Source: Bacteroidota bacterium
GTDB lineage: Bacteria > Bacteroidota > Ignavibacteria > UBA10030 > UBA8401
Direction of reading: 5' to 3'
Length of the DNA stretch: 49,310 bases
Assembly: GCA_013361065.1 (NCBI GenBank)
Contig: JABWAK010000007.1
Location: 1 to 49,310, forward strand
Under the pieces are notes generated by a model that saw only the letters and a program-made list of their open reading frames with translations, was not told the DNA's origin and did no database searches. Of the stretch, positions 1 through 49,310 are shown piece by piece. Numbering within the stretch: the stretch's first letter is position 1; every line of letters begins with the position of its first letter. Both the position numbers and the translations under genes were made by a program.

Positions 1-139
1 CCCCGGCCGGTGCGGCGGCGACCGCGGCGGCGGCGGAAACGCCCCACTTGCCTTCGAGGTCCTTGACCAGCGCGGCGAGTTCGATGACCGACTGGCTCGA
101 AAGCCACTCGATGACTTGATCCTTGGTGATGTTGCTCAT
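1..139 (-). CDS. rplL: Ribosomal protein L7/L12, N-terminal fragment
   Basis: This is the start of the stalk protein of the large ribosomal subunit, which recruits elongation factors to the ribosome. The gene runs off the left edge, so only about 46 residues are visible. They begin MSNITKDQVIEWLSSQSV and continue through KDLEGKWGVSAAA into the Ala-rich hinge, which is the typical L12 N-terminal dimerisation domain. The ATG at 137-139 is the only sensible start. It lies 135 bp downstream of rplJ in the usual rplKAJL order. The Trp in KWGVSAAA and the overall wording recall Verrucomicrobia rather than the FCB group seen in the rest of the window; that is from memory, without an alignment. Confidence 0.93.
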   Translation of the reverse strand, partial: MSNITKDQVIEWLSSQSVIELAALVKDLEGKWGVSAAAAVAAAPAG

Positions 140-274
140 GATGACTGCTCCTCGGGCGGGCTAGCGGTTTCGAAGGATGAAACGCGTTTAAGAGACGTAT
201 CCCCTAGCCGGCCACTTTGGATTTTTCCCGGACGGACCGGGGAAAGGTTTCGGTTGAACGGATGGTGGGTTGAA
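140..274 (-). other. rplJ-rplL intergenic spacer with GC-rich hairpin
   Basis: This 135 bp spacer separates rplJ and rplL. Reading the minus strand, an imperfect inverted repeat around 225-247 (TTTCCCCGG ... CCGGGAAAA, one bulge) is followed by an A-rich stretch. It could tune the higher L12:L10 stoichiometry through RNA processing or partial termination, but that is inference. I see no gene here. Confidence 0.35.
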
Positions 275-772
275 TCAAGCGGCCGGCGCGGCGGGCTGTT
301 GCTGCTTGACGCGAGCGTCGAGCACACGGACGAAAGCCGCGGCGTTGCTGGTGAGCAATCCGAGGAACTGCGCCCGGAGGGCCTCGAACGACGGCAGGGA
401 GGCAATCTGGGCCAGATCCGCGGCACTGATGAGTTTCTTCTCCATCACGCCGACCTTGATCTCCAGCTTCTGCTTCTCATCGAAGAACTTCTTCAGCACC
501 TTGGCGACCCCCGCGGAATTGCGGCCTCCGACGACGATGGCCGTCGGTCCGGTGAGGGACGCCTCGAGATCGGGCAGGCCGAGGGCCTTGGCGGCCACCC
601 GCAGGGAGCTGTTCTTGACGACGTGAAATTCCGCCTTCTCCGCCGCCAACCGCTTGCGCAACTCCGCGGTATCGGCGACGGTGACTTTGGTGAAGTTTGT
701 CAGAATGACGTAGTCGCTCTTCTTGAGGTGCGTATCGACCTCGGCTACCAGGTATTGTTTTTCGGCTCTCAT
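275..772 (-). CDS. rplJ: Ribosomal protein L10
   Basis: L10 is the base of the ribosomal stalk; its C-terminal helix binds L7/L12 dimers. The 165-residue length is normal. The N-terminal part (about residues 1-100) has the family pattern KSDYVILTNFTKVTV, then LRKRLAAEKAEFHVVKN, then GPTAIVVGG. The last 40 residues form the L12-binding helix and a Gln/Ala/Pro tail. The ATG at 772 follows rplA by 11 bp, so the two are almost certainly cotranscribed. The AEFHVVKN wording again resembles Opitutae-type sequences, which supports the suspicion that this block is foreign to the rest of the contig. In many bacteria L10-L12 represses its own operon; no specific site is claimed here. Confidence 0.95.
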   Translation of the reverse strand: MRAEKQYLVAEVDTHLKKSDYVILTNFTKVTVADTAELRKRLAAEKAEFHVVKNSSLRVAAKALGLPDLEASLTGPTAIVVGGRNSAGVAKVLKKFFDEKQKLEIKVGVMEKKLISAADLAQIASLPSFEALRAQFLGLLTSNAAAFVRVLDARVKQQQPAAPAA

Positions 773-783
773 GGTCGGGCTCC

Positions 784-1482
784 TCAGTACTTGCTGAATT
801 CGGTGGATGCGACCTTCACGCTCGGGCTCATGCTCGAGGAGATGGTCACACTCTTGATGAACTGACCGCCCTTGAAGGTGTTCGGTTTGGCCTTACCCAC
901 CGCTTCGAGCACGGTGGCGGCGTTTTCGAGAATCTGGGCGGGCGTGAAAGAACGCTTGCCGATGCCGACCCCGATGTTGGCGGTCTTGTCCATCTTGAAC
1001 TCCACGCGACCGGCTTTCACCGCCTTGATGCCACCGGCAATGTCATCCGTCACCGTACCCGCCTTTGGATTGGGCATGAGGCCCTTGGGACCGAGGACAC
1101 GCGCGAGGGTGCGGACCTGCTTCATTGCCTCGGTGGTCGCAATCGCGACATCGAAATCCAGCCAGCCGCCGGTGATCTTGGCCATCAAGTCCTGCAACCC
1201 CGCGTGGTCCGCGCCCGCTGCCAGCGCCTTCTGGGGATCGTCGGTGAAGACGAGAACCCGAACCTTCTTGCCGGAACCGTTGGGCAGCGGCGTCGTGCCA
1301 CGCACGTTTTGTTCGCCCGACGTGGCATCGACGCCCAGGCGAAAGGAAAGCTCGACCGTCTCGTCGAACTTTGCCTTGGGGAACCTAGCCAGGATCTCGA
1401 CCGCTTCTTTCAGCGGGTAATCCTTGCTGAGATCAGCGACTTTGACGGCGCTGTTGTATCGTTTGCTGTGTTTTTTTGGCAT
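784..1482 (-). CDS. rplA: Ribosomal protein L1
   Basis: L1 forms the mobile stalk at the ribosomal E site and usually represses translation of its own operon. The 232-residue length is standard. Clear family blocks are KFDETVELSFRLGVD near residue 38, VRGTTPLPNGSGKKVRVLVF near 60, VLGPKGLMPNPKAGTVTDDI near 128, and an FKMDKTANIGVGIGKRSF block near 162. A strong Shine-Dalgarno sequence (AAGGAG, 5 nt before the ATG at 1482) fixes the start. The 122 bp gap to rplK could hold the L1-binding leader, but I did not identify a specific structure. The next gene is rplJ, 11 bp away. Confidence 0.96.
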   Translation of the reverse strand: MPKKHSKRYNSAVKVADLSKDYPLKEAVEILARFPKAKFDETVELSFRLGVDATSGEQNVRGTTPLPNGSGKKVRVLVFTDDPQKALAAGADHAGLQDLMAKITGGWLDFDVAIATTEAMKQVRTLARVLGPKGLMPNPKAGTVTDDIAGGIKAVKAGRVEFKMDKTANIGVGIGKRSFTPAQILENAATVLEAVGKAKPNTFKGGQFIKSVTISSSMSPSVKVASTEFSKY

Positions 1483-1604
1483 TCTTACTCCTTGCGGTGC
1501 AATCGTCCGGAGGGACTCCCGCTGGGTGGTTTTGGCGATTCTCCTGCACTCGAAAGCATCCAGCCGAATTCATGACGGCGGACCGATCGAGCCGAAGGAA
1601 GTTT

Positions 1605-2030
1605 TCAGTCGACGACCTCGATGCCCATGTTTCGGGCAGTGCCGGCGATGACCTTGATGCCGGCTTCCGGCGTCGTGGCATTCAGGTCATTCTTCTTGAT
1701 GTTATAGATTTCGAGCAGCTGCTTCCGTGTGACCTTGCCAACCTTGTCTTGGTTGGGCTTGGCCGAACCACTGGCGATATTGGCGGCCTTCTTCAGCAGC
1801 ACCGAAGCCGGCGGAGACTTCAGGATGAACGTGAAGCTCTTGTCCGTGAAGACGGTGATGACAACCGGAAGGATCATCCCGTTCTGGTCCTTCGTGCGGG
1901 CGTTGAACTCCTTGCAAAACGCCATGATGTTGACGCCCTGCGCGCCGAGGGCGGGGCCTACCGGCGGCGCTGGATTGGCGGCACCGGCTGGCAACTGAAG
2001 GCGGATGTATCCTTGGATCTTCTTGGCCAT
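1605..2030 (-). CDS. rplK: Ribosomal protein L11
   Basis: L11 binds the GTPase-associated region of 23S rRNA. The 141-residue length is typical. The N-terminal domain reads [20 protein letters not shown] followed by [20 protein letters not shown], with the Pro-rich switch region. The C-terminal RNA-binding domain has the conserved [17 protein letters not shown] and the ending [10 protein letters not shown]. It sits between nusG (65 bp upstream) and rplA in the canonical order. Nothing in the sequence looks broken. Confidence 0.97.
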
Positions 2031-2095
2031 GGGAGAAAATGAAAACGTCGGGAAGCGGGTTGATTAATTCGAACGGGCGGAAGCCGCGGCGGCCC

Positions 2096-2674
2096 TCACT
2101 CGGTGAGACGCTGGACCTGCCAGTATTCGAGTTCGACCGGTGTAAAGCGGCCGAAAATGGAAACGGAGACCTTCAGCTTGCCCCGCTCCGGATCGATTTC
2201 GTCGATCCGACCGGAAAGCGAAGCGAAGGCGCCATCGGTGATCTTGACCTCTTCGCCCACCGCGTACTGCACCTTGGGCACCTCCTTGCCGCTGGCAGCC
2301 TCGATTCGTGCGTAGATTTCGTCGATCTCCGACTGCCGCAGGGCCGCCGGACGATCGCCACCGACAAAACCGATCACTCCGGTGGTCTCCTTCACGAAGT
2401 ACCACGGCTTGTTGATCAGCTTGCCATCGTCGCCGTAAAGTTTGGCCTGGATGAATACGTAGCCCGGATAAAGCTTCCGCACCTTCGTCGATTTCTTGCC
2501 GCCCTTCACTTCCGACACGACCTCGGTCGGCAACAGGACCTCGAAGATGTACTCGTCGAGTTCCTCCGCCTTCTTGAACTTGTCGATGTACAGCTTCACC
2601 TTGTTCTCCTGGCCGGAGAGGGTGTGCAGCGCAAACCATTGGGCGCCGGCGGGAGCGGTCGTTGGTGCAGGCAT
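2096..2674 (-). CDS. nusG: Transcription termination/antitermination protein NusG
   Basis: NusG binds RNA polymerase, suppresses pausing and can couple transcription to ribosomes or Rho. The N-terminal NGN domain is seen as QWFALHTLSGQENKVKLYI (residues 12-30), then LYPGYVFIQ, then VIGFVGGDRPAALRQSEID. The C-terminal KOW domain reads VGEEVKITDGAFASLSGRID and ends in FGRFTPVELEYWQVQRL. The 192-residue length exceeds a typical 175-180 because of a Pro/Ala-rich N-terminal extension and an insertion after TEVV. The SGQENKVK wording fits PVC-type NusG better than FCB NusG. The ATG at 2674 lies 16 bp after the secE stop. Confidence 0.95.
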   Translation of the reverse strand: MPAPTTAPAGAQWFALHTLSGQENKVKLYIDKFKKAEELDEYIFEVLLPTEVVSEVKGGKKSTKVRKLYPGYVFIQAKLYGDDGKLINKPWYFVKETTGVIGFVGGDRPAALRQSEIDEIYARIEAASGKEVPKVQYAVGEEVKITDGAFASLSGRIDEIDPERGKLKVSVSIFGRFTPVELEYWQVQRLTE

Positions 2675-2690
2675 GGCGGTGCTCGCGGGC

Positions 2691-2894
2691 TCAGCTCACC
2701 AGATCGGTGAAGAGGATGACGACCTGCGTCAGCGAAAAGTCGCTGATGCTGGTGAACAGGCCCAATATGAGCGCGGCCACCACCACCACGACCGTGGAGT
2801 CGCGCAGCTCGGCCTTGGTGGGCCAGGTCGCTTTCTGAAGTTCACCCACCATTTCACCGAGGAAGATGCGGGTGCTGCGAAAGGGATTTTTCAT
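2691..2894 (-). CDS. secE: Preprotein translocase subunit SecE
   Basis: SecE is the small clamp subunit of the SecYEG channel in the inner membrane. The 67-residue protein is the short single-helix form: an amphipathic stretch GEMVGELQKATWPTKAELRD (the conserved KxTWPT/E motif) followed by one transmembrane helix rich in Val, Ala, Leu and Ile (about residues 34-62). The gene lies between tRNA-Trp and nusG, its standard place. The start is the ATG at 2894, ten bases downstream of the mature tRNA-Trp 3' end, so tRNA processing must occur within the leader of this mRNA. Confidence 0.94.
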   Translation of the reverse strand: MKNPFRSTRIFLGEMVGELQKATWPTKAELRDSTVVVVVAALILGLFTSISDFSLTQVVILFTDLVS

Positions 2895-2903
2895 GGAAGT
2901 TTA

Positions 2904-2979
2904 TGGCAGGCGCGGAGGGACTCGAACCCCCAACCGACGGTTTTGGAGACCGCTACTCTACCAATTGAGCTACACCCGT
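2904..2979 (-). tRNA. tRNA-Trp (anticodon CCA), CCA end encoded
   Basis: A 76-nt cloverleaf. The anticodon loop is CTCCAAA, giving anticodon CCA; the T loop is TTCGAGT on a GGGGG/CCCTC stem; the D arm is GCTC...GAGT; the discriminator is G and CCA is encoded. The location before secE is the normal one. The acceptor stem is odd: the 5' strand ACGGGTG faces 3' CGCGCCT, which leaves C2-C71 and G4-G69 mismatches. Either the gene is degenerate or the sequence carries errors there. Confidence 0.9.
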
Positions 2980-2986
2980 ACGAAAT

Positions 2987-3136
2987 TTACTTGGTTTCTT
3001 TGTGGATTGTGTGTTTGTTGCAGCGGGGGCAGTACTTCTTGTACTCCACACGGTTGGTCTGTTTCTTCTTGTTCTTCGTGGTGGAGTAGTTGCGCTCCTT
3101 GCAAACGGTGCACTCGAGGGTGATAATGTCTCTCAT
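2987..3136 (-). CDS. rpmG: Ribosomal protein L33 (zinc-binding form)
   Basis: L33 is a small protein of the large ribosomal subunit near the E site. The translation is 49 residues: [20 protein letters not shown], then [20 protein letters not shown], then KHTIHKETK. Two CxxC pairs (Cys 9/12 and Cys 36/39) mark the zinc-containing form. The ATG is at 3134-3136 and the stop at 2987-2989. The gene lies between tRNA-Gly and tRNA-Trp, a common arrangement upstream of secE, and is presumably cut out of a mixed tRNA/mRNA transcript. Confidence 0.95.
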
Positions 3137-3186
3137 ACTTCTTTCCTTTTTCTTGAACCTTTCACTTCATCATGCATGTATTCCAG

Positions 3187-3259
3187 AGCGGAAGACGGGA
3201 CTCGAACCCGCGACCAACAGCTTGGAAGGCTGTGACTCTACCAACTGAGTTACTTCCGC
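3187..3259 (-). tRNA. tRNA-Gly (anticodon TCC)
   Basis: A 73-nt cloverleaf with a perfect acceptor stem GCGGAAG/CTTCCGC. The anticodon stem ACAGC/GCTGT carries loop CTTCCAA, giving TCC. The T arm is CGGG-TTCGAGT-CCCG and the discriminator is T. No CCA is encoded after it (CTGG follows). Confidence 0.95.
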
Positions 3260-3350
3260 ATTTTCAAGGAGCCCATCGGCCGGTGTCAGGAGGGCAGCGG
3301 CGGTCCCCGATGATCGGGCGGAACCGGCCGTACCGGCGTTCGTGATGTTG

Positions 3351-3423
<73 letters not shown>

Positions 3424-3452
3424 AATTCAAACTAGTATTGACAGCTAGAATG

Positions 3453-3535
3453 TGGGTAGGGAAGGATTCGAACCTCCGAAGCCCGAGGGCGACAGATTTA
3501 CAGTCTGTTGCGTTTAACCACTTCGCTACCTACCC
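3453..3535 (-). tRNA. tRNA-Tyr (anticodon GTA)
   Basis: A class II tRNA of 83 nt with a long variable arm (CGCCCTCGGGCTTC region). The acceptor is GGGTAGG/CCTACCC, the anticodon stem CAGA/TCTG holds CTGTAAA, giving GTA, and the discriminator is A. CCA is not encoded. Confidence 0.95.
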
Positions 3536-3553
3536 AAGCCAAGAACCGAATCT

Positions 3554-3629
3554 TGGAGCTGGCGACCAGACTTGAACTGGTGACCTGCTGATTACAAGTC
3601 AGCTGCTCTACCAACTGAGCTACGCCAGC
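3554..3629 (-). tRNA. tRNA-Thr (anticodon TGT), CCA end encoded
   Basis: A 76-nt cloverleaf with acceptor GCTGGCG/CGCCAGC. The anticodon stem GCTGA/TCAGC holds CTTGTAA, giving TGT. The discriminator is T and CCA is encoded, unlike the three tRNAs that follow. It is the promoter-proximal tRNA of the array and the most likely place for an assembly join. Confidence 0.95.
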
Positions 3630-3716
3630 GATACTGATCAGCCAACAACCGAACACATTTTCCAAAAACCCCAATAACAAGAGGTCTCTCGAAAAGGCAT
3701 TGTGGCGGAGTTAACA

Positions 3717-3744
3717 AATATATACTTTTTTGCCAGAAAGTCAA
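3717..3744 (-). promoter_or_regulatory. Promoter of the tRNA array
   Basis: On the minus strand TTGACT (3739-3744) is followed after 16 nt by TATATT (3717-3722), a good sigma-70-like pair. The same bases also fit the Bacteroidota pattern, TATATTTG matching TAnnTTTG with a TTG upstream. Transcription would start about 80 nt upstream of tRNA-Thr(TGT). Confidence 0.6.
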
Positions 3745-3755
3745 CACACACTGCG

Positions 3756-5558
3756 TTAAAAATTGCTAACCGAGGAGGGTGGGAAAGCAGTGAATTTTGA
3801 GGCTTTTTGAGTGAAAATCTGTGCGAGGGAGTCCTTCCCGTAATACCGTTCGTAGGCCGCTCTATATAAATGGGCATTCGCCATGATACTCCGGAGTCCG
3901 GCGGAATACTTGTCCGTCCCGCCGTACGGCTGTACTTCAGTATCCGGCATTTCGACCGGCCGATAGAGCGTATCACGGGTGAGACGGAACAGGAATCCTT
4001 CGGGGATACGAAGGTAGCCGGGCAGATACTGCGGCTCGATCTCCGGTGTAACGTAGACCGGCGTCTCCGGGACCCCGGGCAGGAAACTGCGCAGCAGTGC
4101 TGCATACCGCCCTTCGATCACGGCGGGATCGTACGGCAGATCCTGTTCGAACTTGTGGAGTTCCGGCAGGAACGCCGCAACCTCCTGCTGTGACCGCTGC
4201 ATCAGCTCAGGATAGCTGGTCTGCAGCTGCGGGAAATACCAGGAACGGCGGAACAGTTCCTTATCCAGCACGATCACATCCGGCCGTACCTTCTCGATAT
4301 GCTGGAAATAATAGGACGGAGAAACGAAGTAATCCCACTGTGCGGAGATAACCACTGCATTCGGCGGCAACGATGCAAGGATACTCCTGGTATACTCCGC
4401 TGCCATCGTATTGCGGCTCTGGTCTGCAGCCTCCCACCTGGAGGCGGTCTGGAGCGGAATAAGTGCGATCACCGCTGCAACCATTACCGCACGCGCCGTA
4501 CGACCCTCGAACCGGTCCAGCAGGAATGCGATGCCGAACGCGGACCAGAGAGCGATCACCAGGAATGCCAGGAGGAAGTAGGTGTCGATATCATGGATAT
4601 CATAGTTGACAGAGTATGCGATGCAGGTGACGAAGAGGATGAGCGACACAACGAACAACCGGCGGCTGCGGACGAGCAGCACGGCGGCACCGATGACCGC
4701 AATCAGCAAGACGGCCGGATGGAACTCCAGCGGAAGGTTCGATGTGAAATGGTCGAACTGTTTCCGGATGACATCACTGCCGGAGAACATCCAGACGCGG
4801 AACTGCTTGCCGGTAACATGACGCCAGAATGATTCGATGGTCTGCGGATCGCCCCAGTTGAACGGAGGATGAGAGGATGCGCGCAGCGGCAGATACAGAT
4901 AGACGGAGAGTCCGGCAATGAACGGCAGGGACAACTGTCCGATCCGTCTGAACGCCGCTTTGCTCCAGCCGTGCTCTGCGAAGAACCAGTACAACAATGC
5001 GGGCGCCAGCAGGATGGTGGTCATATGATTGGTGAACGACAGTCCGACGCAGAAGGCGAACAAGAACCACCACCGCGCCTCACCGGTGCGGACCGCTTTC
5101 ACGAACCAGAGCAGGACCAGCGTGATCAGCAGAAGGTGAAGTGCATAGACTTCTGCAGATACGCCCTGAAGCCAAAAAGTCCTCGAAAATGCCAATAAAA
5201 GCGAAGAAACGGCAGCAGCGATGGCCTGCGCGGGATGTACCGTCCTCCCTTTCTCCCGCATCAATTCTATCACCAAGAGGAAGAAGACCCCGGCAGCTGC
5301 AGCAGTGAGTACGGCAGAAAGGATATTCAGCCGAAGAATGACCGTCTCTGCAACAGGAAGCATGGAGAAGAACCGGCCGAGGATGGTGTACAGCGGATAG
5401 CCGGTGGAGTGCGCGTTACCGAGTGTGGAGGCCACCGCAGCCAGTTCGCCGCTGTCGATGTAGCCGACGGTGGGCGCCATGGTGATGCGGTAGATGAAGA
5501 ATGCAACAGCGGTCACTGCTGCCGTGGTCCAGTATTCGTTCGATCGTTCGTAGGTCAT
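3756..5558 (-). CDS. DUF2723 family multi-pass membrane protein (TMEM260-like)
   Basis: A 600-residue integral membrane protein. The N-terminal half has the DUF2723 signature: IDSGELAAVASTLGNAHSTG, then YPLYTILGRFFSMLP, followed by about ten hydrophobic helices to residue 390. The C-terminal third is soluble, probably periplasmic, with PNAVVISAQWDYFVSPSYY and RPDVIVLDKELF. Family members are GT-C-like and some are linked to protein O-mannosylation; that role here is inference. I start at the ATG at 5558; a TTG at 5597 would add 13 residues with no ribosome site. An A8 tract (T8 in the mRNA) sits directly before the ATG as part of a terminator-like structure. The gene follows the CBM9/DUF5916 gene by 93 bp on the same strand. 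Confidence 0.8.
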   Translation of the reverse strand: MTYERSNEYWTTAAVTAVAFFIYRITMAPTVGYIDSGELAAVASTLGNAHSTGYPLYTILGRFFSMLPVAETVILRLNILSAVLTAAAAGVFFLLVIELMREKGRTVHPAQAIAAAVSSLLLAFSRTFWLQGVSAEVYALHLLLITLVLLWFVKAVRTGEARWWFLFAFCVGLSFTNHMTTILLAPALLYWFFAEHGWSKAAFRRIGQLSLPFIAGLSVYLYLPLRASSHPPFNWGDPQTIESFWRHVTGKQFRVWMFSGSDVIRKQFDHFTSNLPLEFHPAVLLIAVIGAAVLLVRSRRLFVVSLILFVTCIAYSVNYDIHDIDTYFLLAFLVIALWSAFGIAFLLDRFEGRTARAVMVAAVIALIPLQTASRWEAADQSRNTMAAEYTRSILASLPPNAVVISAQWDYFVSPSYYFQHIEKVRPDVIVLDKELFRRSWYFPQLQTSYPELMQRSQQEVAAFLPELHKFEQDLPYDPAVIEGRYAALLRSFLPGVPETPVYVTPEIEPQYLPGYLRIPEGFLFRLTRDTLYRPVEMPDTEVQPYGGTDKYSAGLRSIMANAHLYRAAYERYYGKDSLAQIFTQKASKFTAFPPSSVSNF

Positions 5559-5632
5559 AAAAAAAATCTGCCGTAGTATTCTCCGATAAAAATACAAAAT
5601 TATCGTCGAATTCTACGGCATTTTTTTGCCGT
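5559..5632 (-). terminator. Nested terminator-like structure with alternative pairing before the DUF2723 gene
   Basis: In minus-strand RNA, TGCCGTAG (5613-5620) can pair with CTACGGCA (5569-5576), enclosing a CGATAA/TTATCG helix, and is followed by GA and eight U up to the start codon at 5558. The first arm can instead pair with ACGGCA (5627-5632) just upstream to make a small competing hairpin. It may be a plain terminator for the preceding gene or an attenuator. Confidence 0.45.
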
Positions 5633-5651
5633 CAGCACCTGGACGCGCGGA

Positions 5652-8291
5652 TCACATATTGAAGTAGTAGCTCATCTTCATCAGGAAGATATTGTCCGCC
5701 TTCGCGCTGACAAGACGATCGATCGAGCGCCCGAGTTCCATCTCGCCGATGTTCTCGAAATCGCTGCGGTTCTGCGTCCAGACGAAATAGAGTGCGGAGC
5801 CGGGCAGATACTCCCACCGCAGCACGGCATTGCCGCGGAGCGACTTGAAATTGAAATTCGGATCGCTGAATGTGTACGACGCACCGGCCCCCGCGCCGTC
5901 CGGATCGACCGTATAATCACTGCCGCTCTTTGTAATGGTGGAACCGGATGTGCCGTAGACCAGATACTCAGCGGATGAGGGCCGGACCAGCTGCTTGAAA
6001 TTACTGTACCGTCCGGACGAGAGGAGCGGCTGCATGTACAACTGCAGACTGAGCGTCGGAGTGAAGGTCCAGTTCAGACGGATGTTCGCCGAGATCTCTT
6101 TGTAGGCAAGCTCGCTGAACAGATAGCGTCTGCCGAAGGTCAGGTTCGCTGTCGGATCCGCATAATCCCCGCCGCCGTACGCCACTTTACTCACTTCATC
6201 CGTGAAGTCCGGACCGATAGAGAGGTTCACATTCGGAGCAGGACGATACTGGATCCAGAATCCGGCGCTCTTCCTATCCGATTCACCGGACTGGTAGGTA
6301 TAGCCGAACATCTCCACCACCACCTCTTTGCTGTAATCCGAGCTGGCGTTGAGATTGATCTCCCATCCTTTGGGATTGACTGTCAAGGGACCTCCGCGCG
6401 TGCGGCGGTTGCTGAGCGTGGTCGTGGGATTGACGGCGAAGTTCCAGTTGATGGAATAGTAGTTCATGAACTGGACGAATCCGAAATGGACCAACACGCG
6501 GTGGATGAGGTTCTTCTGGAAATCGAAACTCTGTCCGAAACCGCCGCCGAGTTCCTTGCGCCGGAAGAGCCCGTCCGGCTCGCTCCAGTTATATCCGCCG
6601 CCGGCGTGCATGTTGATGACATCAGCGCGGGACTGGAAGCCGAGGTCGTTCACCTCGTATTTCGGGTCGATGAACCCGAGCGAGGAATTGAAGAAGAAAT
6701 TCCCCTGCTGCTTGATCAGATAGAAACGTCCGGCAAGGCCGGTCATCGAGGTGGCATTCGTATCGACATCCACATGCGACGCATCGGGCCGCTGGAAGTA
6801 ATGCTGCGAATTCCGCTGCAGTGCCGTCATCCGTTCGCGGGTGCCTTCCACATGGGAGAGATTCGTATAGCCGGTGACGACCCAGGTCTTCCCTGTATCG
6901 AGGAAGGTCCAGCCATCCAGACCGACGAAGGAACCGCTGTTGTTGAGGCCGCTGCGGAGCGACTGGTCTGAGAACTCACGGTGCGTATAGGTGCCGAGGA
7001 TCCCGAGTCCCTGCCTGCCGTCATTGAAATCACGCTGCACACGTCCCACACCGTAATAGGTGGAAGGTTCCACTTCGGCTTCACTGCGGAGGGTGCCGAC
7101 CTTATAATCCGCGAATTCCCGTGCGGTCACGGCATGGATCGTGCCGACGTTCCATCCATCACCTACTTTGCCGGTCACCTTCCCAGCTCCGAGGATGCGG
7201 GTCGCGAAGGGCTGGTGGTAGAAATCAGCTCCGCCGAGCGTATCGTTACCGTGCGGTGAACGGCCGATACGGCGGCTGTAGAATGGAGTGGTGTACGGGA
7301 AGTTGAAGTTCCAGAAATTGCGTCCCCCGCCCTGACCATAATTGGTGAAGATATTCGCCCCTTCCACAAAGAAAGGACGCTTCTCGCTGAAGAACGATTC
7401 CACATCCGAGAGATTGACGACGGCGGGATCGACCTCCACCTGACCGAAGTCCGGATTGACAGTGCCGATGAGGATGAGGTTAGAGGAGAGTCCGTACCGG
7501 AGATCGGCACCGGCCTCGGGTGTATAGCGGGAGCCATTGTTGAACGGATCACCGGGAGCAGGATGGGTGAACTCTGCTTTCGTTGTCATGAACGGAAGGA
7601 TCTCCAGTGCATTGGCCGGCTTGATCCCTTCGATGCCGACCAGTTCCGGGAAGCGGGAGACATATCCGCTCTCCATTCTCGGTGTATAGACAAGATAACT
7701 GGTCTCATTCCTCCGGCCGATATCGCGCCGGAAATTGATCCCCCACACCTGCTGATCCTTCTCCGTGAAGCGGAGCTGCGAGAACGGGATGCGCATCTCG
7801 ACGGTCCACCCTTTCTCATCGATGGACGAACGTCCTTCCCAGACACCGTCCCAGTCATCATCATCCCAATCATCATTATAGAGAACGCCGTCCGCCATCG
7901 TGCCGGAGGGACCGAGGACGAAGTAGTTGCCGGACCGTTTATCCCGGTACGGATCGAGGAAGACGCCGAACCAGTCGGCGGTGCTCAGGTTGTCACGCCG
8001 ATCGAGCAGTGCCATGATGGAATCCGGGGAGGAATCATAGAGACGCGCTGCGATGTACAGTGCATCATCATCATACGCGACCCACACTTCCGAACGCTCG
8101 GACGGCGATGTCCCCTGATTCGGTTCCCGTTGTGTGAACTCGGTGACCGCAGGAGCGATGCTCCAGACCGCTTCCGTCAGCCTTCCATCCACTGCGACGG
8201 GCTGCGACAGTTTCACGGCCTTCACCTGAGCTGCATTCAATGCAGCGGCTGCAACGACCACCAGAACTGCACAGCGTATCATTCGAACCAT
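5652..8291 (-). CDS. CBM9-like / DUF5916 outer-membrane protein
   Basis: An 879-residue secreted protein. A hydrophobic signal segment (about residues 4-21, CAVLVVVAAAALNAAQ) is followed by a carbohydrate-binding family 9-like domain (about residues 25-210: VDGRLTEAVWSIAPAV, RSEVWVAYDDDALYIAARLY, GWTVEMRIPFSQLRF). Next comes a DUF5916-type region starting near INFRRDIGRRNE and VNPDFGQVEVDP. The last 450 residues alternate hydrophobic and polar residues with many aromatic positions, as in an outer-membrane beta-barrel, and end MSYYFNM. Substrate unknown. The ATG at 8291 follows GGGAGG closely; the ATG at 8282 is an alternative. It lies 85 bp behind the DUF4097-like gene and a strong hairpin, so it may be only partly coupled to the sigma-factor operon. 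Confidence 0.78.
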   Translation of the reverse strand: MVRMIRCAVLVVVAAAALNAAQVKAVKLSQPVAVDGRLTEAVWSIAPAVTEFTQREPNQGTSPSERSEVWVAYDDDALYIAARLYDSSPDSIMALLDRRDNLSTADWFGVFLDPYRDKRSGNYFVLGPSGTMADGVLYNDDWDDDDWDGVWEGRSSIDEKGWTVEMRIPFSQLRFTEKDQQVWGINFRRDIGRRNETSYLVYTPRMESGYVSRFPELVGIEGIKPANALEILPFMTTKAEFTHPAPGDPFNNGSRYTPEAGADLRYGLSSNLILIGTVNPDFGQVEVDPAVVNLSDVESFFSEKRPFFVEGANIFTNYGQGGGRNFWNFNFPYTTPFYSRRIGRSPHGNDTLGGADFYHQPFATRILGAGKVTGKVGDGWNVGTIHAVTAREFADYKVGTLRSEAEVEPSTYYGVGRVQRDFNDGRQGLGILGTYTHREFSDQSLRSGLNNSGSFVGLDGWTFLDTGKTWVVTGYTNLSHVEGTRERMTALQRNSQHYFQRPDASHVDVDTNATSMTGLAGRFYLIKQQGNFFFNSSLGFIDPKYEVNDLGFQSRADVINMHAGGGYNWSEPDGLFRRKELGGGFGQSFDFQKNLIHRVLVHFGFVQFMNYYSINWNFAVNPTTTLSNRRTRGGPLTVNPKGWEINLNASSDYSKEVVVEMFGYTYQSGESDRKSAGFWIQYRPAPNVNLSIGPDFTDEVSKVAYGGGDYADPTANLTFGRRYLFSELAYKEISANIRLNWTFTPTLSLQLYMQPLLSSGRYSNFKQLVRPSSAEYLVYGTSGSTITKSGSDYTVDPDGAGAGASYTFSDPNFNFKSLRGNAVLRWEYLPGSALYFVWTQNRSDFENIGEMELGRSIDRLVSAKADNIFLMKMSYYFNM

Positions 8292-8312
8292 ATTCCTCCC
8301 TTTGTTAGAACT

Positions 8313-8349
8313 CGAAAGCGGCTCTAGCTTACTCGCTACGCCGCTTTCG
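8313..8349 (-). terminator. Strong intercistronic hairpin
   Basis: A perfect 10-bp inverted repeat, CGAAAGCGGC / GCCGCTTTCG, encloses a second 4-bp repeat TAGC/GCTA. It sits between the DUF4097-like stop and the next ribosome-binding site. No U-tract follows, so RNA stabilisation or partial termination is as likely as full termination. Confidence 0.5.
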
Positions 8350-8376
8350 GGTGCAATGTTGCATGACAATTGTCTA

Positions 8377-9615
8377 TTATCTCTTCTTGATATCGATATA
8401 GCCGTTGGTCGCTTCCAGAGTGATCACTTCGCCGCCGCCGTTCAGCTGGTATCGCGCACGGATCTCGTCCCGGTCACCGTCCTTATCATAGGAAAGGGAG
8501 GGGAAATCGGAGCGTACTTCGTATTTGGAGCGTTTGGAGGAACCGCCCCAGCCGCCGTTGTCACGGATACGGATGGTCGCTTCCACTGATGCCTTTGCAG
8601 AAGCAGGGAGCCAGAGACGGATATCGCCGCCGGCAGTCTTGAGCTGTGATTCCCCTTTTCCGGACGGATTCAGTTCGGCCGTGATGTCACCGCCGGCCGT
8701 ACTGGCTTCAATGGAGCCGGTGATATTCTTCAGATCGATGTCACCGCCGGAGGTGCGGGCTTCCACCGTTCCGGAGGCACCGAGAAGTTTCAGATCGCCG
8801 CCGGCCGTGCGGAGGTACGCGTTCCCGGAGACCTTTCCGACGCGGATATCTCCGCCGGAGGTACCGACATTCGCATCACCGCCGATATCCCCCACTTCGA
8901 TATCACCGCCGGAAGTGCGGGCATCGAGTTTCTTTGCGATATTGCCGATGCGGATATCGCCACCGGAGGTATTGACGGTCGATTCTCCATTGACGTTCGC
9001 GATCGTGATATTCCCGCCCGAGGTGCGGAGTTCCGCCTTCCCTTCGATGTCACCGGTGCGGATATCACCGCCGGAGGTGGTCATGCGGACGGTCCCTTTA
9101 ATCTTGTCGATGGTGATGTCGCCGCCGGAGGTGTGTCCGATGGCATCACCGGACAGTGTCCCGACGAGTTCGATGTTGCCGCCGGAGGTGTTCATATCCA
9201 GCTTGGTCTGCGACGGAACGGAGACCTCGAACCGTCCCCCGCCGCGGGTGTTCCACTTGGGCCGGTAGGTGACGGTCACCTCATCACCGTTCTGTTTCAT
9301 CTTCACATACTCCAGGTCCTCCTCATCCAACCCTTCCACTGTCACTTCGATGACGTTCTTCTCCCACGCGCGGATGACGATCTCGCAGCCGGAGACCGAG
9401 ATATCAAGCGCGCTGTTCTTCCCGACGTTGAAGGTCTGTTCGGAGCGTGTCTGTGCCGTTGTGGATGCCGCCATGGCATTCGAACTGCCGCTGCCGTACG
9501 ATGCCGGCGCCGGGGCTTTGGGTGCTTTCGGAGCGGAGGTTCCCTGTCCGTCCGCCGCCATTGCGCCGGTGACCATCACCAGCAGCGCGAGTGTTGCGAA
9601 CCATTGTGTTCTCAT
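8377..9615 (-). CDS. DUF4097-like secreted repeat protein (putative adhesin/beta-helix)
   Basis: A 412-residue exported protein with a signal peptide (residues 1-20, ending GAMAAD) and an Ala/Pro-rich linker to about residue 60. Residues 140-345 are eleven repeats of about 18 residues, each starting T-S/A-G-G-D/N-I (for example TSGGDIRTGDIEGKAELR). This is the pattern of DUF4097 right-handed beta-helix proteins; in DNA it appears as a 54-bp repeat with core CCGCCGGAGGT. The C-terminal 65 residues are charged and end GYIDIKKR. Its ATG overlaps the TGA of the anti-sigma gene (ATGA at 9612-9615), and AAGGAG lies in the end of that gene, so the two are translationally coupled. A cell-envelope role is likely; the exact function is unknown. 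Confidence 0.8.
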   Translation of the reverse strand: MRTQWFATLALLVMVTGAMAADGQGTSAPKAPKAPAPASYGSGSSNAMAASTTAQTRSEQTFNVGKNSALDISVSGCEIVIRAWEKNVIEVTVEGLDEEDLEYVKMKQNGDEVTVTYRPKWNTRGGGRFEVSVPSQTKLDMNTSGGNIELVGTLSGDAIGHTSGGDITIDKIKGTVRMTTSGGDIRTGDIEGKAELRTSGGNITIANVNGESTVNTSGGDIRIGNIAKKLDARTSGGDIEVGDIGGDANVGTSGGDIRVGKVSGNAYLRTAGGDLKLLGASGTVEARTSGGDIDLKNITGSIEASTAGGDITAELNPSGKGESQLKTAGGDIRLWLPASAKASVEATIRIRDNGGWGGSSKRSKYEVRSDFPSLSYDKDGDRDEIRARYQLNGGGEVITLEATNGYIDIKKR

Positions 9616-10568
9616 TGATAGATCTCCTTCACTAGATTGACCGCACGATTGCGGATGTAACTGTTCTTTTCCTTTTCGATCTGTTCTTTCAACGCTTTCA
9701 CTGCCGATGCATCGAGCCGGTTCCCTTCCATCCGCGCCAGTTCGAGCGCATTGATGGCAGCGACCCGCAGGCCGGAATTCTCATCATGGGCGATGACATG
9801 CAGCAATGCATCCCGGAGTTCATCATCGAACCCGTACTGCTGCAGCACGCGCAGTGCTTCGTTCCGCACGCCGGGATTGGCATCGGACTTGAGGGAGGTG
9901 ATGAGGGCGGCCTTCACCGCAGGATCGACGGACCGTTTATCGGCCGCCTGGTCCCGGATGAGCTGCATGCTGGAGAGCCGGACGCCGGCATTCGATTCGT
10001 TCAGCAGCGCATGGGTCAGCAGCCGCTGGATCTCCGGGTCGTCCACCTTTCCTTTGATGTGCACCGGCGCCACAGCATTGAATTCGAACTCCACTTCCCC
10101 ATCCGATGCATCGCTGTCGATGAACCGGATATCCTCGATAGTGGTCCTTCCCTCCTCCTTCGGTCCATCCGCCACGGTCTGCAGCACCACGAACGGCTCG
10201 GTGCCGGACGGTGCGAACGAGCAGTAGCCGAGCAGCAGGCCGAGCGAGAGCATGCCGGCGCTGCTCACGGCGACGGCAGGACGGAAGAATCCGGCCGCGG
10301 CATCCTGCAGACGGGTGCGGAAGGAGCGGCGGTTCCGCTCGGCACGGAGCGCGGAGCGGAGCTGCGTGCGCGCATCGGTCAGCAGGTCATCGGCGACCGC
10401 AGGGGGTGTCTGTTCGGAGATGAACGTGCCGAAGCGTTTCCAGTCGCGGAATTCCTTCTTTGCGTCGGGATGCTTCTTCAGATACTCGTCCAGCTCTTTC
10501 TGGTCCTCGCTGCTCAGCTCCCCATAGAGGGAGAGGAGCATCATTTCTTTGATCCGTTCATTCTTCAT
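9612..10568 (-). CDS. Anti-sigma factor with HEAT-repeat periplasmic domain
   Basis: A 318-residue membrane protein 3 bp downstream of the ECF sigma gene. Residues 1-60 form a helical anti-sigma-like domain (KEMMLLSLYGELSSEDQKEL), without the HxxxCxxC zinc motif. A transmembrane segment follows at about 97-117 (AVAVSSAGMLSLGLLLGYC). The periplasmic part has a DIRFIDSDASDGEVEFEFNA segment and about four HEAT/armadillo-like helical repeats (residues 175-315: NAGVRLSSMQLIRDQ, NPGVRNEALRVLQQYG, NSGLRVAAINALELA, NSYIRNRAVNLVKE). The HEAT repeats may bind an envelope signal. The position and fold make anti-sigma function likely but unproven. Confidence 0.8.
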   Translation of the reverse strand: MKNERIKEMMLLSLYGELSSEDQKELDEYLKKHPDAKKEFRDWKRFGTFISEQTPPAVADDLLTDARTQLRSALRAERNRRSFRTRLQDAAAGFFRPAVAVSSAGMLSLGLLLGYCSFAPSGTEPFVVLQTVADGPKEEGRTTIEDIRFIDSDASDGEVEFEFNAVAPVHIKGKVDDPEIQRLLTHALLNESNAGVRLSSMQLIRDQAADKRSVDPAVKAALITSLKSDANPGVRNEALRVLQQYGFDDELRDALLHVIAHDENSGLRVAAINALELARMEGNRLDASAVKALKEQIEKEKNSYIRNRAVNLVKEIYQ

Positions 10569-10571
10569 AGG

Positions 10572-11132
10572 TCACTCATACAGGTCATGTAAACGGTCGC
10601 GCATCCGCTGCGTCGCCTCGAACAGGTATTTCTTCACCGTTCCTTCCGCACATTCCATCATCACCGCGATCTCCTTCACCTTGTACTCCTGATAATGCCG
10701 GAGTGTGAAGACGAGCCGCTGTTTCGGGGAGAGTTCCTGCAGCGCGCTGCGGATCCTCCGGTCGATCTCCTCGCTGTGGAGTGCGGCATCCGAACCCGCT
10801 GCTCCCGAAGGTATGCTGCCGCCCGCTTCCTCCCCCTCCTCTTCGAGCGGGACGGTGTTCATCCTCCGCTTCCGCTCCTTGTACGTCAGGCAGACATTCG
10901 TCACGATGCGGTAGAGCCAGGTGGTGAACTCGCTCTTCTGCTCGAATCCGGCGAGTCCTTTATAGACACGGATGAGCGATTCCTGATAGATATCCTTCGC
11001 ATCGTCCGGGCTCTGCGTGAACCGGGCCGCAATGGCGAGCACATTCCGGTCATACCGGAAGATGAGCTGCTCGAAGGCTGAGGGATCCCCCGCCTGGGAG
11101 CGTCGTATCAGTTCATCGTCTGTTTGTGTCAT
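10572..11132 (-). CDS. ECF-type RNA polymerase sigma factor
   Basis: A 186-residue sigma-70 family member with only regions 2 and 4. Region 2 spans about residues 20-90: FEQLIFRYDRNVLAIAARF, then DDAKDIYQESLIRVYKGL, then FTTWLYRIVTNVCLTYKERK. An acidic Gly-rich linker follows. Region 4 is at about 128-180, with LSPKQRLVFTLRHYQEYKVK and a helix-turn-helix EIAVMMECAEGTVKKYL. It is the first gene of the operon sigma - anti-sigma - DUF4097-like protein, a common envelope-stress arrangement. The 109 bp gap to the divergent small secreted gene contains its promoter; I could not identify a convincing ECF-type autoregulated site. Confidence 0.92.
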   Translation of the reverse strand: MTQTDDELIRRSQAGDPSAFEQLIFRYDRNVLAIAARFTQSPDDAKDIYQESLIRVYKGLAGFEQKSEFTTWLYRIVTNVCLTYKERKRRMNTVPLEEEGEEAGGSIPSGAAGSDAALHSEEIDRRIRSALQELSPKQRLVFTLRHYQEYKVKEIAVMMECAEGTVKKYLFEATQRMRDRLHDLYE

Positions 11133-11189
11133 TCGGCCGCGTTTATTGGTTGGACTTGCGTCAATGGAAAAAGGTTGGGGGCATCCTGA

Positions 11190-11218
11190 TTGTTTTTCGA
11201 CCCCTCTTCCTCTATATT
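11190..11218 (+). promoter_or_regulatory. Promoter of the small secreted protein gene
   Basis: TTGTTT (11190-11195), 17 nt spacer, TATATT (11213-11218), 24 bp upstream of the ATG at 11242. A reasonable match to a sigma-70-type promoter, seen by eye only. Confidence 0.4.
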
Positions 11219-11241
11219 ATATAAACGAAATCAGGATTGCC

Positions 11242-11649
11242 ATGAAGATCGCTCTGCTCGCCCTGCTCCTTCTGCTGCCCGCCAAGGATACCAAGGAAAA
11301 GAACAAAGAGGATTATACGTTCCGGCTGGAGATGCACAACGGTCTGCCGGTGATGTTCGTCCAGACGTCAAAGGCCTTTGGCTGTTCGAACTACGGCATT
11401 TACTTACGGCAGGGATGGTCCAGAGATACACTGACCGTGAATATTCTGGGGGTGGACAGCAGGGTAAACTGTGACGGTGTGCCGGAACGGGCGCGGGGGA
11501 CACTGGAGATCCGCGGGATGCGGGAACGGCAATTCATCCTGCGGATCCTCACCGAGAAGAAGGCCAATCTGTTCTCGGTAGAAACGGATGAGGACGATGT
11601 CACCGTGACGCCGATCCTGTTCGATTTCATCCGGGCTGTCACGAACTGA
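11242..11649 (+). CDS. Small secreted protein of unknown function
   Basis: A 135-residue protein with a short signal peptide (MKIALLALLLLLPAKD) and a charged mature part. Two cysteines (in FGCSNYGIYL and SRVNCDGVP) could form a disulfide. The rest looks like beta-strands: DTLTVNILGVDSRVNC, TLEIRGMRERQFILRIL. I do not recognise a family. Upstream in-frame sequence back to 11017 is antisense to the sigma gene, so the ATG at 11242, preceded by AGGA at a fair distance, is the better start. It is divergent from the ECF sigma gene and may belong to its regulon; that is a guess from position. Confidence 0.65.
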   Translation: MKIALLALLLLLPAKDTKEKNKEDYTFRLEMHNGLPVMFVQTSKAFGCSNYGIYLRQGWSRDTLTVNILGVDSRVNCDGVPERARGTLEIRGMRERQFILRILTEKKANLFSVETDEDDVTVTPILFDFIRAVTN

Positions 11650-11651
11650 GA

Positions 11652-11684
11652 CCGGTCCGCACACCGCCCGGATCCATGGACCGG
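11652..11684. terminator. Hairpin between convergent genes
   Basis: CCGGTCC (11652-11658) pairs perfectly with GGACCGG (11678-11684) right after the stop of the small secreted gene. There is no T-tract. It sits in the 132 bp space between two convergent genes and could end transcription from either side. Confidence 0.3.
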
Positions 11685-11781
11685 CGCACCGCGGCCTGAT
11701 GGCCGGATACTTCCGTCGCACTTCCGCCGCTCACTCTTCGATCCTCACTCCTTCTACGCCACCCGCACTGCACGGCCACTG

Positions 11782-12150
11782 CTAGGAAGCGATGCGGGTC
11801 GTCGGATGTTCGCGATGCCAGCAATAGGCATACAACATCACTGGGAACATACTCACGATGATGAACGGCACGGCATTGGTCCCGGCAGCATAGCCGAAGA
11901 AGAGGACCGCATTCACCGTGATGAGCAGACTTCCGATGCGCTCCCACCGGAGCGAGGAAAGATATCCGGCGAGCAGAAGGAAGTGCGCCCCCTGCGCGAA
12001 CCAGATCTGAACCGGCGGCGTGTTGAGTGATTCGGTGGAGAACCAGGAGAGATGTTCGACGAAGAACGCGCCCCAGAGCAGGAAGAGCAGCAGACTGAGG
12101 ATGCGTGCCGCCGTCCTGGAAACGGTGACAGGATCGATATGATGTGCCAT
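11782..12150 (-). CDS. Small four-helix membrane protein of unknown function
   Basis: A 122-residue protein with four predicted transmembrane helices: ILSLLLFLLWGAFFVEHLSW, IWFAQGAHFLLLAGYL, IGSLLITVNAVLFFGYA, and FIIVSMFPVMLYAYCW. The GAFFVEHLSWF segment in helix 1 is distinctive, but I cannot name the family with confidence. The ATG at 12150 follows AAAGGAGGAGGT, an excellent ribosome site, so the 35 extra residues upstream in frame are not used. It is convergent with the small secreted gene and divergent from the crotonase gene. No transport or enzyme motif is visible. Confidence 0.7.
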   Translation of the reverse strand: MAHHIDPVTVSRTAARILSLLLFLLWGAFFVEHLSWFSTESLNTPPVQIWFAQGAHFLLLAGYLSSLRWERIGSLLITVNAVLFFGYAAGTNAVPFIIVSMFPVMLYAYCWHREHPTTRIAS

Positions 12151-12305
12151 ACCTCCTCCTTTCACAGGCTGATGACCGGTGCCCGTGGTACAAATATCAC
12201 GGAACGGAGGACCGAAAGCAAGAGGAGGAACGTCATCGCGAAATCCTGCTTTCACTTTGAGCCATCAACCGCTATATTCCGACAGACCATTGACCGGAGA
12301 CCATC

Positions 12306-13079
12306 ATGACACCAGAAACATTGCTCATTTCAAAACAGGACGGATTTGCCCTGATTCAGCTCAACCGGCCGCAGGCGCTCAACGCACTCAATTCCCAGGT
12401 GCTGCGGGAATTATTCGAGACATTGTCCGCGCTCGATAACGACAACGACGTCCGCTGCTCGGTGATCACCGGGAGCGAGAAGGCCTTCGCCGCGGGTGCG
12501 GACATCAAAGAGATGATGGAGAAGGATGCGGCACGGATGTTCAGCGACGATCAGTTCGCACCGTTCACGAAGCTGCGTTCGATCCGGAAGCCGGTCATTG
12601 CAGCGGTAAGCGGCTTCGCCCTCGGCGGCGGATGCGAACTGGTGATGGCATGCGATATCATCATCGCGGCGGAGTCGGCGAAGTTCGGCCAGCCGGAGAT
12701 CAATCTCGGCGTGATCCCCGGCATGGGAGGATCGCAGCGCATCACCCGCGCGATGGGCAAGTACCGCGCCATGGAACTGCTGCTGACCGGCGACATGTTC
12801 GGTGCAGAGGAAGCGATGAAGTGGGGACTCGTCAACAAGGTCGTCCCGAACGAGTTCCTGCTGGAGGAGGCGAAAGCAATGGCGAAGAAGATCGCCGCGA
12901 AACCGATGCTCGCGTCGATCGCGAACAAAGCGATGGTGAATGCTGCGGATGACCTCTCCCTGACCGACGGCATCGCCGCGGAGCGGAAAGCGTTCGCCGA
13001 CCTGTTCGATTCGGAGGACCAAAAGGAAGGGATGAAAGCGTTCGTGGAGAAGAGAAAACCGATATGGAAGAACCAATAG
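12306..13079 (+). CDS. Enoyl-CoA hydratase (crotonase family)
   Basis: A 257-residue cytoplasmic enzyme of normal length that hydrates trans-2-enoyl-CoA to 3-hydroxyacyl-CoA. Both oxyanion-hole regions are present: AFAAGADIKEM near residue 60 and SGFALGGGCELVMACD near 105. Both catalytic glutamates of classical hydratases are kept, one in GGGCE and one in FGQPEINLGVIPGMGG. It resembles FadB/PaaF-type hydratases; substrate chain length cannot be read. With the PaaG-like crotonase at 15.5 kb and the 3-hydroxyacyl-CoA dehydrogenase at 20.4 kb it could supply a beta-oxidation-like route, although the genes are not in one operon. A perfect palindrome starts at the base after its stop. Confidence 0.92.
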   Translation: MTPETLLISKQDGFALIQLNRPQALNALNSQVLRELFETLSALDNDNDVRCSVITGSEKAFAAGADIKEMMEKDAARMFSDDQFAPFTKLRSIRKPVIAAVSGFALGGGCELVMACDIIIAAESAKFGQPEINLGVIPGMGGSQRITRAMGKYRAMELLLTGDMFGAEEAMKWGLVNKVVPNEFLLEEAKAMAKKIAAKPMLASIANKAMVNAADDLSLTDGIAAERKAFADLFDSEDQKEGMKAFVEKRKPIWKNQ

Positions 13080-13114
13080 ATTGATTCATTGACTCATTGA
13101 ATCAATGAATCAAT
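13080..13114. repeat. Palindromic repeat (ATTGATTCATTGA family)
   Basis: ATTGATTCATTGA (13080-13092) and TCAATGAATCAAT (13102-13114) form a perfect 13-bp inverted repeat with a 9-nt loop directly after the crotonase stop codon. The same family recurs in tandem at 24.13-24.42 kb, so it is a mobile-like REP-type element that may serve here as a terminator. Confidence 0.7.
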
Positions 13115-13474
13115 ACGCAAGAAAAACCATAGAACAAGAAGAGCTGCACGATACACCTCCCGTTCCTTCTTATTAACAAACATTAATAGGAAGTCACCGA
13201 TAGTTTCGCTATATTGAACTGTTGCACATATGCAACGCCGCCGCTGAACAGGAAATCCCCTCACACGAAGCCGCGGACAGACGACACGCTTCTCAGATCG
13301 CAATTCGCATTAGGTCAACCCTTCCGCACACTGCATCCCTTAGCAGCGAGTCTTTTTTCAACATATACATAGATCGATGCACCGCCGCATGCGCAGCACC
13401 GGGGACGGAACACTTCCCTCCCGACAGGACCGCGTACTGCCAGACAGTGTGCACATCCTCAAAGGAAGAATACC
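13115..13474 (+). promoter_or_regulatory. Long leader region of the DEAD-box helicase gene
   Basis: About 360 bp without a gene. It holds a TAGTTTCG element at 13201-13208 resembling the -7 boxes seen elsewhere in the window, a GTTGCA-CATA-TGCAAC inverted repeat near 13222-13237, and a CTGC/GCAG hairpin followed by T6 near 13335-13358. A GGAAG ribosome site precedes the ATG. Long structured leaders are common for cold-inducible RNA helicases; regulation here is inference. Confidence 0.35.
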
Positions 13475-15316
13475 ATGGCTTTCAAAGCCCTCGGTCTGAA
13501 TGACCGCCTCGTCCAAGGCATCCTTGCGACCGGATACACCGCCCCGACAGAGATCCAGGCACGCGCCATCCCGGCCGCGGTCGCCGGGAAGGATATCATC
13601 GGCTGCGCACAGACCGGCACCGGCAAGACGGCGGCCTTCACGCTCCCCATCCTCAACCGGCTGGCGGAAAAGACCGAAAAGACCCATCACATCAAAGCAC
13701 TCGTGCTGACCCCGACCCGCGAACTGGCCCAGCAGATCGAGGACGCCGTGAAACAATACGGCCGGTTCCTCTCGCTGCGCGCCCTCTCCGTGTACGGCGG
13801 CACGAACATGCAGAACCAGCTGCGCCATCTGTCGCGCGGTGTGGACATCCTGATCGCCACCCCGGGGCGGCTGATCGACCACCTGGAACGCCGCAGCGTC
13901 AACCTCTCCCACGTGGAGGTGCTGGTGCTGGATGAAGCGGACCGGATGTTCGACATGGGCTTCATCGACGATATGCGGCTGATCATCAAGCAGACACCGG
14001 AGACGCGGCAGACCCTGCTCTTCTCCGCCACCATGTCCAAACAGGTGCGGATGCTGGTGAAGGATATCCAGAAGAGTCCCGAACTGATCGAGGTCGGAGA
14101 ACGGCGCACGCCGGCCACCACCGTCACGCAGCATTTCTTCTCCGTGAACGACGACAAGAAACTGACACTGCTGCTCCACATCCTGAAAGAGAAGGAACTG
14201 GACAGCGTGCTGGTCTTCTCCAAGACCAAAGTGGGCGCGGAACGCGTCTCCACCACCCTGCATAAGAACGGCATCAAAGCGGTCTCGATCCATTCGGACC
14301 GGACACAGGCACAGCGGCAGCGCGCGCTGGCAGGATTCAAGCAGGGACAGTACAAAGTGATGGTGGCAACGGATGTTGCCGCCCGCGGCATCGATGTGGA
14401 CGGCATCTCCCATGTGATCAATTATGACATCCCTACCTTCGCGGAGGATTACATCCACCGCATCGGACGGACGGGACGCGCGCAGACCACCGGCGACGCA
14501 CTGACGTTCGTCACCCGGAGCGAAGCACGCCACGTGAAGAAGATCGAACAGTTCATCGGCAAGCGGTTCGAGATCAAGAAATATCCCGGCTTCGATTACA
14601 CCTCCGCCGAAGTGACGCTGGAAAAGAGCGAGCTCGAGACCGGCGGGAACGAACACCGCGGATTCCGCAGCGGTCCGAGGACCGAACGGAAGAGCTTCAG
14701 CCGTCCCGAACGAAGCAGCGGCACCGGCCGTCCCGGTTTCGGCGCACGGCCCGAACGCAGAGAAGGATTCAAGCGCGACGACCGACGGGAAGGTTTCCGT
14801 AAGGATGACCGTCACGACAACAGTCACCGTCCGGAACGCCGGCCTTCGTTCGAGCGGACCGAGCATCAGCCGCGTGAAGCGGGCGAACGGAAGGAGTTCT
14901 CCAAACCGCGGTCGTTCAACAATGCGGGAACGGACAATACCTTCAAACCGCGGACCGCACCGGCCGGCGAACGGAGTTTCGGGGACCGGAAGCAGTTCGG
15001 CAAAGGGAAACGGGAGGGCGGTTTCGGGAAGCGTCCTTCGTTCGGCGGTGACCGCCGTGAAGGAGGGTTCGGCAAGCGGGACATGTTCGGTCCGAAGAAG
15101 CGCGGGGCATTCCCCACGCAGAAACGGGACCACTCCTTCACCAAACAGGAGGCGTTCACCGATTCATCCTCGTTCGCGGCACCGAAACGGTTCGGCACCC
15201 CCAAAGCGCACGGCGGACCGGACTGGCGGCAACTGATCCCCGGTGAGCAGGAATTCCGCAAACGGGAACACAAAGTGGTCAAGAAAATGGTAAGCAGAAA
15301 GAAAAAGGATTCATAA
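13475..15316 (+). CDS. DEAD-box ATP-dependent RNA helicase
   Basis: A 613-residue RNA helicase. All core motifs are present in order: Q motif (PTEIQARAIP), Walker A (AQTGTGKTAAF), PTRELAQQ, TPGRL, DEAD followed by RMFDMGF, SAT, then in the second domain VFSKTK, ATDVAARGIDVDG and HRIGRTGR. The core ends near residue 385. The remaining 230 residues are a low-complexity tail of Arg/Gly/Phe/Glu repeats such as ERREGFKRDD and GGFGKR, likely an unstructured RNA-binding tail. This resembles the RhlE group more than CsdA, which has a dumpable dimerisation domain not seen here. A 591-residue open frame on the opposite strand is a codon-bias shadow. Confidence 0.94.
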   Translation: MAFKALGLNDRLVQGILATGYTAPTEIQARAIPAAVAGKDIIGCAQTGTGKTAAFTLPILNRLAEKTEKTHHIKALVLTPTRELAQQIEDAVKQYGRFLSLRALSVYGGTNMQNQLRHLSRGVDILIATPGRLIDHLERRSVNLSHVEVLVLDEADRMFDMGFIDDMRLIIKQTPETRQTLLFSATMSKQVRMLVKDIQKSPELIEVGERRTPATTVTQHFFSVNDDKKLTLLLHILKEKELDSVLVFSKTKVGAERVSTTLHKNGIKAVSIHSDRTQAQRQRALAGFKQGQYKVMVATDVAARGIDVDGISHVINYDIPTFAEDYIHRIGRTGRAQTTGDALTFVTRSEARHVKKIEQFIGKRFEIKKYPGFDYTSAEVTLEKSELETGGNEHRGFRSGPRTERKSFSRPERSSGTGRPGFGARPERREGFKRDDRREGFRKDDRHDNSHRPERRPSFERTEHQPREAGERKEFSKPRSFNNAGTDNTFKPRTAPAGERSFGDRKQFGKGKREGGFGKRPSFGGDRREGGFGKRDMFGPKKRGAFPTQKRDHSFTKQEAFTDSSSFAAPKRFGTPKAHGGPDWRQLIPGEQEFRKREHKVVKKMVSRKKKDS

Positions 15317-15337
15317 TCTTTTAGATCGATGCTGTCG

Positions 15338-15436
15338 GGTCACGCACTGCCAATGAGCAGCAGCGTGGCCTGAAAAATTCCGTCCACACCACGGACGGCC
15401 CAGGAGGCAACCGGCAACGGTTGCTTCTTTTGTTTT
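15338..15436 (+). ncRNA. Three-hairpin structured RNA ending in a terminator (candidate)
   Basis: Three hairpins follow the helicase stop codon. The first is GGTCACGC (15338-15345) with GCGTGGCC (15363-15370), with an inner CTGC/GCAG helix. The second is CCGTCC (15380) with GGACGG (15393). The third is GCAACCG (15407) with CGGTTGC (15418-15424) around a GCAA tetraloop, followed by TTCTTTTGTTTT, a convincing intrinsic terminator. It may be only a structured 3' end, a small RNA, or a regulatory leader for the next crotonase gene. I recognise no known RNA family. Confidence 0.5.
15407..15436 (+). terminator. Intrinsic terminator after the DEAD-box helicase
   Basis: A 7-bp GC-rich stem, GCAACCG / CGGTTGC, with a GNRA-type GCAA loop followed by a T-rich run. 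The best rho-independent terminator in the window. Confidence 0.8.
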
Positions 15437-15492
15437 AAAGCATGAATTTAGTGCGTTCCTCAACATCCATCATCCACCATCCCACACATCCT

Positions 15493-16272
15493 ATGAGCCA
15501 GACCGTCCTCACCTCCCTGACCAACAACATCCTCACCATCACCATGAACCGGCCGGAGGTGTTCAATTCCGCCAACGAGCAGATGAAGAAGGAACTGCTG
15601 GAGGCGTTCCGCAACGCGGAGAAGGACCCGGCCGTCCGCTGCATCGTGCTGCGCGGCGCGGGCGAGAAGGCGTTCTGCGCCGGGCAGGACCTGAAGGAAT
15701 ACCAGGAAGCGAAGAGCTCCATGAAGGAGATGCTGGAGAAGGGCTATAATCCGATCATCAAGCAGATGCGGACGATGGAGAAACCGATCATCGGCATGAT
15801 CAACGGCGTGGCGGCGGGAGCGGGATTCAGTTTCGCGCTGGCCTGCGACCTGCGCGTGATGTCCGATAAAGCGAAGCTGATCCAGGCGTTCGTGCGGATC
15901 GGTCTGGTGGCGGATTCGGGCAGCCACTGGTTCCTGCCGCGGCTGGTCGGCACGGCGAAGGCGTTCGAATATGCGGCGACCGGCAAGGACATCGACTCCG
16001 TGGAAGCGAAGGAGGTCGGCCTCGTGAACCACGTCGCAGCATCCTCGGACCTGGAAGCGGTCACCTATGAACTGGCGGGCAGACTGGCAGCCGGACCGAC
16101 GAAAGCGATCGGCATCATCAAACGGACACTGAACAAGAGTCTGACCATATCCTTCGACGAGCTGCTCTCCTATGAAGCGATGATGCAGGAAGTGGCGGCA
16201 CAGAGCGCGGACCACAAAGAAGGGGTCGCAGCGTTTATTGAGAAACGGGCGGCGAGGTTTGAGGGAAGATAG
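15493..16272 (+). CDS. PaaG-like enoyl-CoA hydratase/isomerase
   Basis: A 259-residue crotonase-fold enzyme. Oxyanion-hole segments KAFCAGQDLKEY and INGVAAGAGFSFALACD are present. Neither glutamate of classical hydratases is conserved (GAGFS replaces GGGCE), while the aspartate of the PaaG/isomerase group is seen in RIGLVADSGSHWFLPRLVG. That suggests an isomerase such as 2-(1,2-epoxyphenylacetyl)-CoA isomerase or a related delta-isomerase; no paaABCDE genes are in view, so the substrate is open. The ATG at 15493 is preferred; an upstream in-frame ATG at 15442 would add 17 residues without family support. It lies behind the helicase terminator. Confidence 0.88.
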   Translation: MSQTVLTSLTNNILTITMNRPEVFNSANEQMKKELLEAFRNAEKDPAVRCIVLRGAGEKAFCAGQDLKEYQEAKSSMKEMLEKGYNPIIKQMRTMEKPIIGMINGVAAGAGFSFALACDLRVMSDKAKLIQAFVRIGLVADSGSHWFLPRLVGTAKAFEYAATGKDIDSVEAKEVGLVNHVAASSDLEAVTYELAGRLAAGPTKAIGIIKRTLNKSLTISFDELLSYEAMMQEVAAQSADHKEGVAAFIEKRAARFEGR

Positions 16273-16714
16273 AAGCAATGAGCAATTGACAATTAACAAT
16301 TGACAATTGACAATCGACAATCAACAAATTCCAAAATGAGCACGTCGATGCGCAAGAGAATTATGAAAAACAATCCCGCAGATCTCGCAGATAGTCGCAG
16401 AAAGGAAAAGATAAGCAATTATCAAATTGCAAGATTACAAATTCCAAAAATGAGCAAGTCGATGCGCAAGAGATAATTAAAAACATTTCCCGCAGATGAA
16501 CGCAGAAAACGCAGAAGGAAAAAAAAGCAATTATCAAATTACAAGATTACAAATTCCAAAATAAGGACGTCGACGAGCAGGAGAGAATTAAAAAATCATC
16601 ACTCTATTACGATGAGTATTTTCTCTTTCACACTCTCAATCAGTAGTCTGTAGTCTGTAGTCTGTAGTCTGTCATCTGTTTTCTGTTATCTGAAATCTTT
16701 CATCTGAATACGTT
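16273..16714. repeat. Repeat-filled spacer (112-bp tandem units, ACAATTGAC runs, TAGTCTG run)
   Basis: This 442 bp holds no gene. From 16280 to 16325 there is a run of ACAATTGAC-like 10-mers. From about 16333 to 16600 there are two full and one partial copies of a roughly 112-bp unit: GTCGATGCGCAAGAGA, a CCCGCAGAT...CGCAGAAAGGAAA core, then CAATTATCAAATTGCAAG. From 16635 to 16705 lies a decamer run, TAGTCTGTAGTCTGTAGTCT and variants. All three families recur elsewhere in the window. Confidence 0.85.
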
Positions 16715-17326
16715 ATGCATGATGTGAGTGTTTTGCTGAGCAGGATCCCGCCCTCGCAGAGCGATCTGCTGCTGAAGGAATGGGGATACGACCTGCTGCT
16801 GGAGTATGATGAGATCGTCCGCTGGAGCGGAGCAGGAACGGAGGAGGCGGTGGAGCTTGCGACCGGTACCGGCCGTCTCGCGGCGGTCCTCGCCTGCCGG
16901 TTCCCGTCGGTCCTCTCGGGCGATATCAGTCTTCAGGAACTGCCGCGCGTCTATCAGCGGATCCCCCCGGAACGGCTCGCCCATGTACGGTTCCTGCAGC
17001 TGGATATGGAACGACTGCCGTTCGCGGACAACTCTGTCCCTCTCCTCTATTGTCTCAACACGCTGCACGAGACGGAACATCCGCACCGCTGCCTGGACGA
17101 GATGATCCGTTGCATCCGACCCGACGGGATGCTGGTAGCGGGAGATTTCAACCGGGCCGGATTCGATGCGATGCAGTGGATCCACTCCATCGTCTATCAC
17201 AACGACCATCCCGAAGGAAGTATCCTCTCCTCTGAGATCGAACAGATCCTCCGGTCACGGTTCCGCACCGTCCGCGTGCTCGACACGGCACTGAACAGGA
17301 CGTTCGCTGCAACGGACAAGCGGTGA
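16715..17326 (+). CDS. Class I SAM-dependent methyltransferase
   Basis: A 203-residue protein with a Rossmann-type methyltransferase core. Motif I is ELATGTGRLAAVLA (about residues 48-61), the acidic end of strand 2 is in GDISLQELPRV, motif II is LQLDMERLPFADNSVP (near 95), and LNTLHETEHPHRCLDEMIRC leads into the post-motif RPDGMLVAGDFN. This resembles the UbiE/methyltransferase-11 group. The substrate cannot be inferred. The ATG at 16715 directly follows the repeat block and has no clear Shine-Dalgarno sequence. It lies 204 bp upstream of the phosphofructokinase gene. Confidence 0.82.
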   Translation: MHDVSVLLSRIPPSQSDLLLKEWGYDLLLEYDEIVRWSGAGTEEAVELATGTGRLAAVLACRFPSVLSGDISLQELPRVYQRIPPERLAHVRFLQLDMERLPFADNSVPLLYCLNTLHETEHPHRCLDEMIRCIRPDGMLVAGDFNRAGFDAMQWIHSIVYHNDHPEGSILSSEIEQILRSRFRTVRVLDTALNRTFAATDKR

Positions 17327-17530
17327 TCCACCGGCGGTTCCGTTGGTAGAATCAAAAAACCGGCCTCCATTTTTGCGGGAATGACAAATCCGTTGGTTCA
17401 AATGCCCCGTTTTCCGCACCTCCCGTACGGTACGGCATTTGCGGCACCGGTCCGATACGGATGTATCATCGATCCATACCGGACCACACACTCTGCTTCA
17501 TCATCATAGAGACCAACGAAAGGAAGCATT

Positions 17531-18691
17531 ATGCGTATCGGAATCCTCACCGGCGGCGGCGACGTTCCCGGACTCAATCCCTGCATCAAAGAGGTGGTGT
17601 ATCACGCCACTGATGCCGGTGCCGAAGTGTACGGCATCCGCCGCGGCTGGGGCGGACTGCTCAACTTCAACATCGATAATCCTGAGGACCAGTCCCAGTG
17701 GGTGATGCCGCTGACCAAGCAGAACACGCGGACGATCGGACGCTCCGGCGGAACGTTCCTCCACACCTCCCGGACGAATCCGCAGAAGGTGAAGTGGTCC
17801 GATGTGCCGGCGTTCCTGCAGGACCCGAAGAACCCGCCGAAGAGCGGCGACCCGGTGAGCGACTTCACGCCGCATGTGCTGCGGGTGCTGGAGCATCTCA
17901 AGATCGATGTGCTGATCGCCATCGGCGGCGACGACACCCAGAGTTTCGCGGTGCGTCTGCACGACGAGAAGTTCCCGGTGGTCTCCATCCCGAAAACGAT
18001 GGACAATGATGTGTACGGGACCGACTACTGCATCGGCTTCTCCACCGCCGTCACGCGAAGCGTGGAGTTCATCACGAACCTGCGCACGTCCGCCGGTTCG
18101 CATGAACGCATCGCGGTGATCGAACTGTTCGGACGCAACTCCGGCGAGACCTCGCTCATCTCCGCCTATCTGGCCGGCGTGGACCGTGCGATCATCTCCG
18201 AGGTGCATTTCGATCCGGAGAAACTCGCCGCATTGCTCATGGAGGACAAGAAGAACAATCCGAGCGGCTATGCGATCATGACGATCAGCGAAGGGGCACA
18301 GATGATCGGCGGGAAGGTGATCGAGTACGGGCAGGCGGATGCATACGGCCACAAGAAACTCGGCGGCATCGGCCAGATCACCGGCGAAGCGATCCAGAAG
18401 ATCACCGGCTCCCACATCATCAACCAGCAGGTGGCCTATCTGATGCGCAGCGGCGAACCGGATGCCCTGGACCGTATGGTCGCCATGTGCTACGCCAATC
18501 TCGCCACAGACCTCGTCCTGAAGAAACATACCGGCCGGATGGTGGCGCTGCGGGACGGCAAGTACACGACCGTTCCTCTCAAGTCCATCATGGACGGCAC
18601 GAAACGGGTGGATGTGCAGGAACTCTACGATTCCGAACGGTACCGCCCGCGCGTGTTCAATGTGCTGGGGAAACCGATGTTCTTATACTAG
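17531..18691 (+). CDS. 6-phosphofructokinase, predicted pyrophosphate-dependent
   Basis: A 386-residue enzyme of the PfkA superfamily. It starts [16 protein letters not shown], has the nucleotide/PPi loop IGGDDTQSF (residues 131-139), the catalytic PKTMDND (154-160), and the fructose-6-phosphate segment [16 protein letters not shown]. In well studied enzymes, Gly at the fourth position of GGDG and Gly in the GTIDND loop mark ATP use, while Asp and Lys mark pyrophosphate use. Here both positions are of the pyrophosphate type (GGDD and PKTMDND). I therefore predict reversible PPi-dependent phosphorylation of fructose 6-phosphate. AAAGGAAGC lies just before the ATG. A GC-rich hairpin follows 40 bp after the stop. 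Confidence 0.88.
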
Positions 18692-18732
18692 ACCTAAAGA
18701 AAGTAAAAAGTCAAAAGGTAATAGTATCAGCG

Positions 18733-18764
18733 AGGCCCCTTGTTCTGAGAAGAGCGAGGGGCCT
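18733..18764 (+). terminator. Hairpin downstream of the phosphofructokinase gene
   Basis: AGGCCCCT ... AGGGGCCT is a perfect 8-bp stem that extends through six more pairs (two G-U) to a GAGA tetraloop. The following sequence is not T-rich, so it may stabilise the 3' end rather than terminate. It is flanked on both sides by AAAGTMAAAAGT repeats. Confidence 0.5.
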
Positions 18765-18914
18765 TGAAGTCTTGAAGAGCGGTGAAAAGTAAAAAGTTAA
18801 AAGTACACAGTGGATGAGTGCTGTGTCGCGATCGAGGCCGGAATAATGCCTAACCCCCGTGAGCATCGAGGCTCACCATGATCGAGACAGACCGCAAAAG
18901 ACAATGCTATTTTC

Positions 18915-18945
18915 TTTGAGTTCCAGCCGAATTTCACTAATTTCG
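18915..18945 (+). promoter_or_regulatory. Bacteroidota-type promoter for the PorV-like gene
   Basis: TTTG (18915-18918), 19 nt, TAATTTCG (18938-18945): a near match to the TTTG / TAnnTTTG promoter of Bacteroidota. It lies 43 bp before the ATG. A GTGAGC-ATCGAG-GCTCAC hairpin lies upstream near 18860-18877. Confidence 0.55.
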
Positions 18946-18988
18946 TTCGCTTTGGCCATGCAATGACGGGAGTTCTCTTAGGAGGCGT

Positions 18989-20254
18989 ATGAAACGGACC
19001 ATCGTTCTGCAGATCGTTCTTGTCCTGATGTTTGCCCATTCGCTCTCCGCTCAGGCCGGTATGACAGCATACCCATTCCTTACGATCGGCACGTCGATGT
19101 CCGGAAACGGAATGGGAGAGATCCGCGGAACGCTGAACAACGGCAGCACACTCCAGGCGACATTCAATCCCGGTCTTCTCGGTATTCACAGCACCGATCA
19201 TTCATTCTCCGCTGAACTCTACTCTCAACGAACGTCCTGGCTGCCGGGATTCCATCTGCCCGACCTTACACTGAATTCCTTTGCCCTAAGCGCCCGAATA
19301 CCATACAGCAATGCTGCGGATGATCCTTATCCTGCAACGATCGGTGTCGGTTGGTCCACCACCTATCTGAATCTTGGTGAATTCGTGTTCACTACAGAAC
19401 AGGGCCCAACCGTCGTCGGAACATTCAAAGGATATGAACGGGTGGACGGCGTCAGCGCCGGTATCGGCGTGGAGTACGGCGGGAGATTCGGCTTGGGTCT
19501 TGGGATCAAGAATATCATCTCTTCCCTCGCACCGATCGGCACCATGGTGGACAGCAGCGAAAGCAAAGCAACCAATATTGCATTCGACTTGGGGTTCTTC
19601 GCTGAGTTCCCGATGATCGGAAACCGGACGTTCGGTCCGCTGCACAATGGCTCGATCCTGATCATTCCGGACCTCACTGTTGCCGCTTCCTATACGTACC
19701 GCAATATCGGCGGTACGGTGACGTATAATGATCCAGCGCAAACTGATCCTCTGCCGCGCGAGATCGTGATTGGACTCTCACTCTCCGGCGGACTTGCTGC
19801 GGAGATACAGGACATCCGGCTGCCTCTTCTTTCCTTCCTCTTCGCCCGCGAAGCATCGGACATTGCTGTCGTTGGCACGGGTCCGAACGACTGGTCGTAT
19901 CAGTATGGGATCGGTGACGTCGATCTGGTCAACCACCTGCTCTTCGGCCGGTCATCCTCATTCGGAAGAGTCACAAAAGGTTCCTCTGTTTCATTTGCCA
20001 GACTGGTGACGCTGCTGGAAGGCTCCAACGCAATGGTACAGCGTGAACCGTTCCGCACGAAGGGCACAATGGTGCATGTGCACGGCATATTTCCATATCT
20101 GCAATTCCTCCTTCCCTCTCTCCGTAAGAACACAGCATTCTCCTATCTGACAGAACATCTGCAACTGAACTACATACAGAGTTCCTACTCCGGCGTCAAT
20201 GCATTCCCGCTGAACGGTACGAAGTTCGAAGGACTTACCGTCTCCTGGCGGTAA
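18989..20254 (+). CDS. PorV/PorQ-like outer-membrane barrel protein
   Basis: A 421-residue exported protein: signal peptide MKRTIVLQIVLVLMFAHSLSAQA, then the segment LTIGTSMSGNGMGEIRGTL and ATFNPGLLG, which resembles the start of PorV/PorQ (FadL-related) barrels where a GMGDA...WNPAGL pattern occurs. The rest is alternating beta-strand sequence rich in Gly, Ser, Tyr and Phe (GVSAGIGVEYGGRFGLGLGI, LTVAASYTYRNIGGTVTY). PorV-type proteins shuttle T9SS cargo to the attachment complex; four such cargo proteins are in this window. The family assignment is moderate because the key motif is diverged. AGGAGG sits 5 nt before the ATG. Confidence 0.6.
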   Translation: MKRTIVLQIVLVLMFAHSLSAQAGMTAYPFLTIGTSMSGNGMGEIRGTLNNGSTLQATFNPGLLGIHSTDHSFSAELYSQRTSWLPGFHLPDLTLNSFALSARIPYSNAADDPYPATIGVGWSTTYLNLGEFVFTTEQGPTVVGTFKGYERVDGVSAGIGVEYGGRFGLGLGIKNIISSLAPIGTMVDSSESKATNIAFDLGFFAEFPMIGNRTFGPLHNGSILIIPDLTVAASYTYRNIGGTVTYNDPAQTDPLPREIVIGLSLSGGLAAEIQDIRLPLLSFLFAREASDIAVVGTGPNDWSYQYGIGDVDLVNHLLFGRSSSFGRVTKGSSVSFARLVTLLEGSNAMVQREPFRTKGTMVHVHGIFPYLQFLLPSLRKNTAFSYLTEHLQLNYIQSSYSGVNAFPLNGTKFEGLTVSWR

Positions 20255-20268
20255 TTGCGCACTTTCTC

Positions 20269-20300
20269 TTTGTATTTACCGCAATCATTCTGTACTTTCG
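20269..20300 (+). promoter_or_regulatory. Bacteroidota-type promoter for the 3-hydroxyacyl-CoA dehydrogenase pair
   Basis: TTTG (20269-20272), 20 nt, TACTTTCG (20293-20300), about 61 bp upstream of the ATG at 20362. Same layout as the element at 18915. Confidence 0.5.
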
Positions 20301-20361
20301 GTGCATTCTCACTGCGTTTACACCCGCAGAAACCTTCGTTTTTCACTCATTTTCAGCAATT

Positions 20362-21219
20362 ATGGCCATTTCGATCGGGATCGTCGGCGCCGGTACGATG
20401 GGGGCGGGCATCGCTCATATCGCGGCACTGAAGAAATTCACCGTACAGCTGTACGATATCAATGACGAGGTGATCCGCCGGAGCGTGGAGCGGATCAACT
20501 TCGAGATGAAGCGGAGCGTCGACAAGAACAAGATCTCGGACGATGATATGAAGCAGGCGATCACGCGGATCAAGAAGCGGACGAACCTGAACGATCTGGA
20601 TACGTGCGACATCATCGTGGAAGCGGTGCTGGAAGATATCAAAGTGAAGCGGGACTTGTTCAAGAAGCTGGACCAGATCGCGCATCATACGACCATCCTT
20701 GCCACGAACACCTCCTCCCTTTCCGTGACCTCCATCGCTTCCGCCACCAAGAAACCGGAACGCGTCGTCGGGATGCACTTCTTCAACCCGGTGCATCTGA
20801 TGAATCTGGTGGAGATCGTCAAAGGTGCGCGGACGTCCGATGAGACGCTGCGGTCCGCCACGGCGATCGCGGAACAGCTCGGCAAGAAGACGATCCAGAC
20901 GAAGGACACACCGGGATTCGTGGTGAACCGTGTGGCGCGTCCGTTCTACGGCGAGGCACTAAAGCTGCTGGGCGAGAGCGTTGCGAACATCGAAACGATC
21001 GACCGTATCGTGAAAAAGAGCGGCGGGTTCAAGATGGGTCCGTTCGAACTGATGGACATGATCGGGAACGATGTGAATTTCTCCGTCACCTCGTCCATCT
21101 ACGAGCAGATGTTCCATGACCCGCGCTTCCGTCCCAGCCCGATCCAGCAGCAGTACGTGGAAGCAGGATTGCTCGGCAAGAAGACGAAAAAAGGATTCTA
21201 TAACTACGAAGACAAATGA
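20362..21219 (+). CDS. 3-hydroxybutyryl-CoA dehydrogenase
   Basis: A 285-residue NAD-dependent enzyme that oxidises 3-hydroxyacyl-CoA to 3-ketoacyl-CoA, or the reverse. It has the Rossmann motif GAGTMG (9-14), the VEAVLEDIKVKRDLF segment, NTSSLSVT, the catalytic His139 in GMHFFNPVHLMNLVEIV, and the C-terminal domain (DTPGFVVNRVARPF, GPFELMDMIGND, GLLGKKTKKGFYNY). Length and motifs are those of PaaH/Hbd-type enzymes. The stop overlaps the start of the next gene (ATGA at 21216-21219), so it is translationally coupled to the degenerate paralogue that follows. Confidence 0.93.
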   Translation: MAISIGIVGAGTMGAGIAHIAALKKFTVQLYDINDEVIRRSVERINFEMKRSVDKNKISDDDMKQAITRIKKRTNLNDLDTCDIIVEAVLEDIKVKRDLFKKLDQIAHHTTILATNTSSLSVTSIASATKKPERVVGMHFFNPVHLMNLVEIVKGARTSDETLRSATAIAEQLGKKTIQTKDTPGFVVNRVARPFYGEALKLLGESVANIETIDRIVKKSGGFKMGPFELMDMIGNDVNFSVTSSIYEQMFHDPRFRPSPIQQQYVEAGLLGKKTKKGFYNYEDK

Positions 21220-22418
21220 CGACCGATAAAAAATCAGCGAAGAGCAAAGGGAAGGCATCCGCAAAAGCGAAGACCCCTGCCCCGCCTTCCAAAAAAGGTA
21301 CGAAGCACACGGCCGCGGAGAGCGCGAAGCATCAGAAGAGCACCAAACAGACCGCGCCCGCTTCAAAGCCGGTCAAAAAGACGGTGAAGAAAACTATCGC
21401 AGCACCGCCGGCTGCTGAACCGAAGATGCCGGCACCGGTGATCGTCGAACCGACCGTCCCCGTTGCTGCTGAACAGGCGGTCCCGGTCGCTATCGAACAG
21501 TCCGTGCCTGCTGCAGAACCGATTCCCGTTGCAGAAGCAGCTCTCCCCGTCCCGCCTGCACCGGCACCGGAAGAACCGGCGTCCGTCACCGAACAGAAAG
21601 TGAGCAGTAAAAAGGGAAAGAAAGCTGCACCGGCTCCCCCCGCAGAAGCACCTGCGGTGATCGTCCAGCCCGCACCGGAGCCCGTGAAGGTCCCGAAGAC
21701 AGTGAAGCATCTCGTCTGCCTGCTGGGGGACGAGGTCCTGGTCCAGGAATACTCTTCCATGTTCCAGCAGAAAGGGATCGCGGTGCTGGAGCTGAAAAGC
21801 CTGAGTTCATTGAAGAATTCTGCAAAAAAGATCACTGCCGCGTTCGAACTGACGCTTGCCGCCGGGGCGCAGAAGAGCGCCAATCTGCGTGCGCTGGATG
21901 AAGCACTTCCGGAGCAGGTGCCGGTCGCGACCTGTTCGGTTACGTCAACGGTACTGATGCAGACGCACGGGCTGAAGCATCGTCACCGGTTCGTCGGCAT
22001 CGCCGCATTCCCGACCTTGACGGAGAACGAACTGATGGAACTGGCCCCGTCCCTGCATACCGTGAAAGCGGCCGCGGACGGCATCGCTGAACTGCTCGGA
22101 CAGGCAAAGAAAGAGACCGCGATGGTGCAGGACAGCGTCGGGATGGTGATGCCGCGGATCCTCTGTCAGATCGTGAACGAAGCGCTCTTCACCGTGCAGA
22201 ACGATGTGGCAGCGCCGCTGGAGATCGATGAAGCGATGAAGCACGGCACCAACTATCCGCACGGACCGATCGCCTGGGGCGAACGGATCGGCTTCGGGAA
22301 TGTGGTGACCGTCCTGGATGCATTGTACGAGCACCACCATGAGGAGCGGTACCGCACTGCTCCGCTGCTGCGGCAGATGGCGGTAGCGGGGGTGTTTTGG
22401 GAAAGAGGGAAGGCGTAA
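21216..22418 (+). CDS. Degenerate 3-hydroxyacyl-CoA dehydrogenase with histone-H1-like N-terminal tail
   Basis: A 400-residue protein. Residues 1-160 are low complexity: first Lys/Ala/Ser-rich (KKSAKSKGKASAKAK), then Pro/Ala/Val/Glu-rich, then another Lys patch. From about 165 a Rossmann-like part follows, but the GxGxxG loop is absent (HLVCLLGDEVLVQEY). In place of the catalytic GMHFFNP it has GIAAFPT, so the catalytic His is gone. The last 100 residues match the 3-hydroxyacyl-CoA dehydrogenase C-terminal domain: PRILCQIVNEALFTVQNDVA, then IDEAMKHGTNYPHGPIAWGE. It is probably a non-catalytic partner of the enzyme just upstream, with which it overlaps by 4 nt. The role of the basic tail is unknown. 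Confidence 0.78.
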   Translation: MTTDKKSAKSKGKASAKAKTPAPPSKKGTKHTAAESAKHQKSTKQTAPASKPVKKTVKKTIAAPPAAEPKMPAPVIVEPTVPVAAEQAVPVAIEQSVPAAEPIPVAEAALPVPPAPAPEEPASVTEQKVSSKKGKKAAPAPPAEAPAVIVQPAPEPVKVPKTVKHLVCLLGDEVLVQEYSSMFQQKGIAVLELKSLSSLKNSAKKITAAFELTLAAGAQKSANLRALDEALPEQVPVATCSVTSTVLMQTHGLKHRHRFVGIAAFPTLTENELMELAPSLHTVKAAADGIAELLGQAKKETAMVQDSVGMVMPRILCQIVNEALFTVQNDVAAPLEIDEAMKHGTNYPHGPIAWGERIGFGNVVTVLDALYEHHHEERYRTAPLLRQMAVAGVFWERGKA

Positions 22419-22946
22419 AAAAGTTAAAAGTCAAAAGTATAAAGCAATTATCAAGATTATCATAATTATCAAGATTGAAAGATGTGAAGTGAATAAAACG
22501 TTGAGTAGATGAGTAGTTGAGTAGATGAGTAGATGAGACACGGCGTGGAAAAGCAATTATCAAATTGCAAATAACAAATTCCAAACGCGCAAGTCGATGA
22601 GCGGGAGAAAAAGTAGAAAAGGATAACATGTATCAAAATACAGGGAAGTCGTTGAGTAGTTGAGAAACAGCGCGGGAAGAGAAAATGCCAAATTGCAAGT
22701 TCCAAACGCGCAGGTCGATGAGCGGGAGAAAACGCCAAGGAGCTCTCCCGCAGATTACGCAGAAAAGGAAATAAGAAGAGCGATCATCCAATGAGAAGAC
22801 CGCAAATTTCATAATGAGCATCCGCTTCAGTCCAATATCTATTATCTTTCAATCTGTAGTCTGTAGTATGTAATCTGTAATCTGACATCTGACATCTGAT
22901 AACTTCATTTCTTTTGGATATCCAAGTACCACACGGAAAGACGATC
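22419..22946. repeat. Repeat-filled spacer before thymidylate kinase
   Basis: 528 bp with no gene. In order: AAAAGTTAAAAGTC runs (22420-22440), ATTATCAAGATT units (22443-22480), GAGTAGATGAGTAGTTGAGTAG runs (22500-22560, again 22650-22675), CAATTATCAAATTGCAAA...GCGCAAGTCGATGAGCGGGAG units (22555-22620, 22680-22790) with CCCGCAGATTACGCAGAAAAGG, and a TAATCTGTAATCTGACATCTG decamer run (22850-22900). Confidence 0.85.
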
Positions 22947-23567
22947 ATGTTCATTTCATTCGAGGGGATCGACGGGAGCGGGAAGACGACGCAGGCGAAG
23001 AAGCTGTCGGCACGGCTGGAGGATTCCGGCAAGAAAGTGCTGTTCCTACGGGAGCCGGGCGGAACGGAGATCTCGGAACAGATCCGGCAGATCCTGCTGA
23101 ACAAGAAGAACCTGAAGATGACGCAGATCTCGGAGCTGCTGCTCTTCTCCGCCAGCCGCGCGCAGCTGGTGACGGAGGTGATCAAGCCGGCACTGGCAGC
23201 CGGGACGATCGTCATCACCGACCGGTTCGTCGATTCGACCACCGCCTATCAGGGCTCCGGCCGCGGACTGCACATCGGCGGCGTGAAGAGCATCAACGCC
23301 CTCGCCACCTCCGGCCTGATGCCCCGCAGAACGTTCTTCATCGACATCCCTGTTGCCGAGATGTATGAACGTCGGCGATCGAGCGGACAGGAGATCGACC
23401 GGATGGAGATGAGCAACGAGGATTTCTATCAGCGTGTGCGGGAAGGTTATCAGGAGATCGCTGCGGACGAACCGGGACGCTTCATCACCATCGACGGACG
23501 CCAGTCCATCGGCGAGATCCACGCCATCATCTGGAACGAAGTGGACGGACTGCTCCACACCGACTGA
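22947..23567 (+). CDS. tmk: Thymidylate kinase
   Basis: A 206-residue P-loop kinase that phosphorylates dTMP to dTDP. The P-loop is FEGIDGSGKTTQAKKL near residue 5, then FLREPGGTEISEQIRQILL, the catalytic DRFVDSTTAYQGSGRGL (Phe instead of the usual Tyr in DRY), and the LID region ERRRSSGQEIDRME. The ATG at 22947 is chosen because it opens directly on the first strand; a TTG at 22914 has no family support. It converges with the archaemetzincin gene with only 3 bp between stops. Confidence 0.94.
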   Translation: MFISFEGIDGSGKTTQAKKLSARLEDSGKKVLFLREPGGTEISEQIRQILLNKKNLKMTQISELLLFSASRAQLVTEVIKPALAAGTIVITDRFVDSTTAYQGSGRGLHIGGVKSINALATSGLMPRRTFFIDIPVAEMYERRRSSGQEIDRMEMSNEDFYQRVREGYQEIAADEPGRFITIDGRQSIGEIHAIIWNEVDGLLHTD

Positions 23568-23570
23568 CGT

Positions 23571-24107
23571 TCACACCGCTGACAGCGCAGCCCGGCGGCA
23601 CGCCGGACAGAGCGACGCCCCCTTCACATCGATATCCTCCACCGCGGTCGACGCGTGCATCGCACAGTCGATATCCCTGCAATGCACCAACCCGTACGTG
23701 TGTCCCAGCTCATGCACCGTCTCCTTCAGGACCCGCTCATAGAAAAGCACCGGGTCCGCCGGTAATCCGTACATGACATTATCCAGCCGATAGGTCGACA
23801 CGACCGCCGCGGTCCCGTCCAGCTGCGCCTCGCCGAACACGTACGTGAGCACCGGGACGAACAGATCCACCGATGTCACCCCGACGATCTTGCACTGCTC
23901 CGGCAGCGGACGCTCCAGCAATGACCGGAGGATATCCGTGGAGTTGTACTGTCCCCGCGAATCATCCAGCACTGCCGGTACGATACGCCCTTCCGGCTCT
24001 GCGATGGTCACATCGGCCTCAAAGATGGAGACGAGCGGTTCCACCAACAGGGGAAGCACTTCGAGCACAACGGGTTTCAGAGGGAGGATGTGGATGGAAG
24101 AAGGCAT
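23571..24107 (-). CDS. amzA: Archaemetzincin-type zinc metallopeptidase
   Basis: A 178-residue cytoplasmic metallopeptidase. The zinc site is HELGHTYGLVHC (His132, His136, His142), the metzincin HExxHxxGxxH form with the archaemetzincin Cys directly after it. The second zinc site is made of Cys143, Cys148, Cys167 and Cys170 (CRDIDCAMH ... SLCPAC), also characteristic. Upstream blocks are VGVTSVDLFVPVLTYVFGEA and AAVVSTYRLDN. Most family members are archaeal, with scattered bacterial copies; the biological substrate is not known. The ATG at 24107 lies at the edge of a repeat region. It converges with tmk. Confidence 0.9.
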   Translation of the reverse strand: MPSSIHILPLKPVVLEVLPLLVEPLVSIFEADVTIAEPEGRIVPAVLDDSRGQYNSTDILRSLLERPLPEQCKIVGVTSVDLFVPVLTYVFGEAQLDGTAAVVSTYRLDNVMYGLPADPVLFYERVLKETVHELGHTYGLVHCRDIDCAMHASTAVEDIDVKGASLCPACRRAALSAV

Positions 24108-24466
24108 GCACTTAAAAAAAACTAAAGGAATTGAATCATTGGATCAATGAATCATTGAATCAATACGCATGAAAAAATGCAACGAGTCCAGGAAGAGCTG
24201 CAAAAAGATTGATTCATCGGTTCATTGAGTCATTGAATCAATACACATGAAAAAATGCGACGGGTCCAGGAAGAGCTGCAAAGGGATTGATTCATCGGTT
24301 CACTGAATCAATACGCAAGAAGGCTGCAATGTGATTGATTCAACAAGCAAGAAGGACCAAAATAGGATTGATTCATCGGATCATTGAATCATTGAGTCAA
24401 TACGCAAGAAAGAACATGAGCGCAGGAAGCATGTGATGACTCTGCGCTTGCCTCAGATCTTCATTG
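24108..24466. repeat. Tandem ATTGATTCATCGGTTCATTG repeats
   Basis: This 359 bp has no gene. About five units start near 24130, 24208, 24286, 24333 and 24367. The first two are about 78 bp long and almost identical (GATTCATCGGTTCATTGAGT, then AATCAATACRCATGAAAAAA, TGCRACGRGTCCAGGAAGAG); later units are truncated. Each begins with an imperfect ATTGATTCATNG...CAATGAATCAAT dyad, the same family as the palindrome at 13080. Confidence 0.85.
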
Positions 24467-25825
24467 TTAGTTCTGGCCTGGTTTTTTGAGTCCGTATTTG
24501 GCGATCTTGTTATAGAGAGTGACCCGGTCGATGTCCAGGATCTCGGCGGCACGGGTGATGTTCCATTTGGCCGATTCGAGGATCGATTCCACGTGCATCT
24601 TCTCCATGGCGGCCAGTGTGTCATCCTTCGGCAGTTCCAGTTTCGTCACATTCTGGAACGGCAGGTCGGTGGCGCGGATGGCCGGCGGCTGGGAGAGGAC
24701 CATGGCCCGCTCGATGACATTCTCCAGTTCCCGGACGTTGCCGGGCCAGTCGTAGCGGACGAGCATGTCCATCGCATCGCCGGAGATCTCGGTGACGGGA
24801 CGGTTCATGATGACGGCATACTTCTTCACGAAGAACTGGGCGAGGAGCGGGATGTCCATCCGCCGTTCGCGCAGCGGCGGAATGAGAACGCTGAACACAT
24901 TCAGCCGGTAGTAGAGGTCCTCGCGGAACGCCCCTTCCTTGATGGCGGTCTCGAGATTCCGGTTGGTGGCGCAGATGATACGGAAATCGCTCGAGAGCTG
25001 CTCGTTCCCTCCCACACGGGTGAACTGCTTGGTCTCGATCACGCGCAGCAGTTCGATCTGCATCTTAGGACTGACCGTTCCGATCTCATCCAGGAAGATG
25101 GTCCCGCCGTCCGCCATCTCGAACTTCCCTTTCCGCCGGTACTGCGCGCCGGTGAAGGCGCCCCGCTCATGACCGAAGAGCTCACTTTCCAGTAGCGATT
25201 CGGCCACCGCACCGCAATTGACCGTAATGATGGGGAAATAGCGCCGTTCGCTGTTGGCATGAATGGTCCGGGCGATGAGTTCCTTCCCCGTTCCGCTCTC
25301 ACCGCGGATCATGACGGTGGTATCGGTCTTGGCCACGGTCAGGGAGAGGTCGATGACGCGCTTGATCTGCGGGCTCTCGCCAACGATCTCGTTCACGCCG
25401 GACATCTCGGTGATGTGCTCGCGGAGGATGGAGTTCTCGTCCTCCAGTTTCCGCTGCTGGATGGCATTGGAGACCAAGTGGGACAGATGGTCCGGATCGA
25501 TCGGCTTGGTGACGTAATCGAACGCACCGTCCTTGAGCGCCTGCACCGCGCTCTCCACGGAGGCAAAGGCGGTCGCCATGATCACCTGCGCATTCCGGTC
25601 TATCTCGCGAAGCCGCTTCAGCAGTTCCAGTCCGCTCATCCCGGGCATCTTGATGTCCAGGATGACCACATCCCACGGTCCCTTCTCCATCAGTTTCAGC
25701 GCCGCATTGGCATGTTCGGCGGCTTCCACGCGGAATCCGTCCTGCCGGAACCATTTGGTGAGCGATTCACGGACGATCGTTTCGTCGTCCACGATCAGGA
25801 TGCTGTTACGTTTCGTGTCGGGCAT
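24467..25825 (-). CDS. NtrC-family sigma-54-dependent response regulator
   Basis: A 452-residue activator. Receiver domain (1-120) with phosphoacceptor Asp57 in VVILDIKMPGMSG and conserved Lys in YVTKPID. AAA+ domain (about 145-385) with Walker A GESGTGKE (175-182), the sigma-54 contact loop GAFTGA (222-227) and Walker B TIFLDEIG. The C-terminal Fis-type helix-turn-helix reads NITRAAEILDIDRVTLYNKI. It needs sigma-54 polymerase and fits the sigma-54 site at 31.38 kb upstream of the quinone-linked operon. It is separated from its likely partner kinase by 318 bp of repeats. GAGG lies 5 nt before the ATG. Confidence 0.93.
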   Translation of the reverse strand: MPDTKRNSILIVDDETIVRESLTKWFRQDGFRVEAAEHANAALKLMEKGPWDVVILDIKMPGMSGLELLKRLREIDRNAQVIMATAFASVESAVQALKDGAFDYVTKPIDPDHLSHLVSNAIQQRKLEDENSILREHITEMSGVNEIVGESPQIKRVIDLSLTVAKTDTTVMIRGESGTGKELIARTIHANSERRYFPIITVNCGAVAESLLESELFGHERGAFTGAQYRRKGKFEMADGGTIFLDEIGTVSPKMQIELLRVIETKQFTRVGGNEQLSSDFRIICATNRNLETAIKEGAFREDLYYRLNVFSVLIPPLRERRMDIPLLAQFFVKKYAVIMNRPVTEISGDAMDMLVRYDWPGNVRELENVIERAMVLSQPPAIRATDLPFQNVTKLELPKDDTLAAMEKMHVESILESAKWNITRAAEILDIDRVTLYNKIAKYGLKKPGQN

Positions 25826-26143
25826 AAGAACCTCGGAGGAGCAAAGTCAAAAGTGAAAAAGCGGGATAGAAAGTCAAAAGTGAAAAGTTAAAAGAGAAAC
25901 TTGGAGATCATTATCAAGATTGAAAGATTGTCAAGATTGATGTAGTCGTGGAGTATTTGAGTAGTTGAGTAGTTGAGACACAGGGCAAGAAGAACAATTG
26001 TCAGATTGCATAATTGCAAGATTGCAAGATTACATGATTGAAAGAGTATTTGAGACACGGCGCTGGAAAAGCAATTATCAAATTACAAGTACCAAATTCC
26101 AAGCATGAAGTATTTACTGAGTGCTGATCGCTGAGAACTCAAT
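25826..26143. repeat. Repeat-filled spacer between kinase and regulator genes
   Basis: 318 bp without a gene: AAAGTCAAAAGTGAAAAGTT runs (25843-25895), ATTATCAAGATTGAAAGATTG (25910-25938), GTATTTGAGTAGTTGAGTAG runs (25950-25985 and 26043-26060), CAAGATTGCAAGATTACA units and CAATTATCAAATTACAAG. It interrupts what is probably one two-component operon. Confidence 0.8.
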
Positions 26144-27739
26144 TCATGTCCGGTCGATGGGAAGATGGATAGTGAACGTGGTCCCTTTGTTCGGTGCGGA
26201 GTCGACCGTGATGGTGCCGTGGTGGCGTTCCACGATACCATAGACGACCGCAAGGCCGAGACCGGTCCCCTTCCCTTCCTTCTTCGTCGTATAGAACGGC
26301 TCGAAGACATGCGGCAGGTCCTCGGGCCGGATACCGACGCCGGTGTCGCCGACCGTCAGCATGACCACTCCTTCGGAGATGCGCCGGAGGGTGATGGTGA
26401 GGGTCCCTTCGTTCTGCATCGCTTCCACCGCATTGATCTGCAATGCCAGCAGCATCTGCTGGATCTGTTCGCCGTCGCATTCCACTTCCGGCAGTCCGTC
26501 CGACAGTTCCATCTGCCGGGCGATATTGTGCATCTTCAGATGATGCTCCACCAGTTTCGCACTCTGTTCCACCAGTCCCCGCAGATCGTTGCGCTTGAAC
26601 TCCCCCACCTTCCGGCGGGAGAAGAGCAGCAGGTTCTTCACGATATTACCGCAGCGGGCGGTCTCATCGGCGATCATGGACAATTCCTCCACCACTTCCT
26701 TCCGCTGCTCATCGGAGAGCGTTCCGCCGGAGGCATTCAGACGTTTCCGGATGAGTTTGGCATAGGTAAGGATCCCTTCGAGCGGATTGTTCAGTTCGTG
26801 CGCCACGGTGGCAGCGAGGGTGCCGAGCGAGACCATCTTCTCCACCTGGATCAGGTTCTTCTGCGCCCGGCCCAGCTCCTCGGTCTTCTTCTGCACACGC
26901 TCCTCCAGCGTCTGATTGAGCAGCTGGAGTTCCTCCTGCGTCCGTTTCAACGTGACGGTCATGTGATTGAAGGACTTCGTCAGGAATCCGATCTCATCCT
27001 TCGTCTGCACATTGATGGAATGGTCCAGGTCTCCGTTCATCACCGCGATGGTCCCTTCGGTGAGACGCTGCACGGGGATGTTGACGGTCCGCCAGAGGAA
27101 CACGCCGCAGAACCCGGTCAGGAGGAGCAGGAGCGCCACACCGCCGGCGTATTGCGTCTTCCGGAGGTCCTCGATGTACCGTTCGGTCTCATCGAGCGTC
27201 AGCATCACATCCAGCACACCGAGGATGGTCTGCTCGGGCGGATGGACGTGACAATCCGCTTCGGAACAGCTCTTCTGATTCTTGATCGGTGTGATGACCC
27301 CGATGACGCTGTGACCGGCAGGATTGGTGTAGGTGCGGACAAGCTCCTCATTGGCGGGGGTGACGACGGAGCTCTGTCCGGAGAGATGGCAGCCGACGCA
27401 GGCTTCGGCATCCATATCCACCGTGGTGTTCACTTCCTTCTCGACGGTGGAGTACGACACCTCCCCCTTCTTGTTATAGATGCGGATGGCCTCGATGCCG
27501 GGCTCACTGCCGATGGTTTGGATGATGCGGTAGATATCCTCGCGGTGGTTCAGCAGCATACTGTGCTGCGTGGAGCGCTTGACGATATCGCTCAGGCGTT
27601 GAGCGGAGGCGGTAGAGAGGTTCGTGTACCGTTCGGTCTGGATGTCCACGATGAGGAAGGTCAGCAGACCGACCCCGACGACCGTTACGACGAAGATCCC
27701 TGCCAGCAGACGGTACACCAGGAGGCGTGTGTATTTCAT
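26144..27739 (-). CDS. Sensor histidine kinase with c-type-heme-like periplasmic domain
   Basis: A 531-residue membrane kinase. TM1 is at about 8-32 and TM2 at about 197-217. The periplasmic loop contains CVGCH (Cys114-His118), a canonical CxxCH heme motif, and CSEADCH (Cys158-His164), a CxxxxCH variant, so the sensor may bind one or two hemes. A HAMP domain (218-270), a coiled coil (270-300), the H-box VAHELNNPLEGIL with His314, and an ATPase domain with GDTGVGIRPED and GKGTGLGLAVVYGI follow. The sensor most likely reads redox state or a small ligand. A 22-bp perfect dyad sits 8 bp upstream of the start. Its partner is probably the NtrC-type regulator downstream. Confidence 0.9.
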   Translation of the reverse strand: MKYTRLLVYRLLAGIFVVTVVGVGLLTFLIVDIQTERYTNLSTASAQRLSDIVKRSTQHSMLLNHREDIYRIIQTIGSEPGIEAIRIYNKKGEVSYSTVEKEVNTTVDMDAEACVGCHLSGQSSVVTPANEELVRTYTNPAGHSVIGVITPIKNQKSCSEADCHVHPPEQTILGVLDVMLTLDETERYIEDLRKTQYAGGVALLLLLTGFCGVFLWRTVNIPVQRLTEGTIAVMNGDLDHSINVQTKDEIGFLTKSFNHMTVTLKRTQEELQLLNQTLEERVQKKTEELGRAQKNLIQVEKMVSLGTLAATVAHELNNPLEGILTYAKLIRKRLNASGGTLSDEQRKEVVEELSMIADETARCGNIVKNLLLFSRRKVGEFKRNDLRGLVEQSAKLVEHHLKMHNIARQMELSDGLPEVECDGEQIQQMLLALQINAVEAMQNEGTLTITLRRISEGVVMLTVGDTGVGIRPEDLPHVFEPFYTTKKEGKGTGLGLAVVYGIVERHHGTITVDSAPNKGTTFTIHLPIDRT

Positions 27740-27746
27740 ACGAGTG

Positions 27747-27768
27747 TTGAAAGTGTCAACACTTTCAA
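27747..27768 (-). promoter_or_regulatory. 22-bp perfect dyad at the kinase translation start
   Basis: TTGAAAGTGT-CA-ACACTTTCAA, 10-bp arms with a 2-bp spacer, ends 7 bp before the histidine kinase ATG at 27739. It could be an operator for a dimeric regulator or an RNA hairpin covering the ribosome site; no separate Shine-Dalgarno sequence is visible. Confidence 0.6.
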
Positions 27769-27788
27769 TGGCTGTGGGAGAGGAACCG

Positions 27789-27826
27789 AAAAAAGGTACC
27801 GTGATATTGCGAGAACAGCAATATCA
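27789..27826 (-). terminator. Intrinsic terminator-like hairpin between GcvH-like gene and kinase
   Basis: On the minus strand TGATATTGC and GCAATATCA form a 9-bp stem with a 7-nt loop, followed 7 nt later by TTTTTT. It begins 8 bp after the stop of the upstream gene and separates the quinone-linked genes from the kinase-regulator pair. Confidence 0.6.
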
Positions 27827-27834
27827 AAATAGGG

Positions 27835-28641
27835 TCAATGCGGACGAAGGAGTCTGGAAACGAACCTTGTATAGCGCTTCTCACCGATGAATTTTTCAAT
27901 GTTGTCGATGCGTACACCGCCGTCGTACATCGTGGTGCCGACGGAGCGTTTGTTCCTTCGGAGTTCAGATTCCAGTTCACCGGTCTCGCGGAGGATGAAC
28001 GGAGCGAACTCGCCGGCGGTGCATCCATCCGCATTGTCCGCTGAGCCGGACGCACCGGAGATGGTGATGAGCCACCCTTCGCCGTACGGATCGGCGGTGA
28101 GCAGGGACGGATGGTCGGTGAGCCGTGCATTGACCCGCACGGCGGAGCCTTGCTGATTGCAGCGGACGGCGAAGGTGCCGGAATCCCGGAGGAGCCAGGC
28201 GAACGGTTCACCGCGGCCGATGTGTGCGGGAGGATGGATGGTCGCGATACCGGCGACCGGATAGATGAGCTGTGCCAGGAAGGCGTCCACTCCCACGGTG
28301 ACGGTGCCGTCGGGGAGTGAACGCATCCAGGTATGGTCGGTGTAGTAGCTCCGGTCCGCCGGGAACGACAGCGTGCGGAACGGCGCGAGGAGACGGCTGA
28401 CGGCATCCTCTGCCTCCGGAGGAGCGGCGGCTGCAGTGTGCTGCACTTCCGGGAGGTAGGCGCCGGACTGCTGCGCCGCGCGCGCTGCGAAGGTCTGATG
28501 CTGCTCGCGCATCACACTGTCGAACGGACATGTCTCGCACTCATAGCGGCAGGTGCAGAGCTTGTAGTTCACCAGTCCTGCATCCATCCACACGCAGTGG
28601 CTCTCATTGTCCGGAATTATCGTATGTGCATTGGCGGTCAT
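27835..28641 (-). CDS. GcvH-like domain protein with N-terminal Cys cluster, no lipoyl lysine
   Basis: A 268-residue soluble protein. The N-terminus holds five cysteines, Cys16, 29, 31, 35 and 38 (YKLCTCRYECETCPFD), likely a metal or Fe-S site. Residues 100-195 resemble glycine cleavage H protein: HTWMRSLPDGTVTVGVDAFL, GRGEPFAW, VRVNARL, and DPYGEGWLITI. Where H protein has the lipoylated Lys, this one has Ser-Gly (LRDSGTFAVRC), so it should not carry lipoate. The C-terminal part has REQ/EFAPFILRETGELESE. No gcvT or gcvP is nearby, so a role in glycine cleavage is unlikely. It is the fourth gene behind the sigma-54 promoter, 31 bp after the NrfD-like gene. Confidence 0.82.
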   Translation of the reverse strand: MTANAHTIIPDNESHCVWMDAGLVNYKLCTCRYECETCPFDSVMREQHQTFAARAAQQSGAYLPEVQHTAAAAPPEAEDAVSRLLAPFRTLSFPADRSYYTDHTWMRSLPDGTVTVGVDAFLAQLIYPVAGIATIHPPAHIGRGEPFAWLLRDSGTFAVRCNQQGSAVRVNARLTDHPSLLTADPYGEGWLITISGASGSADNADGCTAGEFAPFILRETGELESELRRNKRSVGTTMYDGGVRIDNIEKFIGEKRYTRFVSRLLRPH

Positions 28642-28672
28642 ACATCACCCCGTTCGGGGGAGCTGTGGAACA

Positions 28673-29878
28673 TCAGTTGCGGATCTCGGCCATGCTGCGG
28701 GAGACCGATTCGATGTCGTGCTTCCATGCGGCGGCGGCATGCGCCGGGGCATGGTCCTCCTGGTGCTCCTCGTGCGTGAAGACCGGGAAGTACTTGGCGA
28801 TGTAATAGAAGGCGACGAACCCGATGGTCACGATCATCATGGTGATCATGAACTCCGTGACGGAAGGGATGTAGGTAGAACCGGACCACCCTTCCATGCC
28901 GGTGATGGCGATGTTCATGCGGTTCATCACGAAGCCGACAACGACGAGCGATGCACCGATGAAGAGTCCGTTGGGGCTCTGCCGCACCTTCTTCTGTGAG
29001 AAGAGCAGGAACGGCACGAACACGCCGACGATCACCTCCGCCCAGTACATGTAGGTCTCGAACCGCGGAACGAGCAGCAGGGAGAACATATGACGGTCGT
29101 TCAGGTCGACCACCTTCATAACGGTGTAGACGCCGAGCATCACCACGCAGACGCGGGAGATCTCGGTGAGCAGATTCAGTTCCAGACCCCGTTTGAACGC
29201 GCGGCTGCTGATGAACGATTCGAAGATGATCATGGCGCAGCCGGCGGCGATGGCGGAAGCATAGAAGAAGACCGGCATATACGCCGAGTACCACAGCGGA
29301 TACATCTTGTCCGGCACGATCAGATAGAGCGAACCGAGCGAGGACTGATGCAGTGTGGAAAGGAGCACACCGAGGATGATGAGGGGGATGCTGATCCGCT
29401 TCACCATCTTGATGGTCTTCGTCATATGGAACTTCTCCAGGATGACCGGGGAGAACTCCAGGGCGAGCACGGTGGTGTAGAGCATGACGCACCAGGCGAC
29501 CTCGAACATGACGGAACGGGGGTTCCACATGATGATGGCGTGCCAGATCTGGAGCGGGCGGCCGAGGTCGAACATGAGACCGACGATGACGAGCAGATAG
29601 CCGAGGAACGCCGTCAGGATGGTGGGCCGGATGATCGGTTCGAACCGCTTGATATTGAAGATATAGACGATAGCGGCCAGGGTGAAGCCACCCGCAGCGA
29701 GCCCGACGCCGCAGAGGACGTCGAACCCGATCCAGATGCCCCACGGGAACTGGTCGGTCAGATTGGTGGACGCGCCGAGCCCATGAAAGAAGCGGATGTA
29801 CGTCGAATAGAGCCCGGCGGTGATGATGGCCACCGCGGTGACCTTCCAGAATGTGAATGTTGTGAGGAACCGTTTCAT
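28673..29878 (-). CDS. NrfD/HybB-type quinone-interacting membrane subunit
   Basis: A 401-residue integral membrane protein of the NrfD/PsrC/HybB family with about ten helices. Typical features are GLGASTNLTDQFPWGIWIGF near the N-terminus, SLGSLYLIVPDKMYPLWYSA in the middle (a PsrC/HybB-like quinol-site loop), and FVMNRMNIAITGMEGWSGSTYIP near the end. Members move electrons, sometimes protons, between the quinone pool and a ferredoxin-type subunit. The start overlaps the Fe-S gene stop (ATGA at 29875-29878), so the two are made together. No catalytic subunit is encoded nearby. Confidence 0.92.
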   Translation of the reverse strand: MKRFLTTFTFWKVTAVAIITAGLYSTYIRFFHGLGASTNLTDQFPWGIWIGFDVLCGVGLAAGGFTLAAIVYIFNIKRFEPIIRPTILTAFLGYLLVIVGLMFDLGRPLQIWHAIIMWNPRSVMFEVAWCVMLYTTVLALEFSPVILEKFHMTKTIKMVKRISIPLIILGVLLSTLHQSSLGSLYLIVPDKMYPLWYSAYMPVFFYASAIAAGCAMIIFESFISSRAFKRGLELNLLTEISRVCVVMLGVYTVMKVVDLNDRHMFSLLLVPRFETYMYWAEVIVGVFVPFLLFSQKKVRQSPNGLFIGASLVVVGFVMNRMNIAITGMEGWSGSTYIPSVTEFMITMMIVTIGFVAFYYIAKYFPVFTHEEHQEDHAPAHAAAAWKHDIESVSRSMAEIRN

Positions 29879-30669
29879 GACTTCACCTCATTGTTCTTTC
29901 CATTGTTCGATTGTGCCTGCTGCCGCATGGCGCGTTCCACTTCGCGGACCTCTTCGCGGCGGTTGGTGATCCACCAGATACCGAAGAGCATCGCGCCGCC
30001 GACGGAGACGACCCCGGGGATCTTGGAGAGGGCGTTCCAGGTGAGCTGCGGCAGCGGAGTGTTCTGCAGCGTGGTCTTGAATCCGAGCTGTTCGAACGGT
30101 ACGGAGGAGATGTAGAAGACGGAGGTCCCTCCCACTTCCTTCTGGCCGTAGATCCGCTGGATGTACTTCTCCGGTTCGGCCGCCAGACGGTCCGCAGCCT
30201 CCTTCAGCAGCTCCTCGCGGTCGCCGAACTTGGTGGCGCCGGTGGGGCATGCTTCGGAGCAGGCGGTGGGAAGCCCCTGTGCGACGCGTTCGTGGCACAT
30301 GACGCATTTCTGCACGCGCGGATAGGTGCTGGACCATTCGTAGCGCGGCACCTGGAACGGACATGCCTGCATGCAATACCGGCAGCCGATGCATTTCTCC
30401 ACGTCGTAGACGACGGGACCTTCGGCCATCTTGGTGAATGCGCCGACGGGGCAGACGGAAGCGCACGTGGGATCCTCGCAGTGCTGGCACATGCGGCGGA
30501 CGAAGACACCGTCATATTCTTCGAGTGCGGTGTAGGCGGTGGCGGAGAGGGATTTCTCCTCCTTCTCCGGGTCCTGCATGCGGTTCGCTTCTTTGCATGC
30601 CAATTGGCAGGCGTTGCATCCCACGCAGAGGGTCAGATCGATCAGGAGCGCTTTTTTGCTGGTAGACAT
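29875..30669 (-). CDS. Four-cluster ferredoxin-type subunit with C-terminal membrane anchor (HybA/NrfC-like)
   Basis: A 264-residue electron-transfer protein. Sixteen cysteines lie in four groups: CVGCNACQLAC (15-25), CQHCEDPTCASVC (61-73), CIGCRYCMQAC (93-103) and CVMC...CSEAC (122-141), the pattern for four [4Fe-4S] clusters. Unlike HybA there is no Tat signal; the first cluster starts at residue 15, so the clusters probably face the cytoplasm. A single transmembrane helix near the C-terminus (VVSVGGAMLFGIWWI) anchors it. The ATG at 30669 has GGAGG 5 nt upstream. It partners the NrfD-like subunit encoded next. Confidence 0.92.
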   Translation of the reverse strand: MSTSKKALLIDLTLCVGCNACQLACKEANRMQDPEKEEKSLSATAYTALEEYDGVFVRRMCQHCEDPTCASVCPVGAFTKMAEGPVVYDVEKCIGCRYCMQACPFQVPRYEWSSTYPRVQKCVMCHERVAQGLPTACSEACPTGATKFGDREELLKEAADRLAAEPEKYIQRIYGQKEVGGTSVFYISSVPFEQLGFKTTLQNTPLPQLTWNALSKIPGVVSVGGAMLFGIWWITNRREEVREVERAMRQQAQSNNGKNNEVKS

Positions 30670-30683
30670 GGTATCCTCCGAGG

Positions 30684-31331
30684 TCAGGCAATGGTCAGGA
30701 ATTCGTTCTCGAACTTCCTGCACTGTTCAGGGTTCAGGGTATCCATGATGCCGTTGGCCGGAAGGCCGCCGTCCTGCATGTAGGCAAGCGCGGGCGAGGT
30801 CACATGGGAGAAGAAATCACGCAGGCGTCCCATCTCATCGCGCAGCCACACCCGGGTGTCCTCACCGAGGTAGAAGGCGCGCAGGTCGCTGACGCGGGCC
30901 GGCGTGATGGTATAGGCCCATCCTTCGCTGAAGAGCGCATCGCTCAGCAGGGACGGGGTGCTGACGAGCGAGGTGTTGGCATGTTCCACCACACCGTCGA
31001 TCGGGGAACGGACGATCACCTCATTCTTCCCTTCGCTCACGCGGAGGATCGGTTCACCTTTGGCAACACGGTCCGAATTGTTCTTGAGCAGCGTGATCTG
31101 CGGCGCGGAGAACATGCGGGCGAGGAAATCATCGATGCCGAGCTGCACCTTCCCGGACGGGAAGAGACTGAGCCAGGTATGCGACTTGGTGAAGAAGATC
31201 CCGGCGGGTGTGCGCATCGGAATGGTCTTGCGGAGGATCGGCTGGACGGCCGGAACCGCCTTGTTGCGGCGGACGAAATAATCGATGGTCAGGAAGGCCA
31301 CGATGGTCGAAATGAACAATAAGACTGTCAT
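30684..31331 (-). CDS. Membrane-anchored GcvH-like protein with candidate lipoyl lysine
   Basis: A 215-residue protein with one N-terminal transmembrane helix (residues 3-20, VLLFISTIVAFLTIDYFV) and a GcvH-like domain (about 46-142): HTWLSLFPSGKVQLGIDDFL, AKGEPILRVSEGKNEVIVRS, PIDGVVEHANTSL, FSEGWAYTITP. Lys102 in SEGKNEV lines up with the lipoylated Lys of H protein (ES.KA, eight residues before the conserved Pro). The C-terminal 65 residues (DTRVWLRDEMGRLRDFF, AYMQDGGLPANGIMD) are unfamiliar. It is the first gene behind the sigma-54 site. AAAGGAG 8 nt before the ATG at 31331 sets the start; 17 upstream codons are not used. Confidence 0.82.
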   Translation of the reverse strand: MTVLLFISTIVAFLTIDYFVRRNKAVPAVQPILRKTIPMRTPAGIFFTKSHTWLSLFPSGKVQLGIDDFLARMFSAPQITLLKNNSDRVAKGEPILRVSEGKNEVIVRSPIDGVVEHANTSLVSTPSLLSDALFSEGWAYTITPARVSDLRAFYLGEDTRVWLRDEMGRLRDFFSHVTSPALAYMQDGGLPANGIMDTLNPEQCRKFENEFLTIA

Positions 31332-31377
31332 TGTATTAGCTCCTTTCATTGCTGGGTTATTCGACACCAATACTAAT

Positions 31378-31393
31378 GACAATCACCGTGCCA
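31378..31393 (-). promoter_or_regulatory. Sigma-54 (-24/-12) promoter of the quinone-linked operon
   Basis: Minus strand TGGCACG-GTGA-TTGTC: the -24 box is a perfect TGGCACG, and the -12 box differs from TTGCA by the C of the GC pair. Spacing is right. It lies 47 bp before the ATG, and a sigma-54 activator is encoded 6 kb downstream. Confidence 0.7.
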
Positions 31394-31419
31394 CGATCCG
31401 GGGAATGAGGGAAAAATCG

Positions 31420-31434
31420 ACACGTGTAACGTGT
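31420..31434 (-). promoter_or_regulatory. Dyad upstream of the sigma-54 promoter (possible activator site)
   Basis: ACACG-TGTAA-CGTGT, extendable to seven-base arms with one mismatch, lies 27 bp upstream of the -24 box; it includes the palindrome ACACGTGT. A second, perfect 12-bp palindrome GAGTGTACACTC is at 31522-31533, about 130 bp upstream of the -24 box. Either could bind the NtrC-type regulator. Confidence 0.45.
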
Positions 31435-32420
31435 TGATTCCATTGTGGTTGCGACTGACGCGTTCCGCCATCCGAGCGATGAAAAAGTGAACGGTACTGT
31501 AATGATGAATTCCTCTACACAGAGTGTACACTCCAGAATCGAAATTGGGGGAATTTCTCTACAACGGGGGATTTACGGAGTGTTGAATTGTACAACTGGG
31601 GGTGGGGAGAAATTCAACAGAGGAAAGAATCAATTATCAAATTACAAATCACAAATTCCAATAGCGCAAGTCGATGCGGATAAAAAGCATTCCCGCAGAT
31701 CGCGCAGAATAACGCAGAAAGGAAATAAGAAAAGCAATTTCCAAATCACAAATGACAAATTCCAAACGAGAGCATCGATGCGCAGGGAGAAAAACATTTC
31801 CCGCAGAAACCGCAGAATAACGCAGAAGTGAAAGGAGGAAAAACAATTGTCACAACACAAATTCCAATAGCGCAAGTCGATGCGGATAAAAAGCATTCCC
31901 GCTGAATACGCAGATGTACGCAGAAAGGAAAAAGAAGAGCAATTCTCAAACTACAAATCACAAATTCCATTAGCGCGAGTCGATGCGGATAAAAAGCAAT
32001 CCCGCAGATCGCGCAGAATAACGCAGAAAGGAAATAATAAGAGCAATTTCCAAATCACAAATGAGGGAATCAATGCGCAGGAAAAGCAATTATCAAACTG
32101 CAAGATTACAAGATTGCAAGAATGCGCATTAGTGCGAGTCGATGCGCGGAAGAGCAATGAACAATGGACAATAGACAATCTGATAGCTGAGGGCTGAAAG
32201 CTGAGAGCTCTCGCTGTACTGTAATAAGTAGTTGAGTCATGGAGTCGATGAGACTTGGAGAGGGCTATTGGCTATTGGCAATTGGCAATTAACAATGAAC
32301 AATTGACAATCAAAAATTCCACAAAATCGGCAGGCCGGTCTTTAGGACGGTAATCGTATGTCTGCAGTCTGAAGTCTGTAGTCTGTCATCTGCTGTCTAC
32401 AGTCTGAGGGCTGCCTTCTC
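31435..32420. repeat. Repeat-filled spacer, 1 kb
   Basis: After about 180 bp of unique promoter-proximal sequence, 31620-32155 carries four to five units of about 105-110 bp (GCGCAAGTCGATGCGGATAA, CCCGCAGATCGCGCAGAATA, CGCAGAAAGGAAATAAG, CAATTTCCAAATCACAAA). Then come a CTGATAGCTGAGGGCTGAAA block with a GGGCTATTGGCTATTGGC tail (32174-32312), a partial CGGTCTTTAGGACGG hairpin (32330-32350) and a GTCTGCAGTCTGAAGTCTGT run (32355-32410). The minus strand is open in several frames with the same peptide recurring, which is a repeat artefact. Confidence 0.85.
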
Positions 32421-34097
32421 TCACCTCAGATACATCATCTTCCGCGTCTGCGAGAAGGAGAGGGTGCGGAGGGTGTAGAGATAGACGCCGGTCGGGAGAT
32501 TCGAGGCGTTGAAGCGGACGGTATGGTCACCGGCAGGACGGGGACCGTTGACGAGCACGGCGACTTCCTTGCCGAGCATGTCGTACACCTTCAGCGAGAC
32601 GGTGCCGGCCCGGGGAAGTTGATACCGGATGCTGGATACTGGATTGAAAGGGTTAGGATAGTTCTGTCCCAGCGCGTAGGCGGTGATGGCAGGCTCCACG
32701 AACGCTTCCACGGAACCGGTGTATTCGAACTTCCCGTCACGGTCGATCTGCTTCAGACGGTACAGCACCCTCCCCTTCGCTGTTGCATCGGTGAAGGTAT
32801 AGGAGTGCGGGGCGTTCGTCGTACCGTGGCCTTCCACGAAACCGATGCGGCTCCATGTGCCGGACATCATCTTCTCCACTTCAAAACCAAGATTGTTCTG
32901 CTCTGTTGCCGTACTCCACACCAGCATCACTCCTTTACCGTTCACCATCGCAGTAAAGGAGGCGAACTCCACCGGCAAACCCTCTCCTTCATCGCCCGTA
33001 TCAACGGGATGCGGATCGTCCGGCAGCCGGTCATCCGTCAGGCGGTATTTCGGGTCGCCGATGACGACGTCCATCCACGACAGGAACGGTGAGGCGGATG
33101 CATACGATTCGGCTACCGTGTAGCCCTGGGTGTAGAGATCGAACAATATGGAGACATCGGCCATGGCGGAGGCATACGGTTCGTAGACATACCCTTTCGC
33201 GGCGGTCACCCCTTCCGCGATGATGTCGGCGATCAGCGACTGTCCGTACACCACCGGCTTGGTGAAGGTCCGCGCCGAGGTGGAGACATAGGTCTCTGCG
33301 ATCGCACCCGGATTCCAGGTAAAATTCAGCCGTCCATACTGCGATGTATGTTTATCATTACTTCCCCACCCTGCATAACCATTCACCTGCTGCTGACCGG
33401 TCAGATAAACATTGGTGGAATCCAGAAGACATGACAATCCGCGGCGGCGCATCGTGTCCGCCGCAACACTCATCCTGGTATTGAGATAGGGCGCTGCGGT
33501 ATTCCAGCCGGGGTCCATATCCAGGACAAATTTTCCACTGGTTGGGGGTCCGTTCGGGATCACCGCCGAGCGGTCGATGAGTCCCACCACATCGGCGACC
33601 GTATAGCCATCCAGCCGGGTAACGAGATAGATGCCGTATTGCATCCGTGTGAAATGGCCACGTTTGCCATAGTACGGCGAAGTGATCCTGCCATTCCCGC
33701 CGATGGAGCCGGCATACGGCCCGAGCAGCAGGGACAGTTCACTCTCCACGGAGGAGGAGTACCATCCATCCTGCCGCTTCACTTTGAGCGGTACCCCTTT
33801 GGTGGTGACGATATAATTGATACTGTCCTGGATACCATAGAGGGTCAGATGGTCCTCCACTCCCTTCCGGAGGAGGGCGAATTGGGGATCGGAGATCTCC
33901 TCCGTGAGAGGAAGAGCGAGCCGGATGATGTTCTCGGGATGGATGCAGCGCTGAGCGGCGAAGTAGGAACCGATGCTGTCCGATTGGGGACTGTTGCTGT
34001 TGATGATGACCACGACGTCATGGTACGTAGAGGTCTGCGCCGCAACGAATGCAGTGCATACCAGAAGCAACAATAGTGTTCCGATCCGTGGAAGCAT
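32421..34097 (-). CDS. TIGR03790-like secreted protein with T9SS sorting domain
   Basis: A 558-residue exported protein. Signal peptide MLPRIGTLLLLLVCTAFVAAQ, then the TIGR03790-type region: VVVIINSNSPQSDSIGSYFA, PENIIRLALPLTEEISD, INYIVTTKGVPLKV, and further blocks to about residue 365 (TAAKGYVYEPYASAMADVSI). A linker with EFASFTAMVNGKGVMLVWST leads into a conserved 160-residue tail. The last 80 residues are a T9SS type A sorting domain: GQNYPNPFNPVSSIRYQLP, VSLKVYDMLGKEVAVLVNG, GVYLYTLRT and a basic end. The product should cross the outer membrane and be attached at or released from the surface. The molecular function of TIGR03790 is not known. Confidence 0.85.
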   Translation of the reverse strand: MLPRIGTLLLLLVCTAFVAAQTSTYHDVVVIINSNSPQSDSIGSYFAAQRCIHPENIIRLALPLTEEISDPQFALLRKGVEDHLTLYGIQDSINYIVTTKGVPLKVKRQDGWYSSSVESELSLLLGPYAGSIGGNGRITSPYYGKRGHFTRMQYGIYLVTRLDGYTVADVVGLIDRSAVIPNGPPTSGKFVLDMDPGWNTAAPYLNTRMSVAADTMRRRGLSCLLDSTNVYLTGQQQVNGYAGWGSNDKHTSQYGRLNFTWNPGAIAETYVSTSARTFTKPVVYGQSLIADIIAEGVTAAKGYVYEPYASAMADVSILFDLYTQGYTVAESYASASPFLSWMDVVIGDPKYRLTDDRLPDDPHPVDTGDEGEGLPVEFASFTAMVNGKGVMLVWSTATEQNNLGFEVEKMMSGTWSRIGFVEGHGTTNAPHSYTFTDATAKGRVLYRLKQIDRDGKFEYTGSVEAFVEPAITAYALGQNYPNPFNPVSSIRYQLPRAGTVSLKVYDMLGKEVAVLVNGPRPAGDHTVRFNASNLPTGVYLYTLRTLSFSQTRKMMYLR

Positions 34098-35160
34098 AGT
34101 GTCCTGCCGAACATCCGTTTTCGGGTAGACGCATTAATGCATATGGCATGCCAATCAAGAATCGCTCTTTATACTGAATTCTAGGCAGATCGTTAGGAAT
34201 ACGGAGGCAACCCAAGGATACACAAGGACAACTGTCCGCCAGAGGACAGGGAAATGGGTTCCTCTCGTTCCGTGGAGGAAGAAAAATGGGGAGTAAAGAT
34301 TTTTGGCAATATCGGAGTGAAAGGGCGGATTATAGAAATACCAATGTCCAAATGACAAATTCCAAACGAGGTCATCGATGCGCGAGAGAAAACGCAAAAA
34401 CAGTCCCGCAGATCTCGCAGAATAACGCAGAAAGGAAATAAGAAGAGCAATTTCCAAATCACAAATGGCAAATTCCAAACAAGGGCATCGACGCGCGAGA
34501 GAAAACGCAAAAACAGTCCCTGCCGCCTGGCGGGGGTTACACGGCGGCATTCCACCCTGGATCATCCTGGAGGCGGAAGCAGATAACGCAGATGTACGCA
34601 GAATATCGCAGAGAGGAAATAAGAAGAGCAATTTCCAAATCACAAATGACAAATTACAAATGAGGGCTTCGATGCGCAGGAAAAGCAATTATCAAATTGC
34701 AAGATTACAAGATTGCGCATTTGCGCGAGTCGATGCGAGAAAGAGCAATGAACAATGGACAATTGACAATCTGATAGCTGAGGGCTGAAAGCTGAAAACT
34801 GTGAGCTCTCGCTGTACTGTAAAAAGTAGTTGAGTCGTGGAGTCGATGAGTCTTGGAAAGGGCTATTGGCTATTGGCAATTAACAATGAACAATTGACAA
34901 TGGACATTCAGGACGATCACGACTATGGTACGCCGGTCTTTAGGCCGGCGATCGTACATAAAAGAAAGGAATGGAGTCGCGGAAGAGAACAATTGACAAC
35001 GGACAATCTGATAGCTGAGGGCTGAAGGCTGAAAACTGAGAGCTATCATTGCACAGTAATAAGTAGTTGAGTCTTGGAGAGGGCTATTGGCAATGAACAA
35101 TCTGAAAGCTGATAGCTGAAGGCTGATAGCTATACTTGAGTTGTTGAGACACATCTCAAG
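34098..35160. repeat. Repeat-filled spacer, about 1.1 kb
   Basis: The first 100 bp before the TIGR03790-like gene are unique and must hold its promoter. From 34340 to 34735: ACAAATTCCAAACGAGGTCA / CCCGCAGATCTCGCAGAATA units. 34769-34905: CTGATAGCTGAGGGCTGAAA block with GGGCTATTGGCTATTGGC. 34909-34996: the 90-bp element with hairpin GCCGGTC-TTTA-GGCCGGC (34932-34949). 35005-35140: another CTGATAGCTGAGGGCTGAAG block. No gene seen. Confidence 0.85.
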
Positions 35161-35269
35161 CGCTGGGTCATCGCGGTGAACTGCGATGTGAGGGAAGTCG
35201 CGCGGCGCTGCAGACATCCGATGTCTCTGTGTAACTGCGTAGGAGACATCGGACGTCGTACTAGGCGCG
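35161..35269 (-). repeat. Conserved palindromic 3' element, copy 1
   Basis: A roughly 110-bp element immediately after the stop of the 1646-residue gene, near-identical to 45256-45366. Its core is GACATCCGATGTCTC (35213-35227) paired with GAGACATCGGACGTC (35243-35257), 14 of 15 positions matching. Both copies lie directly behind T9SS cargo genes, so they probably end or stabilise those transcripts. Confidence 0.75.
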
Positions 35270-38200
35270 TTATTTCATGAGGAGCATCTTGCGGGTCTGG
35301 GTGGAGGTGCCGGAGCGGAGGGTATAGAAATAGATGCCGCTCGGCAGCGCAGATGCGTTGAAGTCCACCGAATATTCACCGGCAGTGCGGTGTCCGTTCA
35401 CCAGCACGGCGACCTCCTTGCCGAGCATATCGTAGACCTTCAGGGTGGTGTTCCCTGCGGACACAAGCTGATACGTGATGCGGGTAGCAGGATTGAACGG
35501 ATTGGGGTAGTTCTGGTCCAGCGTGAACCGGACGGGAGCGGTGACAGAGACCTCCACCTCCTGCGAATACTCGAACTTCCCGTCCCGGTCGATCTGTTTC
35601 AAACGATACGCGTACCTTCCGGATGACAGCGAACGGTCGACATACCGATACTCGTGCGGGGTATTCGAAGTCCCGTTCCCTTCAATGAACGACAGTGCGC
35701 TCCATTGTTCCGCCGCACCGCTGTTCTGAGGGTCCAGCGCCCTCCGCTCCACCGCAAAACCATGGTTGTTCACTTCCGTTGCCGTGATCCACTGTAGTTC
35801 GACTCCGGCACCGCGCTGCATGGCGGTGAGCGAGGTGAGTTCTACGGGAAGTACTGCGTACGTTGTATTGATGAACACCGAAATATCATTCGAACCATAA
35901 TTCGCTGTTAAGAGATCCATGTCACCGTCATTATCAAGATCCGCAGACTGGATCGAGTATGGATATTGCCCGGTAGAATAATCCCTCCTTTCGCCGAACG
36001 TTCCGCTGCTATTATTCTTCAACATTGAAATACTGCTTGATAACAGGTTCGTCACAACGATATCACGATCACCATCACCATCACCATCGACCAATTGTAT
36101 GGAGGATGGATTCGCACCGACCTCATAGAACACTCCGGCAGCAAATGTTCCATTACCATTGTTCTTTAATACCGTGACCGTTCTATTCTCTGAGGGATTG
36201 TAATCACCGAAATTTGCTGCAACAATATCGATGTCGCCGTCATTATCGATATCTCCTGCATCGACCCATCGGGTCTTCGTCGTATAGTCCCCAAAATAGA
36301 TATAATTTACCGAGGTGAAGACACCGCTGCCGTTATTCGCTGCGACATTCACTCCAAATCCGCTGGCAGGAAGAATCGCATCCAGATCGAGATCCCCGTC
36401 GACATCGGCCAATACCATGTTCTCCGAAGGACCGAAGGCATATTCTGTTTTTGCAGCGAATGTACCGTTGCCGTTGTTCTTCAGAACTGAAAACCCGCTT
36501 CCGTTATTGTTCGAGACAACAAGATCGTCATCGCCGTCATTGTCGAGATCCCCGGCAGTAACATTCCGCGGTGATGTGCCTGTTGAATATTCCGTCTTTG
36601 GTGCAAATGTTCCATCGCCGGAATTCATCATGACAGCCACCACGTTCCCTGATGAACGTGTGAACAGCATATCTTTGTCTCCATCCCCATCCACATCCGC
36701 CAGCGCCACCGAAATAGTATTCGTTCCGGCTGCATAACTGACCTTCGCAGCGAATGTTCCATTGCCGTTATTCTTGATGATGGAAAGCGTATTATCATCC
36801 GTGGAAAGAAGCGCAATATCGATATCGCCGTCGCCGTCCAGATCCGCCGTCTGAAGCGCATATGCTCCAGGCGCTGTGGCTCCCACCGATACTGCAGGAT
36901 AGAACGTATCTGCCGCTGCCGGACGGACGATAAAGCTCCAATATTTCTTGGCTCCAAGCGGGATATTATCTGTGCTTTTAATCCCCGTGGTAAGCAGAAC
37001 ATCGACTTTCTCTCCTGCAGAAAAATCTGTCGCCGGATCAAATGTCATCGTCATCCCGCCATTGGAAAGCGTCACCGTGCCGTTGTGGACGCCGGACTGG
37101 GACCCTGTCGCCTTCACCGTCGAACCGGAAATGAACGATGCCGCATCCATGGCAATGCTGAAGGTTGCCGTGATATTCCCTGACCGTGTAAGTGCGCTGG
37201 AATTGGCTGCCGGCGAGACCGACACAATGGAGGGTTCTGAGGGGAAGCCGGTCCCATTCCAACTGTAGCCGCTTCCCTTCAAATTGAGCGTACTGTTATT
37301 GCCGGAGGAATCATACGCGACCGCTGCGGTCGGTTCCGAACAGCGGTAATTCACCAGGAGACCCGACTGTGCACCGGAGATCTCCGTGAACATGGCACCG
37401 CTGAGCTGGGATGCGGAGCGGGCATAATTCCAGATCCGGATATTGTCCATCGATCCGGTGTACGCCGAACCCTGGGGGCTTGACATGCCGAAGAAGTACG
37501 TGTTGACACTGTTGAACATCGTACCGATGGTGACGGCGGTCCCCTCCTCCACACCATTGACGAAGAGACGCATCTGTCCGTTATTGGTCGCGGTGATCGC
37601 CACATGGTACCATTGTCCGGCCACGACCGTCGTGGTTCCGGTGATGAACCGTAATTGTCCGTCGAACAGATAATGCTGGAACTTATGGTCGCTGGTGATG
37701 CCGATCTGATGCGTATTGTATGAGGTCGCCGGGCCGGTACCGTCCGAGATGGAGCCGATGATCCTGGAGGTGACATCCGCCGGCTTCACCCATAGCTCGA
37801 TGGTGTAGGCGGTCGGGGTCGGAATGGCCACTTTCCCGTACCCGTCCGTACCGTTGAAACTCAGCGCTTTCCCGGCAGGTGCGCCCGCGAACAGCACTTT
37901 CACAAGATTTTCCGTGTGACTCGAAAGCACGAGATCTGTCTTCCCGTCACCGTCCATATCGGCAGCAGCAACACCCGCCACGGTGAAGCCCAACGGATAC
38001 GGCACGACCGAGAACACGCCCGAACCGTTGTTGCGGAGAACATTCAGCGCCGAACCATTGACGCACGTAACGGCAATATCGATATCCCCGTCCCCGTCCA
38101 CATCCGCCGGGACGGCCATATACGGCAACAACCCGACGGCATAGTCGGTCTTCGCCGCAAAGGTCCCGTTACCATTGTTCATGATCACCGAGACGGAATT

Positions 38201-40210
38201 CGCCCCGGCATTCGGAGTGATCATATCCTCATCCCCGTCGCCGTCCAGGTCCGCCGTACGCGCCAGCATCGGATTCGCACCGGTGGAATAGGTGGTGATG
38301 CTGCCGAACGTACCGCTGCCGTTATTCAGATACACGCCCATTGTACTGGAGTAATATCCGGCTCCGATGAGATCCATGTCCTTGTCGCCGTCCACATCCG
38401 AGAATTGGACACCGTGAGTACCGGAAAGACCGGTATAATTCGTGCTGGCGCTGAATACACCGGAACCATTATTGGTGATCACTGATATGTTGTTGGCATC
38501 AAAATTGCCCGAAGCAAGATCAAGGTCGCCGTCACCGTCGATATCCGCAGCGTCAATGAACGTCGGTGTTTGACCCACCGTGTAGCTCACTGCGGCGGCG
38601 AAGGTTCCATTCCCGTTGTTCTTCAGGATAGCAAGCGTTGCATTATTCACCGCCGCGATCAGGTCCATATCCCCGTCGTTGTCCACGTCCGCAGACGAAA
38701 TGGAACGAATGCTGGCAGCCAGCGAATAATTGGTCGGTGAACCGAAGGTCCGGCTGCCGGTGTTCAGTATGACCGAGACGGTATTGGCGGTATAATTGCC
38801 GGTCGCGATATCGACATCCCCGTCATTGTCCAGGTCCGCTGTGACCGGAACGATGGCCCCGGAGACAGTCGCCGCATTCACCAGCGTACCGAGGGTGTCG
38901 GAAGAGGTCGTCTGGACGGTGAACCGCCACATGACCGGAGAACCAAGGGGGTAATTGACGGCATTCACTGCCGACGTGGTCACGATGACCGTGACATATT
39001 CTCCCGGCAGAAAGTTCGTTGTCGGATCAACGGTGGCTGTGTAGGTCCCGGAGTTATACGAAACGGAACCGGCGTGCCTCCCCGACAGCGAACCGATAAG
39101 CATGATCGATGTCCCGACCGCGAGCGATGAGGCGTTCATCGGTTCATTGAATACGACAACGATGTTCGCGGAGGCGCTGACATTCGAGGCATGCATCAAC
39201 GGCGTATGTGAACTCACGCTCGGTGTCGACATCAACGAGCGCAGATACGGATAACCATTGTTCACCGCACTGTTCATTCCCCACGGCGCTGTGAGGTTCC
39301 ATCCGGCCCCCGTGAATGTGCTGCTGGTCTTCATTTCAGCGGTGGTCTTGCCGGTGCCACCGCCGGTGCTGACGGCCTGGCCGGTGGTCTGGGTATCCCA
39401 GAAGGAGGAGGAAAAGTCCACAGCGGATCCATCGGTGTATCCCACCAGACCGCCCACACTGACGGAACCTGTGACGGCTCCTGTTGCATAACAATTGATG
39501 AGTTTGTTACCGGACTCTACTGAGCCAACAAGTCCTCCAACCCTTGACGTACCGCTCACGGACCCTGCGGCAAAACTATTGGCAATGCGATAGATGGAAT
39601 TGACGGAATACCCCGCCAATCCTCCGACCCATGAGGCGCCGCTCACCGACGCAAGGGAAAAGCATGAATCGATGTTCTGATAATTCGCTCCGACAAGACC
39701 TCCCACCATCCAACGATTGCTTCCGGAAGTGGTCACCGATCCCGTCACGAGACAACCGGTGATGTTCCCGTCATTCAATCCAACAAGCCCCCCGACATAC
39801 CGGTCTCCGGTGATCGAAACATTGAACAACCGAATATTCTTCAGCGTACCCCAACTTCTCCCGAAAAAACCGGTATAGTCCGAACTCTTGTTGACCCTCA
39901 ACCCTTCGATGCGATATCCCTGACCGTCATACGAACCGCCGAAGGGAGATGCTCCCGTTCCGATCGACGGCATCCCTGCACCTCCGCTCCAGCTGCTGGT
40001 GGCGGACGCATCGATGTTCGCCGTCTGGATGAAATACGAGTTCCACGTGCTGCTGTTCTGCGTGATCCAGTACAGATTCTCGAGCGTGGCGATCTGGTAC
40101 GGGCTCCCGACCGTGCCGTTGCCGGCGGCGGGGGCCGTGGCGGTCTGGGCCGCGAGCGGGACGCTGACCATGAGCCAGAGGAAGCAGAGTGTTGTCGCAA
40201 TGGATTTCAC
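35270..40210 (-). CDS. Giant multidomain surface protein (GLUG, Ig-like, FG-GAP/VCBS, LamG) with T9SS sorting domain
   Basis: A 1646-residue exported protein. Signal peptide to about residue 21; five GLUG-type repeats (about 80-300, each with VGGLVG and NCYATG-like segments); a Big_5-like domain (about 335-440, VVVFNEPMNASSLAVG); about seven FG-GAP/VCBS repeats (D-D/N-GDxD and NNGNGTF units, 445-790); a LamG-like domain (about 800-990, ALSFNGTDGYGKVAIP, TIELWVKP); a second Big_5-like domain; a second block of about seven VCBS repeats (1115-1460); and the T9SS tail (NYPNPFNPATRITYQL, KVYDMLGKEVAVLVNG). It probably acts as an adhesin or binds polymers; DxDxDG loops imply calcium. GTG start with AAGGAG 10 nt upstream, 41 bp behind the receiver gene. 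Confidence 0.88.
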   Translation of the reverse strand: MKSIATTLCFLWLMVSVPLAAQTATAPAAGNGTVGSPYQIATLENLYWITQNSSTWNSYFIQTANIDASATSSWSGGAGMPSIGTGASPFGGSYDGQGYRIEGLRVNKSSDYTGFFGRSWGTLKNIRLFNVSITGDRYVGGLVGLNDGNITGCLVTGSVTTSGSNRWMVGGLVGANYQNIDSCFSLASVSGASWVGGLAGYSVNSIYRIANSFAAGSVSGTSRVGGLVGSVESGNKLINCYATGAVTGSVSVGGLVGYTDGSAVDFSSSFWDTQTTGQAVSTGGGTGKTTAEMKTSSTFTGAGWNLTAPWGMNSAVNNGYPYLRSLMSTPSVSSHTPLMHASNVSASANIVVVFNEPMNASSLAVGTSIMLIGSLSGRHAGSVSYNSGTYTATVDPTTNFLPGEYVTVIVTTSAVNAVNYPLGSPVMWRFTVQTTSSDTLGTLVNAATVSGAIVPVTADLDNDGDVDIATGNYTANTVSVILNTGSRTFGSPTNYSLAASIRSISSADVDNDGDMDLIAAVNNATLAILKNNGNGTFAAAVSYTVGQTPTFIDAADIDGDGDLDLASGNFDANNISVITNNGSGVFSASTNYTGLSGTHGVQFSDVDGDKDMDLIGAGYYSSTMGVYLNNGSGTFGSITTYSTGANPMLARTADLDGDGDEDMITPNAGANSVSVIMNNGNGTFAAKTDYAVGLLPYMAVPADVDGDGDIDIAVTCVNGSALNVLRNNGSGVFSVVPYPLGFTVAGVAAADMDGDGKTDLVLSSHTENLVKVLFAGAPAGKALSFNGTDGYGKVAIPTPTAYTIELWVKPADVTSRIIGSISDGTGPATSYNTHQIGITSDHKFQHYLFDGQLRFITGTTTVVAGQWYHVAITATNNGQMRLFVNGVEEGTAVTIGTMFNSVNTYFFGMSSPQGSAYTGSMDNIRIWNYARSASQLSGAMFTEISGAQSGLLVNYRCSEPTAAVAYDSSGNNSTLNLKGSGYSWNGTGFPSEPSIVSVSPAANSSALTRSGNITATFSIAMDAASFISGSTVKATGSQSGVHNGTVTLSNGGMTMTFDPATDFSAGEKVDVLLTTGIKSTDNIPLGAKKYWSFIVRPAAADTFYPAVSVGATAPGAYALQTADLDGDGDIDIALLSTDDNTLSIIKNNGNGTFAAKVSYAAGTNTISVALADVDGDGDKDMLFTRSSGNVVAVMMNSGDGTFAPKTEYSTGTSPRNVTAGDLDNDGDDDLVVSNNNGSGFSVLKNNGNGTFAAKTEYAFGPSENMVLADVDGDLDLDAILPASGFGVNVAANNGSGVFTSVNYIYFGDYTTKTRWVDAGDIDNDGDIDIVAANFGDYNPSENRTVTVLKNNGNGTFAAGVFYEVGANPSSIQLVDGDGDGDRDIVVTNLLSSSISMLKNNSSGTFGERRDYSTGQYPYSIQSADLDNDGDMDLLTANYGSNDISVFINTTYAVLPVELTSLTAMQRGAGVELQWITATEVNNHGFAVERRALDPQNSGAAEQWSALSFIEGNGTSNTPHEYRYVDRSLSSGRYAYRLKQIDRDGKFEYSQEVEVSVTAPVRFTLDQNYPNPFNPATRITYQLVSAGNTTLKVYDMLGKEVAVLVNGHRTAGEYSVDFNASALPSGIYFYTLRSGTSTQTRKMLLMK

Positions 40211-40251
40211 AGGATAGCTCTCCTTGATGTTGGTGATAGTGAACAGAATGT

Positions 40252-40596
40252 CTAACGGAAATATTGTTTGACCTCGCCGAGATACTCCTTGTGGACGTAT
40301 CCGATGCTCCCTGCCCTCATCGCTTCGGTCCGGATCTCCTCGTCATCGTAGTTGGAGACCATCACGACCCTGGCATCCGGATACTCCTTCAGGAGCATCC
40401 TCGTGGCGCGGATCCCGTCGACCGTCTTCATCGCGATATCCATCAGCACGATATCCGGACGGCTGTTCCGGTAATGCTGTACCACATCGCTCCCGTCGGT
40501 GCATTCATCGACGATCATCGCATAGTCCTGCATGACGCTTCTCAGCGTTGCTCGCATCTCGGTATTATCATCCACGATCATGGCGGTCGGCAGCAT
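40252..40596 (-). CDS. Stand-alone response regulator receiver (CheY-like)
   Basis: A 114-residue single receiver domain with no output domain: IVDDNTEMRATL at the start (acid pair DD), phosphoacceptor Asp in DIVLMDIAMKTVDGI, and VVMVSN followed later by VHKEYL (conserved Lys). GAGGG 4 nt before the ATG at 40596 sets the start; the upstream ATG at 40620 adds 8 residues. It is 41 bp before the giant T9SS cargo gene, so the two are probably cotranscribed. A kinase and a NarL-type regulator are encoded 500 bp upstream on the same strand and could be its partners. Confidence 0.88.
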   Translation of the reverse strand: MLPTAMIVDDNTEMRATLRSVMQDYAMIVDECTDGSDVVQHYRNSRPDIVLMDIAMKTVDGIRATRMLLKEYPDARVVMVSNYDDEEIRTEAMRAGSIGYVHKEYLGEVKQYFR

Positions 40597-41099
40597 TGTT
40601 CCCTCGTTTAGTGGGAGCAAGGTAACCGGAACGGGAGGGGGAATCCATCAGGGGAAACCCTTGAAATGCATCCGGGATACCCTGAGTAAGGGAAAAACTA
40701 TTGGAAATGGACAATTAACAATGGACAATGAACAATGGACAATGAACAATTAACAATGAACAGAAAGGCGAGACTGGCAGGGATTGGGGGGAGAAAAAGA
40801 TGCTGGAGGCTGTGCCGCTTCAGTGTGAATGTTCATGGCGGCATTCCGACTTGGATCCATCAATGGGTGGAAGATGCTGGGGGCTGGATTCTAGATACTG
40901 GATGCTGGATACTGGATGCTGGATACTGGATGCTGGATACTGGATACTGGTCCTCAGTCTTTGGTGCTTGGTCTTTCGGATTTGGTATTTGGGATTTGAT
41001 CTTTGGTGCTTGGTTTTTGGTGCTTGGGAATTGTTCTTTGGTGCTTGGTATTTGGGATTTGATACCCGCTTCTTTCTGATCTTTTCCGTGGTAAAAAAT
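40597..41099. repeat. Spacer with 14-bp tandem repeat and TTGGTGCTTGG runs
   Basis: The promoter-proximal 90 bp is unique. At 40705-40760 there is an ACAATGGACAATTAACAATG run. At 40870-40950 a tandem repeat of a 14-bp unit (CTGGATACTGGATG and variants, about six copies) occurs. At 40960-41065 there is a degenerate TTGGTGCTTGGTATTTGGGA array. No gene seen. Confidence 0.8.
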
Positions 41100-41756
41100 C
41101 TATAACCGGTTCTTATGCTCGGAAGCGAATTTCACCAGGGCATGGGTGCCGGTGAGGGCGAGTTTCTTGGCGATGTTGGTCCGGTGGCTCTCGCACGTCT
41201 TCACACTGATGAAGAGCTCTTCGGCGATCTCTTTCGTGGTCCTCCCCTGCGCGACAAGGCGGAGGATCCTCCGCTCGGAAGCGGTCAGGGTGAGAAGACC
41301 GGGGAATTCCTTCTCGATCGCCTTTGCACCTTCGCTCCGGCGGACCATGAAATCGGAGACGGACGGCGTGAGATAGTACTTTCCGGATGCCACCGTCCGG
41401 ATGGCATTGATGATGTCCGTTGCGGCATTCTCCTTCAGCAGGAATCCCATCACGCCGAGATCGAGGGCGGCGTTGAAGAACTCCTCATCCGTGTAGAGCG
41501 TCAGGAACAGGACCCTGGGCGGATGCGGACGGGTGCGGAGCTGCTGCGCCGCTTTGATACCGTTCATCACCGGCATATCGATATCGGTGAGCACCACATC
41601 GGGCCGGTGCGCATCGACGAGGGCGAGCAACTCCTCGCCGTTGGACGCTTCCGCCAGGAGCGACATCCCGGGTGTGGAGCGGATGATGGAGGCGAGTCCG
41701 GCACGGAAGACCGGATGGTCGTCCGCGATGATGATAGTGGTTGCTGCGTCAGCCAT
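41100..41756 (-). CDS. NarL/FixJ-family response regulator
   Basis: A 218-residue two-domain regulator. The receiver (about 6-125) has IIIADDHPVFRAGL, phosphoacceptor Asp in DVVLTDIDMPVMNG, and GFLLKENA with the conserved Lys. The C-terminal LuxR-type helix-turn-helix is at about 150-215: LTASERRILRLVAQGRTTKE, IAEELFISVKTCESHRTNIA. The ATG at 41756 overlaps the kinase stop by 8 bp, so it is coupled to that gene; in-frame sequence further upstream lies inside the kinase. DNA targets are unknown. Confidence 0.93.
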   Translation of the reverse strand: MADAATTIIIADDHPVFRAGLASIIRSTPGMSLLAEASNGEELLALVDAHRPDVVLTDIDMPVMNGIKAAQQLRTRPHPPRVLFLTLYTDEEFFNAALDLGVMGFLLKENAATDIINAIRTVASGKYYLTPSVSDFMVRRSEGAKAIEKEFPGLLTLTASERRILRLVAQGRTTKEIAEELFISVKTCESHRTNIAKKLALTGTHALVKFASEHKNRL

Positions 41757-44700
41757 GCTGTTCCTTCGCCGGAATGGTGATGAGAAGCCGGGTGCCCGCG
41801 CCCGGTGCCGATTCGATGCGGAGGTCGCCGCCGAGGATGCGCGCCCGTTCCGCGATCCCTTCCAGTCCGAGACCGCTGCCGGCGGAGCGGACCGTCCGCT
41901 GCACCGGATCGAATCCGGTTCCGTTATCGCGCACCTCCAGCTGCAGGAACGCATCGTGACGTTCCACGGTCACCTGCACGACGGATGCTTTCGAATGCTT
42001 GGTGATATTGTTCAGCGCTTCCTGGACGATGCGGTAGAGATGGATCTCGTTCTCCTGCGGCAGCAGGCCGTCGATCTCATCCACGGCACCCGTGACCGAT
42101 GCGGAGGATGACTCGGCATGGAGACGGAGCAGCGACTGCAGCGCCCGTGTGAGACCGATGCGGTCCAGCAGGTACGGCCGCAGGTTATGGGTGATCTGTT
42201 TCACTTCCTGGATGGCGCTGGTGGAGGAAGCGAGGATGACATCGATCTGTTCCTTCATCCATGCCTGGTCCGCCGGACGTTCCGCCGCCATGCCGGCGCG
42301 GTTCTTGATGGAGAGCAGACTCTGGCTGATACTGTCATGCAGTTCATGCGCGATGCGTTTCCGTTCGGTCTCCTGCCGGTTGATGAGCTGCCGGGAGAAT
42401 TGCTCCTGCTGTGCGTTGGCTCGTTTCAGTGCCGAAACGCGACGGTAGTAGATGACGGGTCCGACCGTCAGGAAGAAGAGCACGGCCGCCAGGCGGAACC
42501 ACCACGTGGCATACCACGGCGGCAGGACGGTGATAGTGAGGAGCGCCTCCTCCCCTTCCTTGCCGAGGATATCCTGAGAACGGACGCGGAAGCGGTACGT
42601 GCCGGGATCGAGGTTCGTGTATTCCTTCCGGTTCTCGGTGGTCCAGGAGGACCAGTGATGCTCGAATCCGTCCATCCAGTACTGATATTTCGTCCGCTCC
42701 TCATCTCCATACGCATTGGCGGAGACAGTGAACCGGAACGAATTCTGGTCATGCGTCACTGTAACGACGCCGCTCCGGTCGCCGGCGACCAATGAATCGC
42801 TCCCGAGCAACTGCACCCGGTCGATGGAGGTACGGAACGGTGCGGCACGCGCCGGCGAGACAGAAGGATCGTACCGGAGAAGACCGGACGTGGTGGAGAT
42901 CCAACAGAGACCGTTCTGCTCTTCGTGCACCCATTCCACCCGGACGGCCGGAGGGATGGCGAACGGTAGCGGGACCGGGGAGAAGGTGCCGTCCGGCCGG
43001 GGTTCCCACCGCATCAGCCGGTACCCGCCCGGTTCCTCAATGAAGAGCCAATATGCTCCGTTCAGCGCACGGTCCACCGCATAGATGCCGGCAGGTGCTC
43101 CCGGGAACAGACGGGTGAAGACCGTATCCGGAACGAACCTCTTGTCCGCTTCGGAGAAGGTATAGATCCCGTTCTCGGTCGGGACTGAGAACCGTCCTTC
43201 GACGATGGACGGCGGGTAGAAGGTCAGCGAGGGCAGTCCATGCTCCCGGCCGTAGCGTTCCACCCGTGTGCGGCGAGAGCTCCCTCCTTCCAGGTAGACA
43301 CGAAGGATCCCCTGATTGAACGTGCGCAGCCAGAGCACATCGGGGCGTTCCTCGATCACCTCGTACACATCCTCTGTGATCCCGTCGTACAACCCTTCAT
43401 CCACCCACCGGCCGTTCCGCCGGACCATGGAACTGAGCCCGTACGTTCCGAAGAAGACCCGCTGCGGATCGGCAGCGGACCGCACCAGCGGCAGCGCATA
43501 CCCCTTCGCCGCCAGACGGCCGGCAGTCCCGTTGACCACGAAGACCCCCTGCGATGTGGCGGCGAGCAGATCGCCATCCACCGGGAGTATGAAGGCACAA
43601 TCCTCCCGTACGGCGGAGATGCGGCGGAAGACGGACCGTGTACCGGCGGTGGTCAGCGACCGGACCGATGCATCCTGTTCCATCACAAAGAGGTTCTCCA
43701 CTGTTCCGGCATAGATCCGTCCATCATACCGCAGCGCCATCTTCGTCACGCCGGTGAGTCCTTGTTTGTCACCAAAGAAAGTGACCGGTGCAGGATACCG
43801 GAACCGGGAGATCCCCTGATAGCCGGTCAGCCAGACATTCCCGAATCCGTCATCGTTCACGGAGATGATGGTGGTGTTCTGGAGTCCCGTCTCCTTAGTG
43901 AGCGTCGAGCGGATGTTCCCGAGCGTATCGAAGATGATCAGTCCGTACCCCACCACACCGATGGCGTTCTCGCCGGTGCTGAGGACTGCGCCGCGGTAGG
44001 GACGGAACTGACGGACGATATCATTCAGCGGCGATCGGACCTGTTCGGTCCGCACTCCATCGTATAAGAAGAGACCGTCGTATTTCGTGAAGAGGAAGTA
44101 GCGTCCCTGTGAGGCGGGGAGCAGATCGGAAACAGAGACGGTGCTGAAGAGCGGCGAGGGGTCGAACGGGCGTAGCTGCCAGCCGGTGAGTTCCATCAGT
44201 CCGTTCTGCCGCTCCTGGACCAGCACACGGCGGCCCATGCGGACCATGAATCCGAACTCCTTCGGTGCAGGCCAGGCACGGACCGAATCGCCCTTCACGA
44301 TGAACATGGCGGTGGAGGTCTGCAGATAGACGAATCCGTCCAGCGTATCGATGCACCAGGTCTGTGCGAAATTGCGGAGGGAATCCGGTATCTGTTCCTT
44401 CAGGGAATGGTATTCCACTGTCTGGCGGCCTTCGACAAAGTATCCCAGTTCACCATCACTTCCGGCAAAGATACGCCCCTCCCTGTCCACCGCCAGGGAC
44501 TGCACCGATGCACGGTTCGGGGTGGGATAGAGCGTCCAGGTGACCCCGTTGAATTGCAGCAGACCGTCCGCATTCGCCGCGTAGACCATTCCGCTGCGGG
44601 AGCGGATCACCTGCCACGCATCCCTGTCCGCGCGGTAGCCGCCGGCACTGGGATAGGTCGTTACCGGGATGGCACCGCGGTCATCCTGGGAGGACAACGG

Positions 44701-44757
44701 AAGGGTGAATAAGACGAGGAAGAGCACTATCACAACAGATCCACGGAGACGATTCAG
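41749..44757 (-). CDS. Two-component regulator propeller histidine kinase
   Basis: A sensor kinase of about 1000 residues. A signal-like segment (RLRGSVVIVLFLVLFTLPLS) is followed by a large periplasmic region of Reg_prop-type propeller repeats (GVTWTLYPTPN, FGNVWLTGYQG, DVLWLRTFNQGIL, NGLCWISTTSGLLRYD), a Y_Y_Y domain (KYQYWMDGFEHHW, EYTNLDPGTYRFRVRSQD), one transmembrane helix (WWFRLAAVLFFLTVGPVIYY), and a HisKA_3 kinase (RIAHELHDSISQSLLSIKN; DNGTGFDP; GSGLGLEGIAERA). The start is uncertain: no ATG fits. I use CTG 44757, since a promoter-like TTTT-N19-TATCTTTC lies just upstream; GTG 44733 is the alternative. The open frame to 45066 only reads through repeats. Confidence 0.82.
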   Translation of the reverse strand: MNRLRGSVVIVLFLVLFTLPLSSQDDRGAIPVTTYPSAGGYRADRDAWQVIRSRSGMVYAANADGLLQFNGVTWTLYPTPNRASVQSLAVDREGRIFAGSDGELGYFVEGRQTVEYHSLKEQIPDSLRNFAQTWCIDTLDGFVYLQTSTAMFIVKGDSVRAWPAPKEFGFMVRMGRRVLVQERQNGLMELTGWQLRPFDPSPLFSTVSVSDLLPASQGRYFLFTKYDGLFLYDGVRTEQVRSPLNDIVRQFRPYRGAVLSTGENAIGVVGYGLIIFDTLGNIRSTLTKETGLQNTTIISVNDDGFGNVWLTGYQGISRFRYPAPVTFFGDKQGLTGVTKMALRYDGRIYAGTVENLFVMEQDASVRSLTTAGTRSVFRRISAVREDCAFILPVDGDLLAATSQGVFVVNGTAGRLAAKGYALPLVRSAADPQRVFFGTYGLSSMVRRNGRWVDEGLYDGITEDVYEVIEERPDVLWLRTFNQGILRVYLEGGSSRRTRVERYGREHGLPSLTFYPPSIVEGRFSVPTENGIYTFSEADKRFVPDTVFTRLFPGAPAGIYAVDRALNGAYWLFIEEPGGYRLMRWEPRPDGTFSPVPLPFAIPPAVRVEWVHEEQNGLCWISTTSGLLRYDPSVSPARAAPFRTSIDRVQLLGSDSLVAGDRSGVVTVTHDQNSFRFTVSANAYGDEERTKYQYWMDGFEHHWSSWTTENRKEYTNLDPGTYRFRVRSQDILGKEGEEALLTITVLPPWYATWWFRLAAVLFFLTVGPVIYYRRVSALKRANAQQEQFSRQLINRQETERKRIAHELHDSISQSLLSIKNRAGMAAERPADQAWMKEQIDVILASSTSAIQEVKQITHNLRPYLLDRIGLTRALQSLLRLHAESSSASVTGAVDEIDGLLPQENEIHLYRIVQEALNNITKHSKASVVQVTVERHDAFLQLEVRDNGTGFDPVQRTVRSAGSGLGLEGIAERARILGGDLRIESAPGAGTRLLITIPAKEQHG

Positions 44758-44791
44758 TGAATGATGATTTAGAGTGACATTCTTGACGGGG

Positions 44792-44822
44792 GAAAGATAG
44801 AATAAAGTATGGTAGGATAAAA
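44792..44822 (-). promoter_or_regulatory. Promoter-like element upstream of the propeller kinase
   Basis: Minus strand TTTT (44819-44822), 19 nt, TATCTTTC (44792-44799), close to the TTTG / TAnnTTTG pattern. If real, transcription starts near 44785, which rules out the longer upstream reading frame. Confidence 0.4.
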
Positions 44823-45255
44823 GAGGGAAACGAAGAGCAAATATCAAATGACAAATGACAAATTCCAAATGAGGGCATCGATGCGTGAGAAAAGCAATCC
44901 CGCAGATCGCGCAGATATACGCAGAATATCGCAGAAAGAAAAACAATGAACAATTGACAATCAGGACGACCACGACTCTGGAAGGCCGGTCTTTAGGCCG
45001 GCGATCGTACATAAATGAAAGGAATGGGGTCGCGGAAGAGAACAATTGACAATGGACAATTGACAATCAGGACGATCACGACTATGGTACGCCGGTCTTT
45101 AGGCCGGCGATCATACATGAAGGAAAGAAATGGAGCCGCGGAAGAGAACAATTGACAATGAACAATTGACAATTGAAAATTGAAAGCAGGGGCAATTCAT
45201 AATGCAGAATGGCGCAGAATTGAAGTCAAGAAAAGCACAGGACGAAGACAGTAGC
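44823..45255. repeat. Repeat-filled spacer upstream of the propeller kinase
   Basis: About 430 bp without a gene: a CAAATATCAAATGACAAATG / CCCGCAGATCGCGCAGATAT unit (44835-44945), then two back-to-back copies of the 90-bp element with the GCCGGTC-TTTA-GGCCGGC hairpin (44962-45060 and 45067-45160), each bordered by ACAATTGACAATGGACAATT runs. Confidence 0.85.
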
Positions 45256-45366
45256 CGCGATGGGTCATCGCGGTGAACTGCGATGTGAGGGAAGTCGCGC
45301 AGCGTTGCAGACATCCGATGTCTCTGTGCAATTGCGTTGGAGACATCGGATGTCGGACAAGGCGCG
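45256..45366 (-). repeat. Conserved palindromic 3' element, copy 2
   Basis: The near-identical partner of 35161-35269, right behind the stop of the 1110-residue T9SS cargo gene. Here the dyad GACATCCGATGTCTC (45310-45324) / GAGACATCGGATGTC (45340-45354) is perfect over 15 bp with a 15-nt loop. Confidence 0.75.
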
Positions 45367-48300
45367 TTATTTCATGAGGAGCATCTTGCGGGTCTGGGTG
45401 AACGAGCCGGTGCGGAGGGTGTAGAAATAGATGCCGCTCGGCAGATGCGCAGCATCGAACCGGGCGGTATGTTCACCGGCGGAACGGACGCCGTTGACGA
45501 GCACGGCGACCTCTTTGCCGAGCATGTCATAGACCTTGAGGGTGACCATTCCCGCTGCAGGAAGCTGATACTGGATGCTGGATGCCGGATTGAAAGGATT
45601 GGGATAGTTCTGTCCCAGCGCGTAGGAGGTAATGACATGCTCCACGAACGCTTCCACGGCACCGGTGTATTCGAACTTCCCGTCACGGTCGATCTGCTTC
45701 AGACGGTACTGCACCTTCCCCTTCGCCGAACCATCGGTGAAGGAATAGGTCTGCGGAGCATTGGTCGTACCATGCCCCTCCACGAATCCGATCCTGGTCC
45801 ATCCGCCGGACATCATCCGCTCCACGTCAAATCCAAGATTGTCCTGCTCCGTTGATGTGCTCCACGCCAGTTCCACTCCTTTCCCTTTCACCGCTGCGGT
45901 GAAGGAGGTGAATTCCACCGGAAGAGCGGGAGTCGTTCCAAGATTCGATTCCACATAGAAATCACGGTCATTGTCATCGGTGTCGTATCCGCTGCCGTTC
46001 ACACCGGCATTGAAGACGCCATCATTGTTCCTTCGACGGACGCTGCTGGTGTTGCTCGGTGCGGGCGCATTGGCCGTCCCTTCGCGTTCGTTCGCCGCGG
46101 TACCATAGCCGATGAAATCGACCACATCGACATCGGCAACACCGGTGGCAGCGGTTGTATTACTCACCAGCGCGACCTTCCCGGCCGTACCGGACATATT
46201 CACACCGGTATTGGTCACGACCGGGGTGAACGGCAATGCAGAACCGGTAGCACCGCTGGCAAGCGAGATCCCATAATAGGCCCCCGCCGCAATGCTGCCG
46301 GTGAGCGGAGTGACGCCGCTGAAGGAGCCGGTAGATGATGCGTATTGCACGGACCAGGTCGACACATTGACCGCGGATCCGGTCGGATTATAGAGGATGA
46401 TATAGTCATGCGTATACGGTGCACCGCTGTTCCCGCCGCCGCCGTACACCTCGGCGATCACCACATGCGAAGCCACAGAACTGCCGGTCGTTTTCTGGTT
46501 ACCGGTCGGCGGTGCGGTCAGCCGATAGTTCTCGGCTGTACCGGTGCCATTGTACTCATAGACGGTCACATAATACGTGGTGCCGGCCGTAAGACCGGTC
46601 ACGGTGACGGATGTACCGGAACCGTTGTAGACCACATAATTCTTGTTGCTGACAGCACCGACCGTATCGCCGGATTTGAAGATGCTGTTCGCCGTATAGG
46701 TCTTCCCGTCCAGCGCAAGACCGTTCACCGCTGCGCCGGAGCGGAGAACGACGAGACGGTTGGCCCCGTTGCCATTCGTCCAGGAGATATCCATCTGCGT
46801 ATTTGTGACATTAGCGAACTGGATGCCGGAGGCGGACGAGGTCGGCTCCGATGCGGCGGTCGAGGCCGTGATCGTGTTGGAATTCGCGCTGGCGCCGACA
46901 GCATTCACTGCACGGACGCGATAGTAGTAGGTCGTGTTGGCAGAGAGACCGGTCACCGCTTCGCTCGTGGTGAGCGAGGAATCCGTAACGACAATGGTGG
47001 AGAAATCGCTGTTGGATGCGACATCGTACGCATAATAGGTGGTGCCGGAAACGCTGTTCCAGCGGACCGTGAAGCCGTCCTGGATGATGGAATTGGCAGC
47101 GATGGCGGTCGGAGCGCCGAGGAGCGTCAGCTGACTGTTCGTGCCGGCGGTGGCATAATAGTTCTGGGACGAACCGGTGCCGACATTGTATTCGTACACC
47201 GCCACATGATAGGTGGTATTGGCGGAGAGACCGCTGACGGTCACCGAAGTGCCGGTGCCATTATAGACGATCTTGTTCCCGCTCCCCTGATCCGTTGCTG
47301 CGGAGAAATCAGCATCAACACCGGATGGAGCAGCAGCATCGGTCGGAGTATAGGAGACCGCGGAGCCGGAGCGGACGACCGCGATACGGCTGCCGCCGTT
47401 CCCGCCGGAGAAGTTGACCACGAGCGACGTGCTGCCGAGTGTTCCGAACGAGACGGTGGAGGCGGTGGTCGGCTCGGTGGCGATGGATGTTCCGCTCACA
47501 CCCTGATTCTGTGTGGTTGCATTCGTGCTGGCATGCGTGATATTCAGCGAACCGGTAGCGCCGGCCGCGGACTGCGGTGCATAGACGACATACACTGTCG
47601 TGGAAGAGACCGTGCCGTCGGTCGGGGTCAGGGAGAGTGAACTCTCATAATTGCTGCCGCTCGTGGTCGAAACAGAGAAACCGCTCGGTGCGGTAATGAC
47701 AATATTGTCCTCCAGATTCAAACCGCTCACCGTATAGGACTGTTCGGAGGATTGACTGCCGGTGACCACATTGCCGAACGAATTCAGGGAGCCGACCACA
47801 GCAATAGAAGGAGAGGTCGGCGTCGTGCCGGTGCCGTTCACAGCCACATTGAACGTGGTGACACCAGTGGCAGCAACGGTAATATTCCCGCTGAATGCTT
47901 GGACAGCATTGGGGGCGAACTTCACATAAATACTCGTTGTAGATACAGTACCACTGGAGGGAGAAACTGTCAATGAGGAGGAATAGCCAGATGACGAGTT
48001 TGTCGAAACTTGAAATCCAGTCGGTGCCGTAATTGTGATGTCCGAAGTCAAGTTAGTTCCGGCAACAGTAAACGAATGAGCTGAAGAAAGACTTCCAGAC
48101 TCAATACTCCCAAACGCTCCATTAAACGCAATGGATGTTGTATCAACAGTAAGAGTGGAAGAGAGAACGCCAGTTAGTTTAATATCATCTACCCGATACG
48201 AAACTGTTGAATTTTTACTAAATTTTAATCTGAGATTTGAGGTTGACGGTATAGTGCCGGTTGCGGTCTTTAGAGTCCAAGTATTTGCTGAAATCGTCGA

Positions 48301-48699
48301 ATTAACGGTTAAAGCAGTATAATTCGTTCCATCCGTACTATACTCTACTGTCAACATATTATTTGCTGTAGTAGCTAACACCCCGAAAGAAAGAGTTAAC
48401 GAACTATAAGCCGATGTATTAATTCCAGATATGGTTAACTCTTTTGCGTTGCCACCGCTTGTTCCAAAAAAGACATTACCGCTTCCACTAGAGCCCGAAT
48501 ATCCAGACGAAGCTGTTGTCGTCCGAACATCTGCTGTCCCTGAAAATGTAAAAGTTCCGTTATTCTGCCATCCTGTATAGGATGAAACTGCAGTTGTAGC
48601 AGAAGGAGATCCTACATTCTCAGATAACAAAGTGACCTGAGCAAACGCTATAAATCCAAATAATTGGAACAAGACAATATTTCGAAGCAACATCATCAT
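45367..48699 (-). CDS. Surface protein with Ig-like, fibronectin III and lamin-tail domains and T9SS sorting domain
   Basis: A 1110-residue exported protein. Signal peptide to about residue 20 (LFQLFGFIAFAQ); a beta-rich N-terminal domain (GWQNNGTFTFSGTADVR, NVFFGTSGGNAKELTI); two related roughly 100-residue Ig-like repeats (SDITITAPTGFQVST; DNIVITAPSGFSVST); three to four fibronectin III-like domains (SGLSANTTYHVAVYEYN, TGLSANTTYYYRVRAVN, TGLTAGTTYYVTVYEYN); a lamin-tail domain (VVIAEVYGGGGNSGAPYTHD, YIILYNPTGSAVNVSTWSV); then the T9SS tail (GQNYPNPFNPASSIQYQLP, KVYDMLGKEVAVLVNG). Base composition changes sharply inside the gene: the 5' 700 bp are AT-rich, the rest GC-rich. The start is the first of three ATGs at 48699. 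Confidence 0.86.
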   Translation of the reverse strand: MMMLLRNIVLFQLFGFIAFAQVTLLSENVGSPSATTAVSSYTGWQNNGTFTFSGTADVRTTTASSGYSGSSGSGNVFFGTSGGNAKELTISGINTSAYSSLTLSFGVLATTANNMLTVEYSTDGTNYTALTVNSTISANTWTLKTATGTIPSTSNLRLKFSKNSTVSYRVDDIKLTGVLSSTLTVDTTSIAFNGAFGSIESGSLSSAHSFTVAGTNLTSDITITAPTGFQVSTNSSSGYSSSLTVSPSSGTVSTTSIYVKFAPNAVQAFSGNITVAATGVTTFNVAVNGTGTTPTSPSIAVVGSLNSFGNVVTGSQSSEQSYTVSGLNLEDNIVITAPSGFSVSTTSGSNYESSLSLTPTDGTVSSTTVYVVYAPQSAAGATGSLNITHASTNATTQNQGVSGTSIATEPTTASTVSFGTLGSTSLVVNFSGGNGGSRIAVVRSGSAVSYTPTDAAAPSGVDADFSAATDQGSGNKIVYNGTGTSVTVSGLSANTTYHVAVYEYNVGTGSSQNYYATAGTNSQLTLLGAPTAIAANSIIQDGFTVRWNSVSGTTYYAYDVASNSDFSTIVVTDSSLTTSEAVTGLSANTTYYYRVRAVNAVGASANSNTITASTAASEPTSSASGIQFANVTNTQMDISWTNGNGANRLVVLRSGAAVNGLALDGKTYTANSIFKSGDTVGAVSNKNYVVYNGSGTSVTVTGLTAGTTYYVTVYEYNGTGTAENYRLTAPPTGNQKTTGSSVASHVVIAEVYGGGGNSGAPYTHDYIILYNPTGSAVNVSTWSVQYASSTGSFSGVTPLTGSIAAGAYYGISLASGATGSALPFTPVVTNTGVNMSGTAGKVALVSNTTAATGVADVDVVDFIGYGTAANEREGTANAPAPSNTSSVRRRNNDGVFNAGVNGSGYDTDDNDRDFYVESNLGTTPALPVEFTSFTAAVKGKGVELAWSTSTEQDNLGFDVERMMSGGWTRIGFVEGHGTTNAPQTYSFTDGSAKGKVQYRLKQIDRDGKFEYTGAVEAFVEHVITSYALGQNYPNPFNPASSIQYQLPAAGMVTLKVYDMLGKEVAVLVNGVRSAGEHTARFDAAHLPSGIYFYTLRTGSFTQTRKMLLMK

Positions 48700-48743
48700 A
48701 TTAACATCCTTTATTATCCAAAGATTATTGGGTTAGAATATAG

Positions 48744-48776
48744 TTGTGGCGCCCGGCTCACGCGCAGGCGCCACAA
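48744..48776 (-). terminator. Terminator-like hairpin between the two T9SS cargo genes
   Basis: TTGTGGCGCC (48744-48753) and GGCGCCACAA (48767-48776) form a perfect 10-bp stem with a 13-nt loop, 15 bp after the stop of the upstream gene. No T-run follows. Confidence 0.5.
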
Positions 48777-48790
48777 AAGGAACGGGATGC

Positions 48791-49310
48791 TTATTTCACC
48801 AACATCATTTTCTTGGTGGCGGTGAAATTCGCTGCACGGAGCGTGTAGAAGTACATTCCGCTCGGGAGCGTTGCTGCGTTGAAGGAAGCGGTATTCTCAC
48901 CGGCCGGGCGGACGCCGTTGACGAGCACAGCGACCTCTTTGCCCAGCATATCATAGACCTTCAGCGAGACCGATCCGGAAACGGGAATATGATACTGGAT
49001 GCTGGTTGCTGGATTGAAAGGATTCGGATAGTTCTGTCCCAGACCGAACGACGAGGCAGCACCGGTGCCGTTCACTTCCACGGTCTGGCTGTAGGTGAAC
49101 TTGCCGTCCCGGTCGATCTGTTTCAGGCGGTACGATGCTTTTGCAGCAGCGGAAGCATCGACATAGCTGTAGGACTGGGGAGCATTGGTAGTACCGTGAC
49201 CGTCCACGAATGCGATCTTATTGAACGATCCGCCGGCCACGGAACGCTGCACTTCGAAGCCGAGGTTGTTCTGCTCGGATGCGGTGGTCCAAGAAAGTTT
49301 CACGCCCTGG
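48791..49310 (-). CDS. T9SS cargo protein, C-terminal fragment
   Basis: An open frame that continues past the right edge; about 173 residues are visible. They hold the standard linker of this organism's cargo proteins (LSWTTASEQNNLGFEVQRS, GHGTTNAPQSYSYVD, YRLKQIDRDGKFTYS) and the T9SS type A sorting domain (GQNYPNPFNPATSIQYHIP, VSLKVYDMLGKEVAVLVNG, GMYFYTLRA, KKMMLVK). The passenger domain lies outside the window, so function cannot be given. The GTG near 49303 is internal, not a start. Confidence 0.9.
   Translation of the reverse strand, partial: QGVKLSWTTASEQNNLGFEVQRSVAGGSFNKIAFVDGHGTTNAPQSYSYVDASAAAKASYRLKQIDRDGKFTYSQTVEVNGTGAASSFGLGQNYPNPFNPATSIQYHIPVSGSVSLKVYDMLGKEVAVLVNGVRPAGENTASFNAATLPSGMYFYTLRAANFTATKKMMLVK

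Follow-up and report, generated by a model that had tools for sequence, protein, structure and literature searches.

A conserved Ignavibacteria gene set linking H-protein-fold proteins without a conserved lipoyl lysine to a ferredoxin-NrfD module and a two-component system

The stretch of DNA analysed here (the window, 49,310 nucleotides, contig JABWAK010000007.1) is from a Bacteroidota bacterium of the class Ignavibacteria. Reading on the minus strand from a sigma-54-type site, its genes encode a membrane-anchored GcvH-like protein (GcvH_TM), a ferredoxin subunit, an NrfD-type subunit, a cysteine-cluster GcvH-like protein (GcvH_Cys), a sensor kinase and an NtrC-type activator. All of the genes named in the original prediction are present in the order that it gave, although a seventh member of the set, an archaemetzincin gene, had been overlooked. 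The features are as follows.

31378-31393, minus strand: sigma-54-type -24/-12 site TGGCACGGTGATTGTC, 62 nt ahead of the first gene (GcvH_TM)
30684-31331, minus strand: GcvH_TM, 215 aa (PF01597, E 8.6e-11; top Foldseek match 1onl, TMt 0.87)
31026-31028, minus strand: Lys102 codon of GcvH_TM, the position of the lipoyl lysine in true H-proteins (Lys in 4/39 relatives)
29875-30669, minus strand: ferredoxin subunit, HmcB/HybA-like, 16 Cys (four 4Fe-4S), with a C-terminal TM helix
28673-29878, minus strand: NrfD-type integral membrane quinone subunit, HmcC/HybB-like (PF03916, E 2.1e-26)
27835-28641, minus strand: GcvH_Cys, an N-terminal Cys4 module followed by an H-protein fold and a DGG segment (PF01597, E 5.9e-12)
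28528-28596, minus strand: Cys4 module CVWMDAGLVNYKLCTCRYECETC of GcvH_Cys
27740-27834, minus strand: two strong hairpins between the GcvH_Cys and kinase genes (z -4.5)
26144-27739, minus strand: sensor histidine kinase (CxxCH and CX4CH motifs in its periplasmic part; HAMP, HisKA and HATPase)
24467-25825, minus strand: NtrC-type sigma-54 activator with receiver, AAA+ (GAFTGA) and Fis HTH, outside the region covered by the original prediction
23571-24107, minus strand: archaemetzincin (peptidase M54), active site HELGHTYGLVHC intact (NF033823, 152.3 bits; cut-off 145)

The interval ahead of the kinase gene had been read as a terminator; the strong hairpins are there, but no T-tract terminator was called directly after them.

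The kinase motifs (CVGCH, residues 114-118; CSEADCH, residues 158-164) make this protein a probable di-heme c sensor, and both CxxCH and CX4CH are found in 18/18 related kinases. The sigma-54-type site scores 13.9 of 16.6, a value reached by 1% of shuffles, and has T instead of C in the -12 GC; the congeneric locus L036 has a near-perfect site, TGGCACGGTGATTGCC, and most of the sigma-54-like sites in related loci (22-23) score high, above shuffles. In the Desulfobacteria a score of at least 14.5 is found ahead of 39 of 63 GcvH-like leader genes (62%), compared with 3 of 178 other leaders (2%), 0/71 archaemetzincin genes and 0/75 activator genes, the Fisher values for these contrasts being ones that ignore phylogeny. 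On comparative grounds, the regulation is well supported.

A gene-neighbourhood analysis of the kind proposed with the original prediction places the module in genomes throughout the class Ignavibacteria, with the order GcvH_TM-ferredoxin-NrfD-GcvH_Cys-kinase-activator-archaemetzincin kept across genus, family, order and class and found again in about 20 genomes and in named contigs. The proposal that these genes form a single regulated system is borne out by this recurrence, by the sigma-54-like sites that precede the operons, and by the Desulfobacteria, in which the GcvH-like gene is the one preceded by such sites. A GcvH gene adjoins all 45 type-A ferredoxin-NrfD pairs (those orthologous to the window pair), a figure that follows in part from the way the loci were picked, by GcvH or the Cys motif; we therefore rely on a search for NrfD that was independent of the GcvH search, in which a GcvH-like gene lies within 4 kb of 43 of the 47 strong NrfD orthologues. 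The archaemetzincin, whose HExxHxxGxxHC..C.M..CxxC motif is present with a last spacer of 16 rather than 17 residues, is closely linked to the set: among 119 genomes of the class it occurs together with GcvH_TM in 51, with one alone in 2 and 3, and where both genes lie on one contig, 48 of 50 pairs are separated by 4.7-8.1 kb. In the Desulfobacteria, a long GcvH-like gene lies within 3 kb of 33/48 archaemetzincin genes.

The partnership of GcvH-like proteins with NrfD is not obligatory, since in the Desulfobacteria the kinase, activator, archaemetzincin and Cys4-GcvH occur by themselves with no NrfD nearby, and two ferredoxin-NrfD pairs (L211 and L212) have no adjoining GcvH. One of these GcvH-less pairs lies beside an HdrA gene, and the L212 pair adjoins a 13-heme cytochrome instead of GcvH genes.

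The ferredoxin subunit contains PF13247 and Fer4 domains and is matched best by HmcB (258 bits) and then HybA, and the NrfD subunit by HmcC (332 bits) and then HybB, these best NCBIfam scores being below the HmcB/HmcC and HybA/HybB cut-offs; no solved structure was found for the NrfD subunit by sequence. No HmcA, hydrogenase or Mo-type partner is present beside the window module. The absence of a catalytic subunit, recognized in the original prediction, holds class-wide: a Mo-type subunit adjoins none of the 45 type-A pairs, no Tat-bearing subunit is attached to them, and a cytochrome with at least three hemes is near only five. Local gene loss can be rejected as the reason for the missing subunit, since orthologous loci also lack one, and at other loci the four genes are not invariably coupled to a known catalytic subunit. 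Dimeric ferredoxin-NrfD modules may work alone or with varied partners (PMC6303296). The ferredoxin was also correctly described as having no Tat signal, which is absent from all 20 type-A orthologues and present in the Hmc-like ferredoxin paralogues within the Ignavibacteria. The redox face may be cytoplasmic: the lack of a Tat signal argues for this, but the positive tail of the C-terminal helix is the same as in the Tat-exported paralogues.

A QRC-like operon, with QrcA and QrcB present, constitutes a paralogous locus type in the same and related genomes, and has its own two GcvH-like genes and kinase-archaemetzincin-activator genes.

The H-protein is the textbook lipoyl carrier, and the H-protein fold of the window GcvH-likes is confirmed by both profile and structure model (TMt 0.87-0.92). 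GcvH_TM has one N-terminal TM helix and a C-terminal DGG segment, with its domain predicted to be cytoplasmic. The two proteins score 43.2/29.5 and 51.0/38.7 bits, far under the NCBIfam GcvH cut-offs (TIGR00527 and NF002270) of 117 and 115.85, and, since the same genome has distinct genes for a genuine GcvH (C226) and for a BCCP (L005), the idea that they are the true H-protein or misannotated biotin carriers can be rejected. Although GcvH_TM carries a lysine at the lipoyl position, this residue is not conserved: the column in 39 relatives includes K 4, N 11, S 6, G 5, D 5 and E 4, a congeneric orthologue has Asn, and the window GcvH_Cys has Ser. The lysine is kept in 6/64 GcvH_Cys sequences and 1/77 long GcvH-likes. 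In the Cys4 module, C16, W18, Y26, L28, C29, C35 and C38 are invariant in 64 sequences, although these positions belonged to the search pattern. This part of GcvH_Cys probably binds a metal or works as a redox switch.

We favour, with a probability of about one half, the reading that a redox-responsive two-component system controls a quinone-linked electron-transfer module of which the window GcvH-likes, as H-protein folds devoid of lipoate, are docking or regulatory parts. Its foundation is comparative, namely the components themselves, their conservation and linkage, the placement of sigma-54 sites, the loss of the lysine, and the fusion of GcvH domains to receiver domains beside Hmc-like genes, one such fusion having the same N-terminal TM anchor. 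The original prediction was instead that GcvH_TM exchanges dithiol electrons with the quinone pool through lipoate on Lys102, for which one can cite the H-protein fold, the correctly placed lysine, and the involvement of the lipoylated GcvH-like LbpA proteins in sulfur oxidation (PMC6067878). The LbpA lysine, however, is strictly kept (PMC6067878), and with the lysine column and the profile scores described above we discard the lipoyl swinging arm, leaving it only the slightest chance. Somewhat less improbable, though still very unlikely, is that kinase, activator and archaemetzincin make up a general stress regulon whose neighbouring genes are interchangeable passengers and not members of a single functional unit; this cassette does occur alone in the Desulfobacteria and adjoins varied redox genes elsewhere, but in the Ignavibacteria co-occurrence is tight and order fixed, and the sigma-54 sites lie exactly ahead of the GcvH-like genes.

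Two further explanations we consider unlikely, while giving them more weight than either of these. The GcvH-likes could be assembly or quality-control factors outside the finished complex, holding the ferredoxin or NrfD during cofactor or membrane insertion while the archaemetzincin clears failures. A ferredoxin with neither Tat signal nor catalytic partner may need such a helper, the protease gene travels with the set, and there are two GcvH-likes per type-A pair in 42 of 45 cases; but the Desulfobacteria GcvH-likes exist without the complex, GcvH-less pairs occur, and the receiver fusions indicate signalling rather than assembly. Alternatively, the ligand of Cys4 could be iron or an Fe-S cluster, with GcvH_Cys as a small electron carrier that connects the ferredoxin subunit to soluble enzymes, for example of Hdr type, consistent with the four invariant cysteines, a HoxU-like ferredoxin-GcvH fusion (L180), the presence of HdrA, HdrB or MetF genes close to several of the Desulfobacteria cassettes, and the HdrA gene beside a GcvH-less pair. 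Against this, GcvH_TM has no Cys4 module, receiver-TPR-Cys4 proteins (L107 and L169) suggest a signalling module, and the Cys4 spacing suits zinc equally well, with structure-model confidence there moderate.

If the redox-controlled docking or regulatory role is correct, the periplasmic c-heme sensor kinase would phosphorylate the NtrC-type activator, a relay assumed from gene adjacency, and the phosphorylated activator would open the sigma-54 promoter, driving expression of the HmcBC/HybAB-type ferredoxin-NrfD module and the two H-protein-fold proteins. The latter, carrying no lipoate, may serve as protein-protein modules that attach to the membrane module from its cytoplasmic side, either regulating it or connecting it with a partner; in fusions of the GcvH domain with a receiver, this step would come under the direct control of phosphorylation. 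One of the proteins under this regulation is the probable substrate of the archaemetzincin, which would process or remove it, and the module would shuttle electrons to or from menaquinone, the partner at the other end having no gene at the locus.

While the parts are known, their combination seems new, and a search of the open-access literature found no paper linking GcvH with NrfD, or archaemetzincin with such a cassette. A large protein family in which the H-protein fold is retained, the cofactor site is gone, and the genes accompany those of respiratory complexes and two-component systems would represent a new use of the fold. More tentatively, we suggest a widespread, undescribed redox-signalling family in several phyla, in which a heme or PAS kinase, an NtrC activator, an archaemetzincin and lipoyl-less Cys4 H-fold effectors make up a single cassette and the effectors, some of them receiver-fused, bind and gate type-A ferredoxin-NrfD, Hmc-like and Qrc-like complexes, such that the two-component system controls quinone-linked electron flow by both transcription and direct protein contact. 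Should receiver-GcvH fusions gate NrfD complexes, phosphorylation would tune respiration directly. To our knowledge little is known of the role of bacterial archaemetzincins, and the gene set, by connecting them with a definite regulatory system and its sigma-54 target, offers a lead on their function.

Comparison with known systems places the locus as follows. With HmcBC and HybAB it shares a four-cluster ferredoxin and an NrfD protein of 10 TM helices that falls in the HmcC/HybB clade, but the ferredoxin has no Tat signal and two GcvH-fold proteins replace the HmcA, hydrogenase or Mo-type partner; the QrcABCD menaquinone reductase belongs to the same NrfD superfamily, whereas the window module has neither the QrcA cytochrome nor the QrcB subunit. 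The GcvH-likes have the same fold as GcvH and LbpA without the conserved lipoyl lysine that LbpA retains (PMC6067878), and add a TM helix or Cys4 module and a C-terminal DGG segment, the domain being fused to receivers in relatives. Like other M54 archaemetzincins, the window protein passes NF033823 and has HExxHxxGxxHC with an intact Glu, unlike CarG of Myxococcus, which no longer has the catalytic Glu and functions in transcription (PMC3427221); its gene, moreover, is linked to a two-component system. The activator has the same receiver, AAA+ and Fis make-up as in NtrC and ZraSR systems, from which the locus differs in the periplasmic CxxCH and CX4CH heme motifs of its kinase and in having GcvH-like genes as its targets.

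The operon is preceded by a sigma-54-type site (31378-31393), and its minus-strand order in the window, which is contig C199 in a genome of 3.8 Mb, is as follows:

30684-31331, minus strand, membrane-anchored H-protein-fold protein (GcvH_TM)
29875-30669, minus strand, 16-Cys ferredoxin
28673-29878, minus strand, NrfD protein
27835-28641, minus strand, Cys4 module plus H-protein fold (GcvH_Cys)
26144-27739, minus strand, kinase
24467-25825, minus strand, NtrC-type activator
23571-24107, minus strand, archaemetzincin (peptidase M54)

The original prediction, whose coordinates left out the activator and the archaemetzincin and which overlooked the latter gene altogether, held this to be one regulated system. 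The system is real and conserved: with GcvH_TM as the query against 296 genomes of the phylum, and 40 neighbourhoods then read, the identical gene order was found in relatives at each rank from genus through family and order to class. Among named genomes the closest relatives are Ignavibacteria metagenomes; the congeneric locus (L036/L096) is contig CAIOTF010000005.1 of Ignavibacteriae KTt_bin-1621, and GcvH_TM of Bacteroidota GS21 (locus L122) shares 93% identity with the window's. Of 119 genomes from the class, 51 have both GcvH_TM and the archaemetzincin, two have only GcvH_TM and three only the archaemetzincin (Fisher value ~2e-27, uncorrected for phylogeny), and 48 of the 50 same-contig pairs are 4.7-8.1 kb apart. 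NrfD, used as an independent query, gave 47 strong orthologues, and for 43 of these a GcvH-like gene lies at most 4 kb away. The neighbourhoods of two exceptions were read: locus L211 (5789-10637) has a second ferredoxin-NrfD copy of the window's kind (type A) without GcvH genes, near an HdrA-like gene, and in locus L212 the pair adjoins a 13-heme cytochrome and kinase-activator-archaemetzincin genes, the GcvH pair being on a different contig.

The archaemetzincin and activator genes abut or almost abut in most relatives; in the window the gap between them (24130-24444) is filled by three 78-nt imperfect repeats. A 1646-aa secreted repeat protein (35270-40210) has internal DNA repeats of ~147 nt and a C-terminal sorting-type tail, the tail region being found again at 32436-32735 and 45382-45681. 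About 11 intergenic repeats of one family (65 nt core GAAAAGCAATTATCAAATTGCAAATAACAAATTCCAAACGCGC...) flank the operon and other genes, at these positions:

22548-22733, intergenic repeat family
26066-26130, intergenic repeat family
31625-31998, intergenic repeat family
34329-34687, intergenic repeat family
44832-44896, intergenic repeat family

Profiles and structure models both assign GcvH_TM and GcvH_Cys to the H-protein fold, with profile matches to solved H-proteins at E 1e-28 and 7e-25, Foldseek matches to 1onl at TMt 0.87 and 0.90, and mean pLDDT of 86.6 and 83.6. The lipoyl position is another matter. Lysine is present there in only 4 of 39 GcvH_TM sequences (the congeneric orthologue has Asn) and in 6 of 64 of GcvH_Cys, where W, E, G, D and others are found; among 77 long GcvH-likes from other loci the residue is mostly Gly, with a single lysine. 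What these proteins keep in place of the lysine is HxW, GxDxF and GW, together with a C-terminal DGG segment. The lysine is thus seldom kept, and a lipoyl swinging arm on Lys102 of GcvH_TM, as originally proposed, is refuted on conservation.

The ferredoxin and NrfD proteins of the window fall in the HmcBC/HybAB clade, yet score under each family's cut-off. According to Duarte et al. (PMC6303296), such a dimeric module may partner a catalytic subunit or other subunits, or may act on its own with soluble proteins. Of 45 type-A pairs, none adjoins a Mo-type subunit, in line with the predicted lack of a catalytic subunit, and five are near a protein with at least three heme motifs. No Tat signal was found on the ferredoxin of these 45 pairs, whereas the class's Hmc-like paralogues carry such signals and have a 13-heme partner; the missing signal argues for the cytoplasmic side of the membrane. 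However, the C-terminal helix retains the positively charged tail seen in exported, tail-anchored homologues, which counts against settling the ferredoxin there, and a tail-anchored ferredoxin is reported that lacks a signal peptide and is probably exported along with a partner (PMC10924467). The GcvH domain of GcvH_TM should be cytoplasmic, given the positive flank following its N-terminal helix and the existence of receiver-bearing relatives that are necessarily cytoplasmic.

That the system is regulated, as also predicted, is borne out by the sigma-54-like sites that precede most type-A operons. The activator carries GAFTGA, and the periplasmic part of the kinase has CxxCH and CX4CH, both likewise present in 18/18 related kinases. 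The strongest evidence for regulation comes from loci of other phyla. In Desulfobacteria, sigma-54 scores of at least 14.5 lie upstream of 39/63 GcvH-like leader genes, against 3/178 other leaders, 0/71 archaemetzincin and 0/75 activator genes (Mann-Whitney 1e-22); with the sites so concentrated, the neighbouring activator probably acts on the GcvH-like gene.

Among the matches listed from a scan of DNA for the Cys4 motif are loci in Desulfobacterota, Gemmatimonadota, Planctomycetota, Acidobacteriota, Neomarinimicrobiota, Calditrichota and others. The Desulfobacteria cassette combines one or two Cys4-GcvH proteins with a kinase, an activator and an archaemetzincin, and NrfD is absent from the vicinity in the loci read; a long GcvH-like gene lies within 3 kb of 33/48 archaemetzincin genes, and 33 of the 38 genomes with an archaemetzincin also have one. 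HdrA, HdrB and MetF genes are near the cassette in several Desulfobacteria, confirmed by family search in loci L203 (96-3991 and 11915-17268) and L171 (5528-7999) and judged from sequence starts in L106, L133, L196 and L200. A third locus type has a receiver domain followed by a lipoyl-less GcvH domain, with HmcA/B/C-like genes and a heme-motif kinase adjoining; one such fusion has an N-terminal membrane anchor like that of GcvH_TM. Fusions beside HmcA/B/C-like genes are:

L061:7801-9823, receiver-GcvH fusion
L053:15635-17656, receiver-GcvH fusion
L056:15038-17048, receiver-GcvH fusion

The fourth type is a QRC-like operon with its own two GcvH-likes, kinase, archaemetzincin and activator. The window's genome also has, in part, a second system of QRC-like type, again with GcvH-likes, kinase, archaemetzincin and activator of its own (L073:7990-10935 on G000:C2, and L062 on G000:C19).

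The Cys4 module may bind zinc or act as a redox site. Response regulators with tandem Cys4 modules and no GcvH domain (L107:323-1387, which also has TPR repeats, L169:139-957, L173 and L192; Dehalococcoidales is an example source), together with a fusion of a GcvH domain to a HoxU-like 2Fe-2S/4Fe-4S ferredoxin (L180:2697-3989), show that the Cys4 and GcvH parts are found in signalling and redox contexts.

We infer that the H-protein fold without lipoate would serve as a module for protein-protein contact, docking on NrfD-type complexes or regulating them, and that it would itself be controlled by transcription and, in some lineages, also by direct phosphorylation. The combination with an archaemetzincin, and the lipoyl-less GcvH family with its sigma-54 control, appear to be undescribed in the literature searched. 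In the LbpA lipoate-binding proteins of sulfur oxidisers the lysine is strictly conserved (PMC6067878), whereas in the GcvH_TM/GcvH_Cys family it is mostly absent. In the window's archaemetzincin the active site is intact, in contrast to CarG (PMC3427221), so this protease likely cleaves some regulated protein.
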